Part shown: positions 1-64,000 of the stretch, piece after piece
Layout: every line of letters begins with the position of its first letter
How positions within the stretch are numbered: position 1 is the stretch's first letter
Assembly (NCBI GenBank): GCA_028753945.1
Contig: JAPNXP010000006.1
Span: forward strand, 372,001 to 436,000
Source of the DNA: Hexactinellida sp. DTS-2022
Lineage: Eukaryota > Porifera > Hexactinellida
Reading direction: 5' to 3'
DNA: 64,000 bases
Made by a program: the position numbers and the translations under genes
The notes under the pieces: generated by a model
The model's input: only the letters and a program-made list of their open reading frames with translations
The model's database searches: none
What the model was told of the DNA's origin: nothing

Positions 1-457
1 TATACTACAGTAGACCTTCGTTAGGATTCGAAATTCATTATGTCTCCACTATTATATTGTACGCATTTTGCTTACAATATTTAGCACATTATACTACAGT
101 AGACCTTCGTTATGATTCGAAATTCATTATGTCTCCACTATAATATTGTACGCATTTTGCGTACAATATTTAGCACATTATACTACAGTAGACCTTCGTT
201 AGGATTCGAAATTCATTATGTCTCCACTATTATATTGTACGCATTTTGCTTACAATATTTAGCACATTATACTACAGTAGACCTTCGTTATGATTCGAAA
301 TTCATTATGTCTCCACTATAATATTGTACGCATTTTGCGTACAATATTTAGCACATTATACTACAGTAGACCTTCGTTATGATTCGAAATTCATTATGTC
401 TCCACTATAATATTGTACGCATTTTGCGTACAATATTTAGCACATTATACTACAGTA
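1..457. repeat. 89-bp minisatellite, about five copies
   Basis: Units start near 1, 90, 179, 268 and 357, and a sixth is cut off at 457 by the next element. Two variants occur, differing at GGATTCG/TGATTCG, CTATTATA/CTATAATA and TTGCTTAC/TTGCGTAC, in the order A-B-A-B-B, so part of the array grew as a 178-bp dimer. Each unit carries a TACAGTAGACC word resembling a MITE end. The array may continue left of the window. Confidence 0.9.
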
Positions 458-844
458 GCAGGGTTGCCGTGGGAGGGGAATTTTCATTCCCATCCCATTC
501 CCACAGGATTTCTGTGGGAATTCCCATAGGATTCCCACAAGTGGGAAATCCCATAGCATTTACAATTTTACACAGGATTCCTACGTATGGGAATTCGCCT
601 ATATAGTGTTCATGAATCATTATGGTTTGTCTACAACCATAATGTACACTATGCTTTATTGTAATATGATGATCTATATGAATGTGTAGAAATTCTATTG
701 ATAATCCTATGGGAATTCCCATAGGATTCGCACAGGATTCCCACATGTGGGAATTCCCATAGGCTAAAAAAAATTCCCATTCCCATCCCATATGGGAATT
801 CTGTGGGAATTCCCACAGGATTCCCATACCCACGGCAACCCTGC
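458..844. mobile_element. MITE with GCAGGGTTGCCGTGGG ends, TA target
   Basis: Inverted ends GCAGGGTTGCCGTGGG (458) and CCCACGGCAACCCTGC (ending 844) are flanked by TA on both sides. The interior is built of repeated GGGAATTCCCA palindromes near both ends around a unique AT-rich core. The open frame across it on the minus strand is a product of the repeat. It is inserted in the last unit of the 89-bp minisatellite. Confidence 0.85.
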
Positions 845-855
845 TATACATTATA

Positions 856-1024
856 TAGAACCTCGTTAGTACGACGGTTAATACGAATCCCGGTTAACAC
901 GTACACTATTTCAATCCCCTTCAAAGCCTTTTTAATACAGATAACACCGGTTAATACAACTTCTGGATAAGGAGTACACATTTTTATGCTCCCCTGGTGT
1001 TCCTACTAACGAAGTTCTACTGTA
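856..1024. mobile_element. F1 MITE, left end eroded
   Basis: F1 words CTCGTTAGTACG and CTAACGAAGTTCTACTGTA face each other. The interior CCCCTGGTGTTCC block is present. The left terminal TACAGT is lost. Confidence 0.7.
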
Positions 1025-1034
1025 TTATACGTTA

Positions 1035-1104
1035 TACAGTGGATGCCAGTTATAAGAACAGTGTTCTTATAACCGACATATTCTTATAACCGGCATCTAC
1101 TATA
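1035..1104. mobile_element. F4 MITE, short derivative
   Basis: Starts TACAGTGGATGCC and ends GGCATCTACTATA, with the TTATAAGAACA core, but has lost most of the interior of full F4 copies (compare 54444). Confidence 0.7.
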
Positions 1105-1190
1105 CATTAACTAAATAATCACGTATTATACAACATATTATACAATTATACAAGCACTTAGTTCACTGTACTATACACTACACCTTACCT

Positions 1191-1376
1191 AAACACGCAT
1201 AATACACTTAGGTGAGCATGGTTAATACTAACTCCGGATAAATCGCGATCGAACAAATGTTTTCCGTCCGTTGGTGTTCCTACATAACGAAGTTCTACTG
1301 TATTATACTGTACTATACATTATACACTATAGTATACATTATACATGAACTAACACGCATAATGCACTTAGGTGAG
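1191..1376. repeat. Duplicated intron end plus splice acceptor of an IP3 receptor exon
   Basis: A stretch of about 25 bp ending CACTTAGGTGAG occurs at 1191-1216 and again at 1352-1376, the second being the real exon edge. They differ at one base (ATACAC/ATGCAC). A truncated F1 element (1217-1302) lies between them. Confidence 0.8.
1217..1302. mobile_element. F1 MITE fragment
   Basis: Right part of F1 (GGTTAATACTAACTCCGG ... ACGAAGTTCTACTGTA) inside the exon-edge duplication of the IP3 receptor gene. Confidence 0.6.
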
Positions 1377-2839
1377 AACCACGACATGCACATGCAGAAG
1401 CTCCTGCGTGTCCAGAAGCCTAACATGGTTAAAGAAACCATTCAGTTCTTAGAGGCTATTTGTGGAGGCACCACTGCAGGCCTAGGATTGGTGTCCGCTT
1501 ATATCAACAGAGATAACGAGGAGCTGTTGATACAGTGTCTCGGCACTCTAACAGAGTACTGTCAGGGGCCCTGTAACGAGAACCAGGTTAGTGTCAGTTC
1601 CAATTGGAACTGTGGTGTAATACTAGGATTTATAACTGTTGTACGTTGGTATTGTATTGTATTAAGACACTATAATATAAAAGGACTTACTTATATATAT
1701 CCTCTAATAGAGAAATAATAATTCCTCTTATAGAAAAATGATAGTTCCTATAATAGCAAGTTCGCCTATTAGCAAGCAAATTTCATGTATTATGCGAACA
1801 ATGTATCTACTTTAGATCCAACACCAATTAGATTCGAGTCTACTGTGTATAATATGTGTGTATTATTAGGATTGCCTTTATAGAACAACTTCACTTATCA
1901 ACTAATGGGTATTCTTTGTGTATAATAGTGTCTAATTAATAGTGTATAATGTGTGTATAATATTTAGGATTGCTTGGCTTCCCCAGACACCTTGGCTATC
2001 GACATAATATCCTCGCTAATCGTTAGCGACATAGACACCCCACGTAACCTGGACGTGCGTAGCACTGCAATAACAACTCTGTTGGCTGTGATGGAGTCTC
2101 GAGACGAGACCGATATCACAGAGAAGATACTGCTTAGAATGCGGAAGGAGAATCTCATTAAAATGATACAGAAGCTAAGGACTGATGCTATTAAGTTAGG
2201 CAGCAAAAGTGAGACAAGTGAAAAGGTTTGTGTTGTCAGTGTACAGTAGAACCTCGTTAGTACGAACACGGTTAATACGAATTTCCGGATTAGACAAACT
2301 AATAGGGACCGTTCAAACGTTAAGTAACGCAAATTACCGAAAATTAGACTGTCACGCTTGTTTGACCATTCTATATTACAAAGGATGGCCTGTCATATAT
2401 TGGTTAACACGAACACGGATAAAGGGAATATCGGTTAAGGAGTACAAGGTTGATTCCCTTAGCCTATACAAATGCATACTAATTCATGATAATACGAACA
2501 TATTACGAATTTTCGACGGTCCCCTGGTGTTCCTATTATGCTTTTGACTCCGGTTAATACTAATTCCTGATAATATGAACATATTACGAACACATTAAGA
2601 CGGTCCCCTGGTGTCCTATAACAGAGTATAACACATACTGTGTGTATTATAGAAAGAGAAGCTTAACAACACTGGACACAGCTTATATATTCTGGCTCAT
2701 CAGCTGTCCCAGCACCAGAGACCGCTGGCTGAGCTAATCAGGTTAGAGTTCGATAGAGACAGGGAGAAGGAAGGGGATAAGGAGCCTAAGAAGTTCTCGC
2801 ATTTCGTAGAGAATACAAGTTCTATTGAAGTAAGTACAC

Positions 2840-2873
<34 letters not shown>

Positions 2874-5143
2874 GTTTGTTAGTTAGGTGGTTAGTTAATT
2901 AGTTAGTTTGATTGTTTGTTTGTTTGGTTGTTTTTTAGGCTGGTTGTTTGTTTGTTTATTTGTTTGGTTACTTATCGTCATTTATTTGTTTATGTTTATT
3001 TAATTGCCCTTGTTTGTTATTAATTTGTTTATTACTTGTTTATTTTCTCGCTTTATTTGTTTATTCTCATTTATTTACTTGTGTTTACTACTTGTTTATT
3101 TATTTACTATTTGTCATTTATTTGTCTGTTGTTTACTTATTGTTTACTTGTTTGTTTATGTACTATTTGTCTGTTTGTTTACTTGTTTGTTTACTTGTTT
3201 ACCTGTTTGTTTATTTACTCCCTCTCTATAGATTGTCCGTCAGGACTCAGATAAGATACGAATGGAGCGAATAGTATTTCCAAAGCCAGAAATATGCAAC
3301 CATTTAGACGAACAAACTCAAATATCTTTCCTTAAAAATGCCAAATCTGACAACAAGGGTTCCCGAGTAGATTACTTCTTCAAAGAGTTCGACGAGCTTT
3401 ATAGTATAATGGAGAATAAACAAAGACTTAAGACCTCTGAATGGAGAGTGTATATAACTAATAGAGCTGGGATTTGGTCAAACCTCAAATTTTCTCTCGC
3501 TCTTATTATCAATCTTATACTAGCTCTCTATTTCCCCTTTGAAGAGAGTGAGTTGTTGTTGTTTACACATTCCTTTTGACACTTCGTTACATGAACAGTA
3601 GACTCCGCTTAATTGAGCTACCGGTTAATCGAACTAATTAGTTATCGGCTAACACATTTGTAATGTAATTGTCAAGCACTTTTTTATATCAAAAATTAAC
3701 CTTTGCAAAACCCATTTTTTTTGTCAAAGTAACCTGGTCCCGAGGTGACTCTATTAAGCGGAGTCGACTGTACTTATACACACATTTATACACATTTATA
3801 CACATTTTTATGCACATATTTCTACACATATTTATGCACATATTTCTACACATATTTATATACATATTTATACACATTTTCATACATATTTAGACACATT
3901 TTTCTACACATATCTATACTTATTTACCACTTTTCTACACATATTTATACTTATTTATATACATATTTACCACTTTTCTACACATATTTATACTTATTTA
4001 TATACATATTTCTACATATTTCTACATATTTATACACATATTTATACACAATGTTACACATATTTATACATATTTATATACATATTTATACATATTTATA
4101 TACATATTTATACATATTTATATACATATTTATACACATATTTATACACATATTTATACACATATTTATACACATATTTATACACATTCTACCACTTTAT
4201 AACTGTATTTATATCTACCTTTCCCTATAGCTCACGTAGATATATGGAACTGTATATTGATATGGACCTGTCTGGGTGGCTACGTGCTTGCATCAGAATA
4301 CGTGGGTCCTAAGGACAAAGAGAAAACTCTGCTATACACACTGTTCGCTTTAACGTTCATATCTCTCTCTCTCATGCTAACTATTGGATACTTTAGTATG
4401 AAAACTGTGCTATATATACTGGGCCTTATACAGGTAGTGTTAATATACTCTCGTTAGTAGGAACACCAAGGGACCGTATAAATATGCCGGGTTATATTGA
4501 AAAGTATTGGGTGATATATAAGTACAGCTATACAGTGGTGTTCGCGTGATTGCAAATCGCATTTTGCATTAAATTTGATTGTTAATAGGCTATTAAAGGA
4601 ACTCGCTTGGGGACTGAAAATACAGTAGAACCTCGTAATACGAACACCAGGGGACCGTAAATGCGTTCGCTTTTCCGGGATTAGTATTAACCAATATCAT
4701 TTCTATTGAAAAGGCTTTGAAGGGGACTGAAATAGTGTTCGTATTAACCGTTAGTACGAACACTATTCCTGTTAGTACGTACATTCATTCTGTACTATAC
4801 TATACTGTACTATACTATATTCTAGACTATTCTAGACTATTCTATCATTTGTATCCAGATAGTTAACGTGAGTGTGTTAGTATGTTATACTTACTGTACT
4901 ATACTATATTCTAGACTATTCTAGACTATTCTATCATTTGTATCCAGATAGTTAACGTGAGTGTGTTCTTCCTGAGTTACCTCGGGAACCACGGAGGTCT
5001 CTATTGGGACAGCAGTTTCTGGAAGACCATAAGAGAGAGAGCCGATAACGAGTTCTACTACCACTGCATATACCTTGTTATCTGTTTGTTGGGGTTCTTA
5101 ATACACCCTTTCTTCTGCTCTCTGCTGGTGAGCTGTTGTGTTA

Positions 5144-5175
<32 letters not shown>

Positions 5176-5732
5176 GTATAGTAGAGTAGTACAGTATAAC
5201 TCAGTTTGTTGGTGTTTTTTTTTGTATTTTGTAGTAGTAAAGTACAGTATTACTCAGTTTGTTGTTAATTGTTGTTGTTGTTGTTGTTGTTTTATTTGTA
5301 GTAGTTGACTAGTAGTCTAGTACAAGTATAACTCGGTTATAACGTACCTGGGTTAGTACGTACTAATATTTTTAACAAAGTTTAAAAGCAGTATGTATTT
5401 CTATGTAAAGTAAACTCGGATAATACGTACTTATTCCATTCCCGAGGGGGTACGTTATAACCGAGTTATACTGTGTTAGTATTAGTACTAGCTGTTGTTG
5501 TTATTGTTTGTTTGTTTGTTTGTTTGTTTGTTTGTTGTTGTTGTTTTTGTTTTTGTAGTAGTACAGTGGATGCCGGTTATAAGCACATAGTCGGGAACTG
5601 CACTTAATGTGCTTATAACCTACATAAATTTATAGGGTATATGGCAACCGTTTTCCAACATAGTGTTTTTATACTGATATGTTCTTATAACCGGTGTACT
5701 TATATCCGACATCTACTGTATTAGCTGTTATT

Positions 5733-5792
<60 letters not shown>

Positions 5793-7592
5793 ATTGTTGT
5801 TGTTATTGTTGTTTATTCGTTTAGCTATTCGACATAGTCCACAGAGAGACTACACTGCAGAACGTAATACGAAGTGTAACGAAGAATTGGTTCTCGATAA
5901 TGCTTACATTCGTGCTAGCTCTCATTCTAATATATATATTCTCCATTCTCGGATATTTGTTCTTCAAAGATGATTTTTGGGTTTTGTATGATCCGAGAGG
6001 ATGCAGCGGTGTTAAGAATGGAGACGGATCTCAGTTAGTTGTTGTTGTTTACCTTTGTAATGGTGTTAAGATATGTACAGTAGACTCTCGTTAATAGGAA
6101 CACCAGGGGACCGTCGAAATTGTCCATAATTTGCTTAATAAATTTCATAAATTTGCTTGCTTATAGGCGAACTTGTTATTAGTGGAATAGAATTAACTTA
6201 CTGCACTTAATGTTCTTATAACCGACATAAATTATATAGGGTATATGGCAACCGTTATCCACATAGTGTTCTTATATCCGGTGTTATTATATCCGACATA
6301 TACTGTACTAATATTAATCCTATTGATATATTCCACAGAAATTTTAGAGGAAATTCACCCATATAATTTCAGGCATTTACTGTATCATTCTGTATAGATT
6401 TATTGGTTAATACGAATTCCTGATAAGGCGAACGCATTTTGACGGTCCCCTGATGTTCCTACTAACGAAGTTCTACTGTATGTATTAGTGAATCTAAATA
6501 TACTATTCTATTCTTCGTTATAACGAGAGTACACTATGTGTATTAGTGAATCTACCTATACTAGATTCACTATTAATAATCGCTGATTTATACTATACTG
6601 CATATCGTGTGTATAGTCTGGAGGAATGCGATGACGCGGACAAGTCCGAGAAGACCTGTGAGACGTTATTCCTGTGCATCCTGACGACTCTCTGGCAGGG
6701 AATGCGCCAGGGCGGCGGCATAGGAGATGTGCTCAGGAAAACCTCTAAGGAAGACCTGCCGCACTACTATCTGAGGATTGTATACGATATGGCATTCTTC
6801 TTTCTGATCATTGTTATCACGCTAAACCTAATTCTAGGTAAGTTGGGGTAATAATATACAGATAAACAGACAAACAGACAGACAAATGAATAAATAAACA
6901 AACAAACAAATTAACTAACTAACAAACAAACAAACAAACAGCCATACAAACAAAATACAGACATACAAACAAACAAACAAAACTAACCAACTAACCAACT
7001 GACTAACTAACTAACTAACATATAATATAGTGTAACACCTATTAATATGATTAATCACTTAGGTGTTATTGTTGACACATTTGCGAATCTCCGTTCAATA
7101 CAATCCGAGCAGGAAGATGTACTAAACAATTCTTGTTTTATTTGCGGCCTCAAAAGATCAAATTTTGATAAAATGGCAGTTAAATTTGAAGACCACATTC
7201 GCAAGGAACATAATGTATGGCACTATTTACAATTCCGAGCTTATTTAAAGGAGAAATCTCACACAGAATACACAGGTCCTGAATCTTATGTACAAAACCA
7301 AATCGATCAGGAGTCCACAGAATGGTTCCCATGGTTACGAGCTATGTCGCTACGGAAATCGGAAGACGAGGATGAAAACGAACAAACTGAGTTTCAAGGA
7401 ATTAAACTTTTGTTACAGGAGTTGGTTAAGAAAATGGATACTGTTTCAGAGCGCTGCAATAGTTTGGAAGGAAAATTAGTTGACAGAACTGGTACGATTC
7501 GTCAAACACAATCACGAAGGGTTGGTAGTGGTACTAAAACATTTCAGAATTTGGTTTCTCAAACAATTATTAAACTAAATCCCAGGAATTAG
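1372..7592 (+). CDS. ITPR: Inositol 1,4,5-trisphosphate receptor, C-terminal part (9 exons)
   Basis: IP3-gated calcium release channel of the ER membrane. Exons: 1372-1586, 1968-2225, 2653-2829, 3232-3547, 4231-4433, 4948-5127, 5825-6033, 6617-6837, 7063-7592; all junctions keep phase and give 768 codons to the stop. Visible in order: RIH-associated region ([28 protein letters not shown]), linker (YILAHQL, MERIVFP), membrane segments beginning in the fourth exon, the S4-S5/S5 region ([20 protein letters not shown]), the pore with selectivity filter GGGIGD (vertebrates GGGVGD) and following helix, then a cytosolic tail with the zinc-binding CFICGL...H...EHN knuckle and EYTGPESYV. The tail after this is short. 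N-terminal suppressor and ligand-binding exons must lie left of the window. The exon ending at 6033 uses a weak GTTAGT donor, inferred from phase. Introns hold MITEs and microsatellites, and two exon edges are duplicated. The channel is unlikely to be a ryanodine receptor because the filter neighbourhood and tail match IP3R. Confidence 0.95.
2242..2630. mobile_element. Composite F1/F2 MITE cluster
   Basis: Starts TACAGTAGAACCTCG sixteen bases into the intron (donor at 2226). It contains F2 interior words (GGTTAAGGAGTACAAGG) and two CGGTCCCCTGGTGT blocks, so at least two elements are merged. Confidence 0.7.
2840..3231. repeat. Low-complexity TTAG/TTTG/TTTA tract
   Basis: The whole intron before the fourth IP3R exon is a pyrimidine/T-rich tetranucleotide-like tract (TTAG, then TTTG/TTTA). 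Three overlapping open frames rich in F, L, C and Y arise from it and are not genes. Confidence 0.85.
3594..3772. mobile_element. F3 MITE
   Basis: ACAGTAGACTCCGCTTAAT at left, TTAAGCGGAGTCGACTGTA at right, with the AACCTGGTCCCGAGGTGA block inside. It lies in an IP3R intron. Confidence 0.8.
3776..4200. repeat. ACACATATTTATAC-type minisatellite
   Basis: Over 400 bp of ACACATTTATAC/ATACATATTTCT units fill the rest of the intron. It encodes spurious Y/H/I/F-rich frames on both strands. Confidence 0.85.
4531..4619. mobile_element. F7 MITE, truncated
   Basis: Starts TACAGTGGTGTTCGCG and carries CTCGCTTGGGGACTGAAAA. The far end is lost where the F1 copy at 4621 begins. Confidence 0.6.
4621..4794. 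mobile_element. F1 MITE
   Basis: TACAGTAGAACCTCG at left with ACACCAGGGGACCGT next to it. The right end is degenerate (GTTAGTACGTACATTC). It adjoins the F7 fragment. Confidence 0.75.
4804..4967. repeat. Tandem duplication (period 89) spanning a splice acceptor
   Basis: A unit of about 75 bp containing the TCTAGACTATTCTAGAC motif, the TATCCAG acceptor and the first 20 bases of the exon is present at about 4804-4878 and 4893-4967. Only the second copy continues into coding sequence. Reading from the first acceptor meets a stop inside the second copy. Confidence 0.9.
5140..5320. repeat. GTT trinucleotide microsatellites
   Basis: Runs of (GTT)n at 5142-5175 and 5262-5290 at the start of the intron after the exon ending 5127. 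Confidence 0.9.
5321..5474. mobile_element. F11 MITE
   Basis: Facing ends AGTATAACTCGGTTATAACG and CGTTATAACCGAGTTATACT, with CTCGGATAATACGTAC inside. Confidence 0.8.
5562..5720. mobile_element. F4 MITE, full length
   Basis: Ends TACAGTGGATGCCGGTTATA and CCGACATCTACTGTA, with the conserved GGGTATATGGCAACCG middle. Confidence 0.85.
5732..5815. repeat. GTT microsatellite
   Basis: About 25 GTT units. They end a few bases before the splice acceptor of the exon at 5825. Confidence 0.95.
6076..6307. mobile_element. Mosaic of F2, F7 and F4 pieces
   Basis: Left end is F2 (TACAGTAGACTCTCG), middle is F7 (GGCGAACTTGTTATTAG), right is F4 (ATATGGCAACCGTTATCC to ACTGTA). It reads as insertions into one another followed by loss. 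Confidence 0.65.
6405..6480. mobile_element. F1 MITE, right half
   Basis: GGTTAATACGAATTCC to ACGAAGTTCTACTGTA with the GGTCCCCTGATGTTCC block. The left end is missing. Confidence 0.65.
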
Positions 7593-7783
7593 CTCACTTA
7601 CCTACCTACCATCTTGACAACTGAATTGACACATAGGTATTTAATTACGTGTTTTACTGCTTTGATACAGTTTGTAAGATAAGCGGCTCTTTAATTTTAA
7701 GTGTGGAGAGTGTTTATTTTATTATTAATTAATTTGCTGAATTAATAAGGAATCTATATTTTCATATTTTATAGTTAGTTAAT

Positions 7784-7922
7784 TACAGTCAGGTTCTTTA
7801 TTATGAACATTCAAGGGACCAAAAATTGTGTTTATAGTAGAGAGACTTTGTAATAAGCGAACTCAACTTAATACAAACCTTATGTAAGTTGTTAAATTGG
7901 GACCATAGGGCTTGTTCATAAT
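7784..7922. mobile_element. F12 element
   Basis: Starts TACAGTCAGGTTCTTTATTA. It has AAGGGACCAAAAATTGTG and GGGACCATAGGGCTTGTTC, matching 37892-38082. It lies in the 3' flank of the IP3 receptor. Confidence 0.7.
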
Positions 7923-8064
7923 ACAGTCGATCCTCGTTAGTACGAACACCAGGGGACCGTCAAAATATGTTCGCCTTATCGGAATTCGTTTAACCGGTGT
8001 CATTTGTATTTAAAAAGCTTTGAAGGAGCCTGAAATAGTGTTCGTATTAACGAGGTTTACTGTA
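7922..8064. mobile_element. F1 MITE
   Basis: TACAGTCGATCCTCGTTAG and ACACCAGGGGACCGTC at left, CGAGGTTTACTGTA at right. It shares the TA with the preceding F12 element. Confidence 0.8.
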
Positions 8065-8965
8065 AAAGTTTCCAATCATATATTGTCCAAAAAACGTTAC
8101 ATAGGGAAGGGCTGTCTAATTTTCCTGAAATTTTATTAGCTGCCCTGGATAAAGGGAATATATTTCGACAGTCCCTTGGTGTTCCTACCAACGAAAGTAG
8201 ATTATTAAATTTAAATCAATTGTCTGTGATATTTTTGAATAGTTAAAGTGTCACAAATTATACACAATTTGACACTTTCAACAAAATTAATCGAGTATTT
8301 ATAACAGTCATTTTCACTGTTTATAACTAACCCACTTGTTTACTTTATGAAATGTATTTGTTGGAAAGAATGTAGACTCATTATAGAGTTATTGTTCGCA
8401 TATGGACCACACATGTAGCATTGTTTGTTGTGAGTGCTTTAGGCTTATTTATACTCGTATTTAGTTGTTTGTATTTCAAATTTACCATTCAATTCAATTT
8501 TATTTCCTATTTCTGTTATTTTATTCAAGTTTGGTAAGTTCTTTTTTTGGAAATTTGTTTCTTTATAAACTAGTGTCTTTGTCAGCCCGTATATAAGATA
8601 GGAATTTATCGCTCTTGAATTTCGAAATGCGGAAAATATTGGTTTATATTACCCTTTCTTATTATCGCGTTCTAAGGGGGGAATTGGCGAATTTTTATTT
8701 TGGAAAAACAACTTACAGTAAACCTGTGTAATCGGACACAAATTTCCTATCCCAACGAGTGTCTGATTAGGCAGGTTCTACTGAATTTGTTGATAAAATA
8801 TGGAGATTTCGATACACGAATAATAATTGTAAGATATAATAAGTCTCATTCCCTTACGAATTCAATTATGTGTGTATTATATCTACAGTCGAAATCGGCG
8901 TTTTTGACACCGGTCTTTTTGTCTTCAATTCTTCTATAAATTGTTTCGTATTCGTACAAAAAAAA
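8065..8965. other. Intergenic, no recognised gene
   Basis: AT-rich sequence between the IP3 receptor and villin with F1 remnants around 8100-8210. A 79-codon frame at 8700-8939 has no recognisable features and overlaps a MITE-like TACAGTAAACCTGTG word, so it is not called. Confidence 0.5.
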
Positions 8966-9094
8966 TGAGAATTTCTATAGGAATTTTGTGAGAATTCTAT
9001 GAGAATTTTGTGAAATTCTATGGAAATTTTGTGAGAATTTTATGAAAATTTTGTGAGAATTCTATGGAATTTTTGTGGGAATTCTATGGCATGG
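8966..9094. repeat. About 22-bp tandem repeat upstream of villin
   Basis: Five to six degenerate copies of GAGAATTCTATGAGAATTTT ending 75 bp before the villin start codon. The unit resembles the palindromes of the element at 458-844. Confidence 0.8.
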
Positions 9095-9169
9095 TAGTGA
9101 AAATTTCTTGCTGTCTATCACTCAAACTGAAACTGAAACTAACTTAGTTCCGATTAGCAACCCTATCAC

Positions 9170-12100
9170 ATGGCAGCTGCGGTTATCGATCCTGCCTTCA
9201 CCGGCGCAGGGGCGAGGGAGGGGCTAGAGATTTGGAGAATTGAAAAGTTTCATCCGAAACAAATCGACAAGCAGAAACAAGGGACTTTCTACTCCGGAGA
9301 TTCCTACGTGATGTTATCAACTAAAATATCCAAAGCGGGTATGTACACTATGAACCATGGATTGTTGGTATTTACCTAAATAATTATGCCAACGCCTTTT
9401 CAATATATAAACCGGCTTCGCAAAGGTTATTTTTGATGTTAAATTAATAAACTTTCCAGTGCCTGAAAATTACATTAAAAATGTGTTGCCCATTTATTAG
9501 TAATTCTTATGTATTATAAACAAACTTCTAGTTACAGTTTAATTAATAGACAAACTTGCTATTAGAGGAACATAATTAATATTAATTGCTCGCTTGGGGA
9601 CTGAAAGTCGCTTGCCTAATAGAGCAAAATAATATTGCTATTATAATAATTGCTATTAGGCGAACACTACTGTACTTACTATGTATATATTTGGTTAAAT
9701 GTTTGTTTGTTTGTTTGCTAGTTAGTTAGTTAGTTTGTTTGTCTGTTAACAATACTATACTGTACTACTATACAATATACAAAATACAAAATACAAAATA
9801 CAATACAGTACCATTACCATTACACTACCCATAGGAGGTCTGGAATGGAGCATCCACTTCTGGATCGGTTCCGAATCCTCGCAGGACGAATACGGTACGG
9901 CGGCTATAAAGTCTGTAGAGCTGGACGAGTACCTGGGAGGGGGGCCTGTCCAGTACAGAGAGGTACAAGCACACGAGTCCAAGATGTTCCTCTCCTACTT
10001 CCCGAAAGGTGTCAAGTACCTATCGGGGGGCATGGAGAGTGGATTCAGGAAGGTGAGACATGTCTAGACAACTTGTATCAGCAGGCTAGGAAAATAATGA
10101 TTTATTTGATTTATTTGATTTTTTTGATTTTTTGGGAAATTTAAATCATTAATTTGAATGAACATAACTCAAATTGTATAATAGGTATTCCTGTATGGAC
10201 ATTTGGAAGAGAATGCTTATATAGAGCTGAACTTTGTAGAATTCAGATTTTTTCCCATACTAAAAGCCCAGGCTTACTTTCTAAAGGTCAATTTCAAATC
10301 CTGGGAAAAACTGACCTTTCCCAGTGCCTGAATACACATACTGAAAAACTGAACTCTACTAGAGCTGAGCTCTATATAAGTAATTTGTATGCGAAAATAC
10401 ACAATCAATTTACTTCTGTTTGAGAATTACACTCTGTTTGGAATCTCTCCTATTTATAGGTTGTGCAAGAGGAGATACGGCGCCTCTACCATTTGAAGGG
10501 AAAGCGAAACGTAAGAATGACAGAGGTTCCGCTTAAAGTGGTCTCTCTCAATCACGGAGATGCGTTCGTATTGGATCTGGGGAGTCTGGTGTATGTATGG
10601 TTTGGCAACGAGTGTGGGAGAATGGAACGCATGAAGGTAGGATGATATTAACGGCCGTTAAAACGTACGTTATTACACATATACATATACAGCAATTCTA
10701 CCCATTGAAATATATTCCAAACTACATAACGTTAATTCTTGAGAATTATACACCCCTCATTTTTGGATATTTTGTAATACAAATAAGGATGGTCTGTCAC
10801 ACATTGGCTAACAACCTTGGAAGGTATTATGGCCCGTTAAAGCGTTACATTAAACATCTTCATTTTCAACAATTCCATTCGTTGAAATACAGTCATGTTA
10901 TTTTATTATGAACATCCAAGGCAAACAAGTTTCATACAAAATGCGACTTGCTATAACACGAACACCAGTGTATTAACCATATAGTCTGCTCTCTAATTGT
11001 CCACTTTTATAATAGTCCACTTATTTACATGTCCAAATCAACTACAGTGGAGCCTCCCATAACGGACACTCCAAATAGCGGACAACCCTCGTGGCACGGA
11101 TTTATTTATTTAGCATATGTCTAATAGAAAAGCAACCTCTAAATAACGGACAACGGTTCCGGTCCCAAGGTGTCCGTTGTTCAGAGGCTCTACTGTAGTT
11201 ATATATCTGTAATAGTCCACTTTGGTTCAATTGCCCACTGGTGGACTTGTTATGACAGACTATTAGAGAGACCAGTGTATTAACTATAACACGTATTATC
11301 CATGGTCCGTAGGCTATCGACGCAGCTCGCAACATCCGAGACGACGAGAGGGCGGGCAAAGCCCGAATAGAGATTCTAGACGAACAGGTCGAGGAGGACG
11401 ATTCTGAGTTCTTCAAGTTCCTCGGGGGGCGGGACTCCGGGGAAATAGGAGCCTCCACTCCTGACGAGGAGTTCGAGAGGAGAGCTGAGGCCGTGGTGTC
11501 TCTCTACCACATTAGCGACTCCTCGGGGGAGCTGGAGATTACACAGGTAGGGAATAGAATAATCTAGAATAGTCTAGAATATAGTATAGTAATATAGCTC
11601 TGAGGCAGTGGTGTCTCTCTACCACATTAGCGACTCCTCGGGCTCGGGGGAGCTGGAGATTACACAGGTAGGGATAAGGCTATATAGAATAGTCTAGAAT
11701 AGTCTAGAATATAGTATAGTAATATAGCTCTGAGTGTACGTACTAACAGGGATTGAAAATTAAGGAGTACAGTAGAACCCGGTTTTATGTAACATATAGG
11801 GAATAGGAATAAGCAGTGTATTAAACAGCCATTAATATATTTACACATACTACAGGGTTAATACTTGTACTGTTGTACACATAGGAAATCGGAATAAGCA
11901 CATATTATCCGAGTGTACGTACTAACCGAGTTTCCCCTACATAGAAATACAGTATATTAGTAAGAGTTAGTTAGAAAAACCGATTACGTAGTTAGAATAA
12001 ATCTGTTTCGACAACAGCAAAATCTATTGCTAATATTATGATATAACTATTAAGCTATAACACAAGCTATATACTATTCTCTCTCTCTACAGGTGTCTAC

Positions 12101-15100
12101 GAAGCCTCTGCTACAGAAGTTGCTGGACAGTCAGGATGCATTCCTTGTGGACTCAGGGGCTGGTGTGGTGTATGCGTGGATAGGGAAGGGGGCCACTAAG
12201 GGTACGTAGCTAGATACCCTATGGGGCAATGGTATCCATCCTGTACTGACAAACAAACAAACAAACAAATATCTAACCAACTATACTATATTTTCACGAA
12301 TATGCGCTGGGGGCTTGAATAAGTGTCGGGTTAATCAAAATGTCATTGATATGATAAATTTAAACACATTAGTTGATCGATCACTGGAGTGTAATTCCAT
12401 TGATTTTGGCAACTTTGGTGAGAACCATTAGAACCGACCTAAATATTATAATCTGGATTTTTCAAAAAAATTCAGGATAATTTTGGCCCATGAAACAATA
12501 AGCGCTGGGGCGCTTATTCGAAGCAATACGATATACATAGTACGTACAAGCTTTCCAACTTACAACACATACAATAGCTAACTCTATACCCTATCCTATA
12601 CATTGCAGGGACCGGCAACCTTTTGAATGATGTGTGCCAGTTTACCTTTAATTTCAACATATTTATGACCTTTTTAATTTCAACATATTTATGGCACGCG
12701 TGCCTAGGGTTGCCGACCCCTGCTATACATATTACTATATCCTATCCTATACTATCTTATACGTATAATGTATAATGTGTGTGTGTAGGAGAGCGCAAGG
12801 CTGCAATGCACTACGCGGCTAGCTTCATAAAGGAGAAGAGCTACAGTCCCTCCACCCCGCTGGTACGCGTTATAGACGGAGCCGAGCCCGTGGCCTTCAA
12901 GGCGCTCTTCCAGGGCTGGCAGGACCCGGGAGAAGTGGAGAACGTGTTCGTGCACAGGAAGAAAGGGTACGTACATGTTGTATATAGTAGATTACACAGT
13001 ATACAGTATACAGTATATACAGTAGCTAGGAAGAAAGGGTACGAATAAGTTGTATATAGTAGAACGTACGTAGCTAACTTATATACAGTAGAAAGTAACC
13101 TGGTCCCGAGGTGACTCTATTTCTGCACAGGAAGAAAGGGTATTTAGCTAACTAGTTCATTGAAATAACAAAAGTACAGTTAGAAAAGTGTTGACCGATA
13201 TACACAGTATACTCCGCTTAATGGGGTTATAGTAGAACCTCGTTAGTAGGAACACCAACGGACAGTATAAAATTTGACGGTAAAAGACGGTAAAAATTTG
13301 ACGATAAACGGTAAAAGCTAATTTGACTAATTCATTGAAAATGACAAGAATTACAGTATACTCCGGTTAATAGAGCCACCGGCGGTTAATAGATTTTCCG
13401 CTTAATGGGGTCAAAGTAACCTGGTCCCGGGTGACTCTATTAAGCGGAGTCGACTGTATTTCCAAAAAAATTGTGGACACTTTCTATATTATGAAAATAA
13501 TTTTGAGTAATTCTCGAATATTTCATCAATTAGTCAACTTTGAAAATACATTTATGAAAATACCGTTATAAAGTTAAAATAATGTTTAAATAACCCGAGT
13601 TAGATAAACCGGTTTCGATTGTAATTTTCGAATAATTCATAATTTTTCTCGAATATTCTCGAATATTTTATAATTTATTCAACTTAGGTACGAAGCTCCT
13701 GAGGAGACTAAAGTAGAGGATTTGGTTTCTCAAATGAAAGTGTTGTGTAAGCGCGAGGAAGCCAGCTTGTTGGATGACGGGAAGGGAGATGTCCAGATTT
13801 GGAGAGTTGAGAACTTCGAGATGGCACCTGTGGACCCTAAGACCTACGGACAGTTCTATGCAGGAGATGCCTATCTGCTATTCTATAAGTAAGTTGTTGT
13901 AAGCACTGGTACATAGTATATACCTATAGACTATAGCAAACAGATGCTTATACACTAACATACTAATACATATACCAATATACAAACAGATAATACATAT
14001 ACAGATACATATACAGACAAATACATAGAATAGACAAATAAATACGTATGCCAATAATCAAACAAACAAACAAACAACTATTCAACCATTCAACCATTCA
14101 ACCAACCAACCAAACAAACAAATAAAACCAACCAACTAATAAAATAATTAATTAACAATCAACAAACAACCAAACACTTACTACTAATACACTCCTATAA
14201 CCCTATACCCTATATACCCTATATACCCTCTAGATACCTGTTACGCAGCAAGGAGCACTACGTGATATACTTCTGGTTGGGACAGGCCAGCAGTCAGGAC
14301 GAGAGGGAGGCAGCTGCTCTACACGCTATAGCGCTAGACGACCAGTATGCAGGGGCCCCTGTACAGGTATGTAGTGTGTATAGTATAGCGGTAGTGTAGT
14401 GTGTAGTGTAGCTGTGTTGTGTAGTGTAGTGTTATGTGAGAGCTACAGTAGAACTTCGTTAGTACGAACACAGTTAATACGAAATTCCGGTTAATATGTA
14501 CACTATTTCAGTCCCCTTCAAAGTTCAAATCCTTTTCAATATACAGTAAATGGAGCCCGGTTAATACGAATTCTGGATAAGGCGAACATATTTTGTCGTT
14601 TCCCATGTGTACGTACTAACGAGGTTATAATGTAATATATTACTGTAGTATACCACTATGTATTATAATTAACTGTGTTATATACAATCGCATTATAAAC
14701 TAGGTTAGAGTAGTGCAGGGAAAAGAGCCGTCTCATTTCCTAAAGTTGTTCGAGGGAAGAATGATAGTGCACGCGGGCGGCAAGGCTAGCGGATTCAAGA
14801 ATAGAAACGAAAAGGATTTCTACGATACGGATGGGATCCGGCTGTTCCACTTGAAGGGATTAACACCTCTGGACACACGGGCCGTGCAAGTGGCGGAGAG
14901 TGCCACCTCTCTAAACTCAGGTTAGTTAAGAGGTGTGAAAATGGTAATACAGTGGTTGAAAAGTGTTTGTAGTGCTTGTAATGGTTGTAATAATTGAAAT
15001 TGTGAAATTGTTAATATAAGAATATATACGTATAGTAGACTGTTTAGTGTGAAATTGTAATACAGTTGTTTTCGAGATAATTATTAACAAGTCGCATTTT

Positions 15101-16883
15101 GCACTAAGTTTGAACAGGCGAACTTGCTATTAGAGGAACAGAATTAATATTAAATGCTCGCTTGGGGACCATAAAAATATCTTGCTTGCTAAATTTAGAC
15201 CCCATTAAGTGGAGATATCTATTAACCGAAAATATTTTATGCCAAACTGTCATTCCGTCCTATAAATCCTTTGAAATTTTGACCCGATTTAGCAGAGAAA
15301 TCTATTAACCGGTGGCTCTATTAAGCGGAGTCGACTGTATTTACTTTCCATTCCATTGTGCCATTATTGTTACTATGCTTACTTAGGCGATGTATTTGTG
15401 TTGGAGACGCCTAAGGCTACCTACATATGGCACGGGAAATCTGCTGGTGATTCCGAAAAGTCAGTCGGGGAAAATGTAGCGCGTATTTTGACACCTAATC
15501 GCGAGGCGACAATTCTATTGGAGGAGAGTGAGCCTACAGATTTCTGGCATTCACTGGGCGGTTATAAGAGTTATGCGAAACAGAAATGTGTTGATGATAT
15601 TCCGGTGGTACACGAACCAAGGCTGTTCCAGGTAAGTTGTGTTATTAGGGAAGTTTTGTGTATAAGTAGATTAGTTTAAGGATTTTAATAGGAATGCGAG
15701 ACGCTCCTTTTGGAGTATGATTTTTGGGAAATTTTATGTTTAATATACTGAAGAGTAGCAAGGCTGGATTCAGTTAACAGGTTACGAATTTATTGATCAG
15801 TTAACCGATATGTTAATTCAGTCGAGTTAACAAACAGTTCCGCAAAATCAGGTCCCTACAATGGCTATTCAATTCAATTAAATTAAAAATAATAAAAATT
15901 CAATTAATACGAACTCTGGATAAAGCGAACACATTTACCGTCCGTTGGTGTTCGTATTAAAACGAAGTTCTACTGTATTTAAATAAACAACCAATGCAGT
16001 TATTTCTGCACAATTCCGAATATTCGTTTCAGCCCTAGTATATTTTATATAAATCGAGTTATACAACAGTTCCTATATAAATCGATAAATCGAGTTATTC
16101 TGTATATTTGATATAAATCGAGTTATACAAAGAGTTCCTATATAAATCGATAAATCGAGTTATGCTGTATATTTGATATAAATCGAGTTATACAAACAGT
16201 TCCTATATAAATCGATAAATCGAGTTATACAAACAGTTCCTATATAAATCGATAAATCGAGTTACACAAACAGTTCCTATATAAATCGATAAATCGAGTT
16301 ATACTGTCCATTACTTGCTTAGGTCAGCAATGCTAGTGGCAGATTGTGTGTGGAGGAAATAGCTGAATTTGTGCAAGAAGATTTAGTGCAAGATGACGTC
16401 ATGATTCTAGACACGTATGATGAAATATTTGTTTGGATCGGATTAGGCGCAAATGTGGAAGAAAAGAAAGGATCTCTCCAAACAGTTAAGGAATATATGA
16501 AAACAGATCCCTCTGGGCGAAATGAAGAGGAGACCACTTTACTACAAATTAACCAGGGACACGAACCACCAAATTTCACCGCACAGTTCATAGGATGGAA
16601 TTATGATTTGTGGTCTCAGTCGAAAAATATTCTACAAGTTCGTGCAGAAATTAATGCTGAAAATGCTGGGATTTCCGTAGACGAATCTCTGGCTAATTAT
16701 GGTAAGAAATATACTTATGAGGAACTTAGAAATGTGTCATTTGAAGGTGTTGATTCAACGCGAAAAGAAGATTTTCTGTTAGATGGAGAATTCGAACAAG
16801 TTTTCAGGATGTCTCGTACTGAATTTGCCAAATTGCCAATTTGGAAAAAACTTGACGCGAAAAGAAAACTGGACCTATACTAG
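9170..16883 (+). CDS. VIL1: Villin: six gelsolin domains plus headpiece (11 exons)
   Basis: Calcium-regulated actin severing, capping and bundling protein of microvillus-like cell cortex. Exons: 9170-9338, 9835-10052, 10460-10636, 11313-11546, 12093-12201, 12789-12966, 13688-13888, 14234-14366, 14704-14920, 15387-15631, 16323-16883. The sum is 2442 nt, exactly 813 aa plus stop (vertebrate villin is about 827). Domains: G1 about 15-125 ([16 protein letters not shown]), G2 130-245, G3 250-365, G4 385-495 ([16 protein letters not shown]), G5 500-610, G6 620-730, and headpiece about 745-813 with [24 protein letters not shown] and a KRKLDLY end in place of the usual KEKGLF. The start is the first ATG in a frame opening straight into G1. 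The headpiece separates it from gelsolin and adseverin; advillin-type family members cannot be excluded. Exons 2-9 use many G/C-ending codons while exons 10-11 are AT-rich. Two intron starts carry copies of the preceding exon end. Confidence 0.96.
9533..9674. mobile_element. F7 MITE
   Basis: TACAGTTTAATTAATAG at left, TAGGCGAACACTACTGTA at right, with CTCGCTTGGGGACTGAAA in the middle. Located in villin intron 1. Confidence 0.75.
10218..10379. mobile_element. GAGCTGA-ended MITE (villin intron 2)
   Basis: Ends ATATAGAGCTGAACTTTGTA and TAGAGCTGAGCTCTATAT form an inverted repeat. The interior shares AAAAGCCCAGGCTTACTTTC with an inverted copy at 27371-27535. These are the two copies in the window. 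Confidence 0.8.
10967..11285. mobile_element. Inverted-repeat element interrupted by F8
   Basis: Left part has TCTGCTCTCTAATTGTCCAC; right part carries the complement (GTGGACTTGTTATGACAGAC). The F8 MITE at 11043-11197 sits between the halves. Both outer ends show CCAGTGTATTAAC in the same orientation, possibly a target duplication. Confidence 0.6.
11043..11197. mobile_element. F8 MITE
   Basis: TACAGTGGAGCCTCCCATAA to CAGAGGCTCTACTGTA, with CGGTCCCAAGGTGTCCG. Nearly identical interior to 24029-24219. Villin intron 3. Confidence 0.85.
11482..11735. repeat. Tandem duplication of villin exon 4 end and its splice donor
   Basis: The last 65 bases of exon 4 plus donor and about 55 bases of intron are repeated directly behind themselves (copy 2 from about 11601). 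Copy 2 has a 6-bp insertion (GGCTCG) and one GCC-to-GCA-type change, but retains an intact ACACAGGTAGGG donor. A third partial start (GCTCTGAG) closes the array at 11734. The unit contains the AGTCTAGAATAGTCTAGAAT motif also found inverted at 4808-4845. Confidence 0.92.
12298..12535. mobile_element. Dispersed element with GCGCTTATTCG end
   Basis: Partly inverted ends (GCGCTGGGGGCTTGAATAAG; GCGCTTATTCGAAGCAATAC). The middle holds GTAATTCCATTGATTTTGGC and AGAACCGACCTAAATATTAT, shared with 58035-58225 and with the RPL24 intron at 24240-24525. Confidence 0.65.
12596..12730. mobile_element. hAT-like element with 8-bp target duplication CTATACAT
   Basis: CAGGGACCGGCAACCTTTTG at left and GGGTTGCCGACCCCTG at right are hAT-type ends. 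CTATACAT lies at 12596-12603 and 12723-12730, with two extra bases (TG) on the left. Only 117 bp inside, so nonautonomous. Villin intron 5. Confidence 0.85.
12950..13140. repeat. Three copies of villin exon 6 end within the intron
   Basis: AGGAAGAAAGGGTACG, which closes exon 6 with its donor, recurs at about 13028 and (as GCACAGGAAGAAAGGGTA) at about 13124. The second is followed by TTGTATATAGTAG as in the first. The copies are separated by F3 debris. Confidence 0.8.
13352..13458. mobile_element. F3 MITE, with F3/F1 debris upstream
   Basis: TACAGTATACTCCGGTTAAT to AAGCGGAGTCGACTGTA with AACCTGGTCCC inside. Broken F3 and F1 pieces lie at 13090-13320. Villin intron 6. Confidence 0.75.
13970..14200. 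repeat. Low-complexity ACAA/ATAC tract
   Basis: Villin intron 7 consists largely of CATATACA, AAACAAACAA and CCAACCAACC runs. Confidence 0.75.
14444..14634. mobile_element. F1 MITE
   Basis: TACAGTAGAACTTCGTTAG to CTAACGAGGTTATAATGTA. Villin intron 8. Confidence 0.8.
15086..15339. mobile_element. F7 fragment joined to F3 right part
   Basis: GGCGAACTTGCTATTAGAGG and CTCGCTTGGGGACC are F7. From about 15195 the sequence is F3 (CCCCATTAAGTGGAG to GCGGAGTCGACTGTA). Villin intron 9. Confidence 0.7.
15690..15977. mobile_element. Family S fragment and F1 right part
   Basis: GCGAGACGCTCCTTTTGGAG marks family S at 15690-15740. F1 words (ATACGAACTCTGGATAAAG to GTTCTACTGTA) lie at 15900-15977. Villin intron 10. 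Confidence 0.6.
16045..16312. repeat. Tandem repeat of TATATAAATCGATAAATCGA
   Basis: About six units of 40-60 bp, each with AAATCGAGTTATAC and ACAGTTCCTATATAAATC, end just before the acceptor of the last villin exon. No spacer/repeat regularity of a CRISPR type. Confidence 0.85.
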
Positions 16884-17412
16884 TGTCAGTTACAATTCTA
16901 TATTTATGCATATTTATACCTAAATAGGTTGTTAGGTAACTTCTAGCTTGTATACTCGATATTATTTATATTATTATCTTTTTGTACTAATTATATTTCT
17001 ATTTTATTAGTACATTCAAATTCCTATAAGGCCATTTGGTTGCTATGAAATCTCCAGGAATCAATATGTGGGCAACAAGAATTGTATAGATGGTACTTAT
17101 TTTTGTCACCTTTTGAAAGGTGCATTTTATCTCCTATGTGCCTCATCCTATATGTATAGAAAGTTCGAACATTTGGATGATATCTGAAATATCAGTTCTA
17201 AAATAACTTCTAATTCCATGAGGTAAATACCGTATTTACTCGAATAATAACAAATAAATGCTAAACTAAGAAAATCCGAGAATAATTGTCATATAACACA
17301 ACAAATACAGGTTTCAATGGTTTCAAAAGAGAGCTCGAAATTACTTCGTATTAACCGGAGTCACTTGCATGCATTAGTATAGGCTAGGGGAATTAAACGT
17401 GTATTCTTGATA
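16884..17412. other. Villin 3' flank
   Basis: AT-rich. F2 right half at 17341-17428 (GGAGTCACTTGCATGCATTA to CTACTGTA). A TACCGTATTTACTCGAATA word at 17227 resembles the end of the 12298 element. No gene seen. Confidence 0.5.
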
Positions 17413-17845
17413 ACGAGAGTCTACTGTAAGTATGAAAGTGGAACTATAAATAGAACTATAAGCAAACTCGTTAGTATGAAAACCAAATTTGTTCCCCTTA
17501 CGGATCTGTGTATGTATTAATCGGAATTTAAATATGTCCAACGAACGAAAATTTCTTGTTATTGAAAAGTCAATATTCTTTAAAGAGTAGAATAATTTAG
17601 TTTAGTGGTTCAAAGGAATTTGATGGAATTGCAGAAATTAATTATTTCATTGAAACAACAACCACAATACAGCCACTAGTCTAAATATGCAATAAGTTCA
17701 GAGTTAAAGTATTGTCTTACAAACACAACTAATATTAACTGTGTTACTCAGAAATGAGAGTAGTTATTGAATAGAACTATAAATTAAGATTAAACTGAAA
17801 CAAACAAACAAACAAATAAACTCAAATAAATTTCAAAGATCACAA
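17413..17845 (+). promoter_or_regulatory. Conserved upstream region of NHL gene 1
   Basis: Highly similar to 19873-20299 and, inverted, to 45964-46330. TATAAAT at 17778-17784 sits 68 bp before the ATG, at an equivalent distance in all three genes (67 and about 61). A leader rich in AAAC follows. This supports a TATA promoter; transcription itself is inferred. Confidence 0.65.
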
Positions 17846-18733
17846 ATGGCGACTCAAATACCTGAGCTAATCCCAGTGTCAATCGTAGACCCCGTACCAA
17901 ACTATGCCACATTCCAACAGCCCATTGTAGCTGTTGGGAAAATTGGATCAGCTCCTGGAGAGTTACACAGCCCAAAAGGTGTCTCAATCGATACGGAATC
18001 CGGACACATTTATGTGGCGGAATTGGACAACAGTCGAATCCAAATATTCTCTGAGACAGGAGACTGTCTCAACGAATTCGGACAACAAGACCTGGCATAT
18101 CCATGGGGCATATTATTCCATCAGGATAGCATTTATGTCACCGACGTAACACAACACGCTATCTTCCTATTCAAGCTTCCAGATCTCAGAATGGTAAAGC
18201 GAGCAGGGAAGGAAGGATCTGGAAATAAAGAGTTCAATTTTCCGAGTCAACTCGCCATCTCTCCCAATCAACGCCTCTACGTGCCAGATACAAACAACAA
18301 GAGAATCCAAATCCTGTCCACAGATCTAGCTTTCCAAGACTCGCTACGACATCAAACTATGACAGAACCTGTTGATGTTAAATTCACAAACAGTGAAATG
18401 TTTGTGCTAAGCTGTATAGACAATCCCTGTATCCACGTGTTTACACTATCAGGAGAGAAGTCCCGCTCCATAATTACCAATAGAGGAATAGGAATGCAAG
18501 TTACAGCAGCATTCTTCTTCTGTTTAGACGGACGCAATAATATCGTTATAAGCGACTTCCGTGCTAACAATATCAAGATATTCTCTCCAGCAGGAGACCT
18601 CCTACACACGTTAGGACGGTATGGGAATCAAGCTGGAAATTTTGACGAACCTTCTGGCATTGCCATCCTCAACAATACTAAATTACTTTGTGTCTCTCTA
18701 AACCTTTACTATGCATTTCAAATATTTTCATAA
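17846..18733 (+). CDS. NHL-repeat beta-propeller protein lacking the coiled coil (295 aa)
   Basis: Intronless. The first 17 residues (MATQIPELIPVSIVDPV) match the two longer paralogues, then the frame jumps directly to PNYATFQQP. The intervening ~124 residues forming the coiled coil in the 20300 gene are removed in frame. The rest is a six-bladed NHL propeller, with repeats such as GVSIDTESGHIYVAELDNSR and LAISPNQRLYVPDTNNKR. NHL propellers of TRIM-NHL proteins bind RNA or protein; no RING, B-box or transmembrane segment is present here. Without the coiled coil it would be a monomeric propeller. The open frame and matching length argue that the protein is still made. Function unknown. Confidence 0.85.
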   Translation: MATQIPELIPVSIVDPVPNYATFQQPIVAVGKIGSAPGELHSPKGVSIDTESGHIYVAELDNSRIQIFSETGDCLNEFGQQDLAYPWGILFHQDSIYVTDVTQHAIFLFKLPDLRMVKRAGKEGSGNKEFNFPSQLAISPNQRLYVPDTNNKRIQILSTDLAFQDSLRHQTMTEPVDVKFTNSEMFVLSCIDNPCIHVFTLSGEKSRSIITNRGIGMQVTAAFFFCLDGRNNIVISDFRANNIKIFSPAGDLLHTLGRYGNQAGNFDEPSGIAILNNTKLLCVSLNLYYAFQIFS

Positions 18734-19130
18734 ATTTTGCTTAAATAAATTACTATATTTGTGTGAAATGTTAAAAAAGATTAGTCAATATTTCTGTCCA
18801 ATTCACACATTTTTAAAAGAGTATAATTAGACGGACCACCAATGGATTTTCAAATATAATCCCAGCTATCTCAGTAGCTACAATAGAATCTGTAATAATT
18901 TATATATTAAGATTCTGGTTAAGGATCATGTTCCCGAGTAAGACAAATACTAAATACATAATCCCGCATAAATTTGTGACCATATAATTCATGTTTCTGC
19001 AATAACGTGTTTAGTCCGTTGGACAGTTATCTCGATTGTATCAATTGTTTACAGCTGTTTGTACCGTGCTACGAACGTTTTCACATTTTGCAGTAGGACT
19101 AATTCCCTCGCTTGTACGCCTAACATATTA

Positions 19131-19499
19131 TACAGTAGACTCTTGTTAATCTGTTGCTATTGGTTACAGCTATATTATGCTTTTTTTGCTCTATCGAGTG
19201 CAATAGAAATGTTAACTACACCAGAATACAATTTGTTTGAACTTTTTTAATTGTTCGTAATGAATGAGTTACTACATTAGTGTGCGATTGGTAGCTAATG
19301 TTAGTACACTGAATTATAGTCAATGCAAAAATAAAAAAATCTAAAATTATAGCTGTGCCGAAGGCATGTACATTGGAGGCACTATTGGTGGTTGGTTGGT
19401 TGATTAAAAATGCCTCCACAAGAAAATGCTGTTGGCACAGCTATAATTTTAGATTTTTTGTATCGGAACATCTGTTCGGATTAGCGAGGATGTACTGTA
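19131..19499. mobile_element. F9-like element with nested AGCTGTGCC hairpin (family H)
   Basis: Outer ends TACAGTAGACTCTTGTTAAT and ATTAGCGAGGATGTACTGTA. An inner H hairpin at 19333-19459 has arms TCTAAAATTATAGCTGTGCC and GGCACAGCTATAATTTTAGA around GGAGGCAC/TGCCTCC. The same nesting is seen at 21982-22349. Confidence 0.75.
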
Positions 19500-19872
19500 T
19501 GAAACTTCTGTGACCTCTCACTCTTCTATAGTCAACTGCTATGTGTCTTAATGAATATTGAACTATTGTGTCCTGAATGGACTTAATGTCACCTGTAAAC
19601 TGCTATACTGACAGTAAATTGGGTAGGCAAGCTGAGCATACATGCATACATTTTCTGGTGAAACTTCGGATTGCATTTTGGTTGTTTATTCAATGTGACT
19701 TTCAATCCTCGCACAATTGCTAATTGTGTCTTATTTCTTCTTGAGTCCAGTATATTTCTATTTTTTTAACTATTCTCCTTTATTTATTCGAATATTGTAT
19801 AACGAACCCTTCGGAATCGGTCCAATAATTAGTTTATTTATTATGTAGTAGCTTTAACTTATACAGAAAGTT

Positions 19873-20299
19873 GTTCTACTGTAAGTATGAAATTGAAACT
19901 ATAAATAGAACTATAATCACACTCGTTAGTAGGAAAACTAAATCTGTTCCTCTTATGGAACTGTGTATGTATTAATCGGAACTTAAATATGTTCAACGAA
20001 CGAAAGTTTCTTGTTATTGAAAAGCTAATATTCTTTAAAGAGTCGAATAATTTAATTTAGTGGTTCAAAGGAATTTGATGGAATTGCAGAAATTAATAAT
20101 TCCATTGAAATAACAACCACAATACAGCCACTAATCTAAATATGCAATAAGTTCAGAGTTAAAGTATTGTCTTACAAACACAACTAATATTAACTTTGTT
20201 ACTCAGAAATGAGAGTAGTCTGTGAATAGAACTATAAATTAAGATTAACTGAAACAAACAAACAAACATAAAACTCCAATAAATTTCAAATATACACAA
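19873..20299 (+). promoter_or_regulatory. Conserved upstream region of NHL gene 2
   Basis: Same block as 17413-17845, with TATAAAT at 20233-20239 and an AAACAAACAAACA leader. Confidence 0.65.
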
Positions 20300-21559
20300 A
20301 TGGCGACTCAAATACCTGAGCTAATCCCAGTGCCAATCGTAGACCCCGTGTCGATACAAATCAATGAATCGATAGACAGGTTGATACGCTCTCTCGAGCA
20401 GAGAAGGCACCAGCTGTTGACCGACTTAAGGGACAGACGGGAGGAAATAAGAGCCAATCGGGTGGCGCAACAACAAATGCAACAACAAATAACCGAAACC
20501 CGCGCATTTTTGGAAGGCCAAATGACGCACAATTTGTTGCATTCCTTTCAGGGGAAAATGGTCAGAGATTTGGAAGCGAAAATGGCAGAAATGCAAGTGG
20601 CAGCACCACCTCGAGAAGTTAGCTACCTCTGCGACACACGGGACCTAGAGGAACGTATCTCCCGTCTGGGAGAGATTCTACAACTCGAGACTCCTCCCAT
20701 CCCTCCTGTGCCAGCGATACCAAACTATGCCACATTCCAACAGCCCACTGTTGCTGTTGGGAAATTCGGAAGAGTTCCTGGAGAGTTTAACTGCCCAAGA
20801 GGTGTCTCAATCGAGACGGAATCCGGACACATTTATGTGGCGGATATGAGCAACAGTCGAATCCAAATATTCTCTGAGACAGGAGACTATATCAACAAAT
20901 TCGGACAACAACACCTGACAAGTCCATGGGGCATATTAATCCATCAGGATAGCATTTATGTCACGGACATAACACAACACGCTATCTTCCAATTCAAGCT
21001 GTCAGATCTCACAATGGTAAAGCGAGTAGGGAAGAAGGGATCTGGAAATGAAGAATTCAATTTTCCTGGACAACTCGCCATCTCTCCCAATCAACGCCTC
21101 TACGTGCCAGACACAAACAACAACAGAATCCAAATCCTGTCCACAGATCTAGCTTTCCAAGGCTCGCTACGACATCAAACAATGACAGAACCTGTTGATG
21201 TTAAATTCACAAACAGTGAAATATTTGTGTTAAGCCGTAAAGACAATCCCTGTATCCACGTGTTTACACTATCAGGAGAGAAGTCCCGCTCCCTAGTTAC
21301 CGCAGGAGGAATAATGGGAATGCGAATTTCACCAGCATATTTCTTCTGTTTAGACGGACACAATAACATACTCATCAGCGACTGCTTAGATGACGATATC
21401 AAGATATTCTCTCCAGCAGGAGACCTCCTACACACGGTAGGACAGTATGGGAATCAAGCTGGAAAGTTTTTACACCCTAATGGCATTGCTATCCTCAACA
21501 ACACTAATTTAGTTTGTATCTCGGAAAACAATTCATGTGCTTTGCAAATATTCTCATGA
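20300..21559 (+). CDS. Coiled coil plus NHL-repeat propeller protein (419 aa)
   Basis: Intronless. Residues about 20-115 form a charged, Q/E/R-rich coiled coil (RLIRSLEQRRHQLLTDLRDR, RVAQQQMQQQITETR). Residues 116-148 are a proline-containing linker (LETPPIPPVPAIPNY). Residues about 150-419 hold six NHL blades (GVSIETESGHIYVADMSNSR, LAISPNQRLYVPDTNNNR, GNQAGKFLHPNGIAI). The plan is that of the C-terminal half of TRIM-NHL ubiquitin ligases, but the RING and B-boxes are absent, so ligase activity is not expected. The start codon is shared with both paralogues and lies 67 bp after TATAAAT. Coding GC is clearly above the flanks. Role unknown: oligomerising RNA- or protein-binding scaffold is an inference from the family. 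Confidence 0.9.
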   Translation: MATQIPELIPVPIVDPVSIQINESIDRLIRSLEQRRHQLLTDLRDRREEIRANRVAQQQMQQQITETRAFLEGQMTHNLLHSFQGKMVRDLEAKMAEMQVAAPPREVSYLCDTRDLEERISRLGEILQLETPPIPPVPAIPNYATFQQPTVAVGKFGRVPGEFNCPRGVSIETESGHIYVADMSNSRIQIFSETGDYINKFGQQHLTSPWGILIHQDSIYVTDITQHAIFQFKLSDLTMVKRVGKKGSGNEEFNFPGQLAISPNQRLYVPDTNNNRIQILSTDLAFQGSLRHQTMTEPVDVKFTNSEIFVLSRKDNPCIHVFTLSGEKSRSLVTAGGIMGMRISPAYFFCLDGHNNILISDCLDDDIKIFSPAGDLLHTVGQYGNQAGKFLHPNGIAILNNTNLVCISENNSCALQIFS

Positions 21560-21981
21560 AAATGTTGCCTAATTTCTTTTTGTAATTTTGATATGAAAAA
21601 TTAAATAAATCAGCAAATATTTAAGTTGCGATCTCACAAAATTTAGACCCATTTAATTTGTCGGACCACCAATGTGACCGAGATTCAAATTTAATCCCAG
21701 CTATCTCAGTGGCTACAAATAGAATCTGTAAATAATTTGTATTTTAATATTCTGGTTAAGGATCATGTTCCCGAGTGGGCCAAAGTACTAAAGAAATAAA
21801 TTCAAATAATCCTGTATAATTTTGTGCCCATAGAATTCAGTTTGCCTGCAATAACGTGTGTTTAGTCCGTTAGACAGTTATCTCGATTCTATCAACTGTT
21901 TACAGCTGTTTGTTCCGTGCTACGGACGTTTTCACATCTTGCACTAGGACTAATTCCCTCGCTTATACGCCTAACATATTA

Positions 21982-22349
21982 TACAGTAGACTCATGTTAA
22001 TCTGTTGCTATCGGTTACACTATATTAGGTTTTTTTGGGGCTCTATCGAGTGCAATAGTAATGTTATTTACACCAGTATACAATTTGTATGAATTCTTTT
22101 AATTGTTCGTAATGGATAAATTGCTATATTAGTGTGCGATTGGTAGCTAATGTGGCACACTGAATTATAGTCAACCAAAAAATTAAAAAAAATCTAAAAT
22201 TTTAGCTGTGCCGACAGCATGTCCATTGTAGGCACTATATTTGGTGGTTGGTTGATTAGCAGTGCCTCCAAAAGAAAATACTGTCGGCACAGCTATAATT
22301 TTAGACTTTTGAATCGAACACCTGTTCAAATTAACGAAGATTTACTGTA
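21982..22349. mobile_element. F9-like element with nested family H hairpin, copy 2
   Basis: Outer ends TACAGTAGACTCATGTTAAT and AACGAAGATTTACTGTA; inner hairpin at 22187-22310. Counterpart of 19131-19499. Confidence 0.75.
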
Positions 22350-22484
22350 TTAAACTTCTGTGACCTCTTACTCTTCTATAGTATACTGCTATGTGTCTTA
22401 ATTTTGAACTATTCTGTCCTGATGAACTTATTGTCACCTGTAAAATGGCTCTTAACATTTGTATTACATTCCACTCTTGTGTAG

Positions 22485-22805
22485 AAAAATCTAAAATTAC
22501 AGCTGTGCAGGCATCATTTTTTGTGGAGGCAGTATTTATTAGTCACTGAACCACCAAATATAGTGTCTCCAAATGAAAATGTAGTTGGCACAGCCAGTGT
22601 TTTTTTTAAGGCAAATTAGAGGCCCAAAATGGGCTTCTAATTTCTCTCAATGGGCCTCTAATTTTTAACGTGCTAAGTACTCAATATCATGAAATATAGA
22701 GTGAGGGCCTCTAATTGTTGGGGTGAGGGCCTCTAATTGTTGGTAGGGCCCTCTAAGCAAATCCTTAAAAAAAACACTGGGCACAGCTGTAATTTTAGAT
22801 TTTTC
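22485..22805. mobile_element. Family H element interrupted by a hAT-like insertion
   Basis: Arms AAATCTAAAATTACAGCTGT (22485) and ACAGCTGTAATTTTAGATTT (ending 22805). The right half is split at GGCACAGC by the element at 22595-22779. Confidence 0.85.
22587..22787. mobile_element. hAT-like 185-bp insertion with 8-bp duplication GGCACAGC
   Basis: Element 22595-22779 has perfect 17-bp ends CAGTGTTTTTTTTAAGG and CCTTAAAAAAAACACTG. GGCACAGC flanks it at 22587-22594 and 22780-22787. Inside are four copies of GGGCCTCTAAT-like words. Removing it restores a standard H arm. Confidence 0.93.
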
Positions 22806-23032
22806 TGAGCCTAAGTATCCGAGGACTTCAAGTGCATACTTGTGAAACTTGCTATTCTCTAATACAAAGTTTGAAACCCTATGTAAGTTGTAAAATTGGG
22901 ACCACAGGGCTTGTTCATAATAAGTTTTTCATACTAAAAATGGCTTAGTATGGGTCACTAAAATCACTAAAAAATGGGTCACTAAAAAGACTACTAATGG
23001 GTCAACATTGGTGACCCATGACCAAAGAATTA

Positions 23033-23205
23033 TCCAGGAGCGCGAGACGCTCCTTTTGGAGTATGATTTTTGGAAAATTTGAATTTAGGAGCGCGAAAAT
23101 TTGGAATCCTCTCCTATACCGTAACATTAATTTGTGATTTAGGCGTATGAATATTGGATCAGACCAGGATTAGGAGCGTATTTACAATTAGTTGTATAAA
23201 ACACA
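23033..23205. mobile_element. Family S element
   Basis: Begins ATCCAGGAGCGCGAGACGCTCC (self-pairing GGAGCG...CGCTCC) and ends GCGTATTTACAATTAGTTG. No inverted ends; related copies at 38665, 43606 and 49434. Confidence 0.7.
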
Positions 23206-23212
23206 ATCCATA

Positions 23213-23690
23213 ACTAGGGTGACCATTATCCAATTTTTAGCCTGGACAGTCCAGGTTTTACAATTATTGTGCGATGTCCAGTAATTTTCTAAATTGCCCA
23301 GATTTTTTTAGCAGTTATTTTTATTATCATCCAATTGTCTCCGATTCGTTTGCATTAAACTAATACAGTGTCCAGGATTGTCCAGGATTATTGTCGAAAT
23401 TTTAAGAAATGTCCAGGTTTTGGCCAAAAATCCTCTGGTCACCCTATCCATAACCAATCTGATCCATCAAGTGATCCTTTGACCCATTGTTTCACCAGAC
23501 CTATGATCCTCTGTTTTTCGTAATCTCTCTTATCATATAAACTCTGGAATCATTTTTTATTTCTGCAACCCCAAATTGCCTACCGGCAGAAGGAACCATC
23601 CTGGTGAAAATCCTAGATAAACCTATCCTTATTCAATGTTATTGTAGAAAATTTGGGGGGGGGAGGATTGGACAATGGTCACCCTAGTTA
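23213..23690. mobile_element. Element with CTAGGGTGACCATTATCC ends
   Basis: ATAACTAGGGTGACCATT at left pairs with AATGGTCACCCTAGTTAT at right (one mismatch further in). A second inner end (GGTCACCCTATCCATAA, about 23440) suggests a nested or dimeric structure. CTGGACAGTCCAGG words are repeated inside. Confidence 0.75.
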
Positions 23691-23787
23691 TATTTTATAT
23701 TCCAATCATAAACTTATTGTTTGGTGAAGCCTTTTGACATAGAATTAGTAATAGATTATAGCATAACATATAAATTAGTTTTCAGAC

Positions 23788-24911
23788 ATGTCTTCTCTAA
23801 AAACTGAGTTGTGTCAGTTCAGTCAGTACCGACTGCACCCGGGGCACGGCAAGAAATACGCCAGAATCGATGGGAAAGTATTTAATTTCATAACCAGAAA
23901 GTGCGCCCGGAGCTATGCTATGAAACGTAACCCGAGAGACACCCTGTGGACTATTCTGTACAGGAAGAAGAATAAGAAAGGTCAAATCGCAGAGGTCAGT
24001 TTATAATACATAGAACTTCAATTGGAAATACAGTGGAGCCTCCCATAACGGACACTCCAAATAGCGGACAACCTCTAAATAACGGACAACCCTCGTGGCA
24101 CGGATTTATTTAATTAGCATATGTCTAATAGAAAAGCAACCTCTAAATAGCGGACAACCTCTAAATAACGGACAACGGTTCCGGTCCCAAGGTGTCCGTT
24201 GTTCAGAGGCTCTACTGTATATTGGATGTTCTGACAACAATTATTTAAGTACCGTATTGCTTCGAATACGTTTTATGTTGAGCATCCTTATATGTAGACG
24301 GTCTATAAAAGCCCATACAAATAAGAATTTTTTTTTAGAGAACGTCTATAAATTCTGTAGACCAAAAGCCCTGCCGTCTATGGGTAATACTAATGTATAT
24401 GTAAAAAAACCTGTCTAGAAATAGACGGTCTAATATAAGTTATTTCTTTTCGTGGGCCACAATTATACTGATTTTTTTGAAAATCCGGAAAATAATATTT
24501 AGGTCGGTTCTAAATTATATCCGACTTCGTTATAACGGGAGTTCACTGTATGTTAGAAGCAACTTGTTGACACACACATAATATAGTTCCTATTAATTAA
24601 CAGAGTCCACTGTACATTAGGTGACTAAAAAGCGAACTAGAAAGACGGTTAAATACAAGCGTGCAATACAAGGTAGTACTCTCGACAAAATACTCCAACT
24701 CCGAAACCAAACTTCCCAAGTTAGGAAACTGCAGAGGGACCAAGCGTTAAAAATAGCGAAAGAAAAAGTTAAAGCAAAGAAGGCAATAAAAACAGCTGAA
24801 AAGAAACCAAAGCAACCAACTAAGTCAAAAGAAAAGGGAAAAGCAGCCAAACAGGCTAAGAAAGTGCCAGCTCAAAAAGGTGTCAAGAAACAAATGAAAC
24901 ACACACTGTAG
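23788..24911 (+). CDS. RPL24: 60S ribosomal protein eL24 (two exons)
   Basis: Component of the large cytosolic ribosomal subunit near the intersubunit bridge. Exons 23788-23994 and 24621-24911 join in phase to give 165 aa (human 157). The first exon has the TRASH-like N-terminal domain (ELCQFSQYRLHPGHGKKYAR, KVFNFITRKC, KRNPRDTLWTILYRKKNKKG). The second encodes TKKRTRKTVKYKRAIQGSTL and a lysine-rich, disordered tail (KKPKQPTKSKEKGKAAKQAK). The start is the first ATG. A TTTTCAG just before it could be an acceptor for an untranslated leader exon. The intron carries an F8 MITE and two other repeat elements. Confidence 0.97.
24029..24219. mobile_element. F8 MITE in RPL24 intron
   Basis: TACAGTGGAGCCTCCCATAA to CAGAGGCTCTACTGTA. 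Longer than the copy at 11043 by repeated CTCTAAATAACGGACAACC units. Confidence 0.88.
24286..24441. mobile_element. GTAGACGGTCTA inverted-repeat element
   Basis: TTATATGTAGACGGTCTATA at left and AGACGGTCTAATATAAGT at right. Related copies at 31250-31366 and a fragment at 54395-54440. It splits a copy of the 12298-type repeat (parts at 24250-24285 and 24470-24516). Confidence 0.7.
24517..24550. mobile_element. F5 end fragment
   Basis: TATATCCGACTTCGTTATAA to GAGTTCACTGTA only. Confidence 0.55.
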
Positions 24912-25031
24912 TTATTGATTGGTTGGGATTAGCTAATAGGATTAGTAGTTAGTCTGTTAGGTTATTATAATTTGTATTTGATTATAGTTCTAATTATAGT
25001 ATCAATAGATAATCAAAATGCCATTGGTATA

Positions 25032-25198
25032 TACAGTAGACTCTTGTTAATAGGAACACGGATAAGGAGTACAAGGTTTAATTTCCCTAGCCTATATAAA
25101 TGCATGCAAGTGACTCCGGTTAATACGAATTCCGGATAATACGAACATATTAATACGGTCCCCTGGTGTTCCTACTAACGTTAACGAAGTTTACTGTT
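25032..25198. mobile_element. F2 MITE upstream of COPZ
   Basis: TACAGTAGACTCTTGTTAAT to AACGAAGTTTACTGT with GGTTAATACGAATTCCGG and CGGTCCCCTGGTGTTCC. It ends 34 bp before the COPZ start codon, so it must lie in the promoter or leader. Confidence 0.85.
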
Positions 25199-25231
25199 AT
25201 CTAAATTAGAATATTATAGCTAACTATTCCA

Positions 25232-25789
25232 ATGGATTCATCTATTATTGAACCTGGACTTGAGACAGTTAAAGCCATACTAATACTCGACAATAACGGT
25301 GAAAGAATTGTGTCTCGATATTACAACGATAGTTCACACATTACTTATAAAGAACAACGAACTTTTGAAGAAAAGATATTCAAAAAAACGAAAAAATCTG
25401 ATTCTGAGATAATACTGTTAGAACACATGACAATAGTATACCGTAGTAGCATTGATTTATTGTTCTACATAATCGGAAGTGTTAACGAGAACGAATTAAT
25501 GTTAATGGGAGTCCTTAATACGCTATTCGAATCTCTTAATTTAGTCCTAAAACGTAATCTAGAGAAAAAAGCGATTATTATTAATCTGAATATTGTTCTT
25601 ATGATTCTTGATGAAGTGTGTGATGGAGGTGTTATAATGGAATGTGACTCAAATTTGGTGTCACAAAGAGTGACTGTAACAAAACATGAGGAATCGAGTT
25701 ATAAGGAATTATTGTCAGAACAGAATTTGGGATCTGTATTACAATCGGCAAAGGATACTTTGAAAAGAAGTATATTACATTCCTATTGA
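25232..25789 (+). CDS. COPZ1: Coatomer subunit zeta
   Basis: Small subunit of the COPI coat, pairing with gamma-COP for Golgi-to-ER and intra-Golgi transport. A single exon of 185 aa (human COPZ1 177). It has the longin-type adaptin small-chain fold: EPGLETVKAILILDNNGERI at the start, FEEKIFKKTKKSDSEI, VYRSSIDLLFYIIGS, ENELMLMGVLNTLFESL and DEVCDGGVIMECD, ending SVLQSAKDTLKRSIL. The start is supported by alignment with the family N-terminus (MxxxIxEPxLxTVKA). The gene lacks introns, unlike its neighbours; no sign of decay. Confidence 0.96.
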   Translation: MDSSIIEPGLETVKAILILDNNGERIVSRYYNDSSHITYKEQRTFEEKIFKKTKKSDSEIILLEHMTIVYRSSIDLLFYIIGSVNENELMLMGVLNTLFESLNLVLKRNLEKKAIIINLNIVLMILDEVCDGGVIMECDSNLVSQRVTVTKHEESSYKELLSEQNLGSVLQSAKDTLKRSILHSY

Positions 25790-25799
25790 CATTCATGTT

Positions 25800-26060
25800 G
25801 TTATGCTGGTAATTAGTTGATTAGATGTTTGATTGTTTAGTTATTTACTTGGTTGTTAATTTGTTTACTTGGTTTGTTATTTGTTTACTTGGTTACTTAT
25901 TTGTTTGTTTAGCTGTTTATCTATTCATTTATTTGATTGTTTATATGTTTAACTGTTCATTTATTTAATTGTTTAGTTGTTTATTTGTTTGGTTGATTGT
26001 TTAGTTAGTAGAGAATTTATTATTTATGATACTATTATTTGTTTATTATATTTGTTTGCT
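25800..26060. repeat. TTTGTTTA/TTGGTTGT low-complexity tract
   Basis: T/G-rich tetranucleotide-like tract directly behind COPZ; nothing coding. Confidence 0.8.
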
Positions 26061-26234
26061 TTTGAAAAGGTGTTAAAATTCCATCATATATGGATCCATA
26101 TAGGAACATTTATATTATAATCTATAACTCAATAGTAATTCAAATTATATTTTCCAGGTAAACTACTAATACTTAGTATACTGTCCAAAAACGCTATTAA
26201 ACTTGAAATCAATTAACTTTTTTAACGAATGGGC

Positions 26235-26258
26235 TATCACAATAAGCGAAGTCGACTG
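26235..26258. mobile_element. F3 end fragment
   Basis: ATAAGCGAAGTCGACTGTA only. Confidence 0.5.
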
Positions 26259-26351
26259 TATTAAATTTCCGTTATACAATTTGTTAGTAAATACGAGTAA
26301 TTAGTAACCTAAGTATTCTATCCTAACAATTCTACAAAAAACACAAAATAA

Positions 26352-28122
26352 TCAATTAATATACGGTAAAGATTCATGTATTATAATTTCGCCTTTTTCG
26401 TCGAAATTTTTCGGGCCTTTTCCATCCTCTCTAACTTTGGTTTGTGGAAATGGGTAACTAACAATGATTGGGTTATCGAGTGCGTATTCTATTGTTTGTT
26501 CTATTTCTGTTTCTTTTATGAATTGTTCGGCTTTCCTGAATTCTTCTTTCAGAATATCTTCAATCGACTTTTCTTTATTTATTTTTTCAATTTCTAGAAT
26601 TGGTTTCTGTTCCGCATTAATTATTTCCGCATTTTTCAGTTTTAACATTTCAGCATTCTAAATATAGAATAGTAGACTCTGTTAATAAGAACACCAGGGG
26701 ACCGTCGTAATATGTTCGTATTATCCGGAGTCACTTGCATGCATTTGTATAGGCTAGGGGAATTAAACCTTGTACTCATTAACAGATATTTCCCTTATCC
26801 GTGTTCCTACTAACGAGAGTCTACTGTATATTAAACATCTATGTATTCACCCAAGGTACCTAAAAAATGTTCCCTTTATAAAGGTGTTACTTAATATGTA
26901 TATAGTGTCAGTTCCTATATGAAACACCTTTTTATAGGAAACACTTTTCAGATACAAACTATCTTACTTCTCTCTTTTCCTTCTGTTTTTGATTAACCTC
27001 CTCTGCATATTTAATGGCCGGACCGAATACATTATCAAAACTGAATTTCTCGTCGTATAATCTCTGTTTTTCTTTCTCTTTTATCAACTGTTAATAAAAT
27101 ATAAATATTAAAGGGTTACTTAACTTACTTATATATCGGTTAACACCTTTTCAATATAAAACCAGGCTTCGCAAAGGTGATTTTTGATGTTAAAATGACC
27201 TTACTAGTATAAAGGTGTTGGTCGTTATATAAGTAATTCCTTAATTATTATAATTAGGAAGTTAACTAAACCATTGATAGTTCCCTTAATCAATTATTGC
27301 AAATAAATTTAACTCGCATTATATATTAAAACTCAAATATATATATGGACCCATAAATATATAAGAAATTACTTATATAGAGCTGAGCTTTGTAGAGTTC
27401 AGTTTTTCACTATGTGTATTCATGCACTGAGAAAGGTCAGTTTTTTTCCAGAGTTTGAAATTGACCTTTAGAAAGTAAGCCTGGGCTTTTAGTATGGGAA
27501 AAAATCTGAACTCTACAAAGCTCAGCTCTATATAAGGATTCCCAATATATAATTACTATAGTAATTTCACTCATGGTAGTAAAATTCATTGTATAATTAA
27601 TCATCCATTGTTGTTGTATTCAATGTTTTAAGAATCCATGGTTATAAACATCATACATCAGAGTAAATACCAAGGGTAATACGGAAATGGTTCGATTTTT
27701 TCAAAATAGGAAATAGTTCGAACAAAATAGGAAATAGTTCAACTTTCATTTTGTATTGTTGGACCATGGATTCAAGCCGGGATTTTCTCATATCCATGGT
27801 GCAGCAACACTAACAATTTCGAACTATTTCCTATTTTGGTTTTTCGAACCATTTCCAGCATACCAATACCATGTCTGGTTGCTATAGTAACTAAATAATG
27901 AACAGTTCCTATTGTAACTATGATTACCATTTTCCGATTTTCGACTTTACATTCCTGTCTAACTTTCCAAACATCTTTTCTGTAATCTCTCCAAATCTGA
28001 TCTTCTGCTGGTTTTAATTTAAAACTCACATTCCGATATAGAATCTCGTTACTAAGCAACGGGGTTGTCAGTCTGGAATGTATGTTTGAAGTTTGTTTAC
28101 TAATCTTTATTAATCTAAACAT
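26352..28122 (-). CDS. MRPS26: Mitochondrial small-subunit ribosomal protein mS26-like (three exons)
   Basis: Exons, in coding order: 28122-27928, 27087-26968, 26657-26352. All three junctions are phase 0 and give 206 aa, the length of human MRPS26 (205). The N-terminus is basic with few acids (MFRLIKISKQTSNIHSRL), consistent with a mitochondrial presequence. The middle is charged helix (LIKEKEKQRLYDEKFSFDNV). The C-terminal exon has EEFRKAEQFIKETEIEQTIE and ALDNP, resembling the conserved FIT-x-ENLE-x-I-x-x-AL segment of mS26. The identification rests on this segment, the length and the architecture. Similarity elsewhere is weak, so another coiled-coil mitochondrial protein remains possible. 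Intron 1 holds an inverted-repeat element and a GAGCTGA MITE; intron 2 holds an F2 MITE. It shares a 35-bp spacer with the ING gene. Confidence 0.62.
26669..26828. mobile_element. F2 MITE
   Basis: TAGTAGACTCTGTTAATAAG to ACGAGAGTCTACTGTA with ACACCAGGGGACCGTCG at left. Intron 2 of the mS26-like gene. Confidence 0.8.
27124..27235. mobile_element. Short MITE, ACTTATATA...TATATAAGT ends
   Basis: TTACTTATATATCGGTTAAC at left pairs with GTCGTTATATAAGTAATT at right. The interior CCAGGCTTCGCAAAGGTGAT recurs at 9410-9450 and 63750-63775. Confidence 0.6.
27371..27535. mobile_element. GAGCTGA-ended MITE, inverted copy
   Basis: ATATAGAGCTGAGCTTTGTA to TACAAAGCTCAGCTCTATAT. Reverse orientation relative to 10218-10379. 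Confidence 0.82.
27684..27857. mobile_element. Inverted-repeat element GGAAATGGTTCG
   Basis: Arms of about 40 bp: GGAAATGGTTCGATTTTTTC at left, GGTTTTTCGAACCATTTCC at right, both with AAATAGGAAATAGTTCGAA next to them. It overlaps a spurious extension of the first exon frame. Confidence 0.75.
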
Positions 28123-28157
28123 TCTTAAAGGAATATAGTAATATTAGCTTTGTAGCA
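28123..28157. promoter_or_regulatory. 35-bp divergent start-codon spacer
   Basis: The two start codons (27 kb side minus, 28.1 kb side plus) are 35 bp apart. Leaders of the two genes must therefore overlap or start within each other's gene. A shared bidirectional promoter is the simple reading (inference). Confidence 0.6.
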
Positions 28158-30861
28158 ATGACAACACAAATATTGGAAAACTATCTCGATAGTAAGTTAG
28201 TTATTAAATTGTATTATTGAACTATGGAGTAATCTACTAAATTGGAACAAATATAAATATGTGTGTTCACTGTGTTACAGTAAAACCTCCAAAAGTTAAC
28301 ACCTTCAAGAAATGAACAATTCATGCGACTTGTTATTAGCCAAAAAATTAATTTTAATATCCATAGTTTTGTGATGATTTTGTTTCAGGTATCAGACATT
28401 TGCCTTCGGATTTGCAACGAAATTTCGGTTTAATGTCAGAATTGGATAAAAAGGCTGAAAGTAAGTTTAATAATTACAACACAACAGCAAGTAAATAAAC
28501 AAACAACTAAACAACAACAAACAAAATAAACAAAAAACTATCAAACTAACAAAACAACAACAAACAACAAAAACTAATAAACAAACAACTACATTATTTA
28601 GAACTCCAGAATAACATAACAGAATTAGCTGACAGTTACAAACAAGATGCAAAAACAATGGATGATAAATCGAAAGCTAAAATATTAAAACAAATAAAAC
28701 AGCATTACAACACTATTAGGAAGTGTTCGGATGACAAAGTAGAATTAGCATACAGTACATACGAGTTGGTAAGTGTGTTTACACATTAAAACACCTAGCT
28801 ATTAACAAAATGGACTATGGATAACTTATGTAACGCAAATTCCCAAAATTTAGAATTTTTGTCACTTTATCTGAAATTACATAACATAATTACAAAAAGT
28901 TGCTGTTAATTAATCGATCGAACGAACATGCTTTCATTTTAGCTAAAATATAATTATCCCTTGATTTTGTTTATTGTTGCTATTGTTGTTGTTGTTGTTG
29001 TTTACAGGTAGATCAACATATCAGACATTTAGACAGTGACTTAAATCGCTACGAACAAACACTAAAAAAAAAAGACAACACATTTAGTACAGAAAGCACA
29101 AGTAAGTACTATAATACTAATGAACCATGGATATATGTACTCAATTAAAATGTAATAACTAACATTTTAACTGAGTTTATTAATATCGACTCCGCTTAAT
29201 AGAGTCACCTCGGGACCAAGTTATTTTTAAAAAATGCCAAACTGTCATTCCGTCTATAAATCCTGTGATATTTTTACCCCATTAAGCTGAGAAATCTATT
29301 TACCGGTGGCTTTATTAAGCGGAGTTGACTGTATGTATATGGATAGTATATTTGTATTTGTATAATCTAGCTTCTAAGAAGAGATCGATGTCAGAATCGA
29401 GTCGACCCAGCAAACACAGTAGAACCGCATCAGATGTTTCAGTTAGAAGCAATTCCAGGTATCATTACACCATGGATAATAACGGATTATAAAATAGCCA
29501 AATATACAGTGGATGCCGGTTATAAGAACATCGTCGGGAACTGCATATAATGTTCTTATAAAGGATTATAAAATAATCAATTATACACAATTGTTTTGGT
29601 TACAATATATAGTATACAGTGGTGTTCGCGAAATAACAAGTCGCATTTTGTATGAAATTTGCTTGCTAATAAGCGAATTTGCTATTACGCGAACACCTTT
29701 TGTTAATATCAGTATTAATACAGTTAGTAACTAACTTAAGTTTTAAAATTATTGTTTTGTTTAATAAATGAATACAGTTATTCCATATATAGCATATCCA
29801 TGGTTAATAATACAGTTTGTGGTATGTTTAGATCAGAAGACGGAGATCGAGATTCTAAGAACGGAGATCTGGATATGCCAGTAGACCCGAATGAACCTAC
29901 CTACTGCATTTGCGATAAGGTAAGTATAAGTATAACCACCTTATAACCAGGGAGTGAAAAATTATGATTTTTATTTGATTTTTTCGGGAAATTTGAATGA
30001 ACTTACGTAACTCAAATTGTATAAATGCTGTTTTTACCATTCCTGGTTCAAACATGACTTAACAAATTCCAAGAAAATTAGACACCTTATGTCACAGTTT
30101 TTAACAAAATTATTATTCTAAAAATTTCTGAAAATTCTTATTCTAAAAATTTCTGAAATTTCTAAAAATTCTAAAAAATTTGTTTGTTAAAATTTTTGTT
30201 GTAATACCACTAAAGATGGTCTGTCACACTTGAATGGCCCCTTATTTTAGGTAGCAACGGGAAGGGCCAATGGTATGCTTACATGAGAATAAATTTGACT
30301 GTTTATAGCGGATATATTAAATGTTTTGTTTGTTTACTTTTCAATCTAGGTATCATATGGACAAATGATTGGCTGTGATAATTCAGATGTAAGTATCCAT
30401 GATTTAATTCATTAAATATATGTATTCTATTTATCCATGGTTAATTAAATACATTACAGTAAACTCCCGTTTAACGAAATGGAGATTTTCCCCCAGAGCA
30501 CTAAATGCATTAATTAATATCCGTTTATAACGAATATCCGGATATAACGAAGGGATTTACAGGTCCCAAGCACTTCGTTATAACGAGAGTTCACTGTATT
30601 ATATTTATCCACGGTTAATTAAATACAGTATTCTATTTATCCACGGTTAATTAAATACTATATTATTTTTTCCATTATTAATTAAATACTGTATTCTATT
30701 TATCCATGTTCCTTAGTGTACTATAGAATGGTTTCATTTTGAATGTGTCAGCTTAACTTCACAACCAACTGGTCAATGGTAAGTTTAATATTAACGGAAC
30801 AAGGTTGACAATTTATACTTTTAATTTGTATTTTAGGTTTTGTCCGAAATGTAGAAAATAA
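28158..30861 (+). CDS. ING4: ING4/ING5-type chromatin protein with PHD finger (nine exons)
   Basis: Subunit of MYST histone acetyltransferase complexes that reads H3K4me3. Exons: 28158-28191, 28389-28460, 28602-28768, 29008-29101, 29371-29458, 29832-29919, 30350-30388, 30717-30778, 30837-30861; total 669 nt, 222 aa (human ING4 249). The N-terminal ING helical domain is clear (ENYLDSIRHLPSDLQRNFGL, CSDDKVELAYSTYELVDQHI). A short basic/serine linker (KKRSMSESSRPSKHSR) serves as nuclear localisation region. The acidic DLDMPVDPNEPTYC precedes a complete C4HC3 PHD finger, CICDKVSYGQMIGCDN then CTIEWFHFECV and WFCPKCRK. The Y and M-x-GCD residues of the H3K4me3 pocket are present. The stop follows at once after the PHD, so there is no PIP2-binding tail as in ING1/2. 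ING4 and ING5 cannot be separated here. Confidence 0.94.
28276..28345. mobile_element. F10 fragment
   Basis: TACAGTAAAACCTCCAAAAG and CACCTTCAAGAAATGAAC. ING intron 1. Confidence 0.55.
29183..29333. mobile_element. F3 MITE
   Basis: TATCGACTCCGCTTAATAG to AAGCGGAGTTGACTGTA. ING intron 4. Confidence 0.8.
29504..29697. mobile_element. F4 fragment followed by F7 fragment
   Basis: TACAGTGGATGCCGGTTATA (29504-29560) and TACAGTGGTGTTCGCG ... TACGCGAACACC (29614-29697). ING intron 5. Confidence 0.7.
30395..30715. repeat. TTTATCCAYGGTTAATTAAATAC minisatellite split by an F5 MITE
   Basis: About five units of roughly 32 bp fill ING intron 7, with the F5 element 30455-30598 inserted after the first. 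The last unit abuts the exon 8 acceptor. Confidence 0.8.
30455..30598. mobile_element. F5 MITE
   Basis: TACAGTAAACTCCCGTTTAA to TAACGAGAGTTCACTGTA with CAGGTCCCAAGCACTTCG. Confidence 0.88.
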
Positions 30862-31249
30862 AGATTATTATACTCTGAATTAAAACTACTATCTGTATGT
30901 GATTATGTTCCTATTAAAATATCCTATTTCCGTTATATAATATTTTTATTGTAATTATAATTACAGAGAGAGGATAAATTAAATTAAAAATCAAACTTTA
31001 TTTATTACAAATATTGTAATCTTAATTGTAATAATATTATTGTATTATGTATTGCACTTAGTTAATATTTATATCCTATTTTAAATTAAAGATATTTTTA
31101 ATTTTCTGACCGAAAAAGATCTTAGTAATAATGCTTGGCAAAAAGGGCATAAATCACATCAAATATTTGAATTTGTTTTGTTCGTTTGCAATATTGGTTC
31201 CCTGGATTATCAAGGAATAATTGATAAATTTTACTTGTTAGTAACGGTA

Positions 31250-31533
31250 ATAAAAGCCCATAGAAACTAAGCAAAAAACTGTAGACCAAAAGCCCCTACT
31301 GTTTATTGGTAATAGTATGAAAATCAAGAAAACCTGGTCTAGAAATAGACGGTCTACATATAAGTGATATCAATATTCAATTTTGTTATAACAAATACAG
31401 TAGAACCTCGTTAGTACGATTACTATTTCAGTCCCCTTCAAAGCCTTTTCAATATAAATGATATTGTTAATACGAAATCCGGATAAGGCGAACTCATTTT
31501 GACGGTCCCCTGGTGTTCGTACTAACGAGGTTC
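31250..31533. mobile_element. GTAGACGG element (31250-31366) and F1 MITE (31396-31533)
   Basis: First: AAAAGCCCATAGAAACT, CTGTAGACCAAAAGCCCC and AGACGGTCTACATATAAGT. Second: TACAGTAGAACCTCGTTAG to CTAACGAGGTTC, last bases lost. Confidence 0.7.
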
Positions 31534-31793
31534 ATATCTTCCCTCCCAAAAAGTGACAAAACCTAATTAAATTTAATTAGAAAGTTGTCCTAGTATACCA
31601 ACATTATTCGAGGAAATATTTGCTAGCTAATTCTACTATTCTTGGTAGAAAGTACAAATTAATTTTGTACTAGAAAGTTAAATTACATTTCAAATTTGTT
31701 TACGAATTAATAGATACAGATTATAATTAGCAAACATAATATTTCTACAAAATTAATTTCGGTCAATATTAGTAGATTGACGAGTGTTGATTA

Positions 31794-31950
31794 TACAGTA
31801 GACTTGGTTAATAGGAATATGGATAAGGCGATATATCGGTTAAGGAGTACAAGGTTTAATTCCCCTAGGCTATACAAATGCATTAAAGTGACTCCAGTTA
31901 ATACGAACATATTTCGACGGTCCCCTGGTGTTCCTATTAATGAAAGTATA
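31794..31950. mobile_element. F2 MITE
   Basis: TACAGTAGACTTGGTTAATA to TTCCTATTAATGAAAGTATA with CGGTCCCCTGGTGTTCC. Confidence 0.8.
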
Positions 31951-32558
31951 TTATATATATTTTATTCAATAATCAACAAAAAAGTATATCTATAGATATA
32001 CTTAACATTTCTCACAATGTAGATATAATATACTTATTAAAAAATTGCAATTTCGCCCAATAAAATATTGTTAGTTGAAGGGTCGAAATATAAATTAACC
32101 ACTATCACACACACAATTTATCGGTCAAGTAAACATAATTAAATATACTACCTTTAAAACTACGTATAAAACTTATAAAAATAAACTTAATTTCCAACTA
32201 TGTCGAAGTAATCGTATCTGATTATGCAATTATTGCAGTAATATTACTGTAGTTGCATTTCAGTATAATTGTTTAGAGCATTGTATTATTAGGGCGTGAT
32301 TATAATTACCTAAATACGTTATAAGAATTGGAATTCTGTCAAATCAATTTACTAATAATTCAAGGAATTTGATACACCCCTATATACTCACATCTGCTAA
32401 CAAGTAATCCTGATATTATTATTTGTATCTACTATTATATTATCTGTTAATATAATCATCTTTAGGAATTCTATTAGGAGAAGTTTGTAAGCTAAAATAT
32501 GTACAAAACGACCTTGTTTAGTGTCAAAATATGAGTATACTAATTTCATGAAACTACA

Positions 32559-32721
32559 TACAGTAGACACTAGTTAATAGGAAATATCTATTAAGGAGTA
32601 CAAGGGTTAATTCCCCTAGCCTATACAAATGCATGCAAGTGACTCCGGTTAATACGAATTTCCGGATAATACGAACATATTTTACGGTCCCCTGGTGTTT
32701 CTATTAACAGAGTCTACTGTA
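32559..32721. mobile_element. F2 MITE
   Basis: TACAGTAGACACTAGTTAAT to AACAGAGTCTACTGTA. Confidence 0.85.
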
Positions 32722-33699
32722 TATCGAAATAATACTTTAATTAATGGAATTGCTGATTATATTTATGAAAATAGTTGTATTTTGGCGCGTGACGCACAAA
32801 AATATAAATTTACGCAATTAAATCAAACTAGAAAGTACAGTTTTGTAATCTCTTGTAAAATTCTGCGTATTTACAGAAATTAAACAAACTTTCCTGAAAT
32901 TTAACTGAAATACTATAGTAGTCAATCTAATGAATAGAAACTATGTATGTTACATGGCAACTGATTATGATAAAATGAATGTTACATATGATACAATTTA
33001 TCCATAAATGAATTCTGTGGCCATTTTTCAAATCTAAAATTCATATAGTTAATTAATACTTACTACATATCCTATAATGATTATATTATCCACGTAATCA
33101 AATGTAAAGCATTCCTATACCCAAATTAATCTCCAAAAGAATTAATCTTGATCGTAAGTTTAATTAAACAACATTAGTATCTCATTTCATTTCTAAGAAA
33201 ATAGTATTCAATTATAACTATTCATAGAAGCAATAATAAACCGCTTCAAATGAAATAAGTTTGTAACATTATTGTTACCAGGTGCATCTATTTTGTGGAT
33301 AATAACTTTGTTTGAATCTAATATTAAAAACTGTTATTAAGTGTAAATTATAAATCAAAGAGAGTTAATTTTAATGATATTGCAAAAAATGTTAGGTAAG
33401 TTTGCCTGGTGATAATTATTAATTATTTAAAATTTAAAATTCTCTTTGATAATTATGTCTTAATATTACATAAGATATTAGTTAGAAAAATTAATTTCTA
33501 GTTACTATCACTCCAGGAGAAATAGGGAAATTTATAAAATAGATATTCTCGGAAATTTTTGTCCGCTTTCTTAATTTCTATTAATAGATGTTACTAAGCA
33601 TTAAAAAGCATTTAAATTGACGGATAAAGTGTATGCGTTTTACTAACGAGAGTCTACTGTGTGTAGAATTTTGATAGATTTTTCTAGAAAATTATAGAA

Positions 33700-33876
33700 T
33701 ACAGTAGAACTTCGTTAGTATGAACACCAGGGGACCGTCGAAATGTGTTCGCCTTATCCGGAATTTGTATTAACCAATATCATTTGTATTGAAAATACTT
33801 TGAAGGGACTGAAATAGTGTTCATAATAACCGGAATTTCGTATTAACCGTGTTCCTACTAACGATGTTCTACTGTA
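33700..33876. mobile_element. F1 MITE, full length
   Basis: TACAGTAGAACTTCGTTAGT to AACGATGTTCTACTGTA. An F2 tail lies at 33613-33661 and an F1 start at 33880. Confidence 0.88.
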
Positions 33877-34005
33877 ATATACAGTATAACCTCGTTAATA
33901 CGAACACGGTTAAGTGAGAATTTTTACTTCAAATTTTAGTAAATTTAGAATTTATTTTTGATAATGTTATACATCTTTTTTATACAATTTAAGGCACTGG
34001 TAAAG

Positions 34006-34143
34006 TACAATGCAACTTAGATAAACCGAATACGTTTGGCTCGTCAAATGTTATTCCATAATTACTTTAAATTCTCTGAATTGTAGATAAACCGAAATTG
34101 TTTGACTGGTACCAACGAGTTCGAATAATAAAGTTGCACTGTA
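34006..34143. mobile_element. MITE with TACARTGCAACTT ends
   Basis: TACAATGCAACTTAGATAAA and AATAAAGTTGCACTGTA. A further TA-flanked family, once in this window. Confidence 0.65.
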
Positions 34144-34423
34144 TAAATTACTTCATTCATTCATCATTTTTATTGACGAACTAACATCTATAATTGATGC
34201 CATACAATAAATCAATTAGGAATATCACGATTCACAGATGTGCATCTGAATAAAGATATAATCTTGTTAGTTAATGATATCACTATTATATAGGCTAATT
34301 TGCATATTTATAACCACTTTTGTAGAGTTTAATATTGTAATCAGTTATAACGTTTCGTTTATATTAAATTGATCAGCTGTTAATTCAATTATATAGGCAG
34401 CTGGATTATATTAAACTTACAAG

Positions 34424-34574
34424 TACAGTAGAACCTCGTTAGTATGACCGTCAAAAAATGAGTTCGCCTTATCCATAATTCGTAGTAATCAATATTATTT
34501 GTATCGAAAAAGCTTTGAAGGGACTGAAATAGTGTTCGTATTAACCGGAATTTCGTGTAAACGAGGTTCTACTA
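34424..34574. mobile_element. F1 MITE
   Basis: TACAGTAGAACCTCGTTAG to AACGAGGTTCTACTATA. Confidence 0.82.
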
Positions 34575-34799
34575 TAATCAGTTCTTTCAATAAAAATTTA
34601 GGAAAATTATTGTGATAAATATACAAATTGGAAGTAAACATAATTTCCTTAATGTTTAGTTATAGTTCTGATTCCAATAAATACACAGAAATTACAACTT
34701 AGTTCCATTTAATATATTTCGGTTGCAGCAATCAGGAACAGAAAAGAAGTGAAAATAGACAAACATTTTTTCCAAAAATAATGCTTTTTGAATTGGAAA

Positions 34800-34988
34800 T
34801 ACAGTCGACTCCGCTTAATAGAGTCACCTCGGGACCAGGTTGCTTTGATCCGATTAAGCGGAGAAATATATTAACCGAAAATATTTTAAGCCAAACTGTC
34901 ATTCCGTCCTATAAATCCTGTAAAATTTTGACTCCATTAAGCGGAGAAATCTATTAACCGGAGGCTCTATTAAGCAGAGTATACTGTA
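34800..34988. mobile_element. F3 MITE, long form
   Basis: TACAGTCGACTCCGCTTAAT to TTAAGCAGAGTATACTGTA with CCGTCCTATAAATCCTG in the middle. Confidence 0.88.
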
Positions 34989-35188
34989 ATATCAGGAAAT
35001 GATCTATTTCCAATTAATGGGCAACAGTACGTTATATGTGCCATTAGGGATGATAATGTTGTATAATAGTTTGTTTCATTATGTCAGTCAGATATAAGCA
35101 ATTAAAATGAAACGTGGTTAATTTAAAATTAGAAAAATTAGAAATTGTTTATGGATTTCACAGCTAACTACTTTTTCTTAGCCCATTT

Positions 35189-35338
35189 TATACACGGTTA
35201 ATACGAAATTCCGGTTAATACGATCACTATTTCAGTCCCTTTCAAAGCCTTTTCAATACAAATTATATTTATTATACGATTTCCGGATAAAGCGAACGCA
35301 TTTTTACTGTGTGTTCCTACTAACGAGGTTATACTGCA
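35189..35338. mobile_element. F1 MITE, left end lost
   Basis: CACGGTTAATACGAAATTCC to CTAACGAGGTTATACTG. Confidence 0.7.
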
Positions 35339-36533
35339 CAAAGTTTGTCTGATTATTTAATTATTAATTATACAAGAATACTTACATTCAAATATGCACT
35401 AACCAGTTTATCATTATTCCACTATTTATAAACAGCTGTTAAAATATAAATAATAAACGACCCGAATTTATTTATTTTACTATGTAAGCAAATTGAACAA
35501 TCAAGAATCCTCGTTGTATAAACTATAAAATTTGGGCATCTACAACCCTGTAATTAACCAAGTTTAAAATTTGCAAACAAACCAATTTCATCCACAAACA
35601 ATTCCATAGCAAAGAACATTAATTATTCATATTTAGTTAGAAGATTGTCTTTGTGAAAATAGGAATATTATTAACAAAAAGCAACGAAACATCTTACAAA
35701 GAATTTAACCGATTTCCGCTCAAATTGCAATGATTAATCATATTTTAGTGCAAATTAATTAAAATAATTTAATTCTCCTTTTCTGTACAGCTGTACGTAT
35801 GTATGTTCCTTATCCGAATTTCAATTATTTCAATGCTTAATTATTTTAATTTCAATGCTTTGAGAGAATATAATTTCCCGTAAACAACAACAACAACAAC
35901 AACAATAACAATATATATTATACACCACTACGTTTGCTTATCCATCAATAAATCTGGATAAACTTTATAGACACAAGTTATAAGTATAACCGTATTGAAT
36001 TACTATTATTCTTAAAAATTGATAAAAATTACAAAACAATAGAAGTTCACTAAGTTTAGTGTTCAATAGATTACACATGTATCAATCTGGTCTGATAATA
36101 ATAATTGTGTCGCTAGACCACTTAAAACTCCATTAAAACCATATAATATAAAATGTAATTAATTTAAGAACTTCATTGACATTTGTTGAATATGTTTCTA
36201 TTGTATTAATTAATCTACGTAGGTTTTTAAAGCGATTTGAATAAATTATAAGTTTAATGTGAAACCTATTTATGTTACCTATTATACTATTACATCCCGC
36301 ATTATTCTGTTAACACATTTCAAAGGTTATAATTAGTAACTACGAAACTGTAGTGAGCTAGGATTTGAGTTTGAAAAAACGAAAAAGTAATTTGGATTCC
36401 ATTTGCAAAATTCAATTTTCCAATGATAACTTATAAAATCCTAAGATTTCCAGAAAAACAACAACATTTGTTTAAAGAAACATTTTACTTCAGTTTTATA
36501 TATAGCCCCCAATCGATAATTCTAACAAATATG

Positions 36534-36709
36534 TACAGTGAACTCCCGTTATAACCAAGTCGGATATAACGAATTAACCGCTTATAACGAAATGGAGATT
36601 TCCCCCAAAGCAATAAATGCATTAATTATTATCCGCTTATAACGAATATCCGGATATAACGAAGGGATTTACAGGTCCCAAGCACTTCGTTATAACAGAG
36701 TTGACTGTA
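36534..36709. mobile_element. F5 MITE, full length
   Basis: TACAGTGAACTCCCGTTATA to ATAACAGAGTTGACTGTA. The interior holds four TTATAACGAA repeats. Confidence 0.9.
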
Positions 36710-37254
36710 TAACGAATTCCGATAGAAATAGTGTTTCAATATAAATAATTGCATTCAATTCTATGATTATACATGAATCCCAAAGAAATCTTAAAAATAA
36801 ATAATCAAAAAATCAAAAAATGTTATGGACAAATCCCCATGACGTTATTCCTATGTAGACCAATTTTGGATAATAAGTATAATTTGGTTATAATTGTGAG
36901 GGATGTAAGTTATTCCTAAATTATAATAAGACAAGATATAGACAAAACACAGATTAATATAAGATTAAATTGATTTATATTTCAGACATAACAAGGTATC
37001 TTTATTGTAACTAACACATCTCAATTTACATTAACTCAATAGACAATATATCTAAAGTTATTGAGAAATACAAATAATGAAATGCGAAATTTAATCTCTT
37101 TACCAATCAAATCAGTGTTAAAACATGATAATTATATTATGTATACTCTTGTGAACTGATTGGTTAATCTGTGTTTAGCCAACGATTCAGTCTAAGGCAA
37201 ATTTAATAATTAAATTCATTTTCAAGAAGATAAGTTGAATCATACAAATATACA

Positions 37255-37398
37255 TACAGTATAACCTCGTTAGTAGGACACCAGGGGACCGCCAAAATGC
37301 ATTCGTCTTATTTGAAATTCGTATTAACCAATATTATTTGCATTGAAAGGCATTGAAGGGGATTGAAATAGTGTTCGTACTAACGAGGTTCTACTGAA
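37255..37398. mobile_element. F1 MITE
   Basis: TACAGTATAACCTCGTTAGT to CTAACGAGGTTCTACTG. Confidence 0.82.
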
Positions 37399-37551
37399 TA
37401 TCAATTTTGTTATGTACAACTTAATAATAAGGATGTTCTCTCCTGGTTCAAATGTTCAAATTTGAACCAAAAATTATTTCATAGGAATTATTTGTGATAA
37501 TTCTAAGTATAACAAAAAACCTAATAATACTCGATTAATGACAATATAAAC

Positions 37552-37714
37552 TACAGTTAAACACGGATAAGGGAAATATCGGTTAAGGAGTACAAGGTTT
37601 AATTCCCCTAGCCTATACAAATGCATGCAAGTGACTCCGGTTAATACGAATTCCGGATAATACTAACAACTTTCTACGGTCCCCTGGTGTTTCTATTAAC
37701 GAGAGTCTACTGTA
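37552..37714. mobile_element. F2 MITE
   Basis: TACAGTTAAACACGGATAAG to AACGAGAGTCTACTGTA; the left end is shortened. Confidence 0.82.
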
Positions 37715-37891
37715 TTCTACTGAGTCTACTATGCAATATTTAACGGACTTCCCTTTGGTTAACAGATAAGTGCAGATATCCGAGCTTCTAATTATCGGCT
37801 TCAAAACTATAAAATATCCAAACACAAACTATGCTAATTAAATTCAAAAATATAATTTAAGACTTCCAAATTTCTTCATTTAGATTCTAGA

Positions 37892-38082
37892 TACAGTCAG
37901 GTTCTTATTATAACATTAAAGGGACCAAAAATTGTGATCTTAATAGAGAGGCTTCATAATAAGCGAAACTTAATACAAACCATATGTAAGTTATTAAATT
38001 GGGACCATAGGGCTTGTTCATAATATAAAGTTTTCATATTAAGCAGACGTAAAATAGTTCACAATAAGCAGACCTGACTTTA
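37892..38082. mobile_element. F12 element
   Basis: TACAGTCAGGTTCTTATTAT to AATAAGCAGACCTGACT, the most complete F12 copy here. Confidence 0.72.
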
Positions 38083-38494
38083 TTCATAATAACAAGTCGA
38101 TTTATAGACCAATATACATATATAACTTATTAATAATTGTCAAATAATTGCAATTACTTTGTAAATGCATATTAAACCAATGCTTTGTAGTTCTCATAAG
38201 ATTAAATTAAATTATAAGAATGATTTATAATTGCATTATTTCACACATTAACGCGATACAAACCATATGTTTAACATCTGATACGAATCTATATAGCTCC
38301 AACTTCCTACGTTTATTGAATCCTACAATAGCGACAGAAGCCGGCACATGGTATTTGAGATAAAAGAAAATTACAAGAATACTCATTTGGGTATTTTAAT
38401 ATTTATATGGACTCTCAGTGGTACGTGAAATTGTTCTTTAAAACAGTTGATTGCACAAATATAACAATTTGGAATTTGCATTAGGATATATTAA

Positions 38495-38822
38495 TACAGT
38501 AGAACCTCGTTAGTACGAATACCAGGGGACCGTCAAAATGAATTCGCCTTATCTGGAATTCGTATTAACAAGTGTAATTTATATTGAAAAGGCTTTGAAG
38601 GTGACTGAAATAGTGTGCAGTTTAAACGGAATTTAGCGTTACGTAACGTTTGACGGCCAAATACAAGGAATTCCTATTGGAGTATGATTTTTAGAAAATA
38701 TTAATTAGGAGCGCGAAAATTTGGAATCCTCTCCTATACCATAACATTAATTTGTGATTTACAAGTATGAAAATTGGGTCAGACCAGGATTAGGAGCGTA
38801 TTTACAAATGGCTGTATAAAAC
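38495..38822. mobile_element. F1 MITE followed by family S element
   Basis: TACAGTAGAACCTCGTTAG starts F1; its right end runs out near 38636. Family S is at about 38672-38822 (AGGAGCGCGAAAATTTGGAA to GGCTGTATAAAACA) without its 5' hairpin. Confidence 0.65.
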
Positions 38823-39263
38823 ATGTGAATCTCAATTAATAGTAATAGAGTTTGAAGGGCAACATTACCAACATATAGTTAATATGGATATTCGAGGATC
38901 TAATTAATTGAATCGACTGTTTATGAGAAAACAATTGGGTTATGATTGTGTCTAGCCAGAATCAAATTATTTATTGTTTGTAAATAAATATATTTATGCG
39001 ATTAAACGAATTAAATGATACTTTCACTACATAAATATTTGTATTTGTGTCTCTCTATAATTAATTACCACAAAAAACTTTCGAAAGTAACCAAAAATAT
39101 GTTTAATTATCTTCTACATATTTGAGGCTGACTAGAAATTTTATTTCTAACTACACAAAATGTACTTTCAGCAAAATATACACATATTTTAAACCAACAA
39201 ACCAGGGGACATAAAATATAAAACATACTGTTTTGTCCAATAATTTACTGGATTGCAACAAAC

Positions 39264-39480
39264 CAGTGGTTCCCAACCTGACCTGGGGTCCACAATATGT
39301 ATTACTGTATTACTTAAGGAAATTCCAACTTAATTACGTCAGGATTTATAAATTCTATAGATAGTATAGCGATCCACAAGATCACAAAATCTGTATTACA
39401 GTCAATGGGAGGGGATCCACATAATATGTATAATATTTACTATAGGGGGGTCCACGGTTGAAAAAGGTTGGGAATCGCTG
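39264..39480. mobile_element. hAT-like CAGTGGTTCCCAACCT element
   Basis: CAGTGGTTCCCAACCTGACC at left and AAAGGTTGGGAATCGCTG at right, with GGTCCAC words facing each other. Target duplication not clear. Confidence 0.75.
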
Positions 39481-39540
39481 GTCTAAACAGTTGATAGAAA
39501 GATTGACTAATATTAGTTAAGAAGTTGGCGAAAACTTAAA

Positions 39541-39683
39541 TACTCGTTATAACGAAGTCCAAGTAATTACCACTTAGTTTAATTCGTTATAAGCGGAGTA
39601 ATATGAATTACTTTATCCGTCTGGGAATATATATAAATTCGTTATAAGTATTACGTTTATAACCAAATTCGAGTTCACTATAA
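39541..39683. mobile_element. F5-related element
   Basis: TACTCGTTATAACGAAGTCC to ACCAAATTCGAGTTCACTAT; diverged. Confidence 0.6.
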
Positions 39684-40070
39684 TAATACAAATAATTCGA
39701 CAAACTTCGAATTGAGATTCTAGAAAAGTAATTTTGGATTTCGATAAAACTTTATCTCCGGATAAACCATAAATGTGTCAGAGTTGACACTAAAGAATGT
39801 ATTGCGCAATAAATGTATTGGGAAATATGTCTCGAAACAAGGTTGGATAAAAAATGCAAATTAGTTAAAGTTCAATATAAATTTAAATATTTAAAAAGAA
39901 CTTCAATTCAATTGGAAATAAACATTTTGGGGAATTTAAACACTTTTACGAGTGTCTATACAATTGCTATATAATTGCTATATAATCCTAATAGCAATAA
40001 TAGAATAGTTTGAATGCCAACATAATGACAAAAAATCAGAATCAGTCAATCAAATTATTCTACAGAAATT

Positions 40071-40439
40071 ATAGTAGACTCTCGTTAGTAGGAACACAGA
40101 TAAGGATTATCGGTTAAGGAGTACAAAGTTTAATTCCCCTAGCCTATACAAATGCATGCTTGACTCCGGTTAATACGAATTCCGGATAATACGAACATAT
40201 TTCGACGGTCCCCTGGTGTTCGAATAACATGGTTATACTGTATATATAATATTACAGTCGACTCCGCTTAATAGAGTCACCTCGGGACCAAGTTACTTTG
40301 ACCCGAATAAGCGGAGAAATCTATTAACCGTAAATATTTATGCAAAAATATAATCCGTCCTATAAATCCTGTGAAATTTTGACCCGATTAAGCAGTGAAA
40401 TCTATTAACCGGTGGCTCTATTAAGCAGAGTCGACTGTA
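40071..40439. mobile_element. F2 MITE (40071-40242) and F3 MITE (40253-40439)
   Basis: F2: TAGTAGACTCTCGTTAGTAG to GGTTATACTGTA. F3: TACAGTCGACTCCGCTTAAT to AGCAGAGTCGACTGTA. They are ten bases apart. Confidence 0.82.
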
Positions 40440-41051
40440 CTTTGTAAAATGTGATTATCTAAAGACAAAAGATGTTATTATGTTATGGGTTTAACTCTAC
40501 ATATATTCATTTCGATTAGATTGTTACAATTGACTTTGATAAAAGTACAGAAATCATTCGTAGAATGTGCGTATTAGTTCAGGTAATTATTTAACATCCG
40601 TATTAATTTAATTGTGGAATTAGGTTAAATGCCAAGGTCACAACGCGTTTCCATGAGAGAACAATTCAAGCGGATAAAAGCATGTTCTAAAGTATTACGT
40701 GGTTAAATGAGGTTTTAGTAGATTAATATTCAATTTGTAAACAATAAAAAATTATATCTTACTCTATCACCTAATATCCTAACTACTATTAGTTGCCATA
40801 AATTTCTTGTTAAATCCATATACGTAATGGACTTTCCTTTAAAATATAGGAGATCTGTAGAAAACGTCATTTTGATATGTGTACTATTAACTTACTAAGT
40901 ATTTTATTTTATTTTAATAATTAAGTATTAACAACGTATACAACTTATCAATTACGTAAAAGTTATTACATAATTCTCATTTCTGTTACACTCACAAATG
41001 TTAGGAGAATAACAGGTATGATTAATAATGACTTTAGATCTGTGAAAGTAA

Positions 41052-41449
41052 AGTAGAACTCGGTTATAAAGTACCTGGGTTATTATGTATTTCCGCTTAA
41101 TACGTACCAGTATTTTTAACCAAGTTTATAAAGCAGTATGTATTTCTATGTAAGGTAAACTCGGTTAGTACGTACTCTAATAGGTTATGCAGTAAACCTC
41201 CAAAAAGTGAACACCTTCAAGAAATGAAGAACTCCAAAATATGAACACTTTTTCTCGGTCCCAAATTTCATAATACTTTAGACACACTTTATGATAAATC
41301 ATGAACAGTGAACATTTTGGCTGGTCCCCAGGGTGTTCACTTACTGAAAGTTTTACTGTATTTGTTTGTTTGTTGTGTACTCTCGTTAATTTTTACTGTA
41401 CGTACTTATTCCATTCCCGAGGGGGTACGTTATAACCGAGTATACTGTA
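41052..41449. mobile_element. F11 element interrupted by F10
   Basis: F11 halves at 41052-41175 (GTAGAACTCGGTTATAAAG) and about 41398-41449 (GGGGGTACGTTATAACCGAG) enclose an F10 element at 41187-41360 (CAGTAAACCTCCAAAAAG to GAAAGTTTTACTGTA) plus a short GTTT run. Confidence 0.72.
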
Positions 41450-41726
41450 TTTGCCAAGGGGACCGTCAGTTATCAAGGTAAATTGGTTTATTTATGAGTT
41501 GAAGGGAAATTATAGTTTAGTTCTTCTAATAACAAGTTTAATTAATTTAAAATTAGAAAATTGTTAATAAAGAATTGATTTAATATTTCACCAATGATCT
41601 GTTCGCAAAAATAATCACAACAACAACAACAAATGATAATTATTTACAAATCAATTCGCACTGCAAACAATAAACGTCTGAATTAATGAATAATCATTCG
41701 AGAGTTGCTAATCTGATTGCTTGCTG

Positions 41727-43151
41727 CTAAAGAGCCGAATTAAGAGCTTCTAACCAAGCTTTTTTATCAAAATCCGATTGACATTGAAGTGAAATTGAAC
41801 TATTTAGCTTTGATTTGGGACTGAATTTTATTTGGTTCTTGTATATAATCATTGTAGATTTGCGACGGAAACTTCCAATAGGAATATCGGGTACGTTTTC
41901 GATTTCTAAATCGGTAATTGGAATAGGTTGCCTGTAAACATTATTAATTGTCCCATTTTTGCTAATACTTGTTCGAGTTGTAACCAACACTTTATCGAAT
42001 AAAAACACATTTATTTTCGCATTATGTCGATTCTTCATTTCTCCCATAAAAATCAACGTATTTGAAAAGTCAATTTCAGGGATGTGTTGTGATTCGGTTA
42101 GAAATTGGAAAGATCGTTTTACGAGGTCACATTTTGCATATCCTGTTTGTCGGTCGATACTTGTTATTAGTCCTTCCAATACTTTGATTGTATAATCCAA
42201 CATTAAATCATCCGTTTGGGTTAAACGAGATATTTCCTTTAGCATAATCGGATATTTCATGAGTCGACTACGAGGTGAATCTATGAACGTCCAAAATTCG
42301 ATTTTTCTCATTAATTCCGATTCCCGACAACGCTCTAAATAATCACAAAATGGTTGTTTTTGTTTCTTCATTTCGAAAACTTCCTTTGCAAACACCAAAT
42401 TCGGACAATATTTGAAATAAACATCCGACATTTTTGGTATCCAATCTAAAAATGTTTTCGCTATTTCACCAAAAGTTCCATCAATGCATTTAATTTGTTG
42501 TAACCTGACAATCAAATTCTCATGGACAGGAATCAATTCATGTATGTTATTAAATATTGCATCGTATTCCTCTTTACTTACGATTTCAAGGCTTAACATG
42601 GGTTGAGCGAGAGTATTAACGATTAATTCCAAATCCTGTAAATACTCAATTTCTGTTCTATAAAGAGTGTAGATCGCTTCTTGCATTTGAATCTCGCTTT
42701 TGGAATAACAACTAAAAGGTTCGGCTACCGTTTCGACCCAATTAGTAGCGACTAATAAGTTTCGGTTTAGAACAGATTTTCTGGCGCGTTGGGGCGTGTG
42801 GTAAGGGAGTGGTTTTGTAATTGGAACTGAAACTTTGTTTTTATCACGAAGACTAAACGAGCGTTTTAGTGCAGGAGCGTCCATTGCTTTTGAGACCGCG
42901 TTTACAATGCTAAATGGTTTGCGAGCTTTTTTAGTGTCAGTGATTTGATCAAGTTCGACTGGGGGTTCGATAAATCGCCGTTTTCGAGCAGATTTAGTTT
43001 TCCTTTCTTGAGTGGGATGAATGTTTTCAATTCCAGGGAAACTTTTTTGTTGTAAAGGTGGGAAAATATTCTCCATATTCAAGTTCTTTACCATTTTAAA
43101 TTCACCAGATAATTCAAATTGGGTTGAAAATTCACATATTTGTTTCGACAT
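41727..43151 (-). CDS. ARHGEF3: RhoGEF (DH-PH), ARHGEF3/NET1 type
   Basis: Guanine nucleotide exchange factor for Rho GTPases (RhoA/B in known relatives). A single exon of 474 aa. Residues 1-150 are basic and probably disordered, with a KTKSARKRRF nuclear-localisation-like cluster near residue 52. The DH domain is at about 155-335: QEAIYTLYRTEIEYLQDLEL, FCDYLERCRES and the diagnostic SPRSRLMKYPIMLKEISRLT. The PH domain is at about 345-474: VFLFDKVLVTTRTS, VYRQPIPITDLE, ending QCQSDFDKKAWLEALNSAL. The WTFIDSPRSRLMKYP block and YRQPIP motif match ARHGEF3/NET1 better than other Dbl proteins. The protein stops right at the end of the PH helix, so the NET1 C-terminal PDZ-binding tail is missing. 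Absence of introns in a gene this long is unusual here and could reflect retroposition; no poly(A) scar was seen. Confidence 0.93.
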   Translation of the reverse strand: MSKQICEFSTQFELSGEFKMVKNLNMENIFPPLQQKSFPGIENIHPTQERKTKSARKRRFIEPPVELDQITDTKKARKPFSIVNAVSKAMDAPALKRSFSLRDKNKVSVPITKPLPYHTPQRARKSVLNRNLLVATNWVETVAEPFSCYSKSEIQMQEAIYTLYRTEIEYLQDLELIVNTLAQPMLSLEIVSKEEYDAIFNNIHELIPVHENLIVRLQQIKCIDGTFGEIAKTFLDWIPKMSDVYFKYCPNLVFAKEVFEMKKQKQPFCDYLERCRESELMRKIEFWTFIDSPRSRLMKYPIMLKEISRLTQTDDLMLDYTIKVLEGLITSIDRQTGYAKCDLVKRSFQFLTESQHIPEIDFSNTLIFMGEMKNRHNAKINVFLFDKVLVTTRTSISKNGTINNVYRQPIPITDLEIENVPDIPIGSFRRKSTMIIYKNQIKFSPKSKLNSSISLQCQSDFDKKAWLEALNSAL

Positions 43152-43504
43152 TATTGATTTTGAACTGAAATTGACTCAAATTTCGAATTAGAATTTAACT
43201 GAAATAGCGAACTCTATCAATGACAGGTATTTATATATGGTGGTTGGATACCCTATATAAATTGTATTAAATTATATAAGCAAAGTACTATGAATATAAA
43301 ACAAAATACTAATAAAATATTTAACAGTAGGAATACTATTGAAAGTGTGGATATGTAATTAGTTGTTATTAATTAACACTTATATTGGAACGAAGACATA
43401 ACAAGACAATAGTAACCATATTAATGACAACTTATTATAGAAATATATTACAAATTAATGGTTACTATAATAGTTAGTAATTCCATGTATTTAGTCACGT
43501 TTTT

Positions 43505-43866
43505 CAACCGTGGACCCCTATAGTAAATATACCCCTCCCATTGACAGTGATATATCTTGTAGACCCAGGTTGGGAACCACTGCTTTATAGCGTTCTAAGT
43601 TCTAACCAAGGAATTATCCAGGAGAGCGAGACGCTACTTTTGGAGTATGATTTTTGGTAATTTGAATTTAGGAGCGCGAAAATTTGGGATCCTCTCCTAT
43701 ACCGTAACAATAATTTGTGATTTAGGCGTATGGAAATTGGATCATACCAGGATTAGGAGCGTATTACAAATGGCTGTATAATACACTGGGTATAACCCAC
43801 TTAATTTAATGGATTTTCGAGACTGTGGATCCCAAAGCGTCCACGGACCCCAGGTTGAGAACCAAT
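43505..43866. mobile_element. hAT-like element split by a family S copy
   Basis: TTCAACCGTGGACCCCTATA and CAGGTTGGGAACCACTG (43505-43582) and CACGGACCCCAGGTTGAGAA (43812-43866) belong to the 39264/61523 family. A family S element (43606-43786, CAAGGAATTATCCAGG to GGCTGTATAATACACTG) lies between. Confidence 0.65.
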
Positions 43867-44175
43867 GCGTTATACGTTATATTGAATTGGAACAGGGATA
43901 AGTGAAATATCTGCTAAGGTACTAATAGCCCCATAAAGTTGACCCAAAAGTTAAAAAATATTTTAATATCGGTTTGATGTTCTAAACCTCCCGAAAATGA
44001 AGTAAAATTTAAATCCGATAACTTTTGCATGACCTCCCTAGGATTTTCTTGCCCGACACTTTTTTTATAGAAGTTAAATTTTATGGCACCCTAAAGGTGT
44101 CAGCCACAATACATAATCTGTATAATTCAATGATGAGGCATTATTTTAAGTAGGTTAATATGTACGGTATCCAAA

Positions 44176-44344
44176 CAGGGATTTATCCAGGAATTCTATG
44201 GACAATAAATCTTGTCAGAGAACTAGCACCAAATTAAGTGCCAACCAGGCACCTAAATGCAATCACACTGAAAGCACTTTTGCACCTCAACCGATGCCTG
44301 GCTGATACCTAAAAGTGTCATCCAGGAACCTAGATAAACCCCTG
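44176..44344. mobile_element. CAGGGATTTATCCAGG inverted-repeat element
   Basis: CAGGGATTTATCCAGG at left, CCTAGATAAACCCCTG at right; hAT-like ends. A further AAATAAACCCCTGATT fragment is at about 44391. Confidence 0.68.
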
Positions 44345-44476
44345 ATTGTATGTTGTAGTATAATCTATGGTATAATTATATAATTATTACTAAATAAACC
44401 CCTGATTCGTCATCTTCTACAGGTTTTTTTATTTTCCTGACAAAAGTAGATGGCCAGGCATATCTCAATAAATATA

Positions 44477-44593
44477 AATTATTAACTTGTAAAGTAAATG
44501 GTAAAGTTGTAAAGTAAATGGTAAAGTTGTAAAGTAAATGGTAAACTTGTAAAGTAAATGGTAAACTTGTAAATATAAATGATTAACTTGTAA
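44477..44593. repeat. 20-bp tandem repeat TAAAGTAAATGGTAAACTTG
   Basis: About five units with single-base variants, 115 bp downstream of the NHL gene 3 stop codon. Confidence 0.85.
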
Positions 44594-44706
44594 ATGCAAA
44601 ATGCTACGCTTATGTATACGGATCTAAAGTTTGTAAGATTGTAGCCTAATAATTTACTAATCTATCAATTATTTCACACAAATTTGCAAAAATAAATAGG
44701 AAAAAT

Positions 44707-45963
44707 TCATGAAAATATTTGCAATGCAGATGAATGGTTATCAGAGACACAAACTAATTTGGTTTTGTAGAGGATAGCAATGCCAAAAGCGTCGTAAAAC
44801 TTTCTAGCTTGATTCCCATACCGTCCTACCGTGTGTAGGAGGTCTCCTGCTGGAGAGAATACCTTGATATCGTTAGCAGAGTCGCTGATGACTATGTTAT
44901 TGAGTCCGTCTAAACAGAAGAAATATGATATTGAAACTTGCATTCCTATTTTGAATCCTCTAGTAACTAGGGAGCGGGACTTCTCTCCTGATAGTGTAAA
45001 CACGTGGATACAGGGATTGTCTTCACGGCTTAACACAAACATTTCATTTCTTGTGAACTTAACATCAACAGGTTCTGTCATAGTTTGATGTTGTAGCGAG
45101 CCTTGGAAAGCTAGATCTGTGGACAGGATTTGGATTCTGTTGTTGTTTGTGTCTGGCACGTAGAGGCGTTGATTGGGAGAGATGGCGAGTTGTCCCGGAT
45201 AATTGAATTCTTCATTTCCAGATCCTTGCTTCCCTACTCGCTTTACCATTTTGAGATCTGACAGCTTGAATTGGAAGATAGCGTGTTGTGTTATGTCCGT
45301 GACATAAATGCTATCCTGATGGATCAATATACCCCATAGACTTATCAGGTGTTGATGTCCGAATTTGTTGATATATTCTCCTGTCTCAGAGAATATTTGG
45401 ATTCGACTGTTGCTCATATCCGCCACATAAATGTGTCCGGATTTTGTATCGATTGAGACACCTCTTGGGCAGTTAAACTCTCCAGGAGCTGATCCTTGTT
45501 CCCCAACAGCAACAATGGGCTGTTGGAATGTGGCATAGTTTGGTATCGCTGGCACAGGAGGGATGGGAGGAGTCTCGAGTTGTAGAATCTCTCCCAGACG
45601 GGAGATACGTTCCTCTAGGTCCCGTGTGTCGCAGAGGTAGCTCACTTCTTGAGGTGGTGCTGCCACTTGCAATTCTGCCATTTCCGCCTCCAAATCTCTG
45701 ACCATTCTTGTTTGCATTGTATGGAGCTTATTGTGCTTTATTTGTGTTTCTAGAAATTCTTTAGTTTCTGCCATCTCTTGTTGCATTTGTTGTCCCGCCA
45801 CCCGATTGGCTCTGGTTTCCTCCCGTCTGTCCCTTAAGTCGGTCAACAGCTGGTGCCTTCTCTGCTCGAGAGAGCGTATCAACCTGTCTATCGATTCATT
45901 GATTTGTATCGACACGGGGTCTACGATTGGCACTGGGATTAGCTCAGGTATTTGAGTCGCCAT
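44707..45963 (-). CDS. Coiled coil plus NHL-repeat propeller protein, third copy (418 aa)
   Basis: Intronless and colinear with the gene at 20300. The N-terminus (MATQIPELIPVPIVDPVSIQ) and much of the coiled coil are nearly identical; differences cluster in the middle of the coil (GQQMQQEMAETKEFLETQIK against QQQMQQQITETRAFLEGQMT) and at the last blade. Six NHL blades at about 150-418. The 3' flank shows little similarity to the + strand copies while the 5' flank does. No RING or B-box. It lies 816 bp downstream of USP19's last exon on the same strand. Role unknown. Confidence 0.9.
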   Translation of the reverse strand: MATQIPELIPVPIVDPVSIQINESIDRLIRSLEQRRHQLLTDLRDRREETRANRVAGQQMQQEMAETKEFLETQIKHNKLHTMQTRMVRDLEAEMAELQVAAPPQEVSYLCDTRDLEERISRLGEILQLETPPIPPVPAIPNYATFQQPIVAVGEQGSAPGEFNCPRGVSIDTKSGHIYVADMSNSRIQIFSETGEYINKFGHQHLISLWGILIHQDSIYVTDITQHAIFQFKLSDLKMVKRVGKQGSGNEEFNYPGQLAISPNQRLYVPDTNNNRIQILSTDLAFQGSLQHQTMTEPVDVKFTRNEMFVLSREDNPCIHVFTLSGEKSRSLVTRGFKIGMQVSISYFFCLDGLNNIVISDSANDIKVFSPAGDLLHTVGRYGNQARKFYDAFGIAILYKTKLVCVSDNHSSALQIFS

Positions 45964-46330
45964 TTGTGTTTTTTGAAATTTATTTGAGTTTGTTTGTTAG
46001 TTTCAGTTTAATCTTAATTTATAGTTCTATTCAATAAATACTCTCATTTCTGAGTAACACAGTTAATATTAGTTGTGTTTGTAAGACAATACTTTAACTC
46101 TGAACTTATTGCATATTTAGACTAGTGGCTGTATTGTGGTTGTTGTTTCAATTAAATAATTAATTTCTGCAATTCCATCAAATTCCTTTGAACCACTAGA
46201 TGAAATTAATCTACTCTTTAAGGTGTATTAGATTTTCAATAACAAAAGTTCGTTAGTTGAATTACTTGAATATATTTAAATTCCGATTAATACATACACA
46301 GTTCCTCAAGGGGAACAAATTTGGTGTCAA
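45964..46330 (-). promoter_or_regulatory. Conserved upstream region of NHL gene 3
   Basis: Inverted match to 17413-17845 and 19873-20299, with the TATAAAT box at 46018-46024. Similarity fades beyond GGAACAAATTTGG. Confidence 0.65.
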
Positions 46331-46778
46331 AATATTAATTTTCAAATTTTATGATTTAATAAACTTGGCTCTATTTATACGACACAATTTATAATTACAT
46401 TAGTAATTATTAAATGGAATTTAGCTATTTAACTATTTGGCCTTGTTATAATTTAGGAAATATTTGTTCTTTAGTTATTGTTATTATTGTTATTGCTACT
46501 ACTATTATTTTTAATAGTAAATATGATTAATGGACATAATACATAAAAATATATGAAAACAAACATTTTCAAAAACTACTAATTTTTCTACAAATATATA
46601 ATCTAATTTTCTTCTTTGTAAACAAATTGTTATTATTACCACCAAAATCACAACAAAAGAATATTATTGTTGTTTACGCTATAAAATTATATTTCATAAT
46701 TCATCAAATTTTTCTAAAATAATCTAAACAACAACTCAATCCGAAAATCAAAACAATTCAAATCCCAAGAATGGCCAA

Positions 46779-49700
46779 TCAACAATCAGCCTTCTGTATT
46801 TCTCTCAGTTTGTACAGTAGAATATAGGCGCCATTTGAAACAACATCTTTAACGGACATAGGCCTAGTGGTCTTATCGTTATAGCAAATCCAACCTAAGA
46901 AAGTAACTAGTAAACAGACATAAAATGTAAATACAGTCATTACAAGTCCCATTTTGTACGATTTTTGTTTGCTAATAAGCGAACTTGCTATTAGAGGAAC
47001 ATAATTAACATTAAATGCTCGCTTGGGGACTGAAAATAACTTGCTAATAGAGCAATATTGCTGTTAGAGCAATTGCTATTAGGCGAACACCACTGTACAG
47101 TAAATTCTTCTTAATTGGGTCACTTTTATCTGAAGGTAGTTTGGCCCAATTAATCAAAGAACCCAAATAACCGAAAATATTACAAATCAAACTTAAATTT
47201 AATTTCGTAAATCCTGTGAAAGTTGACACAATTAACCGGTGAAACCATTAACCGAAATCTTTTGTATTAAAATAAGTCAAGGATTATCCCCTTTAGATTT
47301 GATCGGATCTAATTTACTGATACACCCTCGCTAATACAAATAAGAGATATAAATATATTTCTAAAAAAAGTTGGAAAATCTTAATATTACTATGTTACTA
47401 TGTATTATGTAAGTATAACTAATAAGTCTCAGACACTTATTTTAGATATTGCAGATTCAGATTCAAAAGGTTTGGAAAACGTTGGTTCGGATTATCGAGG
47501 TTATCAATACATAAATGCCAATAGAAAATATATTACTTTACTAATCCGAACGAATTCACTAATCGGAACAAAAATTTTGGGAATAGCGAGTATCTACTGT
47601 ATTCCATTAATGTATCCTATTATGGTTATAATCAATAAGGTTATTAAATATGTAATAACATTATTAGATTGTAATAAAATGGTCATAATTTCAATGAACT
47701 TAATAATACGGGAGGATAATTTATTAATGAACTTAACCTTGTGAGCAAACCATTAATGGCATTACTGAATTGTGTCATTATGAAAGTAGTAACTCAAGTT
47801 AGATCATGAGATAGGAAATAATAGAATTATTAGAAGTATTCTATTACAGTTAACTTCCTATGGACAACCCTTTTCTGAGAATAAATTCATAAAAAGTGTT
47901 GCACACAAATATAGTAAGCTCATACAAAGTAAATCAAAAACAGTAGAACTCGGTTATAAGCATCATTGGGGGATGAAAAATAAGTTCGCATTATCCGAGT
48001 ATACCCTTCATAGAAATACATAATCTGAACTTATTGCATATTTAGATTAGTGGCTGTATTGTGGTTATTATTTCAGGGAGATAATTAATTTCAGCAATTC
48101 AAATCAAATTCCTTTGAACCACTAAATTAAATTTATCTACTCTTTAAAGAATATTAGTTTTTCAATAACAAAAGTTTCGTTCGTTGAATATATTTAAGTT
48201 CCGATTAATACATACACAGTTCCATTATAGCTTATTAATCCCAAATTTTCCAGGCACTTTTCCTCTAATACTCAAAAAATATACGCACTTCAAAAATTTC
48301 AGGATTTTAGTTAGCTGCCATTCGTAATCCTAGTTCCTTAACTGATCAGTTATTTATTTTTATCATCCATTATGATCATTTATGAATTGTTATGCATCTA
48401 ACTACGTATTCATAAATTCGGGGCAATTCGTTCAATTTTAGATGAATTCCCTAAATGTTGGCGACCGACATATAAGTAAGCCGTTGAATTGAACAAACAA
48501 CCAAACCAAAAACCAACAAACCAACAAAAAACCAAACCAACAAACAAATACCAAAACAAACAAACAACCAACAACCAAAAACCAACCAAACAAAGAAATA
48601 TACAAACAGATAAACAACCAAACAAACAACCAACAAACCAATAAACAAATAAACAAACAAACAAACCAACAAACAAACAAACAACCAAATAAACAAACAA
48701 CCAAACAAACAAACAAACAAACAAACAAAGAAATAAACAAACAACCAACCAACAAACAAAGAAATAAACAAACAAACACCCAAACAAACAACAAACAAAC
48801 AAACAAACAAACAAATAAACCAACAAACAAACCAACAAACAAACAAACAACCAAACAAACAAACAAACAAAAACCCAAACAAACAAACAAACAAACAAAC
48901 AAACAACAAACAAACAAACAAACAAACAAACAACTCACCATCCTGACTCCCTGGTGTATTATTAGCAAAAGCAATATAATGCCCTCCAGCCATCAATCCC
49001 TTATGATGAATAACTCCATACAAATCGTACACAACACTCTCATTACATTCTAGCATATACTTCGATAGGTCCAACCCCTTTATTGGATATTCTATATGCT
49101 TAACAAGTTTGTGTTCCTTATATTCTACATTTCTGAACATAAATCTTTTCAGTTGGATTAGTAGTAGAGGTGGTGTGCGCCATAAAACCATCATTTTAGT
49201 GGCTTCTCTATGTTCCTTGCAAACTGAACAGTACCTAGTCAATCGATACATAAATAGTGATACATATCAGGGGTTAATAGTACAGTAGAACCGGATATAA
49301 GAACACCGGTTATAAGAACATTATATTGGAAAACGGTTGCCATATACGCTATATAATTATGTTCCCGACGATGTGCTTATAACCGGCATCCACTGTATAG
49401 CAAAAGAGGATAAATTATCAAAATACAGTCAAACAAGGAATTATCCAGGAGCGCGAGACGCTCCTTTTGGGCATGATTTTTTGGAAAATATCATTTAGGA
49501 GCGCGAAAATTTAAAATTCTCTCCTATACCGTAACATTCATTTGTGATTTAGGCGTATGAAAATTGGATCGGACCAGGATTTGGAGCGTATTTACAAATG
49601 GCTGTATAATACACTGCAGTGAACTCTCGTTATAACGAAGTGCTTGGGACCTGTAAATTCCTTCGTTATAAGCGGATAATAATTAATGTATTTAGTGCTC

Positions 49701-51540
49701 TGGGGGAAAAATATCCGTTTCGTTATATCCGACTTGTATCTTTTTTTCTCACAAATTTTTTAGTTTCAGTTTCAAATAAACAAATTCAAAAATTTCCAGA
49801 GAAACTTGTTATTATATTCGTGTCAGTAAGTTTGCCAATTTCTTTCTCTGAAAAATATATTGTTTTGATTTAACCATGGATAATATATAATTAAAATTTA
49901 TATGGTTTTTATATTAAGTTAACCAAGGATAATATACAACTAATTTCTATGATTATTTACTATATGAAGTTAACCATGAATATTATATAATTAATTTTTA
50001 TTATTATAATATGAAGTTAATCATGAATATTATATAATTAATTTCTATTATTCTTATATGAAGTTAAACATGGATAATATATATGATTATTATATGTAGT
50101 TAACCATGGATAATATTATACAACTAATTTATATGGTTGTTATAACATACCATGCATCAGATGCCGATAGAGTTTCTGGTTCTGAGAATGCCTGAACACA
50201 ATGTTCGAGTGTAGTTACTTTAGGTTCTAAATATAAACAGTAATACTATACTATAAATAGAACATAATACAGTCGAAACCGGTTTTTCAAACCAATTCTT
50301 TGCATGGAATATAGTAAGGAAAATCCGATAGTTAGAATAAACCGATTGAAAATAAAACAAAATTTGAAATTTCTTACACATTTAGTATAAATAGTTTGTT
50401 AGTGAAAAACCGGTTTTGGCTGTAATTATTTATTCTAAATATGTAACAAATTCCAATTTTGTTGTATTTTTCATTCAAAGAATTGGTTAGAAAAAACCGG
50501 TTTCGACTGTTTTATAACCATGGATATTATTCATTAATTAAGATTAAATGAGGAGAATTAACCTTCTATTTCTTGTATAGACATGCTTTCATCTTCAATG
50601 TAATTCTATAAAATGTAAACAACAATATTTAACAGTTGTTAATTAGGTTAAATTGCTAATATTAAACTTACAACAATAAATTCTGTTAGTTTTACATAGT
50701 TACATTTCTTGTTATCTGTTATCCAATCAATTGCGAGAAAATCAAACTTCTCATCAATAATTTCATCTATAAACATTTCCAAAATAACCAAATATTAAAA
50801 ATTTACTGTCCGTTGAATTACAGTAGAACCTCGTTAGTACGAACACCAGGGGACCGTCAAAATGTGTTCGCCTTATCCGAAATTCGTATTAAGTTACTAT
50901 TAACCAATATCATTTGTATTGAAAAGGCTTTGAAGGGGATTGAAATAGTGTTCGTATTAACCGTGTTTCTACTGTAATTACATTTATCCATGGTACATTA
51001 ACAAACCTAAGTTATCAGAATTAAGAGGAAAAGTTTTTGGCACATTTGCCCCGAAATTATTGACGGGTCTCATTGTAAAAGTTGATAGAATTCTTGTGTC
51101 ATCATCTTCAATATTTTCTTCACTGTTTTGACTGCAAAGTTCAAAATGCACTGATCGACTATGGATAATAAATTGATTAAAATATAAAAATTATATAATA
51201 ACTTAATTATTACGGTCGAAACCGGTTTTTTCTAACCAATTCTTTGCATGGAAATAAAGTAAGAAAAATCCGATAGTTAGAATCAATAAACCGATTGAAA
51301 ATAACACAAAATTGGAATTTCTTACAAATAAATAGTTGGTTAGAAAAAACCGGTTTCGACTGTACTTACCTTGCATATTTGAGTGCAGCATTTGCTAGGT
51401 TACGGTATGTCCATTTGGAATGTGGTAGGCTTACAATGAATGGCATTCCTATTGAACTGGATTCATGCATTAATCTGCAAGATGGTTGATGCTGTGCCCA
51501 ATTCTGTGATTGACAATTTCTATATAGAATATGAGGTGAT

Positions 51541-51582
<42 letters not shown>

Positions 51583-51950
51583 GTTTATATAAATAATAAA
51601 TAACCCTACCATTGATGTAGGAATTACTCATAAATTAGTAGAATTTAATCTGTGGTGATTAGTTAAGTTTTCCAATGTTTTTATTGTTTTTATTGACAGA
51701 TAAATACTTTTTTAACTAAATTTGTGTTTGTTAGTAATATTTGTTTATCTCTGTTAAATAAAGAGTTTGTCGTTGTTATTTATTGTCGATATTGTTATTG
51801 TTATTATTATTATTATTATTATTGTTGTTTCCCGTTATAACTAATTCCACTTATAACGAATTCCGTTTATAAGAAACTCCGGTTATAACGAAATGAAACT
51901 ACGGTCCCGAGCACTTCGTTATAACGGGAGTTGACTGTATTATTATTATT

Positions 51951-51991
<41 letters not shown>

Positions 51992-54900
51992 GTTACCTCC
52001 CACAATAAGCAACCCCCAAACACTGGGTGCATCTCTTCAGCTCAACCAAGGTGTCAGCTCTCTGGCACTGAGCACAATGTGTCGGCATCTTCGGTGAAAA
52101 CATTCTTTGTAAAATCGGAATTTCCATAACTTTCTCTCCAATCTCACTTTCGGATAATACCTCACAAACGGCAATTAGGTCTCTGTCTTTAATAGAATCT
52201 ATCTTAATGCTATTGCTTTGGAGATTCTTCTGGATTTTACTGTGGTAAGCTTCAAATACACGTAACTGTAAACAAAAACATATAATTAGTTATACAGTGG
52301 TGTTCGCCTAATAGCAATATTGCTCTATTAGCAAGTTATTTCAGTCCCAAAGCGAGCATTTATGTTAATTCTGTTCCTCTAATAGCAAGTTCGCCTATTA
52401 GCAAAGCAAATTTCGTGCAAAAATGCGACTTGCTATTATTGAACGAACAAATTGTATAGACTTGAATTTTTTTTTTAAATGCAATTTTCAGGAATATGGC
52501 AAGATAATCTTTTTTACTTAACAATTTCGATGCCGGTTTATATATTGGAAAGGTTTGGTAACAACAACAATTATTTTTGTTGTTTTGAATGTAATTACGT
52601 GTAAAATATTAGATTCTTTATTACAAAAATTTGGATATCCATACTCCTACTCACCAACAACACATTCCTATTGCCCAACTTAGTACAGTATACCCTCGCT
52701 AATCCGAACAGAGGTGTTCCGATTCAAAAATCTTCTGTTCCGATTAGTGAATTCGTTCGGATTAGTGAAGTAATGCATTTTATATGGGCATCTATAAATG
52801 AGAATCTCGATAATTCGAACCAAACTTGTATAAACCTTGTTAACCCGCACTAAACATCTAGTGTACTCCTTAAAATATTTTCCAGATACTTATTTCCATT
52901 GCAATTTACGATTTTTCCCACATTTATTAGAAGAATATTTTGGTTTCTCCTGTTAGAGTTCGGATTAGCGAGGGTGTACTGTAACTACACAAACCGTGTT
53001 CATATGTAGAATTATTTTTCTTCCCAAACAAGCTTTCAGAAGCTCAAGACTAGCTTCAGCCGGCAAAGATAGTTTTATCATCCGTGGTTCGATCGAGGGA
53101 TTTCTCCAAAACATGTGAACAACAAACAAACGAGTTTTCTTTGGAAGAGGAACTGATAGAGTCATGAACGGATCAAAAGTAACAGAAACCTAAATAAACA
53201 AACATGTAAACAAATGGTGTTTTTAAAAGATATAATTTAAATTAGATTCTCGTTAATAGGAACACGGATAAAGGAAATACCGGTTAAGGAGTACAAGGTT
53301 TAATTCCCCTAGCCTATACAAATGCATGTAAGTGACTCCGGATAATACGAATTCCGGATAATACGAACATATTAAGACGGTCCCCTGGTGTTCCTATTAA
53401 CAGAGTCTACTATAACACTAATGGACAATGGATATTAAATCTAACTCACATTTCTACATTTTGGACACACAAGAGTAGACTTGAATTGTCCTTGGAAATT
53501 ATCAACAATAAATGAATCATTTCTTTGCTTATAAACTTTCCAAGCTTCTTCTGCCACTAAGAAGTCTTCTCTTCCATTGCTAATAACCTGGTCTGTTGAT
53601 GGTTTGTCAATAACTCGATTCAAATCCTATTTGTTTAGAAGTAAACAGGTAAACAAATACAGTCAACTCCGCTTAATAGAGCCACCGGTTAATCGGTTTC
53701 TCAGCTTAATCGGGTCAAAACAACCTGGTCCCGAGGTGGCTCTATTAAGCGGAGTCGACTGTATATACAAATATACAAATATACAATATATAAAGTCGAC
53801 TCCGCTTAATAGAGTCACCTCGGGACCAGGTTACTTTGACCCGATTAAGCGGAGAAATCTATTAACCGGTGGCTCTATTAAGCGGAGTCGACTGTAAATG
53901 AAAGTATAAGATAAAATTACACCCAAGGGTTAAAAAAGTAACCTGGTCCTTTCGCTTTTAAATATTAACTTATGAGTTTACTTATCCACCGATCATCGGC
54001 GTTTGTATTAAAAAATCTCGCTACTTTCTACCGATTGTTTTTTTATAAACATAAAAAACAATCGCTAGAAACTAGCCAGGTTATTTAATACAAACGCCGA
54101 TGATCGCTGTATAAGTAAATTCTTAACTTAAATACTAACTTCGTGTAATCCGTCCAAGAAATAATTCATAAATTCCTGTGCATCTTGTTGCCCGTATCCA
54201 CCGAAAGCTTTTGTTTTTTCGTACAACAAATATTTAATCACACTTGGGTTAATAATCCTATCGCCTTTAACCCAGATTCGTTCTAGAATTCGTTGGAATT
54301 GTTTTGCTAATAGCCCTGTGTATCCAAGGGGGTTTGTCGGATTAATTTCTTTGAAGAATTCTCCAGCTAAATAGTAGAATTATATAAGAAATAACTTATA
54401 TGTAGACCGTCTATTTCTTGACCAGGTTTTCTTACATAATTAGTACAGTGGATGCCGGTTATAAGCACATCGTCGGGAACTGCATATAATGTTCTTATAA
54501 TCGGCATAAATTACATAGGGTATATGGCAACCGTTTTCCAATATAATGTTCTTATATCCGGCATCTACTGTATATTTAACTGGGTATTAATTGGCAATTG
54601 ATATCAGAATCTCTCTATAAATACATGAGTAACCTGTCTTACCAATAAAATAGTTCCTCAAAGGAACACAATTTGCCAAACATTGCAGCACACAGTTTAA
54701 GAAACAGGTATTTCCGGTATTCTCCAAACCCGATCTGTTGTAAGCCAGTAGCTCTATAGAAGGTACGTCCTCACATACATCGGATAGCTAGAAGATACAT
54801 ATATATAGGAAACAGTATATTATAGTATAGATATAATATAAAATATATATAGGAAACAGTATATAATAGTATTATTATTATAGATAGAGAATAAATATAA

Positions 54901-57804
54901 TACAGTCGACTCCGCTTAATAGAGCCACCTCGGGACCAGGTTAATTTGACCCCATTAAGCGGAGAAACCAATTAACCGGTGGCTCTATTAAGCGGTATAG
55001 AAAACAGTATATTTAGCTAGAGTATAAAATATAAGATAGGAAAAATAGGAAATTACTCATAGTTGCGACCTGTAGATCCTTCGTTATATCCGGATATTCG
55101 TTATAAGCGGATAATTATTAATGCATTTAGTGCTCTGGGGGAAATATTCATTTCATTATAAGCGGTTATTTCGTTATATCCGACTTCGTTATAACGAGAG
55201 TTCACTGTATGTCCATATTGTACAATTATCATATGTAAATTAGTTCAATGTATTATAGACAAATTACTTTTGGAAATTTAGATTTTATTTCCTCATCATC
55301 CACTCCGTTATCCTGGTTACTAATTCTCTCATTTTGCGTTACGTTAAGCGTGGTGGTGCTGTTGGCATCTGAGGGCTTCTCAATCTCAGGAGGGCAATCT
55401 AATAAGTGGAGTAAACAAACTAGTAAACAAGTATACGTACGTAACTATCTAACTAACTAATATACATCTAATAAATAAACAAGTAAACAAATATATAAAC
55501 AAACGAATAAACAAATAAATAAATAACTAACTAACTAACCAACTAACTAAATAACAAACTACCTAAATAAATAAACAAACAAACAAACAAATATAGAACT
55601 AGATATATAACTAACTAACCAACTAACTAACTAACTAAATAACAAACTATAAACAAACTAACTAACTAATAACTAAATAACAAACAAACAAACAAACTAA
55701 CAAACTACCTACTTAACTAACAAACTACCTACTTAACTAACAAACTACCTACTTAACTAACAAACAAACTAACAAACAAACTAACAAACAAACTAACAAA
55801 CTACCTACTTAACTAACAAACAAACAAACAAACAAACAAACAACACGTGTGTTTACCTTCATTGCTATCACGTTTAGGCGGGGTTTCGAACATATTTTCC
55901 GTCTTAGGTTTATCAGCTGGTTTTATTAGAGTTTCGTCTTTGAATTCGTCGCTAACGGAAATCTCCACTCCAGGCTCCAACTCCATTTTAACCTCTGTCG
56001 ACCACTTATCGAATGTTTTATCTAAAAAGTATAATAAGATAGTATTTAGATGTAAACAGGTAAACAAATATAGTACAGTCGACTCCGCTTAATAGAGTCA
56101 CCTCGGGACCAGGTTACTTTGACCCGATTAAGCGGAGAAATCTATTAACCGAAAAATATTTTAAGCCAAAATGTAATTCCGTCCTATAAATCCTGTGAAA
56201 TATTGACACGATTAAGTAGTGAATTATATTAACCGGTGGCTCTATTAAGCGGAGTATACTGTATATCAAGAAGTGGGATTAAAGAGTCATTTGTTGTTGT
56301 TGTTGTTTACTAGAAATAATTAACAAACATTACCAGTGTGTTCCACGGTTGTAGAATGTTTCTAAAACAAATAAACAAATTCATAAATAAATATCGTCCT
56401 AATGTAATCTCAGGCAAAGGTTTTATTAACCTTTGAAGTCGGGTTTTATATTTTTGAAAATGTGTTTTTATATAAGCTCTTGGATATATTATCCATAGTC
56501 CAGTAATACAAATTGTTAGTTCTGTTTATATAGTAAACAAATTTGTTTGTTTGTTTTATTTAGTTAGTTAGGTAGTTAGTTTGTTAGTTTATTTGTTTAT
56601 TATTTGTTTAGTCTGTTTATTGTTTGTATAGTTCTGGTTATAGTTCCGATTTGTTGTTATTTACCTTTAGAATAGGCCAGAAAGCAGGGCATTGCTTCCT
56701 TAGCTCTATTTCAATCCATTTCCCTCTGATCTTAACAACTGTGTTATACGTTCTAACATTAGAGTATAATTCCAATCGCCAAACTTCTTCACCTAATCAT
56801 TACAATAGAAAATATTTTAATATACAAATAAAATTATGTTTAAGTCGAAAAGGTAATATAAACTTACTATAAAGTCTATAATATAGTACGTACTCTGTTA
56901 ATAGGAACACCAGGGGACCGTATTAATACAGTAGATACCGGATATAAGAACATTCTACTTGAAAACGGTTTCCATATACCCCTGTATAATTTATGTTGGT
57001 TATAAGAATATTAAACGCAATTCCCGACGATGTTCTTATAACCGGCATCTACAATATGTTCGTATTATCCGTAATTTGTATTAACCGGAGTTACTTGCAT
57101 GAATTTGTATAGGCTAGGGGAATTAAACCTTGTACTCCTTAACCGATATTTCCCTTATCCGTGTTCCTATTAATTATTAATTAATAGATTGTTCTACTAG
57201 TTACTTACCGTTAATTAATAGATTGACAGATTTGGACTGAATGTTTGTCTCTATTTGTGGCAGAATATCCTCTGGCGGTTTTAACCGTATAGTCAGTGTT
57301 TCTGAGGTTTGATAATAATCCTGTTTCACTTCTATCTTGATGCAAACATAGAGAATTAATAATCAACCACAAAGTGAACAGAGTAAACAAGTATAATACA
57401 GTCAACTCTCGTTATATTTACGCGAAGTGCTTGGGACCTGTAAATTCCTTCGGTGTACCTGGAGATTCGTTATAAGCGGATAATAATTGATGTACAATGA
57501 AATGCATTAATAATAATTATCCGCTTATAACGAATATCCGGATATAACGAAGGAATTTACAGGTCCCAAGCACTTCGTTATAACGAGAATTACTGTATGA
57601 TTATATCCGACTTCGTTATAACGGGAATATACCGTAGTACAGTCAACTCAAAGCAAATAGCGTTAAACGGTTCCTTCGTGATAACTTAATTTAAAGTACA
57701 ATTGCATATCTGCCAAACGTTCAAGGGATATGACTGAAAAATGGTATTTGACTTACCTATTGTAGTGAGTACAGGCATTTCAATAGGAATAGAATAGTTA
57801 GTAT
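46779..57804 (-). CDS. USP19: USP19-type deubiquitinase: CS, USP and MYND domains (18 exons found)
   Basis: Cysteine protease removing ubiquitin in ER- and chaperone-linked quality control. Exons in coding order: 57804-57757, 57331-57209, 56792-56665, 56361-56334, 56021-55857, 55398-55268, 54787-54643, 54366-54140, 53626-53450, 53189-52995, 52265-51997, 51519-51370, 51158-51007, 50766-50672, 50605-50563, 50226-50151, 49234-48939, 46894-46779. All phases agree and give 853 codons plus stop; the first exon with the ATG was not found. Domains: one p23-like CS domain ([33 protein letters not shown]), an acidic linker, then USP with Cys box [52 protein letters not shown], an inserted MYND zinc finger ([23 protein letters not shown]), then [27 protein letters not shown], His box AGGHYIAFA and WICYNDKTT. 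It ends KADC shortly after the fold: no C-terminal membrane anchor, unlike the main human isoform. Confidence 0.93.
46932..47262. mobile_element. F7 MITE (46932-47097) and F3-related element (47096-47262)
   Basis: F7: TACAGTCATTACAAGTCCC to AGGCGAACACCACTGTA. Adjoining: TACAGTAAATTCTTCTTAAT with GGCCCAATTAATC and AATTAACCGGTGAAACC. In the last USP19 intron. Confidence 0.7.
47320..47601. mobile_element. F9 element
   Basis: GATACACCCTCGCTAATACA at left, GGAATAGCGAGTATCTACTG at right, with CTAATCCGAACGAATTCAC inside. The 114-codon frame at 47400-47744 overlaps it and is not a gene. Confidence 0.72.
47941..48021. mobile_element. F11 fragment
   Basis: CAGTAGAACTCGGTTATAAG and CCGAGTATACCCTTCATAG; adjoins the orphan NHL upstream block. 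Confidence 0.6.
48022..48228 (-). repeat. Orphan copy of the NHL-gene distal upstream block
   Basis: Matches 46100-46315 (TGAACTTATTGCATATTTAG to TACATACACAGTTCC) in the same orientation, with CTTTAAAGAATATTAG conserved. It lacks the TATA-proximal part and any NHL coding sequence. It lies in the last USP19 intron. Confidence 0.85.
48490..48932. repeat. CAAACAAA/CCAA low-complexity tract
   Basis: About 440 bp of CAAA/CCAA/TAAA units directly beside the splice donor of the penultimate USP19 exon. It opens three overlapping frames rich in F, V, C and L on the minus strand, the longest fused to the true exon; these are artefacts. Confidence 0.95.
49281..49398. mobile_element. F4 MITE
   Basis: TACAGTAGAACCGGATATAA to ACCGGCATCCACTGTA. 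USP19 intron. Confidence 0.85.
49434..49737. mobile_element. Family S element joined to an F5 half
   Basis: S at 49434-49612 (GGAGCGCGAGACGCTCC to GGCTGTATAATACACTG). F5 from 49615 (TGCAGTGAACTCTCGTTATA) to the TTCGTTATATCCGACTTG word, with its second end missing. USP19 intron. Confidence 0.8.
49872..50150. repeat. TTAACCATGGATAATATA minisatellite
   Basis: Six units of about 36-50 bp, each beginning GTTAACCATGGATAATAT or a variant, abut the donor of the exon 50226-50151. Unit lengths vary; no CRISPR-like regularity. Confidence 0.85.
50268..50511. mobile_element. F6 MITE, full length
   Basis: TACAGTCGAAACCGGTTTTT to AAAAACCGGTTTCGACTG, with AACCAATTCTTTGCATGG and its complement next to the ends. 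Confidence 0.88.
50819..50976. mobile_element. F1 MITE
   Basis: TACAGTAGAACCTCGTTAGT to CCGTGTTTCTACTGTA. Confidence 0.88.
51211..51364. mobile_element. F6 MITE at the +6 position of a splice donor
   Basis: TACGGTCGAAACCGGTTTTT to ACCGGTTTCGACTGTA. On the USP19 strand the donor reads GTAAGTACAGTCGAAACC, so the TA of the element is bases +6/+7 of the intron. The element makes up 154 of the 211 intron bases. Confidence 0.9.
51540..51992. repeat. GTT/ATT microsatellites with an F5 insertion
   Basis: (GTT)n at 51540-51582, (TTATTA)n near 51800-51830, (GTT)n at 51950-51990. The F5 element 51830-51939 (CCCGTTATAACTAATTCC to CGGGAGTTGACTGTA) sits inside the microsatellite. Confidence 0.85.
52293..52448. 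mobile_element. F7 MITE
   Basis: TACAGTGGTGTTCGCCTAAT, CAGTCCCAAAGCGAGC, to GCGACTTGCTATTATTG; right end eroded. Confidence 0.82.
52684..52983. mobile_element. F9 MITE, full length
   Basis: TACAGTATACCCTCGCTAAT to TTAGCGAGGGTGTACTGTA, about 300 bp. It ends eleven bases from the donor of the exon 53189-52995. Confidence 0.88.
53241..53412. mobile_element. F2 MITE
   Basis: AGATTCTCGTTAATAGGAAC to AACAGAGTCTACTATA, full interior. Confidence 0.82.
53658..53896. mobile_element. Two F3 MITEs in tandem, opposite orientation
   Basis: 53658-53763 (TACAGTCAACTCCGCTTAAT) has the GGTCCCGAGG block at its right; 53791-53896 (AGTCGACTCCGCTTAATAG) has it at its left. Both are short-form F3 of about 106 bp. 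Confidence 0.9.
53977..54119. mobile_element. Near-perfect hairpin element
   Basis: GATCATCGGCGTTTGTATTA at left pairs with TAATACAAACGCCGATGATC at right. Inner arms AACAATCGGTAGAAAGTAG-like also pair. Ends TTTACTTAT/ATAAGTAAA. Full-length foldback of 143 bp in a USP19 intron. Confidence 0.85.
54395..54572. mobile_element. GTAGACCG fragment and full F4 MITE
   Basis: GTAGACCGTCTATTTCTTG at 54400. F4 at 54444-54572 (TACAGTGGATGCCGGTTATA to CCGGCATCTACTGTA). Confidence 0.82.
54901..55209. mobile_element. F3 MITE (right end lost) and F5 MITE (left end lost)
   Basis: F3 54901-54996: TACAGTCGACTCCGCTTAAT to CTCTATTAAGCGG. F5 55065-55209: GACCTGTAGATCCTTCG to CGAGAGTTCACTGTA. Confidence 0.78.
55430..55850. 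repeat. ACTAACTA/CAAACAAA low-complexity tract
   Basis: About 420 bp of AACTAACTAACC, ACAAACTACCTACTTAACTA and AAACAAAC units between two USP19 exons. Confidence 0.92.
56074..56263. mobile_element. F3 MITE, long form
   Basis: TACAGTCGACTCCGCTTAAT to AAGCGGAGTATACTGTA. Confidence 0.88.
56888..57172. mobile_element. F2 MITE with F4 MITE nested inside
   Basis: F2 starts GTACTCTGTTAATAGGAAC and resumes at ATATGTTCGTATTATCC. Between, F4 at 56927-57056 (TACAGTAGATACCGGATATA to CCGGCATCTACA). Compare the uninterrupted F2 at 26669. Confidence 0.85.
57397..57637. mobile_element. F5 foldback pair plus F5 fragment
   Basis: 57397-57597: both arms carry GAAGTGCTTGGGACCTGTAA or its complement, so two left halves face each other, unlike asymmetric F5. 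57600-57637: CCGACTTCGTTATAACGGG fragment. Confidence 0.78.
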
Positions 57805-58250
57805 CTACAGAAAATAGTTTGTAGTGTAAGACTGTAAGTCACTAGCCAACTAAACAAGGTTTTACAAATATAGATTTTGTGAAAATTAGCGATATCGATA
57901 AATATCGTGATAATTTTTTTTAATTTCGAAAATATCGAAATATCAGGATATTTTCCGATATTTTTCTATATTTTGGCTACAGAGAAATCTATGTCAATCC
58001 TAGATTCGATTACAGTATTGCTTTTTTCACGGTGGTCCGAAATTTATTGAAAAATCCAGAAAATAATATTTTGGTCGGTTCTAATGGTTTTCATCGACAG
58101 TACATACCGAAGTTGCCAAAATCAATGGAATTACACTCCAGAGTTCAACTAATGTGTTTAATAATTTTATCATACCAAATGCCATTTGTATTGACCCGGC
58201 GCTTATTCGGGGAAAATTCGGTCACAAGTACCATTACCAAAGTTACTATT

Positions 58251-58439
58251 GTTGTATTCAGGGTTCTCGCCAGGATTTTTCGTTGTAAGGGACATGAGAG
58301 TGAGATATTACTTAATGTCAGTGATTTAATGAAACCTTCAAATGATAATATTGATTCAAAGGGTACATGCCCACTTACAACATGTGAATAAAAGGTACAA
58401 TAGCTTTGATAGAGGCCTAGCGAGAACCCTGGTTGTATT
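58251..58439. mobile_element. hAT-like 173-bp element with 8-bp duplication GTTGTATT
   Basis: Element 58259-58431 has ends CAGGGTTCTCGCCAGG and CCTAGCGAGAACCCTG. GTTGTATT lies at 58251-58258 and 58432-58439, a perfect target duplication. One copy in the window. Confidence 0.93.
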
Positions 58440-58792
58440 CTCGTTTTAATTAAAATGCAAAATATATTGGTTAGACAGACGAAACACAAATAACTGATTG
58501 GATGCGTGAATATACTCTTGACCAATTAAAAGTAAATTACAGTATCAGATAGGCATTCTATAATGTACACTTGACAATTGATAGAGAATTCTTTTATACT
58601 AATAGAATGATAGCTGCTAATCCATACTGGGACTACCCTCGAATTTAATTGGCTAAAAGTTTTGTCACCTTTAGGCAGTTAAGGTGTGATTTTTTCTAAA
58701 ATATCTGAAATCGTTTCTAGAAACAATTTTCCCCATCCCATAACCAAATTTAAAGTTTGTAGCTCTTTCCAATTCTACAATCAATTCTAGAG

Positions 58793-58909
58793 AAAAATCT
58801 AAAACTACAGCTGTGCCGACAGCATATTATTCTGGAGGCACGATATTTAGTTGATTGATAGTGCCTCCCTAGGAAATTACTGTCTGCACAGCTGTAATTT
58901 TAGATTTTT
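58793..58909. mobile_element. Family H hairpin element
   Basis: AAAAATCTAAAACTACAGCT and AGCTGTAATTTTAGATTTTT arms with GCCGACAGCAT and TGGAGGCAC/GTGCCTCC. Uninterrupted, about 117 bp. Confidence 0.88.
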
Positions 58910-59565
58910 CGTAATGTCATCATCACCATAAGTGCTAAACCCTTCACAAAGATGTTCGGTAGGTAACAATTATTTATATCAGCGATTCCCAAGTTCAAAA
59001 CCACTTTATAATTACTACAATTATAGAAGTATTCGATAGCACATTGTTTGATATTTGATACGATAATACATCTCGTATACAAATCTAATTTGGTACAGTC
59101 AAAATTGTTTGCAAATCTAGTTATTTGAGATGTACCGTTGAATAAAAATGAATGAATTCTAGCTTGGAATATAATTAGAAAGGAATATTTCTAAATTGAT
59201 AATAATAGATACACAAGTCCAATTTAAGACAAAATTCGAATAAAAATAAGAAGTTAGAAGTTAGCTAAAGATCCATCCTATAGGAGAATAATAAAGAAAG
59301 TTTTTTGTAAACCTATTGTAATTTCTGTAGGAATTTATCTACATTAGCTATCAGAATCACTAAATTCAAGTGTTTCTTTAAGTCTGTTTCTCATACAAAT
59401 TCCTTCGTAAATTCTGAACAAACATACAAAAACAATCATTTGAATATATAAAATAGATACACAAAGAATTTAGTGAGTAGAAATTACTAACTAGCTAAGC
59501 TAAAATATCAAATAATAAAGTTTGGTTTATGGTATAACCTAACTATCGAACAAACAACATTGTTA

Positions 59566-60636
59566 TTAATGTTTAAATGCTTGGATAAATTCGTCAACAT
59601 CTTTCTCAGAATAATTTAGCGATTTCCTGAGGAAGGTTTTGCATACAGCCTCTGCTAGCTTAGTTGCCATTCTATTTCTGGTTGCCTCACTCATGTCTGG
59701 TTCCGATTCTTGTAATGACAAAAGATTTTCCTGAAAAGCATCATCGTAAATTCCCTTGGCTTTAATGGCATCCTGTAATGCATTAGTGCCTATATTCATT
59801 TTCTGTGGACTCTGTACAGTTGGTTCGGAATATTTTTTCCACATATCTAAAGTAGTATCGATGCTCATTGATAGATTCCCAATGGATGTATGGTGTGACT
59901 GGAATAGACTCAGTATCTCATTATTATTGAGTGCCTCAGATAGGAACTTAGCTTCCTGATATTTATAGCCTCTTTCTTTCCCTTGAGACTTTACATAATA
60001 ATATGCCATCTTACTGATAATACCTATTATTTTAGCTGAAGTATGACCTACTACACTTGTTGCAAAAACAAGACCACAAGGTGTTAAACCTGTAAATATA
60101 GCCAAAAGTTCTCCATGGATTCCTATATTTGCTCCTGCCAGGAGCGATTCAAAAGTTAATGTGGCAACTACACCGCTACTAACTGAGCCACTGCAAATAG
60201 CTTTCTGTTGGAATAGTCCAGTATTCTGTATTTCCGAAACAGGTTTGGATAAAAGGGCATAGTCTGACTCAATCAAATTCTGGAAATCACTGCAGTAATT
60301 ATCATTGCATGACTGTTTCATTCCCCCAAATCGTTGTTGATATGTTTGTTCTATCATTTGAGCACATCTCATTTTCGCAAACAGATTAGTATAAGATTCA
60401 TATCCACTTTCAATTTCCTTTTTCAACTTAGTTAGTTGCTCCTTCATTTTGACAACATTGATGGATTTCCTTTCCCCTACTGTCCAGTCAGTAATACTTT
60501 CCCAATAAGTTCTGCCAGTTTCCAGATCCTCAAACAAATTCACACAATAGTGTATATTTTTCAACAAATTTCTGTAGGCCGACAATGTGTCAGCTTTGTT
60601 GACAGTTTCAGAGAACTCTACATAGCTAGCCATCAA
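59566..60636 (-). CDS. Unknown helical protein with long hydrophobic segment (356 aa)
   Basis: Intronless. Not recognised; paralogue of the gene at 62501. Residues 15-100 are helical and charged (DTLSAYRNLLKNIHYCVNLF, KEQLTKLKKEIESGYESY). Residues about 146-213 are almost uncharged and rich in G, A, I, L, S (GVVATLTFESLLAG, LLAIFTGLTPCGLVFATSVV), long enough for two or three membrane-crossing helices with a short central H/E turn. Residues 280-350 are the part best conserved with the paralogue (SLQESEPDMSEATRNRMATK, CKTFLRKSLNYSEKDVDEFI). No signal peptide: the start is charged and lies outside the hydrophobic block. The layout (amphipathic coils around a buried hydrophobic hairpin) resembles colicin-like or APOL-like membrane-inserting proteins only in outline. 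The start has a second Met (MM), and the frame opens just upstream, so the N-terminus is likely right. Confidence 0.8.
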   Translation of the reverse strand: MMASYVEFSETVNKADTLSAYRNLLKNIHYCVNLFEDLETGRTYWESITDWTVGERKSINVVKMKEQLTKLKKEIESGYESYTNLFAKMRCAQMIEQTYQQRFGGMKQSCNDNYCSDFQNLIESDYALLSKPVSEIQNTGLFQQKAICSGSVSSGVVATLTFESLLAGANIGIHGELLAIFTGLTPCGLVFATSVVGHTSAKIIGIISKMAYYYVKSQGKERGYKYQEAKFLSEALNNNEILSLFQSHHTSIGNLSMSIDTTLDMWKKYSEPTVQSPQKMNIGTNALQDAIKAKGIYDDAFQENLLSLQESEPDMSEATRNRMATKLAEAVCKTFLRKSLNYSEKDVDEFIQAFKH

Positions 60637-62500
60637 TCAAGCCTATTATAGTGAACTATCATAAGACATTGGTATTCTTTTACAGATTAATGAAATCCTA
60701 CTATTAACTATTAATCCTACTACGTATTAACTATTAATCCTACTATTAACTATTAAACGCGTAACCGGTCACCGGTGTACTCATCACCACTTGTATGTCC
60801 AACAACTAATATGTTGATGTTTTAATCAATTCTCAAACTTTGTAAAGAAATTAGAGAATTTAGCAAAATTCAACCAAATTTACGATTTTCCTTTACAGAC
60901 AAATAAAATAAAATCTAAAACCAGGCGCATAATGTTAAAACACGTGGATTTGTATATCAAAGTGATTATAAAAGAATTGGTAACTTATCTTGCAATCTGG
61001 AAACTGGTAATCAAAAACTTCTAACTCGCAATTCAATAATGAAACTACTGAAAATATATGCGTATGTAAGTGTTGACCTGTTTATATAAACAAATCGCGC
61101 ATATTTACTGTTTTGAATGAAACCATGGGACCCAGTAACTATAACAAAAGCAATATGAAATCGCTACTAATGAGTTCAGGATGTTTCAATTACGTAAACA
61201 CTAAACGTCTTGCTATAACAAGATTAGGTTACACAGACAATACAACAACCACATAACCTTACCAGTGCATTAATTAAAGCTATCAGGTGTCTGACATAAG
61301 AGTGTTATTGGAACTAACTCTACATACCACAGATAAACACACATAGCACATATCTATCTACCGACATACGCACTAGGTACCGTAGTCATAGCAACAGATA
61401 GGTATGCAGCTGTATGTTGTTGGTTAAGTCAGGTAATGTAATTCTTAGAAGAGAGCTCTGATATCTCTTGGTTACATAAACCTGCAAGAAATGCAGTATA
61501 TTAATATACAGATGTATTATACCAGCGATTCCCAACCTTTTAAATCCGTGGACCCCCTATAGCAAATATTAGACTATAATGTGGACCCCTTCTATTGACC
61601 GTAATACCGATTTTAAGATCTTGTGGACCCCAGGTTGGGAACCACTATACAATATTATAGAGTTTATAAATCCTGACGTAATTTAGTTGGAATTCCTTTA
61701 GTTTATTCGTCCAAGATTTGTTCTAAAATTACAGAATTGTATCCAATCCAAACCCTGAATTAAACCTGTATATTAGAATGCACCCAGTGTCCTAATCTAA
61801 ATCCAGTTTATAATCTACAGAATAGCATTAGTGTGCTCAATCGATGCAATCGATAATTTAACATGCTATCAAACGGAGACAGTCACTGATCAAAATATCT
61901 GAGTAGTCAACAAATAACAGTAACAAACAAATTGAGTTACCTAGTGCAGTATAACCAGGAAAGATTATCCAATGGGATTACTTGGCCCTAGACAAACGGG
62001 GCTCCTGAATGCTAGACGAAGGCATACTAATACTATACTGAATACAAGACGAAGGCAAGCCTCTTGTTGAAATATTATTGTTATTAGTTATCAGTAGTTT
62101 CGACCAAGGCAAGAGGATGGTTAATGCAACTTTAACTGTTGCATTATTGAGAAGAATTATGAATTTAAATGTATTTTAACAAGATATCTGAACTTAATTA
62201 TTCTCTGGACTTAAGGCGGATAACGTGTAAAAGAGCCATCTAAGTGGGTCTCATTGAATATTCAGTCAAGGGCCTCGGAATTGCTTAATCCGGCACTGAG
62301 TAACAGCATAACAGCATTGCAATATAAGGAGTCATTAAATGAAAGCACTGAACTAATGCAATAAGTCTGCTAGTATAAATAAGAAAATAATTCTATAATA
62401 TAACTAACGAACTAACAACAATTTTTTCTACCTAACCTAGTTCACCACATAATTGAGACTGTTAATTAATATTAAATAACAATCAATTAATTGACTAGGA
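60637..62500. other. Divergent promoter region between the unknown paralogues
   Basis: 1.9 kb with no coding frame. Short ATTAACTATTAATCCTACT repeats at 60700-60755, and the hAT-like element at 61523-61646. Regulatory sites for both genes are expected here but none is recognised. Confidence 0.5.
61523..61646. mobile_element. hAT-like CAGCGATTCCCAACCT element
   Basis: CAGCGATTCCCAACCTTTTA at left, CCCAGGTTGGGAACCACTA at right, with GTGGACCCC words. Same family as 39264-39480. Confidence 0.75.
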
Positions 62501-63511
62501 ATGGCAAGAAACGACCAATTAACTGATACTCTTTCAGAAGGTAACATAATGAGTGCTTACAGTGACCTGCTGGTTGATATAAATGAATGTTTGAATCTAT
62601 TAAAAAGTCTCGAAAGGGACAGGACTTGGGGGGAACTTGTTACTGATTGGGCAGCAGGGGACAGAGGCAAACTGAATCTACCAAGAATGCAAAATCAACT
62701 GGATGAGATGAAAGAGGAAATTGAAAAAGGAATTAAAGTAACCACTAAACTATTTATGAAATTAAACACTCTCAAATTAATAGAACAATCTCGTGATCAC
62801 AAATCGTTAACAACTGGAGACGAAAACCCAGATGAAGTGAAAAAAATGTCGTTCAGTGATTATTTGAAAAAACAATTCGAATCACTGAATAAAATTTTCG
62901 AAAAATTAAAAAATACGGGCTTTCTAGAACCTAAAAAAATTGTTGTTGACGTTAACGACCCTGTTTTGTCGATATTAATATATATTAAAGATATAGGCTC
63001 TGACAGAGGAATAAAATACAAAGAGCTCCAATTCCTAAGTGACTCACTCAATAAACCTCGGGCCTTAGCTTTATTTCAAGCTTGCCATAGTTCATTGCAA
63101 AATGTAATCGTTGAACTAGATTATATGTTAGAAACTTCCAAAGAAATTGTGTTAGCTAAAGCAAATCAGCCGAATATTTCTAACTTTTACTACCCGACTT
63201 TTCAGGGTAATTCGGGCGCTTGTTTCTTACCTGTAACCCACCAAACTCCAGAGAACAAACACCAACTTACTGACGAAACTAGCACTCGAACTCAACCTAC
63301 GCTAGATGATGGAATAAAAGCAACGCGAATTTATGACAAAACTCTTCAGGAGAACATTCAATCACTGCAAGAATCAGAACCAGAAATGAATGAAGAAATG
63401 CGAAAAAGAATTGCAACTAAGTTAGCAGAGACCGCGTGCAAAACCTTCTTAAGGGAAAATCTAAATTATTCTGAGACAGAAGTTAATGAATACCTTGAAA
63501 AAATTATTTAG
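62501..63511 (+). CDS. Unknown helical protein, paralogue without hydrophobic segment (336 aa)
   Basis: Intronless. Colinear with 59566-60636 (minus): SAYSDLLVDINECLNLLKSL matches SAYRNLLKNIHYCVNLFEDL, NTGFLEPK matches NTGLFQQK, GSDRGIKYKELQFLSDSLN matches GKERGYKYQEAKFLSEALN, and LQESEPEMNEEMRKRIATKL matches LQESEPDMSEATRNRMATKL. Between NTG and RGIKY it is about 53 residues shorter, missing the hydrophobic block; it has only VLSILIYI there. It is longer by a T/Q/N-rich linker at about 230-275. No signal peptide or cysteine pattern. It would be a soluble, mostly helical protein. Head-to-head with its paralogue across 1.86 kb. Function unknown. Confidence 0.8.
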   Translation: MARNDQLTDTLSEGNIMSAYSDLLVDINECLNLLKSLERDRTWGELVTDWAAGDRGKLNLPRMQNQLDEMKEEIEKGIKVTTKLFMKLNTLKLIEQSRDHKSLTTGDENPDEVKKMSFSDYLKKQFESLNKIFEKLKNTGFLEPKKIVVDVNDPVLSILIYIKDIGSDRGIKYKELQFLSDSLNKPRALALFQACHSSLQNVIVELDYMLETSKEIVLAKANQPNISNFYYPTFQGNSGACFLPVTHQTPENKHQLTDETSTRTQPTLDDGIKATRIYDKTLQENIQSLQESEPEMNEEMRKRIATKLAETACKTFLRENLNYSETEVNEYLEKII

Positions 63512-63660
63512 AACTTTTTGAACCTAACTTTTTATACTTTATATATTTTGAACCTAACTTTTTATACTTTATATATTTGAACCTAACTTTTTATACTTTT
63601 TATATTTTGAACCTAACTTTTATACTTTTTATATTTTGAACCTAACTTTTTATTTAACTT
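63512..63660. repeat. Tandem repeat TTTGAACCTAACTTTTTATA
   Basis: Five units of about 29-31 bp begin at the stop codon of the 62501 gene and presumably lie in its 3' UTR. Confidence 0.9.
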
Positions 63661-63961
63661 TTTAAACTCTATAACTATCTAGTATTATAATGTTTTATTC
63701 CATGTTTTCTACTTATATTTATTTATTTATTAATAAAATAATGGTCTTCCCGGTTCGCAAAGGTGACTTTTTGATGTTATAAATGACCTTGCTACTGCGT
63801 GAAAATTACTTTACAAACGTGTTGCTGATATACAAAAATAAATTATCTAAAATTCTAGAATAATCCATGTGACATACGTAGTTGATTCAGTTCAGTATGT
63901 TGCTTATTTGGGAGCCAAGGTATATCAATAAACACCTTTATAGTGATGATTACTTGAAGAA
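63661..63961. other. 3' flank with dispersed TTCGCAAAGGTGA repeat
   Basis: CCGGTTCGCAAAGGTGACTT and CGTGTTGCTGATATAC (63750-63830) resemble 9388-9495 and 27140-27190. No gene seen. Confidence 0.5.
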
Positions 63962-64000
63962 AAATCTAAAATTACAGCTGTGCCGATGGCATTTTCTTTT
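63962..64000. mobile_element. Family H element, cut by window end
   Basis: AAATCTAAAATTACAGCTGT and GCCGATGGCATTTTCTTTT match the first arm of family H. Confidence 0.75.

Follow-up and report, generated by a model that had tools for sequence, protein, structure and literature searches.

A Small Family of Helical Proteins With and Without an Uncharged Block in a Hexactinellid Sponge Genome

Introduction

Toward the end of a 64,000-nucleotide stretch from Hexactinellida sp. DTS-2022 (GenBank assembly GCA_028753945.1, contig JAPNXP010000006.1, positions 372,001 to 436,000; hereafter the window), two related genes lie head to head, and a nearly uncharged segment of one is missing from the other. 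What does the presence of such a segment in one paralogue, and its absence from the other, imply for the two proteins? A sequence-only reading of the locus had suggested that one partner could insert into membranes, with the other staying soluble, for example as its antagonist. The analysis described here places both genes in a small birth-and-death family rather than in a single pair.

The animal origin of the DNA is apparent from the neighboring genes, which encode a villin headpiece and gelsolin repeat, a clathrin-adaptor-type small chain, a RhoGEF, an ion channel and NHL repeats. Three similar uninterrupted frames are seen in the window (17783-18733, 20249-21559, and 44707-45996). One of them (20300-21556) was tested and encodes NHL repeats together with an N-terminal part that by eye resembles a coiled coil; its Pfam list contained neither RING nor B-box. 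Of ten cysteine-protease loci inspected, the four with the active-site motif searched for have the usual cysteine, and no silicatein was seen. Xenoturbella bocki was rejected as the source, as the paper on its genome reports 43% GC compared with 33% in the window.

Genes A and B Are Diverged Paralogues

Gene A (window 59569-60633, minus strand) carries the uncharged block and encodes 355 residues, while gene B (window 62501-63508, plus strand) has no block and encodes 336. Each is one uninterrupted frame, identified as an open reading frame and by alignment, and the two are transcribed outward, away from each other, just where the sequence-only reading had placed them. In a window of 33% GC, not one of 20000 draws from positions 23001-40000 gave 336 or 355 codons in a row without a stop. 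The length of 336 residues given earlier for B holds, but the 356 residues given for A do not, as the additional residue came from a TTG taken as start under table 11, and the true ATG gives 355. Counting codons from an upstream in-frame stop, the ATG comes second in gene A and third in gene B. As the stops lie so close upstream, and as the MAS start recurs in two further copies described below (C4 and C15c), both starts are probably right; untranslated first exons farther upstream are conceivable.

The start codons are separated by 1.86 kb (window 60637-62500, no strand, by inspection). Since this interval also holds a short element with inverted ends, a simple promoter shared by A and B is not evident. 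The element, seen by eye at about 61524-61650 (CCCAACCT ... GGTTGGGAA), resembles a small inverted-repeat transposon remnant. A second short repeat, around AATCTAAAATTACAGCTGTGCCGA, was noticed by eye in inverted arrangement near A (window about 58793-58912) and behind B (63960-64000), and apparently forms an array in L033 at about 6900-7560, judged by eye and via translations.

The paralogy of A and B is certain from their BLASTP match (E 1e-60, with 31% identity across 385 columns). The last 70 or so residues are the best conserved, as had been noted from the sequence: identity between the two proteins is 61% over A residues 285-351, and dN between the two genes is 0.24 over A residues 286-355 versus 0.52 in the first 100 residues. 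This C-terminal part is delimited by identity, dN and the structure model in A, where it has three helices (residues 283-355, window 59569-59787, minus strand), and by identity, alignment and model in B, where it is likewise helical (window 63302-63508, plus strand). In B it is preceded by a linker of about residues 221-267 (window 63161-63301, plus strand, from alignment and model), which is 34 alignment columns longer than that of A.

AlphaFold2 models of both proteins were built from two-sequence alignments, and their mean pLDDT is low (47.7 for A and 48.3 for B). The models are helical throughout, and both are too weak for a fold to be claimed. In the model of A the C-terminal part alone is confident, with ten-residue pLDDT means of 76-85 over residues 291-350, and pLDDT is below 50 across residues 101-229. 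The linker of B is modeled with very low confidence (pLDDT 24-32, residues 221-270). Ahead of the block the weak model of A has helices at residues 13-40, 60-102, and 111-136; the block follows the last of these and includes a helix at residues 185-217.

The Family in the Genome

The genome (112.4 Mb in 18 contigs) was searched with A, B, the copies C1a and D introduced here, and parts of these four. At least ten family loci were found, a count to be read as a lower bound, and six of the ten lie on contig C15, which also holds the window. A and B are thus no isolated pair but part of a small family, with further members of both kinds, with and without the block, in this genome; a dedicated pair of insertion partner and antagonist is hypothetical. 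Four of the ten loci are open from end to end, namely A, B, B′, and D. B′ (C15 from 436241) starts 241 bases past the window end and is 94% identical to B. D (C15 494968-496032) is intact and distant, and was first found with C1a at E 2.3e-5. A fifth copy, C15c (C15 1262130-1262738), is truncated: 238 codons are open from the ATG (in L012), and the C-terminal domain is missing. The remaining five are broken or fragments. C1a (C1 12516974-12518047) has a single in-frame TAA followed by a 276-codon open frame, C1b (C1 12520869-12522005) has several stops, C4 (contig C4 1255836-1256802) has two changes of frame, and fragments lie at C15 567236 and C1 12798975.

The surroundings of these loci show some features of their own. 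NHL genes stand beside two other family loci (L012 4665-5546 and L032 877-2160), a 375-codon frame that looks multi-pass-membrane-like by eye (L013 3494-4618, on C1) lies 0.3 kb from a family fragment, and frames that look gag-pol-like by eye (L010 8312-9900, on C1) adjoin the two C1 copies. The frame of B′ ends in 28 membrane-like residues (C15 437225-437308, L009 8225-8308; hydropathy 1.81). Their DNA is a pyrimidine-rich repeat (74% C/T), beside which a part of the linker region of B′ is present in duplicate. As the repeat is simply translated, the tail is probably an accident, and less probably a genuine gained tail anchor or an intron acceptor.

In an unrooted FastTree phylogeny of the N-terminal domain from seven sequences, A, C1a, and C1b are split from B, B′, C4, and C15c with a support of 0.92; the other supports are 0.89-0.99. 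The tree of the part after the block (eight sequences) places D beside the truncated C15c on long branches with a support of 0.68, and for this reason provides no root for the family. Homology of D in this part is evident nonetheless, with z of 8.5 to A, 7.8 to B, and 11.5 to C1a, and none of 500 shuffles reaching the score in each case. Ahead of the block D has no detectable similarity to the others (z -0.2 to 1.0, thus below 1.1). These comparisons suggest that the block and the C-terminal domain may form the conserved core, with an N-terminal domain that would be exchangeable or fast-changing. They also suggest that the block may be ancestral, a polarity taken from D, a single distant member.

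Constraint on the family is uneven. Between B and B′, dN is 0.028 and dS 0.048 over 328 codons (ratio 0.59; 21.5 versus 9.5 changes), so that constraint is weak at most, while A and B differ by a dN of 0.53 and a saturated dS of 1.42. The family has selected parts, yet its turnover is high. With five of the ten loci reduced to broken copies or fragments, and one more truncated, the B-type genes, as those lacking the block are called here, may be decaying rather than specialised. Loss of the block would then be a step toward loss of function, and A and B would form a pair with no joint role. The damage in C1b, C4, and the fragments at C15 567236 and C1 12798975, the stop in C1a, and the truncation of C15c all fit such decay, as do the B/B′ ratio and the end of B′, replaced by the translated repeat. 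However, B is open over 336 codons and retains its 61% identity to A residues 285-351, dN between A and B is below their dS, saturated as the latter is, and the block-less state is common to three loci (B, B′, and C15c). On balance, decay is a rather unlikely account of the B-type genes.

The Uncharged Block

The block of A, a candidate membrane-inserting segment, spans residues 144-215 (72 residues; window 59989-60204, minus strand) as delimited by alignment and charge count. Opposite it, B lacks 22 + 31 = 53 aligned columns, which agrees with the gap of about 53 residues reported from the sequence, and the flanks common to A and B are also as reported (NTG before and RG-x-KY after the gap). 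Six of the 72 residues are charged, and within residues 146-213, described earlier as almost uncharged, four were counted by eye. Eight loci span this region. The block is present in four of them, namely A, C1a, C1b, and D, and missing from three, namely B, B′, and C15c; in the eighth, C4, the frame is broken and the hydrophobic stretch that remains is shorter. The two fragments are omitted from this tally, as neither reaches the region.

By itself the block of A is not extraordinary, since B, with its polar linker, scores alike: a 64-residue window as charge-poor as that of A arose in 7 of 2000 shuffles, and one matching the most charge-poor window of B in 8 of 2000. The longest charge-free run of A was equaled in 255 of 2000 shuffles, and the 30-residue charge-free run in the linker of B in 1 of 2000. 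Lack of charge alone is therefore no marker of a membrane segment, as the polar linker of B is equally charge-poor. The stronger evidence comes from paralogues, and A's own block is the weakest. The blocks of C1a (70 residues) and D (65 residues) contain no charged residue at all, which no shuffle of 2000 matched in either case. Furthermore, hydropathy, unlike charge, does separate the block from B, with 19-residue maxima of 1.84 in A, 2.09 in C1a, and 2.23 in C1b versus 1.33 in B.

Place, length, and lack of charge of the block are kept across members, but its residues are not: block-to-block comparison gave no residue-level similarity in five pairs (z -0.9 to 1.4). This is expected if hydrophobicity alone is selected, as in a membrane segment. 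Spacing motifs of G, A, and S are not clearly enriched, their counts being reached by 84, 611, and 468 of 2000 shuffles in A, C1a, and D, respectively.

The block could instead be an intron that went unrecognised, and 16 GT-AG pairs in A would excise it in frame. Such pairs mean little, as they are equally available in C1a (12) and D (10). Moreover, A, C1a, and D each have a stop-free block of the same character, and stop-free runs of 65-72 codons were obtained in only 0.6 to 0.3% of 20000 nearby non-genic draws. Splicing-out of the block is unlikely, and we give an intron hardly any weight.

Three things speak for the membrane reading: the hydropathy of the block, the stronger blocks of the paralogues, and the fact that no soluble family was found to fit (see below). 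Insertion of the block-bearing, or A-type, proteins into a membrane is judged probable, and solubility of the B-type proteins, which would follow from loss of the block, more probable still. It is a separate matter whether insertion is conditional rather than permanent, and we lean slightly against the conditional form. A-type proteins could be ordinary, permanent membrane-hairpin proteins with a two-helix anchor and both ends cytosolic, the B-type proteins being duplicates that are soluble and have drifted into some unrelated function; triggered insertion and antagonism would then both be absent. The 65-70 charge-free residues of C1a and D offer sufficient length for anchors of an ordinary kind, no signal-peptide-like start was seen by eye, and A and B have diverged to 31% identity overall, all in keeping with such a history. 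On the other hand, the hydrophobicity of the block in A is no more than moderate by the standard of permanent anchors, and the N- and C-terminal domains kept on both kinds suggest shared surfaces. Permanent anchoring is a serious contender, if a doubtful one.

Searches for Known Families

The sequence-only reading had recognised no known family, and Pfam and NCBIfam likewise gave no match reaching a shown cut-off. Scattered weak Pfam matches fell under the curated cut-off where one was shown, the lowest E being 6.4e-4 (DivIVA, with C1a). In PHROGs, C1a matched phage tape-measure proteins (E 1.1e-4 and 4.3e-4) and D a family of unknown function (E 5.9e-4). In PADLOC, LeoBC was matched by C1a (E 9.2e-6) and D (0.0022), HamC by D (3e-4), and PDC-S06 by B (0.0022). 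These nominal matches coincide with extended helices or span the G/A-rich block and, LeoBC excepted, vary from member to member. They were therefore taken as composition and rejected as family identity. A likeness of B to a viral fusion protein among PDB sequences (E 0.0035 and 0.0059) was without profile-search support and was put down to coiled-coil chance. A profile of the part after the block gave a best E of 0.065 against PDB sequences, and the ten best rows were gasdermin-B constructs or isoforms. The gasdermin C-terminal domain gave no significant profile match, and the two alignments displayed (i-Evalue 0.6 and 0.25) were treated as chance.

No relatives were found in prokaryote genomes or phages searched with A, in plasmids searched with D, or in viral contigs searched with the post-block alignment and one pattern. 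With the model of A the best Foldseek E was 1.7, and the VIA-align matches listed for A and B were helical look-alikes (IncA, designed repeats, the TBK1 coiled coil, and the PNPase helical domain). Among the fold matches listed there was no ClyA-like or ApoL chain, an absence that excludes nothing. In Pfam, PDB, and further collections with few or no eukaryote proteins, no soluble family turned up in which the block could be accounted for as a buried core. A literature search of open-licence papers produced no description of such a family.

A Possible Division of Labor

The family plan would comprise an N-terminal helical domain, an optional uncharged G/A-rich block, a helical stretch, a flexible linker, and the C-terminal three-helix domain. 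In A-type proteins (A, C1a, C1b, and D) the block would most likely form two membrane helices or a hairpin and insert into a membrane. B-type proteins (B, B′, and C15c, with the block reduced in C4) would have lost it and stay soluble; their N-terminal surfaces would be kept, as would the C-terminal ones of B and B′. Their most economical role would be to bind the partners of A-type proteins, or the latter directly, thereby restraining or helping membrane action. As the terminal domains are common to both kinds, a regulatory partnership is the natural hypothesis, though on present evidence we are inclined to doubt a regulatory or partner role for the B-type proteins.

The proposal that one partner inserts and the other stays soluble is thus supported in part, by the charge-free blocks of C1a and D and by the split between block-bearing and block-poor members. 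The whole reading, in which membrane-inserting A-type proteins and soluble B-type derivatives act on the same partners, is offered tentatively, at somewhat less than an even chance. A stronger version, an animal system of two kinds in which membrane-inserting helical effectors are checked or assembled by soluble paralogues that shed the block, is distinctly unlikely; such a system, an endogenous effector with an antidote or partner of its own making, would match none of the known pore-forming families tested at a significant level in sequence. If A-type proteins do insert and B-type proteins bind them, an effector would have become its own regulator by losing a single segment. If not, what remains is a small family with birth-and-death turnover, censused in one genome.

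Comparison With Known Systems

Two known systems are closest in general plan. ApoL1 and ApoL2 are described as having an N-terminal amphipathic helix bundle, a predicted helix-loop-helix membrane segment, and a C-terminal leucine zipper region (PMC8316464). In the model of A the order of elements, compared with a four-helix N-terminal domain, a helix-loop-helix membrane segment, and a helical C-terminal region, fits loosely, at pLDDT below 50 for residues 101-229. However, block-less paralogues exist here, and the C-terminal domain was not similar in any search made. The ApoL family PF05461 was not among the Pfam-A matches listed for A, B, and D (up to E 10) and for six pieces taken from other copies (up to E 1), and its model was silent against the whole genome, as was, equally, the control.

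ClyA-like proteins (of the ClyA, XaxAB, and Nhe/Hbl type) have a helical frame with a mid-placed membrane-active region in which the members of a set differ (PMC6162564). A charge-poor block, with membrane activity predicted, occupies the corresponding position in A, C1a, C1b, and D. Membership would further call for a five-helix bundle of helices 1, 2, 3, 6, and 7 and for oligomeric pores. The family could even be a member or derivative of these alpha-pore-forming proteins, with differing membrane-active heads acting together. The gross plan is the same, in that the middle helices of a bundle flank a membrane-active region and the proteins come in sets of one to three components (PMC6162564), and helices 13-40, 60-102, and 111-136 precede the block in the weak model of A. 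Descent of this kind is nevertheless highly improbable, as no Pfam match exceeds a cut-off, no sequence or fold match rises above background, no signal peptide is seen by eye, and the genome is that of an animal. Ultimately, membership is claimed in neither the ApoL nor the ClyA-like group, and the likeness to both appears to be one of general plan.
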